From Clostridia bacterium (GTDB taxonomy: Bacteria > Bacillota > Clostridia > Oscillospirales > CAG-272), in NCBI GenBank assembly GCA_017628755.1, contig JAGBYM010000121.1, positions 1 to 38,755 on the forward strand: DNA of 38,755 nucleotides, in the 5' to 3' direction. The notes below the pieces were generated by a model. It searched no databases, had not been told where the DNA came from, and saw nothing but the letters and a program-made list of their open reading frames with translations. Position numbers and translations under genes: made by a program. This document shows positions 1-38,755 of the stretch, piece by piece. The first letter of the stretch is position 1. Every line of letters begins with the position of its first letter.

Positions 1-1024
1 ATTCGGTCATAGAGTCGAATCCAAAAGCGCCAAACATCTTTTTAATTGTTGTCGGAATCGATACACTTACCAATTCGTAGTTATTCTTAAAAGCACCGTT
101 TCTGATTGTGGTGACACCCTCGGGAATAACCACAGAAGTAAGACCCGGCTTGTTTAAGAATGCGACACTGCCGATTATCTCAACACTTCCGTCATCGGGA
201 ATAACGCTGTCCGCAAAGGCGCACATAAGGAACTTATCCGCAATTCTGATAAGACAATTACCCTTTACGGTGTAATACTGATTTTCGGGATCAACCGTGA
301 TCTTCGAGAAGTTGCGTCCGCGCTCTCCGTTGAAGAAGATACCGCCATCGATCTCTGTAACACCCGCGCCGATATGGAGAGTTTCCATATAATCGCACTG
401 ATTGATAACTCCGGCTTTAACGTACTCAACGCTATCAGGAATCACTACGTGCTTGATTTCCGGGAAGGAGAAATGATCCGGTTGGATAGTCTCGAATCTT
501 TTGTCATCCAGCCATACGAGCTGTCCCTCGAGCTGTTCGATAAATATCATCTTCGTAACGGGCAGACCTTCGTAAACAGAAGCTACGTAAGCTGTTTCGT
601 CCTTGCATTCGCCCCAGCCGATCATGGATGCGGTCACGCCGTCCTCGTTGATCATATAGCGAATACCTTCGCTGCCCTGTTCACCGGGACCGATATCGGG
701 CGCTTCGGTTTCTTCAATAATTTCAGTTGCTTCAACTTCGGGCTCTGTTTGTTCATTCTCAAGGCCCTCGCCCGCACCAATACCGTCGGACGGTCTCATA
801 TTCCTTGACACCAGGGAAACAACGGGAATAATTGCTCCGAGAAGCAGAGCGCACGCCGCAAGTGCCGCAACCTGCTTTACCCATACCACACGCTTTTTTG
901 CAACCTGCGAAGTTGCGGTTGCCCCGTCTGCCTTGACTCGCGACATTGTGTCCGAGATCAGAGCATCGTCGATATACTCGATCGATTCAAGCAGACGTCT
1001 CTTGTCATTGTTGTTAAGACTCAT
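1..1024 (-). CDS. Membrane protein with leucine-rich-repeat ectodomain, probable sigma-factor partner (partial)
   Basis: The gene starts at an ATG whose first bases overlap the TGA of the upstream sigma-factor gene (ATGA), and it runs off the window start, so the C-terminus is missing (about 341 codons present). The first ~46 residues are charged and probably cytoplasmic. One membrane segment follows (about residues 47-73, rich in Ala/Leu/Val), then an acidic Glu/Thr-rich linker, then repeats of the BspA-like LRR_5 kind with motifs such as VIPDSVEYV, VIPEGVTTI and SIPTTIKKM. The coupling to an ECF sigma gene and the single-pass topology fit an anti-sigma or sensor role. I see no zinc-binding anti-sigma motif in the N-terminal part, so the anti-sigma role is inference from position. 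LRR_5 domains usually bind extracellular protein or glycan ligands, which would make this a surface sensor. Confidence 0.75.
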   Translation of the reverse strand, partial: MSLNNNDKRRLLESIEYIDDALISDTMSRVKADGATATSQVAKKRVVWVKQVAALAACALLLGAIIPVVSLVSRNMRPSDGIGAGEGLENEQTEPEVEATEIIEETEAPDIGPGEQGSEGIRYMINEDGVTASMIGWGECKDETAYVASVYEGLPVTKMIFIEQLEGQLVWLDDKRFETIQPDHFSFPEIKHVVIPDSVEYVKAGVINQCDYMETLHIGAGVTEIDGGIFFNGERGRNFSKITVDPENQYYTVKGNCLIRIADKFLMCAFADSVIPDDGSVEIIGSVAFLNKPGLTSVVIPEGVTTIRNGAFKNNYELVSVSIPTTIKKMFGAFGFDSMTE

Positions 1025-1578
1025 CTTGTAATACCCTCCTTTTTGAGTGCCGCGGCTATCTTTTTCCGCGTTCTGTGAAGCGACACCTTTATTTTGCTCT
1101 CGCCATAGCCGGTCTGCGCCGATATCTGCGGCAGACTGTTGCCAAGCCAATAGCGCAAAATAAAGATATCTTTGTTTGTTCTTCCAACGGTTTCGAGCAC
1201 AGAGCTTATAATCTCGCCGGCTCGGCGCGCCTCGAATCCGGAAGCAAGATCGGTTCCGTCCTCAACGAGATCGAGGAATTCCTCTCCTACGATTGCAATT
1301 TTTCCGCCACGCTTCCATGCGTTTTCGTTCCTTGATATCTCACGGGCGCGGTTGCGCACCATTTTGCAGATATAAGCCCGAAGATCGCGCGGATTTTCCG
1401 GCGGAACGGCGTTCCATAGCGCGAGCATGACGTCGCTGACGCACTCCTCGGCATCCTCACGTAAGGTGAGGATACTCCCTGCTATATAGTGGCAGAGAGG
1501 ACCGTATTTCTTCTCGACCTCCGCTAAAGCTCTCTCATCCCGCGCAAAGAACAATTCGATAATTTTTTCATCTTTCAT
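1021..1578 (-). CDS. ECF-type RNA polymerase sigma factor (sigma-70 family)
   Basis: A protein of 185 residues, the usual ECF size. The N-terminal half is a sigma region 2 (EKKYGPLCHYIAGSIL, then EDAEECVSDVMLALWN, the typical 'DAEDlvqevfl' helix). The C-terminal half is a region 4 helix-turn-helix (ILRYWLGNSLPQIS, then GYGESKIKVSLHRTRKKI). An upstream in-frame ATG at 1614 exists, but ATG 1578 is chosen because AAAGGAG lies 8 bases before it and the earlier ATG has no ribosome site. It would recruit RNA polymerase to an unknown regulon under control of the coupled LRR membrane protein. A sigma-A type promoter lies at 1717-1745. A TGTAACC motif further down the leader could be an autoregulatory ECF -35 element, but I cannot place a convincing -10 for it. 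Confidence 0.9.
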   Translation of the reverse strand: MKDEKIIELFFARDERALAEVEKKYGPLCHYIAGSILTLREDAEECVSDVMLALWNAVPPENPRDLRAYICKMVRNRAREISRNENAWKRGGKIAIVGEEFLDLVEDGTDLASGFEARRAGEIISSVLETVGRTNKDIFILRYWLGNSLPQISAQTGYGESKIKVSLHRTRKKIAAALKKEGITR

Positions 1579-1673
1579 TTGAGCGCTCCTTTCGAATGTC
1601 CTTTCACTAAACAAGAAGCGGTTTTTTAAAAACGGTTACACCCTTTTTGCAAACTTTTTGAATTTTGTCATAA

Positions 1674-1703
1674 TGCACAAATCAAGGAGGGGATTTTTGT
1701 GCA
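1674..1703 (-). repeat. Leader hairpin exposing an anti-Shine-Dalgarno loop
   Basis: TGCACAAA at the left and TTTGTGCA at the right form an 8-bp inverted repeat in the sigma-factor mRNA leader. On the transcribed (minus) strand the loop reads CCCCTCCTT, complementary to Shine-Dalgarno sequences. CTCCTT in the loop could pair with AAGGAG of the sigma gene's own ribosome site about 100 nt downstream. A role in translational control is inference. Confidence 0.4.
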
Positions 1704-1716
1704 CTTTGACTTGTCT

Positions 1717-1745
1717 ATTGTATCATACTTTTGGATATAAGTCAA
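1717..1745 (-). promoter_or_regulatory. Sigma-A type promoter of the ECF sigma gene
   Basis: Read on the minus strand: TTGACT, a 17-bp spacer, then TACAAT. The -35 box directly abuts the T-run of the superoxide reductase terminator. The resulting leader is long (about 130 nt) and contains the inverted repeat at 1674-1703. Confidence 0.7.
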
Positions 1746-1754
1746 TTAAAAAAA

Positions 1755-1778
1755 TTTCCGAGCCTTTCGGCTCGGAAA
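1755..1778 (-). terminator. Intrinsic terminator of the superoxide reductase gene
   Basis: A perfect 10-bp GC-rich stem with a 4-nt loop is followed on the minus strand by a run of Ts, 17 bases after the stop codon of the superoxide reductase gene. Confidence 0.85.
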
Positions 1779-1795
1779 TCCACCAAAAATATTCA

Positions 1796-2179
1796 TCAAA
1801 GCTCGACTTTCCAAAGTCCATGCAGGTTGCAGTATGCGTAAACCGCGATCGGCTTTTCGTCGGCAAGCGCGAAGACTGCTTCGGGTGCCGCGCCTACCTC
1901 AAGATGCTTGCGGTAGAGTCCGCGGTCGCTCTCAAGGGCTACCCAGAGGATGCTGTGCTCCTCAGCCATCGGATGCTCGACCGATCCGACAGCGACCTTG
2001 ACGAGGTTGCCCTCGACCTTAGCTACGGGGATGTGCTTCTCGCGGCTTGCCTCGACCACACCGGGTACGAGCTCAGCCATCTTCTTGCCGCAACACATCA
2101 CGGGTACGCCGTGGTCCTCAACCTTTTCGATTACGTTGCCGCAGTGTTCACAGATATAAAATTTAACGTTATTTTTCAT
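1796..2179 (-). CDS. dfx: Desulfoferrodoxin (2Fe superoxide reductase)
   Basis: A cytoplasmic enzyme that reduces superoxide to peroxide without making oxygen, typical of strict anaerobes. The protein has 127 residues. The N-terminal desulforedoxin domain has all four rubredoxin-like iron ligands (Cys10, Cys13, Cys29, Cys30), so this is the two-iron class. The catalytic domain shows the Glu47-Lys48-His49 motif, His69, His75, Cys117 and His120, the expected four-His one-Cys active site. ATG 2179 is preferred over the in-frame ATG at 2194 because the latter lies inside the GGAGGA ribosome site of the former. Electrons probably come from rubredoxin or a similar carrier; a rubredoxin domain is present in the flavodiiron protein at 25160. 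The promoter has the shared GTGA-N5-TCAC palindrome, and a terminator follows the gene. Confidence 0.93.
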   Translation of the reverse strand: MKNNVKFYICEHCGNVIEKVEDHGVPVMCCGKKMAELVPGVVEASREKHIPVAKVEGNLVKVAVGSVEHPMAEEHSILWVALESDRGLYRKHLEVGAAPEAVFALADEKPIAVYAYCNLHGLWKVEL

Positions 2180-2220
2180 TATTATTTCCTCCAAATGGTT
2201 GTTTGTTTTGTTGTGACTAT

Positions 2221-2261
2221 ATTATACCATAAATTTTCGCCGTTTTCTGTGATTTAATCAC
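2221..2261 (-). promoter_or_regulatory. Superoxide reductase promoter with GTGA-N5-TCAC operator
   Basis: On the minus strand the palindrome GTGATTAAATCAC (2249-2261) is followed by exactly 22 bp and then TATAAT (2221-2226). There is no recognisable -35 hexamer. The palindrome centre would sit near -41, the class II activator position. The operator overlaps the TAA of the upstream thioredoxin reductase gene. Confidence 0.7.
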
Positions 2262-3162
2262 ATTTAGCAAGATATTCCTCAGCAAAATGAACCGCAACCG
2301 CGCCGTCACCGACAGCCGTTACGACCTGACGCAGAGGCTTCGTTCTGACGTCTCCGACAGCGTAAACGCCCTCGATGTTCGTTCTCGTAGACTCGTCCGC
2401 AACGATATAACCGCCACCGTCGAGCTCGAGCTGATCGCGAAAGAGCTCGGATGCGGGTTTGCGTCCGATGCTGACAAAGAGACCGTTCACTTCAAGCTCG
2501 CGTCCGTCCGAAAGACGGATTCCGTTCACTCTTTCGTCCGCGATGAGCTCTAAAATCGAACTGTTCGCGCGGAATTCGATATTCGTGGACTTGCCGAGAG
2601 CATCGACGTAGATCTTCGACGCTCGGAAAGAGTCGCGGCGGTGGATGAGGTAGACCTTTGCCGCGAGGCGCGAGAGATAGATGGCGTCTTCAAGTGCGCT
2701 GTTGCCCCCGCCGACTACAGCGACTACCTTGTTCTTATAGAATCTTCCGTCGCAGTGCGCGCAATAGTGAACGCCGCGCCCGACGTATTCCTCTTCCCTT
2801 TCGATACCAAGCTCGCGCGGGCCCGCACCCGTCGCGATAACGACAGTGCGCGAGAGAAGCTCGTCCGAGGAAGTTTTGATCTTCTTTACCTCACCCTCAA
2901 GCTCGGCGGCGATGACCTCGCCGTATTTCGTAACGGCACCGAACCGTTCCGCGCCCGCCTGCATCTACATGCCGAGATCCCAGCCGGCAACACCCGCATC
3001 AAAGCCCGAGTAGTTGTCTATCGTATCGGTGACAGCCATCTGACCGCCCGCCGACATTTTTTCTATTATAACAACGTCAAGCCCAGCCCGCGCCGCATAA
3101 AGCGCCGCCGTGTACCCCGCAGGCCCGCCGCCGATCACTATCATATCGTGAATACGTTCCAT
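2254..3162 (-). pseudogene. trxB: Thioredoxin reductase interrupted by an in-frame UAG codon
   Basis: Joined through the stop, the frame encodes a full-length 302-residue NADPH- and FAD-dependent thioredoxin reductase. It has the FAD-binding GGGPAGYTAA motif, the redox pair CAHC at 134-137 (the normal family position), the NADPH-binding GGGNSALEDA and HRRDSFRASK motifs, and the C-terminal GVYAVGDVR FAD motif. Codon 66 is TAG, between GGC-ATG and ATG-CAG, where the family has a sense codon. The upstream piece is 2965-3162 (65 codons) and the downstream piece 2254-2964. No frameshift or other lesion is visible. Explanations: sequencing or assembly error, recent nonsense mutation, readthrough, or stop-and-restart, since an ATG follows the TAG directly, though without a clear ribosome site. 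AAAGGAG 8 bases upstream fixes the start at 3162. The natural partner is the thioredoxin at 4058. Confidence 0.85.
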
Positions 3163-3192
3163 TTTGATTCTCCTTTTGTTTTTTACATTTAT

Positions 3193-3233
3193 ATTATAAC
3201 TCTTTTTCACACATTTTTCCGTGACAACATCAC
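3193..3233 (-). promoter_or_regulatory. trxB promoter with GTGA-N5-TCAC operator
   Basis: On the minus strand GTGATGTTGTCAC (3221-3233) lies exactly 22 bp upstream of TATAAT (3193-3198). There is no consensus -35. The geometry is identical to that of the superoxide reductase and trxA promoters. Confidence 0.7.
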
Positions 3234-3264
3234 CAAAGACGTAAAGTTTAGTCCACCTTTTGAA

Positions 3265-3283
3265 AAAGTTTGATCAAAACTTT
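3265..3283. promoter_or_regulatory. Inverted repeat upstream of the Crp/Fnr gene promoter
   Basis: AAAGTTTGATCAAAACTTT is an almost perfect inverted repeat around TTTGATCAAA, just upstream of the -35 box of the regulator gene and between the two divergent genes. It could be an operator for this or another regulator. It does not match the GTGA-N5-TCAC motif. Confidence 0.4.
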
Positions 3284-3291
3284 ACCACTCC

Positions 3292-3320
3292 TTGACAAAC
3301 CTCATGTTTCGTGCTATAAT
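3292..3320 (+). promoter_or_regulatory. Consensus promoter of the Crp/Fnr regulator gene
   Basis: A perfect TTGACA, a 17-bp spacer and a perfect TATAAT, ending 28 bp before the start codon. It suggests strong sigma-A dependent expression that needs no activator. Confidence 0.85.
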
Positions 3321-3348
3321 CAAGCTATAAAATCTTTTGGAGTCTATC

Positions 3349-4023
3349 ATGGAAAAGCACGAACTTATTGAAGTATTCAAAGAAAACTTTCCCTTTTGGG
3401 AGCGTATGCCCGAGCACGACCGCGAGACATTTATGCGTTCATCACAGCACGTGAATTTCCGCAAGGGTGCAAACATCCATGACGGCGCGAGCTGTACGGG
3501 CGTAATCCTCGTCAAATCGGGAAGCCTGCGCCTCTATATCCTCTCTGAGGACGGCAAGGAGATCACTCTCTACCGCATCTTCCCCGGCGAAATGTGCATT
3601 CTTTCCGCTTCCTGCGTGCTCGAATCGATCACCTTTGACGTCTTTGTGGATTCCGAGGAAAACAGCGAATGCATAGTTGTCGGCGGCTGTGCCTACGAGG
3701 ATCTCGCAAGACGCATGCCCGAAGCAAAAATTTTCGCCCTCGAGAGCGCGCTCGGACGCTTTTCGGACGTCATGTGGGTAATGCAGCAGATACTTTTCAT
3801 GAGTATGGACAAGCGACTTGCCATATTCCTTCTTGACGAATGCTCAAAGAGCGGCTCGGATACCGTAAAACTGACACACGAGCAGATCGCCAAGTACATG
3901 GGATCTGCCCGTGAAGTAGTTTCTCGTATGCTTAAATATTTCGCCTCCGAGGGTATCATTTCATCCTCTCGAAGCGAGGGTATCAAAATTCTCGATAAAC
4001 GCCGTCTTCGCGCTTTAACTTGA
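3349..4023 (+). CDS. Crp/Fnr-family transcriptional regulator
   Basis: The protein has 224 residues. Residues ~10-120 form a cyclic-nucleotide-binding-like beta barrel (KSGSLRLYILSEDGKEITLYRIFPGEMCIL). A long dimerisation helix follows, then a winged helix at about 175-220 with recognition region THEQIAKYMGSAREVVSRML. There is no N-terminal four-cysteine cluster of the Fnr type and no clear cAMP-binding arginine pattern, so the effector is unknown; several scattered cysteines might allow redox sensing. ATG 3349 is chosen with GGAG 6 bases upstream; an in-frame TTG at 3337 lies inside that site. It is divergent from trxB, and trxA lies just downstream, convergent. Three neighbouring promoters carry a GTGA-N5-TCAC site at an activator position, so it probably activates thioredoxin and superoxide reductase genes (inference). 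Confidence 0.88.
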   Translation: MEKHELIEVFKENFPFWERMPEHDRETFMRSSQHVNFRKGANIHDGASCTGVILVKSGSLRLYILSEDGKEITLYRIFPGEMCILSASCVLESITFDVFVDSEENSECIVVGGCAYEDLARRMPEAKIFALESALGRFSDVMWVMQQILFMSMDKRLAIFLLDECSKSGSDTVKLTHEQIAKYMGSAREVVSRMLKYFASEGIISSSRSEGIKILDKRRLRALT

Positions 4024-4026
4024 CTC

Positions 4027-4057
4027 CAATCGTAAAACTGCGTTTTACAATTGTTTT
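4027..4057 (+). terminator. Terminator of the Crp/Fnr gene, made of a solo repeat hairpin
   Basis: The stem GTAAAAC/GTTTTAC, extended by AAT/ATT, is followed by a T-run on the plus strand. The hairpin is nearly the same as the terminal hairpin of the 147-nt repeats at 12857 and 34931, in reverse orientation, so a repeat appears to have been recruited as terminator. Confidence 0.65.
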
Positions 4058-4363
4058 TTAACCTAAAAGTGCAAGGATCTGCTCCTTCGGCCTTGCGCCC
4101 GAGGACTTATTGATGACCTCGCCATTTCTCATTACGACGAGCGTGGGAATGCTGAATACGCCGAATCTTTCTGCAAGCGCGGGTTCTTCGTCAACGTTGA
4201 CCTTGGCAACGACAATATCTTCTCTCTCGCCTGCGATCTCCTCCACTATGGGTGCCACCATACGGCAGGGTCCGCACCAATCCGCGTAGAAATCGAGGAG
4301 TATGGGCTTTTCGCTCTGAATTGCGGAATCGAAATTATCTTTACTCAGTTTAAGTGCTTTCAT
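4058..4363 (-). CDS. trxA: Thioredoxin
   Basis: A 101-residue single-domain thioredoxin with the canonical WCGPC redox site at about residues 29-33, preceded by LLDFYADW, and the cis-proline motif FSIPT further on. It is a cytoplasmic disulfide reductant normally recharged by thioredoxin reductase; the local reductase gene is interrupted by a stop. AAGGAG lies 8 bases before the ATG. The promoter at 4405-4445 has the same palindrome and spacing as those of trxB and superoxide reductase, so the three are probably one regulon. Confidence 0.95.
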   Translation of the reverse strand: MKALKLSKDNFDSAIQSEKPILLDFYADWCGPCRMVAPIVEEIAGEREDIVVAKVNVDEEPALAERFGVFSIPTLVVMRNGEVINKSSGARPKEQILALLG

Positions 4364-4404
4364 TTTTATATCTCCTTTTGAGGTGTTCTTGTTTTTACAC
4401 TCAT

Positions 4405-4445
4405 ATTATACCGCGTTTTTTGAGATAATTCCGTGATTTAGTCAC
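4405..4445 (-). promoter_or_regulatory. trxA promoter with GTGA-N5-TCAC operator
   Basis: On the minus strand GTGACTAAATCAC (4433-4445) is followed by exactly 22 bp and TATAAT (4405-4410). There is no consensus -35. It is the third copy of this promoter architecture within 2.3 kb. Confidence 0.7.
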
Positions 4446-4464
4446 CAAAAAGGATTATTATTTG

Positions 4465-5172
4465 CTATTTTACACATTTTTTGCAATAATACTCGCCTTT
4501 TTCAAGGTCGATACACGACGTATAAACCGTTTTCATCTTCTCGGTCGAGCCGCGTCCGAGCTCAACAAAAACGCTTTTCATAATATCAAAAAACTGCTCT
4601 GCGCTTTCGGCTGCGGGGCGTTTTTTTGCCTCAACTGCAAGAATAAAGCGTGATTCAGACAAAAAATCGGTCGGTTTTCTTCCTATTGTTATATTTTCCA
4701 AATGTTCGGGAAAAGTCGGTGCATTCGTCATAACTCCGATTTCGTTCCGATACACCCGCGAGCCCGCTTCGGTCTGCTCGAAAACTATGCATCCCGATGT
4801 GTCGGCAAATATCCAATGAAGCGGGGTGGGCGGCAGATCAGGCGCAAATGCATCGGGCGTGACGTTAACTTCTTCCAGAAGTTTTTCCGCTTCGTTAACA
4901 TTTTTGCACTTTTCAAGAACGAATCCGATCAGGTTATATGACGGAATATTGTATTTTTTCTCCGACTTATCAAGGTAAACGGCAAGTCCGGGGAAATTCA
5001 GTGCCGCGCCGCCAAGTCCGTATTTGTTTGCGGCGTCAAACCAGAGCGGTACGCCGTTCGCCATCCTTGCCATGCCGAATATGTCCGCAGTATTCACAAT
5101 CTCTCCGCCCCACTCGGTCTCGACGTCAAGAGTTCTCCCGAAAAACCTGCCCGAACTTATCGCAGTACACAT
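4465..5172 (-). CDS. Compact choloylglycine hydrolase-family (linear amide C-N hydrolase) protein
   Basis: Ntn-hydrolase of the bile salt hydrolase / penicillin V acylase family. ATG 5172 is chosen because it puts Cys at position 2, the nucleophile exposed after Met removal, and has AAGGAG upstream; ATG 5202 would bury it. The family's catalytic set is recognisable: Cys2, Arg13, Asp16 (RTLD), Asn59 (LNFPG), Asn150 (MTNAPTF) and Arg175 (SESRF). At 235 residues it is much shorter than bile salt hydrolases (about 315-330). The missing parts appear to be a loop after Asp16, about 40 residues between TFPEH and SRF, and the C-terminal tail. The substrate is therefore uncertain: bile salt, an acyl-homoserine-lactone-like amide, or another N-acyl amide. 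It ends in TAG, and reading through adds only eight residues. No signal peptide. Confidence 0.82.
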   Translation of the reverse strand: MCTAISSGRFFGRTLDVETEWGGEIVNTADIFGMARMANGVPLWFDAANKYGLGGAALNFPGLAVYLDKSEKKYNIPSYNLIGFVLEKCKNVNEAEKLLEEVNVTPDAFAPDLPPTPLHWIFADTSGCIVFEQTEAGSRVYRNEIGVMTNAPTFPEHLENITIGRKPTDFLSESRFILAVEAKKRPAAESAEQFFDIMKSVFVELGRGSTEKMKTVYTSCIDLEKGEYYCKKCVK

Positions 5173-5284
5173 TTTCTTCTCCTTAATTATATATAATTTC
5201 ATATCTAAAAATAAACCATTTTAGTTATTATTCACCGCAAATTCACCAAAAAATCAGACGAAACATTATATTAACAAATTCGAC

Positions 5285-5314
5285 TTGATTTTTATACACA
5301 TATTGTAATATAAT
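5285..5314 (+). promoter_or_regulatory. Promoter of the lipoprotein / Rnf operon
   Basis: TTGATT, an 18-bp spacer and TATAAT, about 80 bp upstream of the lipoprotein start. No other strong promoter is seen before rnfC, so it may drive the whole electron-transfer cluster. Confidence 0.6.
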
Positions 5315-5394
5315 ATATGCGACTATGGTGAATTTGTCGAAACGCCTTTCGGCAAACACCGGTACAAAAAAATTTTTCTTAAGGAGAAAAAACA

Positions 5395-6429
5395 ATGAAG
5401 AAGATTCTCGCACTCGCTCTCTGCCTTTGCATGGTACTCTGTGCAGTAGCATGTACCAAGGCACCCGCTGAAAAGGACTACAAGCTCGGTCTGGGCGTAG
5501 TAGTTAGCACCGCAAGCACCAGCGGCACCAACGCACAGGTAGATGCTACCATCGCTGCAGTTGTTACCGACGCTGATGGCAAGATCGTTCTCTGCCGCAT
5601 TGATGTAGCACAGAACAAGATGACCGTTGAGAACGGCACCGTAGACACCACCGCTACTTACAAGACCAAGATGGAAAAGGGTTCCGAGTACGGCATGGCT
5701 GGCAAGGTTGACAACAATGGCGACGGCGTTATGCTCGAGTGGGACGCTCAGGCTAAGGCTTTCGAGTCCTTCGTAGTAGGCAAGACCGGCGCTGAGGTTG
5801 CAGCTCTTGAGACCCAGGAAGCTGGCGGCCACCAGATCGCTGTTGACTCCGCTCTTCTCGAGGCTGGCTGCTCCATGCAGATCACCGATTTCATGGCTGC
5901 TGTTGAGAAGGCTTGCAACGACGAGCAGGCTATGAGCTTCAAGGCTGCTGAAGGTTCCTTCACTCTTGGCGTAGCTGCTAACACCGCTGCTGCAGATTCC
6001 AAGAACGTTGAAGGCGAAACCGCAGGTCTCGTAGCTATGTACTCCGACATCGCTGCATGTGTAGTTGCAGAAGGCAAGATCATCGCTGCTCTCAACGACG
6101 CTATCCAGCCCAAGATCACCGTTAACGTTGACGGCACTCTCGCTCCCCAGGAATTCAAGGGCACCAAGAGAGAGCTCAAGAGCGGCTACGGTATGGAAGG
6201 CAAAGTTGATAACAACGGCGACGGCGTTATGAAGGAATGGTTCGAGCAGTCCAAGGCATTCTCTGAGTATGCAGTTGGCAAGACCGCTGCTGATATCAAG
6301 GGCATGCAGACCACCGAGGCTAACGGTCATTTTATCACTGTTGACCAGGCTCTCCTCGATGCAGGTTGCTCCATCCAGATCACCGGTATCTGCGCAGTAG
6401 TTGCAGAGGCTGCAGAATACGCAAGATAA
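5395..6429 (+). CDS. Lipoprotein with duplicated FMN-binding-like domain, probable extracellular electron carrier
   Basis: The protein has 344 residues with a lipoprotein signal peptide ending in LCAVAC (lipidated Cys20), so it is anchored outside the cell membrane. Two homologous domains follow (about 30-178 and 188-344). Each has an EF-hand-like stretch (VDNNGDGVM, then EW), a VGKT segment, and near its end an AGCS motif (157-160 and 323-326) in the place where FMN_bind domains carry the [S/T]GA[T/S] flavinylation motif. Ser would be the acceptor residue; this is inference. It precedes the ApbE flavin transferase and the rnf genes, as flavinylated lipoproteins (PplA) do in extracellular electron-transfer loci. 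Codon choice is strongly biased (GCT, GTT, AAG, AAC), suggesting very high expression. AAGGAG and a short A-rich spacer precede ATG. Confidence 0.75.
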   Translation: MKKILALALCLCMVLCAVACTKAPAEKDYKLGLGVVVSTASTSGTNAQVDATIAAVVTDADGKIVLCRIDVAQNKMTVENGTVDTTATYKTKMEKGSEYGMAGKVDNNGDGVMLEWDAQAKAFESFVVGKTGAEVAALETQEAGGHQIAVDSALLEAGCSMQITDFMAAVEKACNDEQAMSFKAAEGSFTLGVAANTAAADSKNVEGETAGLVAMYSDIAACVVAEGKIIAALNDAIQPKITVNVDGTLAPQEFKGTKRELKSGYGMEGKVDNNGDGVMKEWFEQSKAFSEYAVGKTAADIKGMQTTEANGHFITVDQALLDAGCSIQITGICAVVAEAAEYAR

Positions 6430-6458
6430 TTAAATTTCACTAACAGGAGATAGGAATT

Positions 6459-7520
6459 GTGAAGATTCTTAAATCCCTTTCCTGTCTATGTCTGATTTGG
6501 GGGCTGCTCGTCTTTATGACGGGCTGCCCTCAAACTGCAGTTAAGACAGAAACGCCCGGCAAAGTATATTACACATTTTTTGACACCGTTTCCTATATTT
6601 ACAATTATGCGGGCGATTCCCAGGAAGCGTTTGACGAAAAAACTGCCGCTGCTGCAAGCATCCTTGAGGAATATCACCGCCTTTTTGACATTTATTATGA
6701 GCATTCAGGCGTAAACAACCTCTGCACGGTCAACAAAAATGCAGGCGGCGAGCCCATAGAAGTTGACCAAAAACTAATCGACTTTCTTCTTTATGCCAAG
6801 GAGCTTTATCTGCTCACCGGCGGCGAGATGAACGTCATGATGGGAGCAGTCCTCCGCCCCTGGCACGATTGCCGAACCGCGGCGAGCAATGATCCCGCCA
6901 ACGCCAAAATCCCCGACGCGGCAGTTCTCGAAGAAGCCGCAAAGCACACCTCTATCGATCTTCTTGAGATCGATGACGAAAATAACACAGTACGCATAAG
7001 CGACCCCGCGGCATCGATAGACGTCGGTGCACTCGGCAAAGGATACGCAACCGAAATGGCGGCGCAGTATCTTGAATCGATCGGCACAACCTCGTACGTC
7101 CTCAATATCGGCGGAAATATCCGTATAATCGGCACAAAGCCCGACGGAAGCGGATGGCTTACAGGAATTAAGAATCCTGCGGATGCCGGTTTCACCTATG
7201 CGGAATATATAACTTTGGCAGACACCTCGTGCGTCACCTCGGGAATCTATGAAAGATTCTACTCTGTCGGCGGCGTACAGTACCATCATATAATCGACAA
7301 AGATACCCTTATGCCCTCAACCTTCTTCCCGTCCATCTCGATCATCACCAAGGATTCGGGACTTGCCGATGCCCTCTCGACCGCTCTCTTCTGCATGAGC
7401 TATGAGGACGGCAAAGCAATCGTCGACAAGCTCGACGGCGTCGAAGTCCTCTGGATCACCCACGACGGAGAGAAGCTGATGACAGAAGGATTCAAATCTC
7501 TCGTTACCGAGAAGAATTGA
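6459..7520 (+). CDS. apbE: FAD:protein FMN transferase (ApbE family lipoprotein)
   Basis: ApbE enzymes transfer FMN from FAD to a Thr or Ser of extracytoplasmic proteins. The protein has 353 residues, a GTG start 8 bases after AGGAGA, and a lipoprotein signal with Cys at about residue 23 (VFMTGC). Family motifs are present: the D-V-G-A-L-G-K-G-Y-A stretch near residue 190, IGGNIRIIG, and the metal/flavin site YHHIIDKDT near 280. It lies 29 bp after the lipoprotein and before rnfC. Its likely targets are RnfG (two sites), RnfD (one site) and possibly the preceding lipoprotein. No terminator separates it from the lipoprotein gene; a 202-bp spacer with tandem hairpins separates it from rnfC. Confidence 0.93.
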   Translation: MKILKSLSCLCLIWGLLVFMTGCPQTAVKTETPGKVYYTFFDTVSYIYNYAGDSQEAFDEKTAAAASILEEYHRLFDIYYEHSGVNNLCTVNKNAGGEPIEVDQKLIDFLLYAKELYLLTGGEMNVMMGAVLRPWHDCRTAASNDPANAKIPDAAVLEEAAKHTSIDLLEIDDENNTVRISDPAASIDVGALGKGYATEMAAQYLESIGTTSYVLNIGGNIRIIGTKPDGSGWLTGIKNPADAGFTYAEYITLADTSCVTSGIYERFYSVGGVQYHHIIDKDTLMPSTFFPSISIITKDSGLADALSTALFCMSYEDGKAIVDKLDGVEVLWITHDGEKLMTEGFKSLVTEKN

Positions 7521-7554
7521 GTTGCTAGTTATTAGTTGCTAGTTGCTAGTTAAA

Positions 7555-7583
7555 GGTAAATTTTCGCAGAAGCGAAAATTACC
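7555..7583. repeat. Short dispersed hairpin (copy 1)
   Basis: An inverted repeat GGTAA-TTTTCGC / GCGAAAA-TTACC preceded by several TTGCTAGT repeats. A similar sequence with the same CTAGT preface is found at 33254-33291, upstream of the UlaG-like gene. It lies between apbE and rnfC. Confidence 0.5.
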
Positions 7584-7593
7584 TATTAAAAAA

Positions 7594-7681
7594 CATTCCG
7601 CCGAAGGCGGATAACCATTCTTGCGAAGCAAGATAACCATTCTCGCAAAGCGAGATAACCATTCCGCCGAAGGCGGATAAA
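7594..7681. repeat. Tandem array of four 22-nt hairpin units with covarying stems
   Basis: CATTC recurs at 7594, 7616, 7638 and 7660, a strict 22-nt period. Each unit holds a small hairpin: TCCGCC/GGCGGA, TCTTGC/GCAAGA, TCTCGC/GCGAGA and again TCCGCC/GGCGGA, with a GAA or AAA loop, joined by a constant ATAAC. Stem bases differ between units but pairing is always kept. The array sits in the 202-bp gap between apbE and rnfC and might act as an mRNA processing or stability element, or as a partial terminator. Confidence 0.75.
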
Positions 7682-7722
7682 ATCGTAAAAAATTTTTATA
7701 ATTATTATACAGGAGGAGTGCT

Positions 7723-9072
7723 ATGATTTTCAAAAAAGATATCTCATCCCTGCACGTACCGCATAACAAGAATACTGCGGGATGCGAGCCAGTGAAAATT
7801 CAGACACCCAAGGAAGTTATCCTGCCCATGAACATGCATTCGGGCGGCGAGGCAGAGCCCATCGTCACCGTAGGCGAGCACGTTTACGTAGGACAGCTTA
7901 TCGCACGAGAGGAAGGAAGATTCTCTTCCCCCGTACACGCAACCGTATCCGGCACTGTTGCCGAAATCCTCACCCTCCCCACCGCACGCGGTAAAGAGGT
8001 CAAAGCCATCCGCATTGATAGCGACGGCAAGATGGAAGCAGATCCCAACATGAAGGCTCCCGTATTCGAGGGCTGCGACGGCTTCCTTCAGGCAGTACGC
8101 GAGAGCGGCGTTGTAGGTCTCGGAGGCGCGGCTTTCCCGACATGGGCAAAGCTCAACGAGGCAACCAACCCCGACTACAAGGTTGACACCGTCCTCATCA
8201 ACGCGGCTGAATGCGAACCCTACATCACATCCGACCACAGAATGATGCTCGCGCACGCCGACCTCATCGACGACGGCATCGAGTATATGCGCAAGTATAT
8301 GAGCGAGTATCTTGGAGATGCTACATATAAGATCTGCATCGAAAAGAACAAGCCCGACGCAATCAAGGTTCTCAAGGAAAAATTCGCGGACAAGCCCTAC
8401 GTGGTCATCCACGAGCTCAACGCTATCTATCCTCAGGGCGCAAAGCAGGTTATGCTCTACAACGCAACCGGCAGAGTTGCAATTGCAGGCAAGCGTTTCC
8501 CCTCCTTCGGCGCACTCATCATCAACGTTTCCACCCTTGCGAAGACTGCTGAATACCTCAACACCGGTATGCCCCTTGTTGAGCGTATCGTAACCGTTGA
8601 CGGTCCCGCAGTTAAGAAGCCCGGCAACTTTATCGCTCCCATCGGAACCTCGATCCGCACACTTCTCGAGCTTACCGAGACCGATCTCGAAAAGGTCGGC
8701 AAGGTTGTTATCGGCGGTCCCATGAACGGTAACGCAACCGTTTCGGTTGACTCCCCCATCGTCAAGGTATCCAACTGCATTCTTGCCTTTGACGAAAAGA
8801 GAGCTACTCTCCCCGAGCCCTCCGCATGCATCCGTTGCGGAAGATGTATGGAGAAGTGCCCCGTTGATATCAACATCGGCGCGGTTGAAAGCGCTATGAA
8901 GATCAAGAACGATGAAAAGAAGGAAGCGGCTCTCATCGACACAGGCGTTCGCCAGTGCGTTGACTGCGGATGCTGTTCCTATGTTTGCCCCGCACACCGT
9001 CCTCTTCTCGCAACCAACCAGGATGCTAAATGGTGGCTCAAGCAGTATGAGCGCTCCAAGCAGTCCAGATAA
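7723..9072 (+). CDS. rnfC: Electron transport complex subunit RnfC
   Basis: Peripheral cytoplasmic subunit that carries the NADH/FMN site and two [4Fe-4S] clusters. The protein has 449 residues, the normal length. The N-terminal part has the biotin-carboxyl-carrier-like segment (HSGGEAEPIVTVGEHVYVGQ). The nucleotide-binding glycine-rich motif GVVGLGGAAFPTWAKL and INAAECEPY follow. Near the C-terminus are two ferredoxin motifs, CIRCGRCMEKCP and CVDCGCCSYVCP. AGGAGG precedes ATG 7723. It is the first gene of an rnfCDGEA run with overlapping or near-overlapping junctions. With no RnfB present, RnfC is the only visible cytoplasmic electron entry point of this complex (inference). Confidence 0.95.
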   Translation: MIFKKDISSLHVPHNKNTAGCEPVKIQTPKEVILPMNMHSGGEAEPIVTVGEHVYVGQLIAREEGRFSSPVHATVSGTVAEILTLPTARGKEVKAIRIDSDGKMEADPNMKAPVFEGCDGFLQAVRESGVVGLGGAAFPTWAKLNEATNPDYKVDTVLINAAECEPYITSDHRMMLAHADLIDDGIEYMRKYMSEYLGDATYKICIEKNKPDAIKVLKEKFADKPYVVIHELNAIYPQGAKQVMLYNATGRVAIAGKRFPSFGALIINVSTLAKTAEYLNTGMPLVERIVTVDGPAVKKPGNFIAPIGTSIRTLLELTETDLEKVGKVVIGGPMNGNATVSVDSPIVKVSNCILAFDEKRATLPEPSACIRCGRCMEKCPVDINIGAVESAMKIKNDEKKEAALIDTGVRQCVDCGCCSYVCPAHRPLLATNQDAKWWLKQYERSKQSR

Positions 9073-9085
9073 GGAGGTAATGGTA

Positions 9086-10057
9086 ATGAAAAAGCTTTCA
9101 CTTACAGCCGCACCTCATATTAACAGCGGCGTATCGACCCACAACATCATGCTTGACGTTGTCATTGCCATGATTCCCGCATCCATCGCCGCAATTGTCC
9201 TCTTCGGACTCAAGGCACTTTGGATCATCCTCACCTGCGTTGTAAGCGCAGTTGCAGCAGAATTTATCTTCAACCTTTGCGTAAAGAAGAAGCAGACAGT
9301 CGGCGATTTCTCCGCTACCGTAACAGGTCTCCTTCTCGCGCTCAACCTCTCGACAAACGTTGAGCTCTGGCAGGCTGCACTCGGTTCTGTCTTTGCCATC
9401 GTAGTAGTCAAGGGGCTCTTCGGCGGTCTTGGCAAGAACATTGTAAACCCCGCTATCGCGGCTCGTGTACTTATGCTTCTCACCTTCGCATCGGTAGCAG
9501 GCGGCGCGGCGATCGCTCCCCTCTTCGATCTCTCCTTCCTCGGCAATGCCGTTCCCGAGATCGCAGCGGGCGCAACTCCCCTCTCCTTCCTCAATGAAGG
9601 CGCAGAGGCGGCTGCAAGCGCTCCCTCTGTTCTCCAGCTCCTTGTCGGTGCACACGGCGGTACCATCGGTGAGACCTGCGCGATCGCGCTCGTTCTCGGC
9701 TTTGTTTACCTCGTTTGCCGCAAGGTTATCAAGTGGTACATCCCCGTTTCCTTCATCGCAACCGTTTTCGTTTGCTACCTCATCGCAGGCGGCTTTGACG
9801 TAACCTTTGCTCTTCAGCACGTTCTCGCCGGTGGCGTATTCCTCGGTGCTATCTTCATGGCTACCGACTACGTAACCACCCCCGCAACAAACAAGGGACG
9901 CGTTGTATTCTGCATCGGCGCGGGTCTTCTCACCTTCGCGATCCGCTTCTGGGGCTCCTATCCCGAGGGCGTTTCGATCGCTATTCTCACCATGAACCTC
10001 CTCGTTCCCTTCATCAATGATTGGACGAAGAAAAAGCCTTTGGGAGGTATCAAATAA
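9086..10057 (+). CDS. rnfD: Electron transport complex subunit RnfD (NqrB-like)
   Basis: Integral membrane subunit with covalent FMN. The protein has 323 residues and many hydrophobic segments. It has the family motifs FGGLGKNIVNPAIAAR and, at 161-164, AGAT followed by PL, the flavinylation site with Thr164 as acceptor (the usual form is SGATP). The conserved MATDYVTTP segment is present. ATG 9086 is preferred over ATG 9080 because it lies 8 bases after AAGGAGG. It starts 14 bp after rnfC and its TAA overlaps the ATG of rnfG. Confidence 0.93.
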   Translation: MKKLSLTAAPHINSGVSTHNIMLDVVIAMIPASIAAIVLFGLKALWIILTCVVSAVAAEFIFNLCVKKKQTVGDFSATVTGLLLALNLSTNVELWQAALGSVFAIVVVKGLFGGLGKNIVNPAIAARVLMLLTFASVAGGAAIAPLFDLSFLGNAVPEIAAGATPLSFLNEGAEAAASAPSVLQLLVGAHGGTIGETCAIALVLGFVYLVCRKVIKWYIPVSFIATVFVCYLIAGGFDVTFALQHVLAGGVFLGAIFMATDYVTTPATNKGRVVFCIGAGLLTFAIRFWGSYPEGVSIAILTMNLLVPFINDWTKKKPLGGIK

Positions 10058-11295
10058 TGAATATCAAGCATCTTCTCAAAACTATCGCGATCCTTCTCTG
10101 CATCGTTGCAGTTTTCGGCGTCGCAATGTTCGGACTCAACTTCCTCACCGGCCCCATCATCGAGGCTAACAACAAGGGCGCGGAGTTCGCTCCCCTTCTC
10201 GCAGTTATGCCCGAGGCTGAGAACTTCGAGGACGTAACCGCTACTCTCGCGGGCGTTCCTGAGTCGGTTATCGCAATCTACAAGGAAACCACCGGCAAGG
10301 GCTACGTTGTCCGCGCTAAGGCTTCCACTCAGTACTCCAAGGAGCCCATGGAGATCACCTTCGGCGTAACCGCTGACGGTAAGATCTGCGGAATTCAGCT
10401 CGACGTCTACACCGACTCGATCGACTTCCGCGCAAAGGACGCAAACTACATCTCCTCCTACGTTGAGAAGGATTCCGCCCTTGCCGACATCGGCACCGTT
10501 TCGGGCGCGACCTACTCCTCCTCCGCATTCAAGACCGCGGTTTCCGACGGTTTCTCGGCTCTTATTTCCAATCAGCTTATCGCAGAGGGCGTTAAGAGCG
10601 ATGCTCAGATCCTTCAGGAGATGATCCCCACTCTCGCTCCCGGTATGCTCAAGCTTGAAGAAGCAACCGCCTCCGGCAATATCGAAAAGGCACTCAAGGC
10701 AGGCAACGATGCGGGATTCGCTTACGTTATCAAGAACGGTGAGGCTTCCTTCCTCGCACTCGTTAACGCTTCGGGCATATGCAAGGTTTACGATGTTGCA
10801 GGCGCCGACGTTACCGATGCTCAGTCCGCTCTCGCAGACGAGGCAAAGGCACACGCCGCTGCTTCTCAGAAGTCCTACGCAGAGGATCTCAACACCAAGA
10901 TCACCAGACTCTTCGCAGACGCTTCCGAGATCACCGCTCTCGAGCTTAACACCTTCAACACAGTTGTTGCGGGCGTGTCCTTCAAGTCGAACGGCGCGGA
11001 TTATTATGGCTTCTACTCCAGAAGCTACGGCTACAATCAGATGGACGTTTACGTTATCCTTGACGCAAACGGAGCAATCGCAAATCTTGATGCCAAGGCA
11101 TTCTTCTTCGATGAGGAATACTTCCACGTTGACGATACCGTTAACCTTACCGATTACAAGAACGGTTTTGCAGGTCAGACAGAAGCCGGCGACAACGCTA
11201 TGATCGCAGGAGCAACAATGACCTCGAACGCTGTCAAACAGGCAACTGCCGACACTTTTGCTACCTTTAACGCTATCAAGGGAGGTGCACAGTAA
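10057..11295 (+). CDS. rnfG: RnfG-like subunit with two FMN-binding domains
   Basis: Single-pass membrane protein whose extracellular part carries covalent FMN. One membrane segment (about 8-33) is followed by an FMN_bind domain with the motif SGATYSS (acceptor Thr152). After a linker rich in Ala and Glu comes a second, divergent FMN-binding-like domain ending in AGATMTSNAV (acceptor Thr387). Ordinary RnfG is about 180-220 residues with one site; this one is 412 residues with two, so the second half looks like a domain gain. ATG 10057 overlaps the rnfD stop and has GGGAGG upstream; a TTG 36 bases earlier is unlikely. It ends overlapping the rnfE ATG. The extra flavin would extend the electron wire outward (inference). 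Confidence 0.9.
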   Translation: MNIKHLLKTIAILLCIVAVFGVAMFGLNFLTGPIIEANNKGAEFAPLLAVMPEAENFEDVTATLAGVPESVIAIYKETTGKGYVVRAKASTQYSKEPMEITFGVTADGKICGIQLDVYTDSIDFRAKDANYISSYVEKDSALADIGTVSGATYSSSAFKTAVSDGFSALISNQLIAEGVKSDAQILQEMIPTLAPGMLKLEEATASGNIEKALKAGNDAGFAYVIKNGEASFLALVNASGICKVYDVAGADVTDAQSALADEAKAHAAASQKSYAEDLNTKITRLFADASEITALELNTFNTVVAGVSFKSNGADYYGFYSRSYGYNQMDVYVILDANGAIANLDAKAFFFDEEYFHVDDTVNLTDYKNGFAGQTEAGDNAMIAGATMTSNAVKQATADTFATFNAIKGGAQ

Positions 11296-11906
11296 TGAAA
11301 AATTTCTTTAAGGCGTGTCTCCTCCGCGGAACACCCTCTATGGTTCTCGCACTCGGCGCGGGATTCGTAATGGCATCCAGCGCAGACATACGCGCGGCAC
11401 TCGGTATGGGCGCGGCTGTTCTCATCTCGATGCTCCTTACCTCGATCGTAGTTTCCGCGATCCACAAATTCATCCCCGCTTACGCAAAGCTTCCCGTTTA
11501 TCTTCTGATCATCACCGGCTTCGTTTCGATCATCGAAATGGTTATGGAAGCCTTCTTCCCCATCGTTGTCGATATGCTCGGCGCACACCTTGCAGCCCTT
11601 GCTGTAAGCGCAGTCATCTACCGCGATGCCGAAGAAATTGCAGACCACAGCGGCGAGTGGACCTCGATCAAAGCTGCACTCACAACAGGTATTTTCCTTA
11701 CCGTTATTATGGTAATCTGCGCTCTCATCCGCGAGACCCTCGGTAACGCAACCCTTTGGGGTCGTGAGATCGCATTCCTTGCAAACTACAAGGTAACCGC
11801 TCTTGCGGGCGCATTCGGCGCGTATCTTGTTCTCGCTTGCGTACTTGCCGCAATCAAAAAGCTCACCGGAGCTGAAGAACATCTTGAAGGGGAGGAACAC
11901 GAATAA
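11295..11906 (+). CDS. rnfE: RnfE-like membrane subunit lacking cluster cysteines
   Basis: The protein has 203 residues, six hydrophobic segments and the typical RnfE/NqrD layout (LPVYLLIITGFVSIIEM, SAVIYRDAEEIA, LIRETLGNATLWG). Family members have a Cys in 'GLCP' of helix 1 and in 'TNC' of helix 4, which with RnfA bind a [2Fe-2S] cluster within the membrane. Here the aligned residues are LGAGF (about 20-24, Gly for Cys) and VSA (about 104-106, Ala for Cys). The Cys at residue 8 does not align. It is translationally coupled to rnfG and rnfA. The fold and operon position are secure, but the electron-transfer function of this subunit is doubtful. Confidence 0.88.
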   Translation: MKNFFKACLLRGTPSMVLALGAGFVMASSADIRAALGMGAAVLISMLLTSIVVSAIHKFIPAYAKLPVYLLIITGFVSIIEMVMEAFFPIVVDMLGAHLAALAVSAVIYRDAEEIADHSGEWTSIKAALTTGIFLTVIMVICALIRETLGNATLWGREIAFLANYKVTALAGAFGAYLVLACVLAAIKKLTGAEEHLEGEEHE

Positions 11907-12472
11907 TGCTTACTGTTGAAATGATCCTTGGCATTCTTCTTGCCGGACTTCTCTCCGACAACTATGCGCTTCTCCACTTCCTTGGAACCGGCGCGGTTAT
12001 GGAAAACGAGCGTTCGACCAAGCAGTCAGTCGTTCTCGGTCTCGGCACTACACTCGTAATGCTCATCACCAACGCAATCTGCTGGCCTCTCAACACCTAC
12101 CTTCTCGAGAAGGTTCCCTACCTGCAGACAATGATATTCGTACTCGTTGTCCTCATCGTAGTTGAAGTTCTCCACATCATCGCAAAGAAGGTTCTCGATA
12201 ACTACTGCCACGCGGACTTCGTTAAGTTTGCTATCAACGGCGCAGTTCTCGGCCTCTGCATCCACAATGTAGAGCACCACCTCTCCTACGTCGAGACTCT
12301 CGTCACCTCCCTTGGTGTTGGTCTCGGACTTATGGTTACGATGTGCGTCTTCGCAAAGATCAAGGGTGAACCCGTTGATGAGGAAGCGATTCCCGCATCC
12401 TTCCGCGGACTTCCCATCGCGCTTCTTACCGCAGGTATGATCGCACTCGCGCTTCTCGCGCTCAACTTCTAA
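11906..12472 (+). CDS. rnfA: RnfA-like membrane subunit lacking cluster cysteines
   Basis: The protein has 188 residues and six hydrophobic segments, as in RnfA/NqrE. Family RnfA has FLGLCP and TNCAVLG. The aligned segments here are FLGTGA (Gly29 for Cys) and INGAVLGLC (Gly112 for Cys; a different Cys lies six residues later). The C-terminal end ASFRGLPIALLTAGMIALA matches the family's PFRGNAIALITAG. So both cysteines that hold the membrane [2Fe-2S] cluster are missing, as in the partner RnfE. GGGGAGG precedes the ATG, which overlaps the rnfE stop. The next gene in most rnf operons, rnfB, is absent; a NusG-II-domain gene follows instead. Confidence 0.88.
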   Translation: MLTVEMILGILLAGLLSDNYALLHFLGTGAVMENERSTKQSVVLGLGTTLVMLITNAICWPLNTYLLEKVPYLQTMIFVLVVLIVVEVLHIIAKKVLDNYCHADFVKFAINGAVLGLCIHNVEHHLSYVETLVTSLGVGLGLMVTMCVFAKIKGEPVDEEAIPASFRGLPIALLTAGMIALALLALNF

Positions 12473-12822
12473 TGAAAAAAAGAGATATAATTCTCATTGC
12501 ATCAATACTGATCGTCGCCGCCGCGCTCTTTCTTGTTGTCGAACTGACCAAGAAGGACGGCGCGGGCGTCGTCGTCAAGGTTGACGGCAAAGAGGTTGCG
12601 CAATATTCTCTTTCCGAGAATGCGACCTACGAGCTCAACGGCGGCACGAACATCCTTGTTATCGAAGATGGCAAGGCATATCTGAGCGATGCAAATTGCC
12701 CCGACAAACTCTGCGTTCATCAGGGCAAGATATCAAGAACAGGCGAGGTCATAACCTGCCTGCCCAACAAACTGACCGTCACCGTTTTCGGTGCACAGGA
12801 AAGTATAGATCTGGTTAGTTAA
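12472..12822 (+). CDS. NusG domain II-containing membrane-anchored protein (EetA-like)
   Basis: The protein has 116 residues: an N-terminal membrane anchor (about 6-26), then a small beta domain with the family's signature DANCPDKLCVHQG and ITCLPNKLTV, including three conserved cysteines (NCPDKLC and TCLPN). As I recall, proteins of this type occur in flavin-based extracellular electron-transfer loci next to a Gx-transporter protein (EetA and EetB). Here the two are also neighbours, separated by a 147-nt repeat element. The ATG overlaps the TAA of rnfA, so it belongs to the rnf operon. Its biochemical role is not known to me. Confidence 0.8.
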   Translation: MKKRDIILIASILIVAAALFLVVELTKKDGAGVVVKVDGKEVAQYSLSENATYELNGGTNILVIEDGKAYLSDANCPDKLCVHQGKISRTGEVITCLPNKLTVTVFGAQESIDLVS

Positions 12823-12856
12823 TAACAGATTGAAAAATCCCCAATTATAATATAAT

Positions 12857-13003
12857 CTGTTTTTTTGGCGGCTTTGCCGACCAAAAAAACACCTTTTAGG
12901 CGAGCAAAGCGAGCCCGCGCGCCGAGGGGAGCTGTCAAAACCGAAGGTTTTGACAAGCGGCGATAAGCGCGCGTATCAATTGTAAAACGTAGTTTTACAA
13001 TTG
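12857..13003 (+). repeat. 147-nt multi-hairpin dispersed repeat, copy A
   Basis: It aligns without gaps with 34931-35077 (same strand), about 84% identical by hand count. Four inverted repeats follow one another: a GC hairpin flanked by T7/A7; GGCGAGC/GCGAGCC with tandem GA mismatches; TGTCAAAACC/GGTTTTGACA; and CAATTGTAAAAC/GTTTTACAATTG. Differences from copy B fall mostly in loops or as paired changes. It lies between the NusG-II gene and the Gx-transporter gene. Confidence 0.8.
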
Positions 13004-13039
13004 GTTGAATTAGTTAAAACAAAATGAAAGGACAGTATT

Positions 13040-13534
13040 ATGAAAACGAAAAAAGTCGCGTTTCTTTCAATGTGTATTGCGCTTTCAATGATACTGTCCT
13101 ATTTTGAAAGCCTGATACCTCCGCTTGTCGCCGTCCCCGGCGTCAAGGTGGGTCTTCCGAACCTTGTTATGGTCTTTATGCTCTACAAGATCGGGCCCTT
13201 TGAGACCGCAACGGTCAGCATTATCCGAGTAATTCTCGTCGGTATGCTTTTCGGCTCGCCGCTTTCGATGATCTACTCGCTTGCGGGCGCGGCGCTCAGC
13301 CTTCTCGGTATGATATTGCTTAAGAAGACCGGACTTTTCGCTCCCATCACGGTAAGCGTTGCGGGCGGAATCCTCCACAACATCGGTCAGATCGTCACAG
13401 CCTGCATAGTCATGAGCACATCGCAGATAGCCTACTATCTGCCCGTCCTCCTGATCACAGGCACGGTCGCGGGTGTCATCATCGGCTACGTCGCAGGTCT
13501 GATACTCAAGAGACTTGATAAAATGAAATTATAA
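13040..13534 (+). CDS. Gx transporter family membrane protein (EetB-like)
   Basis: The protein has 164 residues and about five membrane helices, with the family features VPGVKVGLPNLVMVF and RVILVGMLFGSPLS. The family is often annotated 'heptaprenyl diphosphate synthase component I' and resembles ECF-transporter substrate-binding subunits. As I recall, one of its members is EetB of extracellular electron-transfer loci. Its place at the end of the lipoprotein-apbE-rnf cluster supports that role. AAAGGA lies 9 bases before the ATG. A strong terminator follows at 13533, which closes the cluster. Confidence 0.82.
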   Translation: MKTKKVAFLSMCIALSMILSYFESLIPPLVAVPGVKVGLPNLVMVFMLYKIGPFETATVSIIRVILVGMLFGSPLSMIYSLAGAALSLLGMILLKKTGLFAPITVSVAGGILHNIGQIVTACIVMSTSQIAYYLPVLLITGTVAGVIIGYVAGLILKRLDKMKL

Positions 13535-13560
13535 AAAGGGGTTCAGCCCCTTTTTTCTTT
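13533..13560 (+). terminator. Terminator at the end of the electron-transfer cluster
   Basis: A stem AAAAAGGGG / CCCCTTTTT with a 5-nt loop is followed by a T-rich tail, directly after the Gx-transporter stop codon. Confidence 0.85.
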
Positions 13561-13569
13561 TACCTCCTA

Positions 13570-13598
13570 TTGCAGTCGAATAAACTTTATGATATAAT
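13570..13598 (+). promoter_or_regulatory. Promoter of the PETT-repeat lipoprotein gene
   Basis: TTGCAG, a 17-bp spacer and TATAAT, about 20 bp upstream of the start codon, directly after the preceding terminator. Confidence 0.7.
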
Positions 13599-13617
13599 AT
13601 ATTGTGAGGTGAATCCT

Positions 13618-14622
13618 ATGAAATACAAACGCCAAAAAAACGCCATATTGCTTCTGGCGGCTCTCATGATAATCTGCATCGGATGCACATCCGGCGAATT
13701 TGAAATTACCGTCGGAACGGATTCTGAGCAGAAAATAACCGAGGAAGCGGTGGTAAATTTCGACACAACAACACTTCCGGATACTACAGTATCGCCAGAC
13801 ACCTCGGTACTACCGGATACTACAGTAGTTCCCGAAACTACTGCTACTCCCGAAACCACTTTAATTCCCGAAACCACTTTAATTCCCGAAACCACTTTAA
13901 TTCCCGAAACCACTTTAGTTCCCGAAACCACTTTAGTTCCCGAAACCACTTTAGTTCCCGAAACTACTGCTACTCCCGAAACCGGAGAACCCGAAAAACT
14001 CCATTCCGAATTATACATTCCGGGACTTACTGCAGATAATGCGACCAAATTCTTCTCCGAGGTCTGCCTTGACGCGGAATATATCAATACGGGCGACCCA
14101 AGCCGAGTGCAAAAATGGATCGTGCCGATCTATTATAAGCTGCTCGGTACGCCAACCGACAAGGATATTGCGGTCGTTGAAGACATGGCAAAGCAACTGA
14201 ACGCCATTGAAGGCTTCCCCGGGATGTATCCCGCAAGCAATAGCTACTCGGCAAACCTTCGCATTCATTTCTGCAAGCCGCAGGAATTTTCATCGATCAT
14301 AGGCGTTTCGTATGAGGGAAACGACGGTGTTATCACCTTCTGGTATATGGATGATCAAATATACGATGCCGTGATCTGCATACGGAATGACATAGATCAG
14401 GAGCTTCGCAACTCGGTTATAATGGAGGAAATATATAATGGCCTCGGACCTATTCAGGACACAAAGCTCAGAGAGGACAGTATAATCTTCACGGGTTTCT
14501 CGGCTCCGCAAGCTATGACGAATACCGACCTTCTCATACTGCGCCTGCTCTATCATCCGTCAATCAAATGCGGAATGAACGCGGAAAAATGTGCAAAAAT
14601 TATATCGGAATTATATTATTGA
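13618..14622 (+). CDS. Lipoprotein with Pro-Glu-Thr-Thr repeats and DUF2927-like domain
   Basis: The protein has 334 residues. The lipobox ICIGC puts the lipid on about Cys24. Residues ~45-125 are a low-complexity stalk of PETTLI/PETTLV units encoded by an 18-bp tandem repeat. The rest is a globular domain of about 200 residues. Its end (ELRNSVIMEEIYNGLGP, then LREDSIIFTG, then LRLLYHPSIKCGMN) resembles DUF2927, a domain of unknown function seen in secreted proteins. No catalytic motif is obvious. ATG 13618 with GAGGTG upstream is chosen; the longer open frame (from 13570) would start inside the promoter. It has its own promoter and terminator, so it is a single-gene unit. Confidence 0.75.
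   Translation: MKYKRQKNAILLLAALMIICIGCTSGEFEITVGTDSEQKITEEAVVNFDTTTLPDTTVSPDTSVLPDTTVVPETTATPETTLIPETTLIPETTLIPETTLVPETTLVPETTLVPETTATPETGEPEKLHSELYIPGLTADNATKFFSEVCLDAEYINTGDPSRVQKWIVPIYYKLLGTPTDKDIAVVEDMAKQLNAIEGFPGMYPASNSYSANLRIHFCKPQEFSSIIGVSYEGNDGVITFWYMDDQIYDAVICIRNDIDQELRNSVIMEEIYNGLGPIQDTKLREDSIIFTGFSAPQAMTNTDLLILRLLYHPSIKCGMNAEKCAKIISELYY
13831..13992 (+). repeat. 18-bp in-frame tandem repeat (nine units)
   Basis: CCCGAAAC starts at 13831 and recurs every 18 bp up to 13975, encoding hexapeptides PETTxx. Several neighbouring units are identical, so unit number is likely to vary by slippage or recombination while keeping the frame. Confidence 0.9.
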
Positions 14623-14666
14623 TGATATTTTAATCACTTTCGGTAATTATTTTTATTGAAAGTCAG

Positions 14667-14708
14667 CATATCAAAAGAACTCCCGTTTTCGGGAGTTCTT
14701 TTGATATG
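14667..14708. terminator. Bidirectional terminator between convergent genes
   Basis: A perfect 19-bp stem with a TTTT loop lies between the stop codons of two convergent genes; the outer arms are A/T rich and serve as the T-tail in both directions. Confidence 0.8.
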
Positions 14709-14726
14709 CATTACACCTTTACTTAA

Positions 14727-15521
14727 TTATTTCAAAACAAACTTACTGATAAACTGTCTTGTAAACTCAACGCCTGCCGCGCCGAGCTCGCCCTGCCAGG
14801 TCTTGGAGTGGGGCTCGATACTCAGATCTCCGTCATAGCCTCTTGCATAAAGGATGGAGAATATGCTTCCCCAGCGCAGATCGTCCATTCCTGCAGGGGG
14901 ATCGGAAACCGCGCGACTTCCTGCGTGGGTTGTGCCCTTAACGTGGAAGTGCGCGATCTTCTCGCCGTAATCAGACATTTCAGCAAGATAATCAGCGTGT
15001 CTGTTATACGCGTGAGAAGGGTCGTATTTCAGCCAGAGATCGGGATTTTCGCCAAGGATGACCTTCCATTGCTCGGGGGAATCAATAAAGTTGTTCCAAT
15101 GGCAGTTCTGAATAGCGATCTTTATACCGCTTCCGCTTGCCTTTGCTCTCTCGGTAAGCTGACCGAGGAAGTCAAGCGCAACGGTGTAGTTTCTATAAAG
15201 CGAAACCTCATCCGCATAGTTGCATCCGCAAACAAAGGTCTTTGCGCCAAGCTCGATAGCCGCGTCAAGCTGTGCAAAATACACGTTCAGTCTGTCCGCG
15301 TCGATCTTACCGCCAACGTTGATATCGTGATTCCAGCGTCCGATGCAAGAAACATCAATACCCGTGCGCGCGATCTCCGCCTTGATGTTTTCCTTGTTTG
15401 CGATCAGCTTTTCAGCATCAGCCTGATTGTTACAACAGATCTCAATGAACTCGAGATTCGTATTCTTAACGAGATCAAAGCCCGCCGCGGTATAATTATT
15501 TTGTATTCTTCCTATTCTCAT
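14727..15521 (-). CDS. Sugar phosphate isomerase/epimerase-like TIM-barrel protein
   Basis: A protein of 264 residues of the xylose-isomerase-like TIM barrel family (AP endonuclease 2 superfamily). Typical segments are EFIEICC (strand 1), KTFVCGCNY, IQNCHWN, LKYDPSHAY and IAHFHVKGT, with metal-binding-type acidic and histidine residues (Glu after EFI, His in DPSHA, His in HFHVKG, and Glu in SIEPH near the end). It probably interconverts a keto/aldo sugar or a related polyol; the substrate cannot be read from sequence. It has its own TTGACA-N17-TACAAT promoter and a downstream terminator. No signal peptide. Confidence 0.85.
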   Translation of the reverse strand: MRIGRIQNNYTAAGFDLVKNTNLEFIEICCNNQADAEKLIANKENIKAEIARTGIDVSCIGRWNHDINVGGKIDADRLNVYFAQLDAAIELGAKTFVCGCNYADEVSLYRNYTVALDFLGQLTERAKASGSGIKIAIQNCHWNNFIDSPEQWKVILGENPDLWLKYDPSHAYNRHADYLAEMSDYGEKIAHFHVKGTTHAGSRAVSDPPAGMDDLRWGSIFSILYARGYDGDLSIEPHSKTWQGELGAAGVEFTRQFISKFVLK

Positions 15522-15553
15522 ATCGGTAACCTTCCTTATATAAGTTTGAATTT

Positions 15554-15582
15554 ATTGTACCACATATTCTGGAATTTGTCAA
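15554..15582 (-). promoter_or_regulatory. Promoter of the sugar isomerase-like gene
   Basis: On the minus strand TTGACA, a 17-bp spacer and TACAAT, 32 bp before the start codon. Confidence 0.8.
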
Positions 15583-15587
15583 TAAGC

Positions 15588-15619
15588 AAATCGGCAGAGA
15601 AAAAATTCTCTGCCGATTT
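15588..15619 (-). terminator. Terminator of the SGNH surface protein gene
   Basis: A 13-bp stem (AAATCGGCAGAGA/TCTCTGCCGATTT) with a 6-nt loop, just after the SGNH gene stop. The minus-strand T-tail is weak (TTTGCTTATT). Confidence 0.65.
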
Positions 15620-15634
15620 TATAAGTAAAATTAA

Positions 15635-17470
15635 TTAGTCTTTCTTCTTGAATACGATTGCAGTACCGAGAAGTGCGATAACTGCAACTGCGCCTGCGAT
15701 CATACCGCCGCATCCCTTCTCTACGGGAGGTTCTTCGGTGATAGGATCGGTAGCGGGTGCTTCGGTAACTGCGGGAGCTTCGGTTGTTACAACGGGATCC
15801 ACGTGTTTGGTTGTCTCAGGTTCCTGAGTCTCGGGAGCGACGGTGACCTCGGGCTCTACGGGAGCGGTCATACCCGCCTCAAGTGCGTCGAGAATATAAG
15901 GAGTGATGATCTCGTAACCTGCCGCATTGAGGTGGAGAGTATCGGGAAGATACTTGGTAGTGGTGGTCTCGAGCTTATCGTTGAGCTCCTTGTTGTTGTA
16001 AAGGTCGATGAAGATGATACCGTACTTCTCACAAAGCTCTTTTGCCTTATCGAAATAGGGGCCCATATTCTTCGCGTTACCCGTGGTGTGGCCGTCAAGA
16101 TGATGGTTTGCGATAAAGAAGAGCTTCGCGTTGGGCTGAGACAGCTTTACGTTGTGGAAGAGCCACTGCAGACCACCGATGTATGTGGTCTTTGCCTTGT
16201 CAAGCGCAGCCAGATCCTCGGATTCCAGGATCTTACCGATCTGTCTGTTATGTCTCGCGTCATTTACACCGCCGTGCATAACAATGATATCGAACTGCTG
16301 GTTCTTGTTTTCGTCGAACTGTGTGTAGAGCCACTTTGCCTTATCGTCGGCATTCATAAAGCTTGCCTTTGCACCGCTGACGGATGCATTGGTAACGATC
16401 GCGCCGGTACGGTCGGCAATTCTGCCTGCCCATGCTCTGCCGGTACGGAAGGGAGATGCGGAGTCGCCCGAGCCGTAGCTGATCGAGTCGCCCATGAAGA
16501 GCATCTTCTTGCCATAGAGGGGGCTGCCTTCGGGAGCCTGACCGGGAAGAGTGATATTGAACTTCTTCATATAATCAGCGGCGGTGAAGGGCTGGTTGAT
16601 GGTTGCAAGCTCGATACCGTCATCGTAAACGCCGGTAGCCGCAACAACACGTACGTAACCCGTACCGGGACGCATTCTGTATGCGAAAACTGTGAATCCG
16701 TTGCCGATTGCATCGTACTGAACCATATAATCGATCTGAACGGTAGTAGTACCATTGCCGTTCTTATCAAGAAGAACAAGGTGGTAACCCTGGTCGATAG
16801 CAGCGGCGCCAAAGTAAATAACGTCGCCTTCCTTTACGGGAACAGCGGGGCAGGTGCGGTATGCAGCAGCTGCGATCTCGGCGTTAGTCTTATCAACGCG
16901 GCCTTCGTATACCTGATCCGACACGGGGAAAATGTTTACAAGCTCGCCCGATGCAGTGGTGGGACGGAGAAGATCAACGTTGATTCCCGCCTTGTCCATA
17001 GTTGCGAAGTAATCAGCCGTCTTGAAGGTCTGGTTTACTGTGATCATGGTGCACTCAGCGTAAAGCTGTGAGGTAGCCATTCTGATGGATGCGCTTCCCT
17101 CGGGAACGGTCCACTGAACGATCTCGGTACCAGTAACAATGGTATCAACCTTTTTGCAGTCAGCATACTTGACCTGAGAGATCTTGCGGTTGCCGTCAGC
17201 ATCATATGTGGTGAGGAAGTAACCCTGCTTGATCTGAACGGGACCGAAGGTGATCACGTCGCCCGCCTTGACCTCAATGAGGCCTGAGCAATAGTAGTTT
17301 TCGTTGTAAGAAGGACTTCCTGCAGCCGTAGTAGGGCAAGTTCCGCACGAAGCCTTGGAGGGATCGTAGAGATTGACAAACTCTGCCGCGCCTGCCATAA
17401 ACGTCATCATGGGGATGAGCATTGCAAGCATAAGCATAAGACAGATCTGTTTTGTGAAAAGCTTTTTCAT
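15635..17470 (-). CDS. Cell-surface SGNH-hydrolase with two N-terminal beta-sandwich repeats and C-terminal anchor
   Basis: The protein has 611 residues. A signal peptide (1-29, ending AGAAEF) is followed by two homologous domains (about 32-160 and 178-300) with the shared pattern EVKAGDVITFGP, then QGYxLxxxDxxG, then the RMxxxTxYVRV-like strand. Next is an SGNH hydrolase domain (about 322-530) with blocks GDSISYG (Ser329), GGVND (Asn403) and DTLHLN (Asp510, His513). Then come a Thr/Pro/Glu-rich stalk (about 535-580), GCGG, a membrane helix and KKKD. It probably removes acyl groups from a polysaccharide at the cell surface. ATG 17470 has AAGGAG 6 bases upstream. The next gene upstream is a paralogue without the esterase domain. 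Confidence 0.87.
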   Translation of the reverse strand: MKKLFTKQICLMLMLAMLIPMMTFMAGAAEFVNLYDPSKASCGTCPTTAAGSPSYNENYYCSGLIEVKAGDVITFGPVQIKQGYFLTTYDADGNRKISQVKYADCKKVDTIVTGTEIVQWTVPEGSASIRMATSQLYAECTMITVNQTFKTADYFATMDKAGINVDLLRPTTASGELVNIFPVSDQVYEGRVDKTNAEIAAAAYRTCPAVPVKEGDVIYFGAAAIDQGYHLVLLDKNGNGTTTVQIDYMVQYDAIGNGFTVFAYRMRPGTGYVRVVAATGVYDDGIELATINQPFTAADYMKKFNITLPGQAPEGSPLYGKKMLFMGDSISYGSGDSASPFRTGRAWAGRIADRTGAIVTNASVSGAKASFMNADDKAKWLYTQFDENKNQQFDIIVMHGGVNDARHNRQIGKILESEDLAALDKAKTTYIGGLQWLFHNVKLSQPNAKLFFIANHHLDGHTTGNAKNMGPYFDKAKELCEKYGIIFIDLYNNKELNDKLETTTTKYLPDTLHLNAAGYEIITPYILDALEAGMTAPVEPEVTVAPETQEPETTKHVDPVVTTEAPAVTEAPATDPITEEPPVEKGCGGMIAGAVAVIALLGTAIVFKKKD

Positions 17471-17502
17471 AGTCTTCTCCTTTATGAAGTATTGATGAAT
17501 CA

Positions 17503-17531
17503 ATTATAGCACAAAATCTTCCTCTTGTCAA
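17503..17531 (-). promoter_or_regulatory. Consensus promoter of the SGNH surface protein gene
   Basis: On the minus strand TTGACA, a 17-bp spacer ending TGC, and TATAAT (extended -10 type). Confidence 0.85.
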
Positions 17532-17535
17532 TATA

Positions 17536-17564
17536 AAAAGACCGATCCGAGGATCGGTCTTTTT
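17536..17564 (-). terminator. Terminator of the paralogous surface protein gene
   Basis: A 13-bp stem AAAAAGACCGATC / GATCGGTCTTTTT with a 3-nt loop; the minus-strand arm ends in Ts. Confidence 0.8.
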
Positions 17565-17587
17565 ATTATTGAATAGATTTTCGTAAC

Positions 17588-18661
17588 TTAGTTTTCTCTT
17601 CTCTTAGCGATAACAGCAACACCAACAAGAGAGATGGTAGCGATAGCGGCGAATACGAGAGAGGAGTCACCGGTGGTGGGACCTACAACGGGCTCGGTAG
17701 TCTCGGGAGCAGGTACGGTGGTCTCGGGAGCTGCGGTAGTCTCGGGAGGATTGAAGTAGTTGTTGTAACCTTCAACGGTGAAGGGCTGGTTAAGGGTTAC
17801 AAGCTGCTTGCCTGCATCGTAAACATCTGTAGGAGCTACGAAACGAACGTAAGCGGTTCCGGGACGCATTCTGTAAGCATAGATAACATGGGTATCGTCG
17901 ATATTACCGAGATTTACCATGTACTTGTAGTTAATAGTGCTGGAGGGGTTCTTGTTCTCATCGTAAACAACGAGCTGGTAGCTCTGGGAGGATGCAGCTG
18001 CTGCAACGTAAAGAACGTCGCCTTCCTTAACGGGGATATAATCGCAGGTTCTGTAGTGACCCGCCTCAACATCACCGCTACCGGATGCTCTGCCAAAGTA
18101 AGTAGCATCAGAGTTGGGGAAAAGGTTAATGAGACCGGTTGCGTTGGTACCGTCGAAGTAGGAAATGGCAATGCCTGCCTTCTGCATGAATGCGATGTAG
18201 TCAGCCTTACCGAATTCCTGATTCTTGGTGATAAGGGTGTTGTCAACGAACATCTGGGATGTTGCCATTCTGAAGCTGTCAACGCCTGCGGGAACGGTCC
18301 ACTTTACGATAACGGAGTTAGCTGCGATAACTTCGATCTCGGTGCAGTCAGCGTACTTAACCTGCTTGGTGTGAACGCTTCCGTCTGCATTATAGGTGGT
18401 GAAGTAGTAGCCCTGGTCCTTGTGTACGGGACCTACGGTGATAACGTCGCCTTCCTTAACGTAGATGGCCTCGGAGCAGTAGTAGTTTGCATTGTTGGTA
18501 GGAGCGGTGTCTCTTTGCGAGCTGTTGGGAGTTCCGCAAACAGCCTTGGAAGCATCGTAGAGGTTAACGAGGTCTGCAGCACTTGCCATGATACCGATCA
18601 TGGGAACAAGCATTGCAAGCATGAGGATAGCGCAAAGGGTTCTTGTAATAAGCTTCTTCAT
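17588..18661 (-). CDS. Cell-surface protein with two beta-sandwich repeats and LPXTG-like anchor
   Basis: The protein has 357 residues. It is a paralogue of the N-terminal 300 residues of the downstream SGNH protein: signal peptide (ending ASAAD), then two repeats with NYYCSEAIYVKEGDVITVGP and YRTCDYIPVKEGDVLYV, and AYRMRPGTAYVRFVAP. Instead of an esterase it goes straight to a short Pro/Glu/Thr stalk and a C-terminal sorting-like end: GPTTGDSS, a hydrophobic helix and KRREN. The PTTGD motif resembles LPXTG variants used by clostridial sortases. The repeats may bind a glycan or wall polymer (inference). ATG 18661 with AAGGAG is chosen; the longer frame (to 18757) crosses the promoter. Own promoter and terminator. 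Confidence 0.82.
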   Translation of the reverse strand: MKKLITRTLCAILMLAMLVPMIGIMASAADLVNLYDASKAVCGTPNSSQRDTAPTNNANYYCSEAIYVKEGDVITVGPVHKDQGYYFTTYNADGSVHTKQVKYADCTEIEVIAANSVIVKWTVPAGVDSFRMATSQMFVDNTLITKNQEFGKADYIAFMQKAGIAISYFDGTNATGLINLFPNSDATYFGRASGSGDVEAGHYRTCDYIPVKEGDVLYVAAAASSQSYQLVVYDENKNPSSTINYKYMVNLGNIDDTHVIYAYRMRPGTAYVRFVAPTDVYDAGKQLVTLNQPFTVEGYNNYFNPPETTAAPETTVPAPETTEPVVGPTTGDSSLVFAAIATISLVGVAVIAKRREN

Positions 18662-18703
18662 TGTCTTCTCCTTTTTGTGGCTTTTTGCCATTATAGTTAA
18701 TTC

Positions 18704-18732
18704 ATTATACCACAGATTTAACACTTTGTCAA
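18704..18732 (-). promoter_or_regulatory. Consensus promoter of the paralogous surface protein gene
   Basis: On the minus strand TTGACA, a 17-bp spacer and TATAAT. Confidence 0.85.
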
Positions 18733-18754
18733 CATTTTCGCTGAAATTTATTAT

Positions 18755-18789
18755 CAAAAAATCAACCGCCGTTTTGGCGGTTGATTTTT
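18755..18789 (-). terminator. Terminator of the four-gene YhhN-PanE-BNR-phosphoesterase operon
   Basis: A stem AAAAATCAACCGCC / GGCGGTTGATTTTT with a short T-rich loop, five bases after the phosphoesterase stop codon, with Ts on the minus strand. Confidence 0.85.
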
Positions 18790-18793
18790 CATT

Positions 18794-19768
18794 TTATTTC
18801 TTTGAAATATCAATATAATCCTTGGCGTAGATCATATGAGTCTCGTGCGTGCCGTCAAGCTTGATATCGAAGATACGGCCGCCGCGGCGCTCATCAACAC
18901 CGCCGATAGCAAATCCCGCGGAGGCATCAAGGGTCAGGCGGATTCCGCCGTAAACGCCGTCCGAGATATTCTTGTGCAGGTGGCCCGCCGCAATGATCTC
19001 AACGTCGCCGCGCTCAAGCATAGTCGAATAGACGCCGGAGTTTACCATCGGGCACTGGAATTTTTCGTCCTCTGTGCCTATGTAACCGGTCTCTTCGGGA
19101 TTATTGACAGCCATCATGATCTCGTGCGGAGGCACGTGCATGACCGCCATAGCGCGCACGGTGTGTCCTTCCTGCGCTTCAAGCTCCTTCGAGAGATTCC
19201 AGTACCACATCTGCTGCTCAAAGCGGATGGGATCCCACTTTTTATAAACCTGATCGCGGTTGGGGAGCATCAGATCGTCGGGTGTAACGCCGGGACGAAG
19301 CTCGCCGTTCTTATACTTCGAGTCGAAAGCGTAGATCGCGTACTCGACCTTATCCGAATCGTGCGCAAGGATCGGCACCATATAGTTTGTCACACCGGGA
19401 ATGCCCTCGCTGTGGCCCGAAATATTATAAGGATAGGACTCATAGACCTTCTGCATTTCGGGTCCCGAGACCTCGGTGTCGTAGTCGTGGTTGCCGAAAA
19501 TGTGCATCCACGGGATCTTTCTCTTCTCCATCGGAGCCGTGAAGATCTCCATATACTTTACAAATTCATCGTAGGGCTTGAGGTATCTGCCGTCAACGTT
19601 GTCGCCGCCCCAGATAACGAGGTCGGGCTTCGCCGCCTCGATTACGGCATCAAGACCCGCGAAGGTTCTGGGATCGTATTCGATCTTATCCTGAATATCC
19701 GAAACCATAAGAATTCGGAAAGTGCCGTCCTCATGAAAACGGAGAGTGTGTTTTGTCTGTGGAATCAT
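18794..19768 (-). CDS. Calcineurin-like metallophosphoesterase
   Basis: A 324-residue cytoplasmic protein with the metallophosphoesterase motif series: SDIQDK (block 1, with Gln where many members have His), WGGDNVDGR (block 2), IFGNHDYD (block 3), MHVPPHE (block 4) and AAGHLHKN (block 5). It binds two metal ions and cleaves a phosphomonoester or phosphodiester; the overall layout resembles purple acid phosphatase-like bacterial proteins. There is no signal peptide, so the substrate is intracellular. It is the last gene of a four-gene minus-strand operon, 21 bp after the BNR-repeat gene, and is followed by a strong terminator. Confidence 0.9.
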   Translation of the reverse strand: MIPQTKHTLRFHEDGTFRILMVSDIQDKIEYDPRTFAGLDAVIEAAKPDLVIWGGDNVDGRYLKPYDEFVKYMEIFTAPMEKRKIPWMHIFGNHDYDTEVSGPEMQKVYESYPYNISGHSEGIPGVTNYMVPILAHDSDKVEYAIYAFDSKYKNGELRPGVTPDDLMLPNRDQVYKKWDPIRFEQQMWYWNLSKELEAQEGHTVRAMAVMHVPPHEIMMAVNNPEETGYIGTEDEKFQCPMVNSGVYSTMLERGDVEIIAAGHLHKNISDGVYGGIRLTLDASAGFAIGGVDERRGGRIFDIKLDGTHETHMIYAKDYIDISKK

Positions 19769-19789
19769 TTTATTTGCCTCTTTTCTTTA

Positions 19790-21001
19790 TCAGCCTTGCT
19801 TTATTACTGTTATTTTACGTACAAGTATGGATTTTTGGGGTTCCCCGCTGATCTTATCGGGATAATTAAAGTCCGAATAAACCAGAAGCGCGCTGTGATC
19901 GTCTATAGGAAGAATGCGGGTGTAACAGCAGGATCTGTCGTGATCGGAGGGTGAAAGCTCTATCGGGATATGCTCTGACCATTCTCTGCCCGACACGTCA
20001 TCGGTAGCCTTGAGATAGATGATGGGTCTGCCATAGGTGGCAAGTGTCACTCCGCAACCAAGCCTTGTTATCTGCGGGAGCACACCGATCTCGTCAAATA
20101 TTTCGGGTTTCGACCACGTGCGGCAATTGTCCGTCGAACGTGCGATATAAGACGGGAAGCGGTTCGGGTCACGCGGACCTCTCGGCGATCCGCTTCTCAT
20201 GAGCATGACCACAGAGCCATCCTCCATCAGCTCCATCTGCGGCTCGCAAAAGCCTTCGTATCCGTCAGTAGGATTGATTGCATCTCCATCGGGAGTGATC
20301 ATCGAGATGCATTCCCAAGTGCGCGCCTCGTCGGTCGACCGGAAGACGAACACGCTGTAGTCAAGATCGGTGGTGTTTACGGCTTCCTCGCGCGTCTTGG
20401 CGTGTATGTCAAAGCTCCAATGGTAGGTGGCAAAATACAGTCCGTCCGAAAGGCGGAGGATCTTCGGCGCCGCGCCGCAGACAGCCATCATATATGCCGT
20501 GGGCAATATTCTGCCATCCGCATACTCGATCAAGGAAAGGTTATTCCATTTAAGATCCAATGGAATCAGCGTTTCCTCTCCCGTTATCGGATTGATCTCA
20601 ACGCCCTCCATGTGCGAATCATATTCTTTTATATCCTCAAGATAATGATATCTTCTGCCTCTGTGGATGGCAACGGGAGTATAATTTTTAATGTAATCGG
20701 CAGCAAACGCATACTGACGCTGAAAGCCTTTGAAAAGCTTGCCGTTTTCCAGCGGTACACCCCACGAAAGGATATCATCCTCTGTGCGCTCGCGCCAGGT
20801 CTTGCCAAGGTCATCGGAAACGGCTTCGCCGTAGGTCTTGCCCGCGTAGGCTTCAACGTCATCGGGACGCATCGCCCAAGTCAGGTAGACCGAACCGCTT
20901 TTTGTGAAGCATATATCGGGGAACTGATAATTGCCCCAACCTGTATTCTTGCCCTGAGCAACAATGCTCGGCTCGCTTATTTCAATACGAAAGTTCTTCA
21001 T
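19790..21001 (-). CDS. BNR/Asp-box repeat protein, sialidase-superfamily exo-glycosidase-like
   Basis: The protein has 403 residues and forms a predicted six-bladed beta propeller. Asp-box motifs are visible as SDDLGKTWRE, STDEARTWE and STDNCRTWSK. Candidates for the sialidase arginine triad and other active-site residues are present but I cannot assign them securely. There is no signal peptide, so it is not a typical secreted sialidase; it may act on imported oligosaccharides or serve another role. It starts 2 bp after the PanE-like gene stop, so the two are translationally linked. Confidence 0.78.
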   Translation of the reverse strand: MKNFRIEISEPSIVAQGKNTGWGNYQFPDICFTKSGSVYLTWAMRPDDVEAYAGKTYGEAVSDDLGKTWRERTEDDILSWGVPLENGKLFKGFQRQYAFAADYIKNYTPVAIHRGRRYHYLEDIKEYDSHMEGVEINPITGEETLIPLDLKWNNLSLIEYADGRILPTAYMMAVCGAAPKILRLSDGLYFATYHWSFDIHAKTREEAVNTTDLDYSVFVFRSTDEARTWECISMITPDGDAINPTDGYEGFCEPQMELMEDGSVVMLMRSGSPRGPRDPNRFPSYIARSTDNCRTWSKPEIFDEIGVLPQITRLGCGVTLATYGRPIIYLKATDDVSGREWSEHIPIELSPSDHDRSCCYTRILPIDDHSALLVYSDFNYPDKISGEPQKSILVRKITVIKQG

Positions 21002-21003
21002 TT

Positions 21004-22020
21004 TTATAAAATCCCGTCAAAAAGCTTGATGTTCGCGGCATCGGGCTTCAGCTCACCCTTCTCGCATTTTTTGATGATCTCGACGATCTTATCGTTGATA
21101 GGTGTGGGAACACCGTGTTTTCTGCCCCACTCGCAGACGATGCCGTTGATGGCGTCGATCTCGCACGGCTTGCCCTTCTTGAGGTCCTGGAGCATCGAGG
21201 GCTCGATGGCGCGATGCTTCTTCATTGCGATCGGGATAAGGAAGGTCGCAAACGCGCGCTTGAGGGCGTTCTTATAATAGAAGAGAGCCGTGATATTCTT
21301 GCCCTGAACGGGTGCGAACTCCGCGCCCGCCGCGTGTCCGACGTCGATGCACTCCTTCATGCAGCGCACAGCGACCTTTGCCGCATCCTTGTTCTCTGAA
21401 ACGTCGCCAAAAACACCGCCGACAACCGTGCCGAGACCCGAGAATGTAGCGTTGATGAGTAACTTCGACCAACGCGCGCCGATGAGGTTCTCTTCCTCGT
21501 GGACGGGACACATCAGCTCGAGCAGATCCTTGACTTTTTTGAACTGCTCATCCGAAATACCCTCCATCTTGCCCATATGGAAGGAGAGCGACGCGGGATC
21601 GCTCGTCAGCGTGCATTCGCCGGGAGCAGAAAGAGTCGCGCCCCATTCGACAACGCATCCGACGGTGCGGTTCGAGCCAACGATCTCGGCAATACCCGGC
21701 TCGGGCAGACCGTTCTGCAGAGTGACGATAACGCCGTCCTCGGCAAGATAATCCTTAAGCTGTGTTACAACCTCTTTATTGTAAAGCTGTTTGGTCATAA
21801 GAAGGATAATGTCGTAAGTTCCGCTCATCTCGTCGGGAGTGTACGCGGTGACGGGAACCGTCATATCGACCGTACCCGTGATGCGCGCGCCCTTCTCACG
21901 CAGAGCCTCAACGTGTGCCTTATTTCTGTTGATTAGATCAATCTGACCCCCATTTTTCGTTATGTAAGCGCCGAGCACCGTTCCGAGCGATCCCGCGCCG
22001 TAAATCGCATTTCTGCCCAT
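21004..22020 (-). CDS. panE: Ketopantoate reductase-family NADPH dehydrogenase (PanE/ApbA-like)
   Basis: A protein of 338 residues. The N-terminal Rossmann motif IYGAGSLGTVLGAYITKNG is followed by LLMTKQLYNKE and VTLQNGLPE, the family's lysine/asparagine region, and a C-terminal helical domain with WSKLLINATFSGLGTV and the conserved KKHRAIEPSMLQD segment. The family reduces 2-dehydropantoate to pantoate with NADPH, but many relatives act on other 2-oxo acids. The company of sialidase-like and phosphoesterase genes, with no other pantothenate gene, leaves the real substrate open. Confidence 0.82.
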   Translation of the reverse strand: MGRNAIYGAGSLGTVLGAYITKNGGQIDLINRNKAHVEALREKGARITGTVDMTVPVTAYTPDEMSGTYDIILLMTKQLYNKEVVTQLKDYLAEDGVIVTLQNGLPEPGIAEIVGSNRTVGCVVEWGATLSAPGECTLTSDPASLSFHMGKMEGISDEQFKKVKDLLELMCPVHEEENLIGARWSKLLINATFSGLGTVVGGVFGDVSENKDAAKVAVRCMKECIDVGHAAGAEFAPVQGKNITALFYYKNALKRAFATFLIPIAMKKHRAIEPSMLQDLKKGKPCEIDAINGIVCEWGRKHGVPTPINDKIVEIIKKCEKGELKPDAANIKLFDGIL

Positions 22021-22059
22021 TTTTTATACCTCACAAAAATAAAATTTCATTATTCAGCT

Positions 22060-22734
22060 TCAAAAAGCTTTAAAATACATTGAAAACGCCAGGAAGCAAA
22101 GCGCGGGATAGTAGGTTCCCATACAAGCGTTAGCCGCCCATTTCCCAACACCGACAAACCAATTCAGAACAAGCATCAGATCCGAAAAGAAAAACAACAA
22201 GCTCCCCGCCGAAATAAGCGCGTTTACTGCGTTCACCTGACTGATCAGATTTGCCGTCGCCTTTCCGAGCATTACCGAAATGATAAAGGAGTACGAAAGA
22301 CATATCCATTTGTTTGTTTTGGATCCGAAATCAACGCAGGGAGCAAAAAGAAGGAAGGCGGCGGTTGCCAAAAAGATAACGCCGACTATGATGACATCAC
22401 GCGAGTTAAATCCTTGCAAAAAGGAATACGCAATAGTAAGTCCTACGTGTCCCAAAGCAAAAAATCCTGCTCCAATTGCGAAGCTCTTATTGATGAAAAC
22501 ATCTCCGAGCATAGCAAACACAAGTCCCACCGACATCAGAATAAAGAATTCCGTATCCTCTTGAGTTATTGCAACCGCGAACAAAAGATTAATGACGCCA
22601 AGCAAGGCAAACGCCGCGCTGCATATACATTTCAACGAAAAGGCAAATTTATTCTTTTGATAAAAATAATTCAAGACAAATATGGCGGCAATAATCAGTA
22701 TATTCAAAAATAATGCCGATGTATTCCCACTCAT
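22060..22734 (-). CDS. YhhN-family integral membrane protein (lysoplasmalogenase-like)
   Basis: The protein has 224 residues with about eight membrane helices. YhhN/TMEM86 motifs are visible: LVFAMLGDVFI, GFFALGHVGL, and GSLLFFFSDLMLVLN with the conserved Asp residues. Members hydrolyse the vinyl ether bond of lysoplasmalogens, and plasmalogens are common in anaerobic clostridia, so the function is plausible. It is the first gene of the four-gene operon, 39 bp upstream of the PanE-like gene. Its promoter overlaps the divergent promoter of the PHP genes. Confidence 0.83.
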   Translation of the reverse strand: MSGNTSALFLNILIIAAIFVLNYFYQKNKFAFSLKCICSAAFALLGVINLLFAVAITQEDTEFFILMSVGLVFAMLGDVFINKSFAIGAGFFALGHVGLTIAYSFLQGFNSRDVIIVGVIFLATAAFLLFAPCVDFGSKTNKWICLSYSFIISVMLGKATANLISQVNAVNALISAGSLLFFFSDLMLVLNWFVGVGKWAANACMGTYYPALCFLAFSMYFKAF

Positions 22735-22750
22735 TTTTTGCCTCTTTCTA

Positions 22751-22779
22751 TTGACTTATTGAATCTTTTATTATATAAT
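22751..22779 (+). promoter_or_regulatory. Promoter of the PHP-domain gene pair
   Basis: TTGACT, a 17-bp spacer and TATAAT. The -10 box overlaps the -10 box of the divergent promoter on the other strand (22775-22780). Confidence 0.75.
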
Positions 22780-22803
22780 AGCATTATAACTTCAATTTGT
22801 CAA
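22775..22803 (-). promoter_or_regulatory. Promoter of the YhhN operon
   Basis: On the minus strand TTGACA, a 17-bp spacer and TATTAT. It shares five of its six -10 base pairs with the divergent PHP promoter. Confidence 0.75.
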
Positions 22804-22822
22804 GTATTACCGAGGTAATAGT

Positions 22823-23776
22823 ATGAAACAATTTGCAAATCTTCATCTTCATTCGACACATTCGGACGGGGTTTACACGCCGGCGGAGCTTGTCGAGGTT
22901 GCAAAAAACGAGGGCTACCGCGCGCTTGCGCTGACCGATCACGACACTACGAGCGGCAACGCGGAGGTCCGCGAGGAATGCCGCCGCGCGGGTCTCGATT
23001 ATATTTTTGGATGCGAATTTTCGTCCCCGTGGCGCGAAAAACGTATCAATTTCCACATTATCGGCTTTGATTTTGATCCCGAACACCCCGAAATGAAGGA
23101 TTATCTCGCGCAGCGCAGTTTTTGCGAGGCTGAACAGACCCGCATCCTTTTCGAGCGCGGTCTTTCCGAAGGTCTTCTTCACGACATCACCTGGAACGAG
23201 GTACTTGAATACAACCGCGGGGTCACCTGGCTTTGCAACAACCACGTTTTCAGCACGATGAAGGCTAAAGGCCTTGCCACCGACCTCGATTATATGAATT
23301 TCTTCCGAAGCGTTTACGGCAAACGCCGCGGAGAGGTCAAGCCTCCCTACGAATTTCTGCCGATCGATAAAATGCTCCGCCTCATCCGCGACGCGGGCGG
23401 TTTTGCGGTCGTCGCGCATCCCCATAATCAGCTCCACGCCATCCCCGAGCTTGTCTCGATGGGTCTTTCGGGTCTTGAGGTCTGGCACAGTCTGCTGACC
23501 GACAGCGAAAGACTCGAAGCACTTGCGATTGCGAAGGAGCATAACCTCTTCATCTCGGGCGGAAGCGACCACGAGGGTCTCTGCGGCGGCTACTATTCGA
23601 CCTCCGAGCACCCTGAGCAGACCGCATTCTACGCCCCCGAGCTCTCCCTCGGCACACAGGAATTCTTCTTCCGCGAGATCAAAACACGTACTCTTGCCCC
23701 CGGGCGCGGGGAGCTTATTGATAAACTGATCAAAACCGAATTGGAGGAACAAAACGATGAAACCCATTCTTTATAA
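22823..23776 (+). CDS. PHP-domain metal-dependent phosphoesterase
   Basis: A protein of 317 residues with the PHP (polymerase and histidinol phosphatase) motif set: HLHSTHSDG near the N-terminus, ALTDHDTT, GCEF, VVAHPHNQ and SGGSDHEG near 250, giving a three-metal active site. Relatives include nucleoside 3',5'-bisphosphate and oligoribonucleotide phosphatases (YciV/TrpH type), which this resembles in length and order. Cytoplasmic. It overlaps the next PHP gene by 20 bp, so the two form one translational unit. Confidence 0.88.
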   Translation: MKQFANLHLHSTHSDGVYTPAELVEVAKNEGYRALALTDHDTTSGNAEVREECRRAGLDYIFGCEFSSPWREKRINFHIIGFDFDPEHPEMKDYLAQRSFCEAEQTRILFERGLSEGLLHDITWNEVLEYNRGVTWLCNNHVFSTMKAKGLATDLDYMNFFRSVYGKRRGEVKPPYEFLPIDKMLRLIRDAGGFAVVAHPHNQLHAIPELVSMGLSGLEVWHSLLTDSERLEALAIAKEHNLFISGGSDHEGLCGGYYSTSEHPEQTAFYAPELSLGTQEFFFREIKTRTLAPGRGELIDKLIKTELEEQNDETHSL

Positions 23777-25115
23777 TTACGATATCTACCCCAAGGTATT
23801 CCTTGGCGACCGCGAGCAGAAGATCACGATCCAGCCCCTCGGCACTCACGCCGAATTTGTTCAGGATCACATCTACACGCTCCGTATATTCAAAGTAAAT
23901 CAGTCCAATCCCTCAGTTTATCCCGAGAGAAGCGGCAGAAGCGAGCTCACATGCGAGCCCGACTGCGACGGATGCCTCCGCTTTTCCGCATTCTTTGAGG
24001 GCGAGGGCGAGCATTTCATCAATATCTATGACGATCCCGCGGCAAAGCCGAAATTCACCCTCTCGGTTTACAGCCTTGACGAGGATATGGCGGGCAGACT
24101 TCCCTTCCGCGGCGACCTGCACATGCACACCTGCCGTTCCGACGGCAAGGAAGGTCCCGCCACCGTTGCCGCAAACTACCGCGCGAAGGGCTACGACTTC
24201 ACCGTCATCTCCGACCACCACCGCTACTATCCCTCGCTTGAAGCCATCGAGGCTTTCGGCGACGTCACCGACCTTGCCATCATTCAGGGTGAGGAAGTCC
24301 ATCTGCCCCTCAACAACGTTCATTACGTCAATTTTGGCGGCACTTACAGCATAAACGCCCTCGTCACTCCCTCGAAAAACGAGGAAAAGGCGGGTTCGTC
24401 GCTCAAATATCGCTCATCGGACGGCAATGCGCCCGAAACCATGACGGTTGACGAGTTCAAGGAGATGATCCGCGAGCGCGCAAAGAGCGTTCCGCGTGAG
24501 CACGAGGCAGAGCGCCTCAGCTTCGCCGTTCTCGAGTGGACGCACGAGCAGGTGCAAGCCGCGGGCGGACTCGGCATCTTCCCGCATCCCTACTGGCTCT
24601 GCCAGATGATGCAGCTGGCAGAGGATTACACCGAATTCGTCTACAAAAACAAACCCTTCGACGCATTTGAGGTGCTCGGCGGCGAGAATTTCTTCTCGCA
24701 CAACGGCTTCCAGACGGCATTTTACTATATGATGCGCGAGCAGGGTTACGATCATCCCATCGTCGGCAGCACCGACAGCCACGGCTCGACCGAGCACAAC
24801 CGCAACGGCGACATCTGCTCGACCATCGTTTTCGCCAAGGCGAACGAGAGAGTTGCCCTGATCGACGCGATCAAGGAAAAATACTCGGTCGCAGTCGATA
24901 CGATCAGCAAGGAATACCGCCTCGTCGGCGATTTCCGACTGATCAAATACGGCTCCTTCCTTATGGAGAACTACTTCCCGCTCCACGATATGATGTGCCA
25001 GACCGAGGGCTACTACATGAACCGCTACATCGCCGGCGACCCCCGCGCCGTCACGATCCTTAAAGCAATGAAGGGTCAGCAAGCGGAGATGATGGAGAAG
25101 TATTTTAAAGTTTAA
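23757..25115 (+). CDS. PHP-domain protein with N-terminal beta domain
   Basis: A protein of 452 residues. Residues 1-115 form a beta-rich domain without motifs I recognise (GDREQKITIQPLG, then EHFINIYDDP). The PHP domain begins with RGDLHMHTCRSDG at about 118 and continues with VISDHHRY, GEEVH, GIFPHPYW and VGSTDSHGS. It is probably a phosphatase or phosphodiesterase acting on a related substrate to the upstream PHP protein. GGAGG lies upstream of the ATG inside the preceding gene. No signal peptide despite the accessory domain. Confidence 0.83.
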   Translation: MKPILYNYDIYPKVFLGDREQKITIQPLGTHAEFVQDHIYTLRIFKVNQSNPSVYPERSGRSELTCEPDCDGCLRFSAFFEGEGEHFINIYDDPAAKPKFTLSVYSLDEDMAGRLPFRGDLHMHTCRSDGKEGPATVAANYRAKGYDFTVISDHHRYYPSLEAIEAFGDVTDLAIIQGEEVHLPLNNVHYVNFGGTYSINALVTPSKNEEKAGSSLKYRSSDGNAPETMTVDEFKEMIRERAKSVPREHEAERLSFAVLEWTHEQVQAAGGLGIFPHPYWLCQMMQLAEDYTEFVYKNKPFDAFEVLGGENFFSHNGFQTAFYYMMREQGYDHPIVGSTDSHGSTEHNRNGDICSTIVFAKANERVALIDAIKEKYSVAVDTISKEYRLVGDFRLIKYGSFLMENYFPLHDMMCQTEGYYMNRYIAGDPRAVTILKAMKGQQAEMMEKYFKV

Positions 25116-25117
25116 TA

Positions 25118-25154
25118 CAACAAACCCCGACAGACCGGAATCTGTCGGGGTTTG
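25118..25154. terminator. Bidirectional terminator between PHP and flavodiiron genes
   Basis: A 15-bp stem ACAAACCCCGACAGA / TCTGTCGGGGTTTGT with a 6-nt loop between two convergent stop codons. Confidence 0.85.
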
Positions 25155-25159
25155 TTTAA

Positions 25160-26485
25160 TTATTCATTCTTAAAGTTAGACTTATCAACGCCGCAGAGGG
25201 GGCAAGACCAGTCTTCGGGGAGATCTTCGAATTTTGTTCCGGCGGGAATGCCGTTATCAGGATCGCCTACGGCTTCGTCGTACTCGTAGCCGCAGATCTC
25301 ACATACGTATTTCACGCTCTTCTCTTCCTTTTCATCGTTTTCGGAAACACCGGCGAGCTCGAGAGCGAGCTTCTTTATCTCTTCTCTGTTCGCGTCGGTT
25401 ACAGCCGAGCGGATGGTGACGGTCGTGTCGGTGAAGGTGATATCCTTACAGTCTTCAAGCATCGATTTCATCTTCTTTGCCGCCAGAGGCGCCCAGCTTC
25501 CGTTTTCTATTATACCCACGGTGCGCTTCTGGTATCCGTGCTCGGTGAGTGCGTGAATGAAATTATGCATAAAGGGGAAAATATCGCCCTGATAGGTAGT
25601 TGTTGCAAGAACGAGCTTGCCGTAGCGGAAGGCATCCTCAAGTGCCTCGGCATTGTCGTCGCGGGCGAGGTCGCTGACGGCAACCTTGGGACATCCGAGC
25701 GCACGAAGCTCGTCGGCGAGAAGCAGAGCAGCTTTTTTGGTATTGCCGTAAACGCTGGTGTACGCGATCGCAACGCCCTCGCTCTCAACGCCGTAGCTCG
25801 ACCAGGTGTTGTAAAGGTCGATATAATAACCGAGATTTTCGGTCAGCACAGGACCGTGGAGCGGACAGATCTTGCTGATTTCAAGTCCCGAAGCCTTCGC
25901 AAGAAGCTTCTGCACCTGCGCGCCGTACTTGCCGACGATGCCGAAATAGTATCTTCTCGCCTCGCAAGCCCAGTCCTCATCTGCGTCAAGCGCGCCGAAT
26001 TTTCCGAATCCGTCGGCGGAAAAGAGCACCTTTTCGCTCGATTCATAGGTCATCATAACCTCAGGCCAATGGATCATGGGCGCGCCGATGAAGTTGAGAG
26101 TATGTTTGCCGAGCTCGAGCTTGTCGCCATCCTTGATAACGATTCTGCGGTCAGCATAGTCGCTTCCGAAGAACTGCTTCATCATAACGAAAGCGCGCTC
26201 GGATGCAACGATAGTCGCCTGCGGAAATTCATCCGCGAAAAGATTTATATTCGAGGAGTGATCGGGCTCCATATGCTGAACGATCAGGTAGTCGGGGGTT
26301 CTGCCGTCGAGCGCGGACTTGAGATTCGACATCCACTCGTCGCCGAAACGCGCGTCAACGGTATCAAAAACCGCAATCTTTTCATCTATAACAACGTATG
26401 AATTATACGCCATTCCGTTCGGAACAACGTACTGACCCTCAAAAAGATCTATTTCTCTGTCATTTACGCCAATGTATTTTATCAT
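25160..26485 (-). CDS. Flavodiiron protein fused to a C-terminal rubredoxin
   Basis: A 441-residue cytoplasmic enzyme that reduces O2 to water and/or NO to N2O. Residues 1-~240 are a metallo-beta-lactamase-like diiron domain with HMEPDH (His71, Glu73, Asp75, His76), MIHWPE, SADGFG and CPLHGP. About 245-385 is a flavodoxin domain ([13 protein letters not shown] for the FMN phosphate, [11 protein letters not shown]). A rubredoxin follows at about 392-441 with CEICG and CPLCG. The fused rubredoxin lets it take electrons from an NADH:rubredoxin reductase. It complements the superoxide reductase at 1796 as oxygen defence, but its promoter is a plain TTGACA/TAAAAT without the GTGA-N5-TCAC motif. 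CGGAG lies upstream of the ATG. Confidence 0.95.
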
Positions 26486-26508
26486 TTATTTACTCCGTTT
26501 TTTCTTAT

Positions 26509-26537
26509 ATTTTAACATAAAAAAACGCCCCTGTCAA
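26509..26537 (-). promoter_or_regulatory. Promoter of the flavodiiron gene
   Basis: On the minus strand TTGACA, a 17-bp spacer and TAAAAT. The -35 hexamer forms the loop of a CCCC/GGGG hairpin that, with the following T7, could also act as a back-up terminator for the upstream RNA. Confidence 0.75.
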
Positions 26538-26555
26538 GGGGAAAAGTATTACCAA

Positions 26556-26616
26556 AACAAAAAACAAATGACCCTTGACCGAGGTTTCTTTACACCGTCA
26601 GTCAAGGGTCATTTGT
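26556..26616 (-). terminator. Intrinsic terminator of the candidate ncRNA
   Basis: A 16-bp perfect stem (arms 26564-26579 and 26601-26616, containing AAATGACCCTTGAC) with a 21-nt loop is followed on the minus strand by TTTTTTGTTTTGG. It is a long and very stable terminator. Confidence 0.85.
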
Positions 26617-26996
26617 GATCGATCTTGGTATCTAACATCATTTGATTATCCTCTCTTTCTTTATCTACCTTTTCCTTTCATCACACCGACTTAAAAAGCA
26701 TCAATTCATTTTTTCTCTATGGAGAATACCCATATGCTTTTCTGGCGCATCTTTGACTTGGATAAAGGCGAAGGTTTTCCTCTGACTCATATTTTCAAAG
26801 GATTTTGACTTGAACCTTATCTATATCAATTGCCCTCCGCACCGTGTCCTTTTACACGCGTACTCAGGTCTTTTAAGCCTCCTGGCTTGCGTCCTTTTCG
26901 ATCTGTGATCCGTCGTCACAGCCTCGAGTTATTCAAGTCTTTTCTCTTTGTGAGTCTGTACTTAGTTGTACATCGGCCCGTACCTTCCTTTCTTGT
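26556..26996 (-). ncRNA. Candidate ~440-nt structured non-coding RNA of unknown class
   Basis: This is most of an 838-bp region (26486-27323) without protein genes. It has its own promoter and terminator on the minus strand, and no reading frame longer than a few codons with a ribosome site. Many local inverted repeats are visible on the transcribed strand: CTGTGA/TCACAG, AAGCC/GGCTT, CGTGT/ACACG, TATGG/CCATA, GATAAGGTT with AACCTT. AAAAGGAC occurs twice. I looked for the conserved elements of RNase P RNA, tmRNA, SRP RNA, 6S, T-box and common riboswitches and did not find them. The downstream flavodiiron gene has its own promoter after the terminator, so this seems a free-standing RNA. A 10-codon frame (26609-26641, after GAGAGG) ends inside the terminator stem. 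Confidence 0.55.
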
Positions 26997-27002
26997 GTCT
27001 AT

Positions 27003-27031
27003 ATTATAGCATATCTTTTTCGCTTTTGCAA
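27003..27031 (-). promoter_or_regulatory. Promoter of the candidate ncRNA
   Basis: On the minus strand TTGCAA, a 17-bp spacer ending TGC (extended -10), and TATAAT. Confidence 0.75.
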
Positions 27032-27105
27032 TATGCAAATTGCACAAAATATACAATTATTTTTTGTGCAACACGCAGAAATTGGGCACTATGCTGAATT
27101 CAGTA

Positions 27106-27134
27106 TTGACATCTTGATAAAGGTGTGATATAAT
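27106..27134 (+). promoter_or_regulatory. Consensus promoter with no protein gene downstream
   Basis: A perfect TTGACA, a 17-bp spacer and a perfect TATAAT on the plus strand. No plus-strand gene follows before the terminator at 27268-27305. Confidence 0.75.
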
Positions 27135-27140
27135 GGTAAA

Positions 27141-27305
27141 TGGCGTTGTGTAATTAGTGGTCAGTGATTAGTGAACAGTGAACAGAAAGATGCGGAAATT
27201 TGAGGTATAATTCAATTTTTGCCTTTAATCGAAATCAATCTAATAATTTAATATGATAATATAAACTCTCGGATATCTTGATGCATCAAGATATCCGAGT
27301 TTTTC
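27141..27305 (+). ncRNA. Candidate ~165-nt small RNA
   Basis: The span between a consensus promoter and a strong terminator on the plus strand. It contains short direct repeats (variants of TTAGTG and AGTGAACAGTGAACAG) and no reading frame with a ribosome site. It may be a real small RNA, or the leftover of a lost gene whose signals survive. Confidence 0.4.
27268..27305 (+). terminator. Terminator formed by a 32-bp perfect palindrome
   Basis: Arms of 16 bp (CTCGGATATCTTGATG and its complement) without a mismatch, followed by TTTTTCTTTT on the plus strand. It may also stop the convergent FAD oxidoreductase gene, although the minus-strand T-tail is weak. Confidence 0.75.
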
Positions 27306-27323
27306 TTTTAGGAATATTTATTA

Positions 27324-28622
27324 TCAATAATCGACGATTGCGCCGTGTTCGCGGAGTTTTGTGCGGAGAAGGTCTGTGTCGATCTCACCGACGTCGCATC
27401 CCGCATCAAGCGCGATCGAGCAAGCCTGTCCCGCCGCCTGACCCATTGCCATACACGCGGGGATTACTCTGAACGCGCCCGCCGCCTGCGATTCCGCAGA
27501 AATCGGTCTGCCCGCAACAAGGAGATTTGAGCATCCTTCGGGAACAAGCGAACGGTATGGAATCGCGTATTTTCTCGCGGTCTTGCCGTGGAAGCCGCCC
27601 GAGATCTGTCCGTCGCGGCTGTGGACGTCCATTCCGTAGCCGAAAACAACAACGGTATCGTCAAAGAATACGCCCTCGGTGATATCGTTTACCGTCAGGC
27701 GGTATTTGCCGACAATATGGCGCGACTCGCGGATACCGAGAACGGGAGCAACCTGCGTGATCTTGCAATGCTCAAAACCCTCGGTCTCAAGCAGATCTCG
27801 GTAGGAGTCGAGAACCTGTTTTCGTGCCTCGATATGAGCATCCGTCATACTCCGCGCGCTGTTGGCATTGACGCCGTAAACACGATAATGGTTGACCTTG
27901 TAAGTGCCGGGGATCGGCTTGCGGTAGCATTTTGTGGGAAGCTTCGGGCGGCTTCCTCTGCCGAGGAAGGCTTCGTCATCTGCGTCGTCAACCTCAAAGA
28001 AGAGTGTTCCCGGCTGGGGAGGCATACCGTCCTCCGAGCCCCACCAGGTCGGGACGCCCGATGCCGCAGCAACGTCTGCGTTACCCGTGCAGTCGATATA
28101 AAGCTTCGCCTTGATGGCAACAAGTCCCTCGGGCGCGGCAAGGACGATCGAATCGATCGCGCCGTCCTTTACTACGCTGTCAACGTACTTTGTATAAAGG
28201 AAGAGCTCAACGCCCGCCTCGATACACATTCTGTCAAGCACGAGCTGGAGCGCATAGGAGTCAAAGGGAGTGACGCGGCGGTGGTATTTTTTCAAAAATG
28301 ACGTGTAAACGCTCGGCGCGTCGGTTTCGTCGGGCGAGATAGCGCCCTCGATGGCGATGGTGCGGTCAACGATCTCGTCAAAGATTCCGCGGACAACTCT
28401 CTCCTCTCCCTTGCTGTCGTAGCAGGTCATGAAGGGACCGACCAGCGCGGCTGTCGCCATACCGCCGAGCATACCAGTTGCCTCAACGATAACGACCTTT
28501 TTGCCCTCGCGTGCGGCTTCGATAGCCGCAGGCACACCCGCGGGACCTCCGCCGATGACGCAAACGTCATACTCGCCGAGATAAGGAATGCTGCTTGAAT
28601 ATGTAAGATTATTCATCATCAT
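27324..28622 (-). CDS. FAD-dependent oxidoreductase (FAD_oxidored family)
   Basis: A protein of 432 residues. The N-terminal dinucleotide-binding motif CVIGGGPAGVPAAIEAAREG is followed by VIVEATGMLGGMATAA, LYIDCTGNADVAAASG in the middle and NLLVAGRPISAESQAAGAFR near the C-terminus, all typical of the FAD-dependent family fused or neighbouring to carbohydrate genes. The substrate is unknown; neighbours suggest oxidation of a sugar or sugar-derived alcohol. The three consecutive ATG codons overlap the TGA of the upstream glycoside hydrolase gene, so translation is coupled. No signal peptide. Confidence 0.85.
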   Translation of the reverse strand: MMMNNLTYSSSIPYLGEYDVCVIGGGPAGVPAAIEAAREGKKVVIVEATGMLGGMATAALVGPFMTCYDSKGEERVVRGIFDEIVDRTIAIEGAISPDETDAPSVYTSFLKKYHRRVTPFDSYALQLVLDRMCIEAGVELFLYTKYVDSVVKDGAIDSIVLAAPEGLVAIKAKLYIDCTGNADVAAASGVPTWWGSEDGMPPQPGTLFFEVDDADDEAFLGRGSRPKLPTKCYRKPIPGTYKVNHYRVYGVNANSARSMTDAHIEARKQVLDSYRDLLETEGFEHCKITQVAPVLGIRESRHIVGKYRLTVNDITEGVFFDDTVVVFGYGMDVHSRDGQISGGFHGKTARKYAIPYRSLVPEGCSNLLVAGRPISAESQAAGAFRVIPACMAMGQAAGQACSIALDAGCDVGEIDTDLLRTKLREHGAIVDY

Positions 28623-30064
28623 TTATTTTCCACAATTTTATAAAGTGTGAAGGAATCCTTTTCAAGTGCAAAGACGTGTCTGAACACGCCGTCTGCACTA
28701 ACCTTGTGAACAGCCTCAGCAGTCTGCTCGATGCTCTTGCCGTCACAATTTTTTGCTGTTACGCAATTGTTGTGCTTCGGGTCACAAAGGTGACCCTTGA
28801 TGGTATAGCTACCCTCTTCCATACCTGAAATTTCAAGCTCGCCCATAACGGTCTCGCCCGAGGGATTTGCGGCAATAACAGAGATTCCGCACTCGTCCTC
28901 AACAGCAACCGCGGTATATTCGGGGTCGCGGGCAAAATGTTCGCTCACCGAGACGCCGAGGCGTTCGCCGCGAAGGTCGTGCAGCATCTTGACAGCGATT
29001 CCGTTCGGCGTCATCGCATAGCTTCCGTCCTCGCAAAGCAGAAATTGAGTATATGAAATCTGCAGATTCGGATTGTGGAAGGTGCACCACGGGAAGGGGT
29101 ACAGCTCAGGCTCATCCGAGCACCCGAATGCGAGCAGATATGTGATAAGTCCCGCGGCGTTGTAGAGCGAATCGCCGTCAATGCCCGTGGTCTTTGCTCT
29201 GCCGAGCTCATTGAGAAAAACCTTTCTCTTCGGCAGACCGAAATCCGCGAGCATTTCGTTATGGAGCTTCAGGATATGACCGAGCTTTTCGACTCCCGAA
29301 AGGCGCGCGACGTCGTAATGCTTCTTGCTGACAAGATTCTGTGTCGCGCCCGCTTCGTAGTGGTGATAGGAATAAAAATCCATTTCTACACCCGCCGCTT
29401 GGAGCTTTTCGACGATCTCGCGCATCATATTCCAAACCGTCAGCGGATGCGCCGCGGCAAATCCGCCGAGCTCAAGAGGCAGATCGTAGCCATGCTTTTC
29501 ATTGAGACGCTTGACCGCGCGGTAGGCACAGAGGTAAATTTTCACGTATTCATCCGCAGTGAGATCGCCGAAGGAACGGATATCGACCTCGTTACAGCAC
29601 TCGATATATCGGATATTCGGCGCAAGCTCCTTACAATATTCGACAGCCTTCTCGAATATACTTTCATATTCATCATATGTTATCACGCCGTCCGAAACCT
29701 CGCGCTCAAAGCGTCGCACGTTGAGCAGAAGCTCGTCCGCTTCTTTTGCGTGAGAGGTAAGGTAGGCTTTGAATCGAGTTCCCGACGGCGCGGGGACGAT
29801 ATTCTTCCAATCGTAAGGATAATGAAGCTCCTCGACGGGGTAGCGGGCAACACCGATATCGTAATCGGGATAAACCTCTCCCGTGCGATAGTCGAAATAT
29901 TCATCAAGAGTGATCCAGACGCGCATAATCGCGGCGCGTCCGATCTGCTCCGACATATATGCGGGAAAATCCTCGGGCGGCGAATAACGCAGAGTACTGT
30001 TCTGCCAGCGCGTGGGGTCGATATATCTGCCGAGCTTTTCGGAGCGATTGACTTTTATTTTCAT
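28619..30064 (-). CDS. Glycoside hydrolase, clan GH-A (GH39-like)
   Basis: A protein of 481 residues: TIM barrel about 40-390, then a beta-sandwich tail (GISVIAANPSGETVMGELEI). The expected acid/base is in YIECCNEVD (Asn158-Glu159) and the probable nucleophile in VFLNELGRA (Glu286), the clan GH-A pair on strands 4 and 7. YSYHHYEAG between them fits GH39-like beta-xylosidases and alpha-L-iduronidase relatives, but substrate assignment is not possible. No signal peptide, so it acts on imported oligosaccharides. It forms a two-gene unit with the FAD oxidoreductase. Upstream lies the MITE-like element. Confidence 0.75.
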   Translation of the reverse strand: MKIKVNRSEKLGRYIDPTRWQNSTLRYSPPEDFPAYMSEQIGRAAIMRVWITLDEYFDYRTGEVYPDYDIGVARYPVEELHYPYDWKNIVPAPSGTRFKAYLTSHAKEADELLLNVRRFEREVSDGVITYDEYESIFEKAVEYCKELAPNIRYIECCNEVDIRSFGDLTADEYVKIYLCAYRAVKRLNEKHGYDLPLELGGFAAAHPLTVWNMMREIVEKLQAAGVEMDFYSYHHYEAGATQNLVSKKHYDVARLSGVEKLGHILKLHNEMLADFGLPKRKVFLNELGRAKTTGIDGDSLYNAAGLITYLLAFGCSDEPELYPFPWCTFHNPNLQISYTQFLLCEDGSYAMTPNGIAVKMLHDLRGERLGVSVSEHFARDPEYTAVAVEDECGISVIAANPSGETVMGELEISGMEEGSYTIKGHLCDPKHNNCVTAKNCDGKSIEQTAEAVHKVSADGVFRHVFALEKDSFTLYKIVENK

Positions 30065-30198
30065 AACAATATCCCTTTCTTGCTTAATTACTGTTGATTT
30101 AACACTTTTTAAATATTTAAAAATGCCTTACAATCAATAACATCAGCTAAACAAAAATATGATATATTATTTCTTATCTGTTGTTTGGTACAAACGGT

Positions 30199-30515
30199 GC
30201 TCTCCTCATCCACCGCTGCACGCGGTCCCCCTTCCCCGCTGGGGAATGTAAAAGGTTGCATCGCGCTAAATTAATTACTACAGCGAATATCACTCATATG
30301 TATAATTCTGCATAGCAAGTTGGAAAATTTTATATTGAAACAATTTTGCTAAAGCTCCACCGCGGGTGCATTATAATTTTAATAAAAATATTCCAATCTA
30401 CTTTCAACAGATTTAGATGAAGCGATATTCGCTGAATGGCGATGAAGTTCGGGATAACCCCTTTACATTCCCCAGCGGGGAAGGGGGACCGCGTGCAGCG
30501 GTGGATGAGGAGAGC
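30199..30515. mobile_element. MITE-like element with perfect 54-bp terminal inverted repeats
   Basis: The left arm 30199-30252 and the right arm 30462-30515 are perfect reverse complements over 54 bp. Each arm holds two small hairpins (ACCGC/GCGGT and TTCCCC/GGGGAA). An inner pair CAGCGAATATC / GATATTCGCTG (30281-30291 and 30424-30434) is also inverted. The 317-bp unit has no coding capacity and sits in the 486-bp gap between SDR and glycoside hydrolase genes. I could not identify a target-site duplication. The rest of that gap (30065-30198) is AT-rich with no clear feature. Confidence 0.75.
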
Positions 30516-30550
30516 AAAGTCTGTACTGCATATAATCAAGAAAAACCGAA

Positions 30551-31324
30551 CTACTTTACTATCGGATAAAGCTGCACCGTATTTCCTCCGTCGACAACGA
30601 GCTCGGCGCCGGTGGTGTTGCGCGCGCACTCGGCGAAATACCATACGGCGTCCGCGATATCCGCGCCGTCGGCAACGTCGCCGATGGGGGTAAAGCGCGA
30701 GGGGACGTCGCGGTAGAAATCGGGATTCTTCTCCCAGCGGTCGGTTCTTATCATACCCGGAAGAACGGCATTGACACGTATATTATACTTTCCAAGGTCG
30801 ATGACAAGCGCACGCATCAGCCCAAGCTGACCGCCCTTCGACGCAACGTACGCCACGCGATCGGGAATCGCGCGGTATGCGGTATTCGAATTAATAAACA
30901 CGATACTTCCGCCGCCGTTTTCCTTCATTCTTGCCGCCGCATGCTCGCAGAGGCAGTAATTCCAAACGACGTTGGTATTTATAACCTTCATAAAATCTGT
31001 AATCGGGTTTTCGAAAATCTTCTGTCCGAGGCCCTGATCGGCGGCGTTGAGAACGAGAGTTTCGATAAAAATTCCCTTTTCATCAAGGAATTTGAACATT
31101 TCCGCGACGCCTTCCTCGTCCACAGTTCGCTCGTCAAGGAGCGAGTCGATCGCACAGCCGAGGATATTTACGTTCGGGAATTGCGCGCGGTACTTTTTCT
31201 CTGCCTCGGCAACCTTTTCGGGGTCTCTGCCGGTAAAGACGACGTTTTTGCCCTCCGAGGCAAATTTTTCAACTATAGCAACACCCGTGTTGATCGTTGC
31301 GCCCGTGACAAGTACACTTTTCAT
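30551..31324 (-). CDS. Short-chain dehydrogenase/reductase
   Basis: A classical SDR of 257 residues. The nucleotide-binding motif is slightly unusual (TGATINTGVA instead of TGxxxGIG). VLNAAD replaces NNAG. The catalytic Ser lies in FINSNTAYRA, and the Tyr-Lys pair in YVASKGG. The C-terminal end TGAELVVDGGNTVQL is typical. It would oxidise or reduce a sugar or sugar acid with NAD(P), in line with the enolase-superfamily dehydratase upstream (38 bp). The gene ends in TAG. GAGGT lies upstream of the ATG, and part of a repeat hairpin lies in the short gap. Confidence 0.88.
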   Translation of the reverse strand: MKSVLVTGATINTGVAIVEKFASEGKNVVFTGRDPEKVAEAEKKYRAQFPNVNILGCAIDSLLDERTVDEEGVAEMFKFLDEKGIFIETLVLNAADQGLGQKIFENPITDFMKVINTNVVWNYCLCEHAAARMKENGGGSIVFINSNTAYRAIPDRVAYVASKGGQLGLMRALVIDLGKYNIRVNAVLPGMIRTDRWEKNPDFYRDVPSRFTPIGDVADGADIADAVWYFAECARNTTGAELVVDGGNTVQLYPIVK

Positions 31325-31336
31325 TTTTCTACCTCA

Positions 31337-31355
31337 AAAAACGCAGTTTTACAAT
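31337..31355 (+). repeat. Partial solo copy of the 147-nt repeat's terminal hairpin
   Basis: AAAACGCAGTTTTACAA is identical to the core of the last hairpin of the element at 34931. The left arm is degenerate, so the pairing is shorter here. It lies between the SDR and enolase-superfamily genes. Confidence 0.5.
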
Positions 31356-31362
31356 CGAATAA

Positions 31363-32523
31363 TCAAAAATAGAATGCCGTCTCGGGCGGACGGATATCGG
31401 TCAGCGCGCCCGTGTAGTGACGGAGGGTATGAGGCTGATAAGGATGCTTCAGGCACTCTTCCTCGTTGATCTCAATTCCGAGACCGGGTTTATCGGGAAT
31501 CGTGATATAGCCGTCGGCATATTCAAGTGACTCATTTGTAACGTCAGCGCGCCAGGTGACATCGCTGTACATGATCTCGAGGATCGAGAAATTCGGACAG
31601 CAAGCGGCAAGCTGCAGAGTCGCCGCGTTTGCGACGGGACCCGAGGGATTATGCGGCGCAAAGGGGATATAATAGGTCTCCGCCATCGCCGCGATCTTTT
31701 TAAGCTCCATGATTCCGCCCGCGTGGCTGACGTCGGGCTGGATATAGTCGGAGGCGCGCATCTCGAAGAGATCCTTGAAGTCCTTCAAGGAATAAAGTCG
31801 TTCGCCCGCCGAAATTGCCACGGGCGACTTTTCGCGCACGGCTTTGAGTGCCTCGAGATTATCGGGCGGTGTCGGTTCCTCAAAGAACATCGGCTTGAAT
31901 TCCTCGATCAATTTTGCGATCTTGATTCCCGTGGGAACGTTGAAGCGTCCGTGACCCTCGATAAGGAGGTCAACCTTGTCGCCGACCGCCTCGCGGACTG
32001 CCGCGATATTGCGGAGCGCGGTATCGAGATCCTTGTTTGAAATTTCAAGATAGCTCTTGCCGAAGGGATCCCACTTCATTGCGGTAACGCCGCGCTTGAC
32101 GGCAATTTTCGCCTTTTCGGCAAATTCCTCGGGCGTTTTTGCGCCCGCAAACCAGCCGTTTACGTAGATTCGGCACTTATCGTTGACCTTGCCGCCGAGA
32201 AGCTGATAAACGGGGACGCCCAGCGACTTACCGAGGATATCCCAAAGTGCCATCTCGACCGCCGAAAGCGCGCTCATAAGCACGGGTCCGCCGCGCCAAT
32301 ATGCATCGCGATAGATATCGTGGAAATGCTTTTCGATCGTGCGCGGATCCTTGCCTACGAGGTATTCCTTGATATGCTCGACCGCACCGATCAGAGCCTT
32401 CTCCTTATATTCAAGAGTCGCCTCGCCAACGCCGTCTATACCCTCGTCGGTATAGACCTTGACAAACATCCAGTTTGTGCGGAAGCAATCGACCGCGAAA
32501 GTCTTAACGTCAATAACCTTCAT
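31363..32523 (-). CDS. Enolase-superfamily sugar acid dehydratase (galactonate dehydratase-like)
   Basis: A protein of 386 residues of the mandelate racemase / galactonate dehydratase type. Capping domain 1-~125, then a barrel with AMKWDPFGKS, LLIEGHGRFN, FFEEPTPPDN, ISAGERLYS, QPDVSHAGG and FAPHNPSGPV. The expected three metal ligands fall at Glu in IEGHGR (galactonate dehydratase has Asp there), Glu in FEEPTP and Glu in AGERL; His in EGHGR and His in APHNP are the catalytic candidates. It dehydrates an aldonic acid to a 2-keto-3-deoxy acid. It is 3 bp from the UlaG-like gene upstream and 38 bp from the SDR gene downstream, probably one operon for sugar acid catabolism. Confidence 0.87.
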   Translation of the reverse strand: MKVIDVKTFAVDCFRTNWMFVKVYTDEGIDGVGEATLEYKEKALIGAVEHIKEYLVGKDPRTIEKHFHDIYRDAYWRGGPVLMSALSAVEMALWDILGKSLGVPVYQLLGGKVNDKCRIYVNGWFAGAKTPEEFAEKAKIAVKRGVTAMKWDPFGKSYLEISNKDLDTALRNIAAVREAVGDKVDLLIEGHGRFNVPTGIKIAKLIEEFKPMFFEEPTPPDNLEALKAVREKSPVAISAGERLYSLKDFKDLFEMRASDYIQPDVSHAGGIMELKKIAAMAETYYIPFAPHNPSGPVANAATLQLAACCPNFSILEIMYSDVTWRADVTNESLEYADGYITIPDKPGLGIEINEEECLKHPYQPHTLRHYTGALTDIRPPETAFYF

Positions 32524-32526
32524 TTT

Positions 32527-33219
32527 TTATACCTCTATTTCTTCCCAAATGGTAGGAATCACCTTGTTTCTGCATTCAAAATCCTTCGGATCGATCTCGT
32601 CGAACATACCGAAATGATAGGGGACGACGCGCATGGCGTGCGTCTTTTTGGCAAAACGCGCCGCGTCGGTCATGTTCATATTGTTTCCGACGCCGTTGAT
32701 CGGCAGGAAGAGCACGTCGATCTCGCGGTAAAGCGGGGGCAGACTCTCAAAGATTCTGCTGTTGTAAAGCGTGTCGCCCGCAACGTAATAGACGCGATTT
32801 TCGACAAGGTCCTCGATCACAACACCGACGGCATAGGGGTCGCTGTGCGCCGCGCGGACGGCGGTGAAGACGAATCCCTCAAGAGTGACGCTCGTGTATT
32901 TATCAAAAAGGATGAAATTCTGACCGCAGAGGTCGCCCATTGCCTTTGCGCGCACCGAGGTCGGGCCGAGAACGCTCATCTTTTTTCTTGATTTTTTAAA
33001 GAAAACAGGCGCGGTCTCGGGGTCGTAATGGTCTATATGATCGTGAGTAAAGATCATAATATCGGGATCGATATTGAAAAACGCTTCGTTCACGGGTGAA
33101 CGGCGATAGTTTGCGGGCTGTACCTTTTCAACGTAATTCGACATATACGGGTCGATCATGACGGTAACTCCGCCGCGCTCGAAGAGGAGACCCGCTTGTC
33201 CAAGCCAAGTTATCTTCAT
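32527..33219 (-). CDS. Metallo-beta-lactamase-fold hydrolase (UlaG-like)
   Basis: A protein of 230 residues. The metal-binding motif FTHDHIDHYD (HxHxDH) lies near residue 60, with WLGQAGLLF at the N-terminus, VRAAHSDPYAVG, VAGDTLYN and VVPYHFGMFDEID. The pattern fits UlaG (L-ascorbate-6-phosphate lactonase) relatives, which open sugar lactones. A lactonase just before an aldonate dehydratase makes metabolic sense: lactone to aldonate to keto-deoxy acid. CAGGAG lies upstream of the ATG, and it is the first gene after a TTGACA/TATTAT promoter. Confidence 0.85.
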   Translation of the reverse strand: MKITWLGQAGLLFERGGVTVMIDPYMSNYVEKVQPANYRRSPVNEAFFNIDPDIMIFTHDHIDHYDPETAPVFFKKSRKKMSVLGPTSVRAKAMGDLCGQNFILFDKYTSVTLEGFVFTAVRAAHSDPYAVGVVIEDLVENRVYYVAGDTLYNSRIFESLPPLYREIDVLFLPINGVGNNMNMTDAARFAKKTHAMRVVPYHFGMFDEIDPKDFECRNKVIPTIWEEIEV

Positions 33220-33253
33220 AAATTTGTACTCCTGTTTTTTGTTCGTACCAAGT

Positions 33254-33291
33254 GGCTAGTAAATAGGAAATTTACGCTGTCGCGAAAATTT
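33254..33291. repeat. Short dispersed hairpin (copy 2)
   Basis: GGCTAGTAAATAGG followed by the inverted pair GAAATTT-CGC / GCG-AAATTTC resembles the hairpin at 7540-7583, including the CTAGT preface. It lies in the leader of the UlaG-like gene. Confidence 0.4.
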
Positions 33292-33298
33292 CAATTAA

Positions 33299-33327
33299 AT
33301 AATAACACTTTTTTATCCAAATGTCAA
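33299..33327 (-). promoter_or_regulatory. Promoter of the UlaG-dehydratase-SDR operon
   Basis: On the minus strand TTGACA, a 17-bp spacer and TATTAT, about 80 bp before the start codon. Confidence 0.75.
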
Positions 33328-33342
33328 TAGCAATCAAAAAAT

Positions 33343-33368
33343 ATCCGCCCGCGATGCCGCGGGCGGAT
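33343..33368 (-). terminator. Terminator of the solute-binding protein gene
   Basis: A 10-bp GC-rich stem TCCGCCCGCG / CGCGGGCGGA around ATGC, followed on the minus strand by ATTTTTTG. Confidence 0.85.
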
Positions 33369-33383
33369 GGGAAATCATTATAA

Positions 33384-34883
33384 TTATTTCAGTTTCTTAA
33401 GACTTTCGTTGATATCGTCAATATTATTTTTGAATGTTCTGTCGTAAGCCTTCTGGGTGCCAAGGTAGCCACCGGGAGAGTTCTTCTTGATCGCATCGCG
33501 GAAGATGCTGTAGGACATCTTGTCGAGCTCTGTGGTGAAAAGTCTGCCAACGTCGATAACGACCGCATCGCGGATGTAGTCAAACATGAATGCATCGTCG
33601 CTCTGGTCTGCGTAGCGGAGCTTCATAGACTCCTCAAAGAGTGCGGGAGTAACGTGGAGATAGCTCTGGTATGCCATAAGCTCGATAGTTGCAGCCGCTG
33701 TCTCGGGGATAGAGGATGCGGTTGAAACCATATACATGGTATAAGGGAAGGAGAGGCAGGTGCGATAACCTTCCTGATTTGCGTCAAACTTGGGAGTGGG
33801 AAGGATTCCGTAAGAGAAATCGGTATCCGAAAGCTTACTGGAGGTTATAAATGCACGTTCAATAAGGAAGAGAGAGTTACCCGGAGCAAACAGGGTTACG
33901 CCCTTTTCAATTTCCGCGTCGCCGGAAACGTAGAAGAGATTGCAGACCTTTTCAAGAAGGTCAACGGTCTTCTGGGAGAAGAGGTCAGCGGACATCTCAA
34001 GCTCGCCATCGGAATTAAGCTCAACGGTCTTGAGATCGGATCCGGTAAAGAAAGCATCCCAGTGAACGAGGGTTGCGGTCATACCGTATCTGTCTGCTTC
34101 GGTTGCCTTACCGTCGCCGTCCTGATCATTGTACACGCCCTTGGTATACTCAACAAACTTATCGAGAGTCCATTCACCTTCATATACATGATCGTAAAGA
34201 ACGGAGGGAGCTATCTGATGAACATCATTCAGCATATCCTTATTGAAAGCGCACATGTACATCATATAAAGGTAGTTGGTCGAAATATCGCCCGATGCGA
34301 AATAAACACCGCCGTTAACGGTTGCCTTGTCGATCAAGCTCTTGGGCCACCAGGGCTTATCGAACTCCATAATATCGTATTCGGTAAGATCGTGTACGAT
34401 ACCGTGAGTAGCGACCGTTGCACCGGTCATCGAGTAACCCGCGAAAACGTCGTAAGCATCGGTACCAGCCTGGGTGCTGTTGATACATGCAGAGACGAAA
34501 TTCGCCTGGTCGCCGTTGTCGCCAGGAGTACCGCTGTACTCAAGGGTAATACCGAACTGAGCCTCAACGTTCAGGTTTCTTCTGTAGATCGCATCGTTGA
34601 CAGCTTCGCCGTTCTGATCCTCAACGAAGAATTCTACGTTCGGAACGTCATCCCAATAAAGGATCTTTACGGTCTCGCCGTCAAAGCGGAGATCGGAGGG
34701 GATATCGCTGGGTGCGAAAAGAGTATCCTCGGGCTCGGTTGTCTGCGCATCACCCGAAGGTGTGGCAGTATCGGGAGGAAGTGTGGTTTCTGACGGCTGA
34801 TCTGTGTTTGCACAGGAAACCGCCATGGGCAGTACCATCGCGATAAGTAAAAGCGCGATGATGATGCGGGAAATGTGTTTCAT
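33384..34883 (-). CDS. ABC transporter extracellular solute-binding lipoprotein (family 1)
   Basis: A protein of 499 residues with a lipoprotein signal (LPMAVSC, Cys at about 24), a Thr/Pro/Glu-rich linker, and a large two-lobed solute-binding domain starting with LRFDGETVKILYWDD and including VNDAIYRRNLNVEAQFGI. Such proteins deliver sugars or oligosaccharides to an ABC permease. No permease or ATPase gene is in this window, so the partner lies elsewhere. ATG 34883 with AAGGAG upstream is chosen; the longer open frame (to 35030) would cross the repeat element. The neighbouring glycoside hydrolases suggest an oligosaccharide ligand. Confidence 0.87.
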   Translation of the reverse strand: MKHISRIIIALLLIAMVLPMAVSCANTDQPSETTLPPDTATPSGDAQTTEPEDTLFAPSDIPSDLRFDGETVKILYWDDVPNVEFFVEDQNGEAVNDAIYRRNLNVEAQFGITLEYSGTPGDNGDQANFVSACINSTQAGTDAYDVFAGYSMTGATVATHGIVHDLTEYDIMEFDKPWWPKSLIDKATVNGGVYFASGDISTNYLYMMYMCAFNKDMLNDVHQIAPSVLYDHVYEGEWTLDKFVEYTKGVYNDQDGDGKATEADRYGMTATLVHWDAFFTGSDLKTVELNSDGELEMSADLFSQKTVDLLEKVCNLFYVSGDAEIEKGVTLFAPGNSLFLIERAFITSSKLSDTDFSYGILPTPKFDANQEGYRTCLSFPYTMYMVSTASSIPETAAATIELMAYQSYLHVTPALFEESMKLRYADQSDDAFMFDYIRDAVVIDVGRLFTTELDKMSYSIFRDAIKKNSPGGYLGTQKAYDRTFKNNIDDINESLKKLK

Positions 34884-34930
34884 AACATTTTCTCCTTTTA
34901 TGTTTTTATTTTTTATTATCTGATTATAAT

Positions 34931-35077
34931 TCGTTTTTTCGGCGGCTTCGCCGACCGAAAAAACACCGCCTGGACGAGCATAGCGAGTCCGCGCGCCGAG
35001 GGGAACTGACAAAATCTTTGATTTTGTCAAGTGGCGATAAGCGCGCGTCTCACTTGTAAAACGCAGTTTTACAAGTG
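34931..35077 (+). repeat. 147-nt multi-hairpin dispersed repeat, copy B
   Basis: It aligns base for base with 12857-13003. The hairpins are CGG-type with flanking T6/A6, GGACGAGC/GCGAGTCC, TGACAAAATC/GATTTTGTCA and CACTTGTAAAAC/GTTTTACAAGTG. It lies between two minus-strand genes, antisense relative to them, whereas copy A is in sense with its neighbours. Confidence 0.8.
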
Positions 35078-35084
35078 TCTGACC

Positions 35085-36509
35085 TTATTTCATCAAAATT
35101 GCAAGCGGAACGTCAAGCAGGGGCAGACACTTGAGTCGCACAATGTCCTCGCCCGCGTCCTCGATCATATCCTCGCGCAAAGCATAAATGCTTCCGTCGC
35201 GCAGGTCGCAGATGCGGATGTCCTCGGGCTTCTGACCGCAGAGCGCGAAGGAGATCGTTCCCTCATATGTGGTGGTCAGGATCGGAGTCGCGTTCCAGTA
35301 AACGAGCGCGTGGCTGCCGTCGTCGAGCTCAAAGCCGTAGATCTTCGCCGATTCGTCTTCCTCGAGCGCATTGATTCGTCTCGACTGATTGTATGCACGG
35401 TAATAGGGTATGTTCGCGGGCTTTACGTTGCCGCGGAAGAGGGTTGCGAGGGTCTGGAGCGCGTAGTAGGAGGGCTTCGGCGTGTATTCACCCGTTGCAA
35501 CGCCATCCTCGTCAAAATCAGCTCCCAGAACTCCGAAATATCCGAAATCGAGATAGGACGACTTATCGCCGACAACGCCGTTGAGCGCCTCGATCATATC
35601 CATTGTTGAGAAATATGAAGTAAACTCGACGTTGCAGTGGAGGTCGGTAATAAGCGTGCGGAGCAGAATTTTTCTCTGCTTTTCGGGAGTCCACGAGAAG
35701 CCCTTGACGGCGCCGTTGCCGTCGCTTCTCGACTGCGTACCGCCCTCGCCCTGAATAAGACCGATCGAAGGATCGTACATATCAACAAGCGAACGGAGCG
35801 CGCGGATGACGTCCTCTCTCTGCCAGTCTGCGGCAGAATAAAGATGGAAGGAAATATAGTCGATATACTCTGCCATTCCGGAACGGAGAGCCGTGTTTAC
35901 GAAATAGGGCGCGCGCGTATGTGCAAGCGCAAATCCGACGATCTTGGCATCGGGATCGACTTCCTTTACAGCCTTTGATGTATCGATCGAAAACTCCGCG
36001 TACTCGCGGGCATTCTTCAAAAGGTCATAATCAGGCTTTGTCTCTTCAAAATAATGCTTCCAGCCGAGCTCGGGCTCATTCCAGATCTCGTAAAGCTTTA
36101 CTCTGCCGCGGAAATGCTCGGCAGTCGCCTTGACGTAATTGACCCAGCCTTGTCTCGCATCCTCGCCGAGGGGAGGACACTTTACCGCGCCAAAGATCTT
36201 TGCGGCAAAATCGGTATAGAGGGGATTGCCGTAGCAAAGACAGACCCAGGGCTCAAGTCCGCGCTCGAGAAGGTTATCCACAACGCTGTCGAGCCACGCG
36301 AAATCGTAAACTCCGCGCTCGCGCTCGGTTCTCAGCCACCCCGACTGGATTCTGACCTTCTTGACGCCGAGGGCGGCAACCTTGTCATATGCCTTTTCGG
36401 GATCGAAAACGCCGCGGTCGAGCTTTTCAAATCCGATTCCTATCTTTGAAAATTCTATTTCTTTCGATGAAAGCTTCGGCAGTTCGCCGATCTTGGTGAG
36501 TCTTTCCAT
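35085..36509 (-). CDS. Glycoside hydrolase, clan GH-A (cellulase/GH39-like)
   Basis: A protein of 474 residues. TIM barrel about 20-340 with the acid/base motif LYEIWNEPELG (Asn144-Glu145) and the probable nucleophile Glu255 in LIQGEGGT. FHLYSA lies between them. A beta-sandwich tail follows (KIYGFELDDGSHALVYWN). It has no signal peptide, so it probably works inside the cell on imported oligosaccharides. It starts 14 bp after the stop of the large surface protein gene, which suggests co-transcription. The exact family and substrate remain open. Confidence 0.75.
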   Translation of the reverse strand: MERLTKIGELPKLSSKEIEFSKIGIGFEKLDRGVFDPEKAYDKVAALGVKKVRIQSGWLRTERERGVYDFAWLDSVVDNLLERGLEPWVCLCYGNPLYTDFAAKIFGAVKCPPLGEDARQGWVNYVKATAEHFRGRVKLYEIWNEPELGWKHYFEETKPDYDLLKNAREYAEFSIDTSKAVKEVDPDAKIVGFALAHTRAPYFVNTALRSGMAEYIDYISFHLYSAADWQREDVIRALRSLVDMYDPSIGLIQGEGGTQSRSDGNGAVKGFSWTPEKQRKILLRTLITDLHCNVEFTSYFSTMDMIEALNGVVGDKSSYLDFGYFGVLGADFDEDGVATGEYTPKPSYYALQTLATLFRGNVKPANIPYYRAYNQSRRINALEEDESAKIYGFELDDGSHALVYWNATPILTTTYEGTISFALCGQKPEDIRICDLRDGSIYALREDMIEDAGEDIVRLKCLPLLDVPLAILMK

Positions 36510-36523
36510 AGTAAGCCTCCGAA

Positions 36524-38755
36524 TTATTCTTTATCTGTCTTTTTACGTTTTTTGCCGATGGCAAGAGCCGCGGGAATGATCGCCGCAAGAGGAGCTGCCG
36601 AGAAGCTGCCGCAACCCGAGCAATTCATTTCTTTTTCGATTTCGGGAAGACTTTCTTCCTCGGGAAGCTGCACATTTTCTGTACTGCTCAGGAAGCTGAA
36701 CTTAAATCTTCCGCCGGGAGCAACGTCACCCGAAGTGTAAAAATCAAGGATATCGCCCGAAAAACGGCTGTAAACGTAGTCCTTGTTGCCGCTCTCTGCC
36801 TGATCGTCCTCGTCATGGACGTTGTCTGTCACGCTGAAATTGACGGTGAAATCCTCGCCCTCAATACCGAGCGCGTCCTTGGGGATCTCAACCTGAAGGT
36901 ATCTTCCCTGCACTGAATATTTAAGATCGGCAATAGCTTCGCTTTCATAGCCGTTGCCCGTGAATTTTTCGAGAACTGCAATACTCTCGCTCTTCGGCGA
37001 GGTCTTGTTTATTACGTAATTGAAGGACTCCCAACCGCCCTCTCTGCCGTCAATATCGAGGTAGATATTCATCCAGAGCGGATCGGTATAGGGCGAAATA
37101 TCCTCCGCGCATTCAACGAGAATGTAGATATTTTTGTCATCCCGCGCCATCTGCGCGCCGATGATATCGTTTCTGCCCGAATAATCGCGGTAGGTAAGCT
37201 CACCGTAGCCCTTGGCATCGCGGTCTCCCGTGTTGCCGATGTATGTTGCGTAATACGGCGCGACGTTCTGCCACTGTGAGGGCAACGCCGAGACGTCAAT
37301 CGTCGTCTTCGCTCCCGCCTTGGGGATAGCGCGGACGCCCTTGTACTGTCTTACGTAGTTTACGAACTGATAATAATACGCATCTCCGAGAACTCCGCGC
37401 GAGGGCTCGATATCGCGGCTGTTTTCAGCATTATACTGATCGGGGAATGCGTTTTTAACTCCCTGCCACTCCTCATATCTGCCCGCGATCCACTCGTTGT
37501 AACCCGTAACGAAGATTACGGAAGGATCGACTTCAAGAGCATACTCGAACTGCTCTGCGAAATTCGCGCCCTTGAGGATCGCGTTTTCGCTCGTGTCGTA
37601 GCCCTTCGAGGTATAGGTTCTGCCCGTGTTGTTCGGACCGTTCATGGCGGAGAGCTGATGGGTGACGTAATCATGGTTCTGCGAGACGCCGACCGTGATC
37701 TGCTCGACTATACCCTTCTGCTCACGGGTATAGTTCAAATAATATTTCGCCTGCGGGTAGGTCGACAGCCAGCCCCAGTTCTTGTAATTCGGAATTTTAT
37801 TTATGTATCCCGGGTAGTTGTTACGGAAGGTGAAAAACGATCTTATCTCGCTCTCAAGTCCGTTGTTTTTGTTGAGCTTCGACTGCCACGCCATGAGCAT
37901 CGGCTTGCCATCGAACCAGAACCAGAGCGGCTGATATTTTCCGTCGCGGTAGATATCGGTGTAGAGCATCTTCATCTGCGCCACGGCATCATCGTTCGCC
38001 GCGAAGGGGAGCATGAAGGAAACTTTAGGAACCTCAACGCCGTCCTTCTGCGCGTTGAGCCACGTCTCGTAAAGCGGGATGTAACTGTCACGCCAAGTGA
38101 ACTGACCGTTCGTGTTATCGGTAAAAACGGCATCGACAAGCGCATTGGCGAGCATTTCCGACTGACGGCGGAGCACCCACTCATCATTCGTGCGGTAATA
38201 TCCGTATATCGGCTCGTCCCAGAAATGGTTGTAGTAACCGACAGGCCAGCCTTCGTAATTGTAATCGTGAATTATATCTTCGATATTGACGCCCTTTGCC
38301 GCCTCGGCATCAAGAAACTCCTGCACGTTGAAGGCGTTCGCGTTGCCCTGCGAGGCGTGCCAGGTCCAATAAAAGAGCGCGAGAGTTTTGGAATCACGCG
38401 GGTCTCCGACCTCGGCATTTGTCAAAGCCTTTCTGCCGAGAGAATCTGTGAACACCCATGTATCGGGCATAACGTCGTTTTTGAGATAAAGGCTGTCTGC
38501 GGGAAGCGAATGTGCAGAAAGATCGGTCTGATCCGCTGTGATCTCCTCAAAAACGGGAGCTTCTCCGTATATGGGCTCCGCGCTTGCGCATTCCTCAAAA
38601 ATGTCGTTCATATCGGATTCAACTGCCAAAGTCATAAACATATCCCCCTTGGTTTCAACGCCGTCGGTGTATCTGAAGCCGCGGCTGACGCTGTTGTCCG
38701 GCGCGCACCAAGCGCCAACGACGCCCGAGATCTTTTCTATGGCGAAAAAGTATTC
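36524..38755 (-). CDS. Large cell-surface glycoside hydrolase-like protein with CBM9-like domain and C-terminal anchor (partial)
   Basis: The frame stays open to the window end: the 38 codons before the first in-window Met are all sense, so the true start lies outside. In order: an N-terminal region, a GH99/GH71-like barrel segment with LALFYWTWHASQG, WDEPIYGYYRTNDEWVLRRQ, VDAVFTDNTNG and WFWFDGKPML, and a VTGYNEWIAGRYEEW segment. Then comes a CBM9-like domain (IYILVECAEDISPYTDP, then NIYLDIDGREGGWESFNYV), an acidic linker, CSGCGS, a hydrophobic stretch and KKRKKTDKE. The ending looks like a surface anchor. It is probably the outside, polysaccharide-cleaving partner of the solute-binding protein and the intracellular hydrolases. 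Confidence 0.78.
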   Translation of the reverse strand, partial: EYFFAIEKISGVVGAWCAPDNSVSRGFRYTDGVETKGDMFMTLAVESDMNDIFEECASAEPIYGEAPVFEEITADQTDLSAHSLPADSLYLKNDVMPDTWVFTDSLGRKALTNAEVGDPRDSKTLALFYWTWHASQGNANAFNVQEFLDAEAAKGVNIEDIIHDYNYEGWPVGYYNHFWDEPIYGYYRTNDEWVLRRQSEMLANALVDAVFTDNTNGQFTWRDSYIPLYETWLNAQKDGVEVPKVSFMLPFAANDDAVAQMKMLYTDIYRDGKYQPLWFWFDGKPMLMAWQSKLNKNNGLESEIRSFFTFRNNYPGYINKIPNYKNWGWLSTYPQAKYYLNYTREQKGIVEQITVGVSQNHDYVTHQLSAMNGPNNTGRTYTSKGYDTSENAILKGANFAEQFEYALEVDPSVIFVTGYNEWIAGRYEEWQGVKNAFPDQYNAENSRDIEPSRGVLGDAYYYQFVNYVRQYKGVRAIPKAGAKTTIDVSALPSQWQNVAPYYATYIGNTGDRDAKGYGELTYRDYSGRNDIIGAQMARDDKNIYILVECAEDISPYTDPLWMNIYLDIDGREGGWESFNYVINKTSPKSESIAVLEKFTGNGYESEAIADLKYSVQGRYLQVEIPKDALGIEGEDFTVNFSVTDNVHDEDDQAESGNKDYVYSRFSGDILDFYTSGDVAPGGRFKFSFLSSTENVQLPEEESLPEIEKEMNCSGCGSFSAAPLAAIIPAALAIGKKRKKTDKE

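Follow-up and report, generated by a model that had tools for sequence, protein, structure and literature searches.

An rnfB-less Rnf variant without RnfA/RnfE cluster ligands in Clostridia, a candidate module for flavin-based extracellular electron transfer

We describe a clostridial rnfC-D-G-E-A locus (hereafter, the module) in which rnfB is missing and RnfA and RnfE have lost the four cysteine ligands of the intramembrane [2Fe-2S] cluster. The module likely arose by duplication and remodeling of an Rnf and would serve extracellular electron transfer (EET) as an NADH dehydrogenase that runs in one direction, its own operon providing no quinone step. A broader scenario, toward which we lean slightly, holds that Rnf has been reduced at least twice within one order of Clostridia to a quinone-independent NADH dehydrogenase that has a single arm and serves flavin-based EET: once through loss of RnfB and of the RnfA/E cluster, with A and E kept as a conserved cofactor-free pair, as in the stretch analyzed here, and once through outright loss of A, E, and B. 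The module being the sole Rnf found in five gut genomes, a ferredoxin-linked ion pump would there have become a plain outward conduit, with RnfA/E representing a natural pump unit devoid of a redox center.

The usual view of Rnf is that of an ion pump of six subunits linking ferredoxin and NAD. If our reading is correct, automatic annotation would assign an energy-conserving Rnf to gut bacteria of this kind that in fact possess a pumpless electron exporter, and predicted ATP yields as well as hydrogen and NADH disposal in the ruminant gut would change. Furthermore, a complex that evolved without the RnfA/E cluster would offer a natural test of the coupling between electron flow and Na+. Rnf and flavin-based EET loci are themselves known; the module is a variant of Rnf for which literature searches returned no published account of a Cys-less, rnfB-less form.

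Gene content and layout of the locus

The locus originates from Clostridia bacterium (CAG-272; GCA_017628755.1, contig JAGBYM010000121.1), and the window is the whole analyzed stretch of 38,755 nucleotides. Gene identities were assigned by Pfam and NCBIfam profile matches, and the functional unit extends from 5395 to 13534:

5395..6429, + strand, PplA-like lipoprotein with two tandem ~150-residue domains and a conserved AGC[S/T] site in each
6459..7520, + strand, ApbE, FAD:protein FMN transferase, in the FmnB position (PF02424, E 9e-61)
7723..9072, + strand, RnfC, carrying an NADH/FMN domain and a pair of [4Fe-4S] sites (TIGR01945, 371 bits, over cut-off)
9086..10057, + strand, RnfD, in which Thr164 is the covalent-FMN site and N121 and D261 belong to the riboflavin site (TIGR01946, 287 bits, over cut-off)
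10057..11295, + strand, RnfG with two FMN-binding domains (Thr152, Thr387; PF04205)
11295..11906, + strand, RnfE without cluster ligands (G23, A106; PF02508)
11906..12472, + strand, RnfA without cluster ligands (G29, G112; PF02508)
12472..12822, + strand, NusG domain II membrane protein in the EetA position and in the place of rnfB (PF07009, synteny)
13040..13534, + strand, EetB-type ECF substrate-binding subunit for FAD export (PF07456)

The scores of RnfG, RnfE, and RnfA lie below the NCBIfam Rnf cut-offs. Profile matches and coordinates bear out the sequence-only reading of the gene order, rnfC-D-G-E-A followed by a NusG-II gene where rnfB is expected; the five rnf genes stand as originally delineated, but the unit is wider than rnfC to rnfA alone. 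The stop codon of rnfA overlaps the ATG of the next gene (TAATG), leaving no space for rnfB. We take the NusG_II (PF07009) protein to be EetA, and PF07456 corresponds to the protein that is called EetB in PMC9973259. The apbE gene is the only one detected in the genome, which is 72.7% complete.

Two other assignments were considered and rejected. Na+-NQR is inconsistent with RnfC scoring 371 bits with the rnfC model versus 43, 23, and 20 bits with NqrA models, and a two-subunit NQR/RNF-like system with RnfD matching PF03116 only, i.e., with no fused NqrF-type NAD domain (PF00175). No NqrF-like gene is present among the nine proteins of 5395-13534.

Loss of the RnfA/RnfE cluster and of rnfB

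In Acetobacterium woodii (A. woodii), the [2Fe-2S] cluster is ligated by C25 and C113 of RnfA and C25 and C108 of RnfE, as described in PMC11889175. Mapping these positions by phmmer against the A. woodii Rnf structure 9eri confirmed the replacements proposed from sequence alone, namely G29 and G112 in RnfA and G23 and A106 in RnfE, and none of the four cysteines is present in the RnfA and RnfE of the window. The replacements are fixed across the window and 21 related clostridial loci from separate assemblies: G29, G112, and A106 each occur in 22/22, and G23 in all 21 readable rows, one RnfE row being truncated. When module and canonical loci were compared, no mixed forms were encountered, with 69 Cys/Cys and 23 Gly/Gly rows for RnfA (92 rows including references, a few of them duplicated) and 70 Cys/Cys and 22 Gly/Ala rows for RnfE; copies identical over residues 6-170 were counted once and alignments shorter than 120 residues were excluded. 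According to PMC11889175, the A. woodii complex loses Fd:NAD activity when this cluster is removed, and Na+ pumping is proposed to be powered by reduction of the cluster. The module has lost its ferredoxin arm, made up of RnfB and the [2Fe-2S] cluster buried in RnfA/E. Ferredoxin therefore has no point of entry, nor is any means known by which Na+ pumping could be driven; judging from sequence, redox-driven ion pumping is probably absent.

The suspected coincidence between loss of the RnfA/E cysteines and absence of rnfB from the operon holds throughout, in the window and in 21/21 related loci. The claim that rnfB is missing is valid for the operon and not for the genome, which carries a second cluster, rnfD-G-E-A-B, on contig C83. 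A genome search recovered no cognate partner for the module: the sole rnfB sits in this second cluster, with canonical RnfA/E that keep all four cysteines. RnfB and Cys-type RnfA/E are likewise encoded elsewhere in 16 of the 21 related genomes and, since rnfC does not adjoin the C83 cluster, RnfC could be shared. Conceivably, the module might thus borrow RnfB, or RnfA/E, from a canonical Rnf and perform the ordinary Rnf function. We regard this as very improbable, however, because genome-wide searches yielded neither RnfB nor Cys-type RnfA/E over Pfam cut-offs in 5 of the 21 module genomes, one of them linked to a genome of 98% completeness, and because electron passage in A. woodii requires the A/E cluster (PMC11889175). 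In these five genomes, NfnAB adjoins the module.

Conservation and selection across related loci

Unlike the cluster ligands, the NADH/FMN, riboflavin, covalent FMN, and [4Fe-4S] sites are kept in RnfC, RnfD, and RnfG. The RnfC motif GLGGAAFPTWAK and nine C-terminal cysteines (369 to 422) are invariant in 19/19 module rows, as are RnfG Thr152 and Thr387 in 20/20. RnfD residues N121 and D261 are found in 21/21 rows and Thr164 in 19 of the 20 rows with a letter at this position, the remaining one carrying Ser; Thr164, N121, and D261 are equivalents of A. woodii T156, N123, and D249, respectively. Divergence of the module from canonical Rnf is restricted to the lost arm. Median identities for canonical-canonical versus module-canonical comparisons (18 modules, 6 canonical clusters of the same family) are 39 versus 37 for C and 50 versus 46 for D, compared with 49 versus 29 for E and 56 versus 28 for A. 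Among modules, the medians for C/D/E/A are 75/74/72/67.

Two of the related loci are irregular: rnfD of L048 comes as two separate frames, and C and G are absent from L063. Such cases are what a decaying paralogue or an assembly artefact might look like, an explanation to which we assign practically no weight. It is refuted by the fixed residues across 21 loci from separate assemblies, by retention of all nine genes in order in 17 of them, and by dN/dS values of about 0.04-0.11 for rnfA and 0.06-0.12 for rnfE, i.e., strong purifying selection in a module that is not decaying.

The same selection on rnfA and rnfE would also be expected if the two subunits carried another cofactor or an ion path and the complex were still ion-coupled. 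Indeed, RnfA Cys101, Glu33, Glu35, Arg36, and Lys107 are invariant (22/22) and, among A. woodii ion-path positions, RnfE V106 is retained and E115 mostly so. Nevertheless, other positions of that path are replaced (RnfE L103 by Ala, Thr, or Cys; RnfA T110 by Ala, E88 by His in 21/22, and L108 by Lys in an ungapped reading), and RnfA/E are dispensed with altogether in the rnfC-D-G-only loci described below, making continued ion coupling unlikely. In the module, we propose, RnfA/E may instead surround RnfG and RnfD as a scaffold devoid of cofactors, or may have taken on a new role there.

Proposed electron path and relation to known systems

Given that the module lies among genes for an external flavin lipoprotein and has lost both the ferredoxin side and the cluster, NADH electrons appear to be carried out of the cell. 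NADH would be oxidized at the FMN of RnfC, whose two [4Fe-4S] clusters would relay the electrons to RnfD, with its riboflavin and its covalently bound FMN. From there they would cross the membrane to RnfG, which would carry two covalent FMNs, and finally reach the PplA-like flavolipoprotein encoded in the same operon and, beyond it, an acceptor outside the cell, with iron and flavin or quinone shuttles being candidates. EetB would export FAD, and ApbE would attach FMN to RnfD, RnfG, and probably the lipoprotein, for which a putative flavin site received weak support in some comparisons and none in others. The original suggestion of an exporter in which NADH enters at RnfC and electrons leave through flavins hence gains support from the neighboring genes for the lipoprotein, ApbE, and EetB, the invariant RnfC and RnfG sites and nearly invariant RnfD sites, the C-D-G-only loci beside the same lipoprotein family, and the five module genomes without RnfB or Cys-type RnfA/E over Pfam cut-offs.

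The redox potential of NADH is about -320 mV, so outward flow is downhill without ion drive. The opposite direction, from an outside reductant through the lipoprotein and RnfG to NADH made at RnfC, finds some justification in canonical Rnf, where electrons pass from RnfD to RnfC in the exergonic direction and both directions are described as possible (PMC11889175). With the known drive unit, the RnfA/E cluster, gone and the gene company being that of export loci, we consider inward flow improbable.

Compared with the Rnf complexes of A. woodii and C. tetanomorphum, C, D, G, E, and A of the module are homologous and follow the order of the canonical clusters fetched, with the NADH, [4Fe-4S], riboflavin, and FMN sites of C/D/G retained; RnfB is lacking, the four [2Fe-2S] ligands and several ion-path residues are replaced, and RnfG has a second FMN domain, common to some canonical clusters. 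RnfG with more than one FMN domain is also present in the multi-flavinylated RNF clusters of PMC8238504, a large survey that defines RNF by rnfB. In those clusters, the extra domains are proposed to open an additional route to acceptors outside the cell; in the module, the outside path would be the sole one remaining. A single-path, one-way route from NAD(P)H to the outside through an NqrB/RnfD-type membrane protein has been proposed for NQR/RNF-like two-subunit systems (PMC8238504, PMC11334425). However, RnfD is there fused to an NqrF-like NAD domain, whereas the module has a separate RnfC, an unfused RnfD, and retained RnfE/A.

With the flavin-based EET locus ndh2-dmkAB-eetAB-pplA-fmnB described in Listeria (PMC9973259, PMC10608574), the module shares ApbE/FmnB and an EetB-type exporter (PF02424 and PF07456, both over cut-off), NusG_II, and a lipoprotein of the ndh2/dmk-locus family. 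Neither the window nor any of the 17 complete loci has Ndh2 or DmkA/DmkB at the locus, where rnfC-D-G-E-A stands in place of Ndh2 and the demethylmenaquinone genes.

Gene company of the lipoprotein across the order

A census of 394 genomes of the order recovered the lipoprotein in 40. Its neighbors are ndh2 and/or dmk genes in 7, a complete Rnf with rnfB in 12 (all four cysteines in 12/12), rnfC-D-G only in 5, Cys-less modules in 5, apbE only in 6, and none of the genes sought in 5. If our reading of the module is correct, more than one kind of NADH dehydrogenase may power the PplA/ApbE/EetAB cassette for electron export.

These associations also bear on the acceptor. The same chain could feed, via RnfG and the lipoprotein, an extracytosolic reductase or envelope maintenance enzyme rather than an extracellular sink; flavinylated proteins serve many extracytosolic reductases (PMC8238504), and no acceptor gene tied to the module was found. 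We view this as rather unlikely. In the five rnfB-less genomes, the RnfG of the module is the sole Pfam FMN_bind match in a search that misses some such domains, so that no reductase with its own FMN_bind domain is seen, and related lipoproteins also occur in ndh2/dmk/eetAB loci.

The rnfC-D-G-only loci (L227, L230, L236, L243, and L246) share with the module the motifs of the C-D-G arm (RnfC, RnfD, and RnfG motifs kept in 5/5), the lipoprotein family, and an adjacent apbE. Whereas the module keeps E and A, the stretches fetched around these five loci gave no match to RnfE, RnfA, or RnfB, and one of the genomes, 99% complete, holds no RnfA/E gene. In the phylogeny, their RnfD proteins form a distinct clade, and the C-D-G-only loci are a reduction of Rnf separate from the Cys-less module.

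An rnfB-less operon without the cluster cysteines

Contig C144, which carries the window, comes from a 2.43 Mb assembly that is 72.7% complete. Gene calls and Pfam/NCBIfam searches delineate nine consecutive forward-strand genes at 5395-13534:

5395-6429, +, PplA-like lipoprotein, no Pfam family
6459-7520, +, apbE
7723-9072, +, rnfC
9086-10057, +, rnfD
10057-11295, +, rnfG, two FMN-binding domains
11295-11906, +, rnfE
11906-12472, +, rnfA
12472-12822, +, NusG domain II (NusG-II) membrane protein
13040-13534, +, PF07456 membrane protein

The end of rnfA overlaps the start of the NusG-II gene in TAATG, and therefore no gene has been lost between them by assembly. The sequence-only reading, which had described the operon as lacking rnfB, is thus borne out, and rnfB is likewise absent from the operon in all 21 related loci. 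Upstream (2254-5202) lie thioredoxin-reductase-like, Crp/Fnr-type regulator, thioredoxin-like, and choloylglycine-hydrolase-like genes. Downstream, at 13570-14622, a frame resembling a secreted lipoprotein carries tandem PETT-type repeats; it is followed, up to 18757, by secreted proteins that close relatives also have near the module.

In Acetobacterium woodii, the buried [2Fe-2S] ligands are RnfA C25/C113 and RnfE C25/C108 (PMC11889175). Alignment to the A. woodii chains places RnfA G29 and G112 and RnfE G23 and A106 of the window at these sites, confirming the proposed loss of all four cysteines. Across the window and the 21 loci, both RnfA glycines and RnfE A106 are found in 22/22, and G23 in 21/21 rows with a letter, one row being truncated. 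Among 92 RnfA and 92 RnfE rows from the set of loci compared (references and a few duplicates included, identical copies counted once, matches with <120 aligned residues left out), RnfA was Cys/Cys in 69 and Gly/Gly in 23, RnfE was Cys/Cys in 70 and Gly/Ala in 22, and neither was ever mixed. PMC11889175 also links certain RnfA/RnfE residues to Na+ passage in A. woodii. At these positions, the module carries Ala, Thr, or Cys for RnfE L103, Ala for RnfA T110, His for RnfA E88 (21/22), and, on ungapped back-reading, Lys for RnfA L108; RnfE V106 is kept, E115 is mostly kept, and R67 is Lys in 17/21.

Distribution and independence from RnfB

Scanning 84,980 species, each represented by one genome, with the Cys-less RnfA alignment yielded the 21 loci, all in metagenome-assembled genomes titled Clostridia, Oscillospiraceae, or Acutalibacter; ruminant colon, caecum, or rectum is named in 16 of the titles and no site in the other five. 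All nine genes occur in the window's order in 17 loci, counting L048, where rnfD runs across two open frames (6143-7155; a frameshift or sequencing error). Loci L044, L051, and L062 are interrupted by contig ends. In L063 (Acutalibacter, 2120-4962), only rnfD, rnfE, and rnfA, then NusG-II and eetB, are present, preceded by a gene for an ABC-transporter-like permease. The covalent-FMN motif is missing from this RnfD, and the locus is either decaying or puts D-E-A to a further reduced use. The RnfA matches of genomes G511, G516, G518, and G519 each contain one stop, where the profile match presumably overruns the natural stop.

The Cys-less module forms a rare, sharply delimited lineage. Among 146 genomes sampled from the family, RnfA exceeds 60% identity to that of the window in three (window included), the next being at 37%; among 394 genomes of the order, RnfE scores >360 bits in five, the next at 144 bits; and among 391 genomes of the class, the window's own alone stands out.

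The absence of rnfB holds for the operon and not for the genome: a single rnfB lies elsewhere in the window's genome, on contig C83, but in an rnfD-G-E-A-B cluster with its own cysteine-bearing RnfA and RnfE and no adjoining rnfC. Genome-wide, an RnfB-type domain lies beside a second A/E pair in 16 of the 21 genomes. The genomes of L047, L048, L049, L053, and L055, all from ruminants, have neither RnfB nor a second A/E pair over Pfam cut-offs (one has an extra PF02508 match of 19.5 bits, below cut-off), and two of them match entries listed as 90% and 98% complete. The module is therefore not RnfB-dependent.

Selective divergence of RnfA and RnfE

The cofactor sites of the remaining subunits are preserved: RnfC GLGGAAFPTWAK and nine C-terminal cysteines (19/19), RnfD N121 and D261 (21/21), RnfD Thr164 (19 of the 20 rows with a residue there, L056 having Ser; L063 has a deletion at this position), and RnfG Thr152 and Thr387 (20/20). 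For comparison with 18 modules, we took six canonical clusters from the same family.

Median identities (module-canonical, canonical-canonical, module-module)
RnfC: 37, 39, 75
RnfD: 46, 50, 74
RnfE: 29, 49, 72
RnfA: 28, 56, 67

Divergence from canonical Rnf is confined to RnfA and RnfE, with RnfC and RnfD barely lower. Among the window, L044, L045, and L046, dN/dS ranges from 0.037 to 0.112 in rnfA and from 0.058 to 0.119 in rnfE, similar to rnfC and rnfD. The module is thus not decaying; one arm alone is altered, and the cofactor sites of the other are intact.

Gene company and predicted electron route

The NusG-II protein is presumably EetA. PF07456 is the EetB family, whose FAD-export function was shown in Listeria, in a study that saw no export phenotype on loss of EetA; eetB adjoins Rnf genes in 572 Clostridia genomes (PMC9973259). 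A profile search found the lipoprotein family in 40 of the 394 genomes of the order (35 neighbourhoods fetched, five modules taken as known). It lies beside ndh2 and/or dmk genes, the flavin-based export locus, in 7 (ndh2 itself in 5); beside a complete Rnf with rnfB in 12, all 12 with four cysteines; beside rnfC-D-G without an E, A, or B match in 5; within Cys-less modules in 5; with apbE alone in 6; and with none of the genes sought in 5. Family searches back the ndh2-like, dmkB, and dmkA labels of L228 (dmkA below the NCBIfam cut-off) and the ndh2-like label of L231. If the lipoprotein belongs to the cad family, these loci run counter to the report that cad-apbE associations are confined to genomes without rnf (PMC7074142).

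Genes for two subunits matching NF004862 and TIGR01316 over cut-off, a pair that we take to be NfnAB, adjoin the module in 11/21 loci, including all five rnfB-less genomes, and are absent beside that of the window. NfnAB enzymology leads from NADPH to NADH, and the putative NfnAB would feed RnfC in this way. In the five rnfB-less genomes, the module RnfG is the sole Pfam FMN_bind match, in a search that misses some RnfG: G513, G514, G515, and G517 hold both complexes, yet show one match each. A single ApbE is encoded in 20/22 genomes, in 17 of those 20 on the module's contig. The module is not linked to any acceptor gene.

In canonical Rnf, electrons pass from ferredoxin through RnfB, the RnfA/E cluster, RnfG, RnfD, and RnfC to NAD+; cluster reduction is the proposed driver of Na+ transport, and cluster mutants are described as devoid of ferredoxin:NAD activity (PMC11889175). 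Without RnfB and the cluster, RnfC-RnfD-RnfG remains as the single path between NADH and the outside. With an FAD exporter, an FMN transferase, and a lipoprotein of the family seen in export loci all co-encoded, outward flow from NADH is the simplest reading; which way the electrons run, what accepts them, and that no ions are pumped are what we infer for the module. The module joins the working halves of Rnf and of the flavin-based export locus, departing from the former on two defining points and from the latter on one. In PMC8238504, rnfB is the defining gene of RNF, a second route to the outside is proposed for multi-flavinylated RnfG, and two-subunit NQR/RNF-like systems working in one direction are named; PMC11334425 models these two-subunit systems. 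Among the matches listed in the open literature, none describes an RnfB-less, cluster-less Rnf, which does not prove that no such account has been published.

Origin and other reduced Rnf loci

The RnfD tree gathers the module into a single clade (SH-aLRT 100), whose neighbours (support 93) are canonical RnfD sequences from the order, L233 and the C83 copy among them; in the RnfA and RnfE trees, it is again one clade, on long branches. In L233, the gene order is that of the window except that rnfB still separates rnfA from the NusG-II gene, and none of the four cysteines is lost; the two loci form a before-and-after pair.

Five loci (L227, L230, L236, L243, and L246) have rnfC-D-G operons beside the lipoprotein and apbE, with no RnfE, RnfA, or RnfB match in the fetched stretches, and keep the RnfC, RnfD, and RnfG motifs (5/5). 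PF02508 genes are absent from one of these genomes, which is 99% complete; in the remaining four, a separate A/E pair is present. The RnfD of the five loci forms its own clade (99), apart from the window's, in a tree from a short search, and Rnf has therefore been reduced to one arm twice.

The extra second FMN domain of RnfG shows 70% identity between the Cys-less module (window, 10057-11295) and the canonical Rnf of the window's genome (L005, 14125-15333), and 60-62% in comparison with canonical RnfG from three close relatives, which suggests domain sharing between canonical Rnf and the Cys-less module. A third Rnf piece of the window's genome (L095, contig C21, reverse strand, 3651-5943 and 7753-9276) is a divergent rnfC-rnfD pair, with no further rnf gene within the 12 kb fetched; it lies near an AcsV/RamA-like corrinoid reductive activator and may supply low-potential electrons for corrinoid activation.
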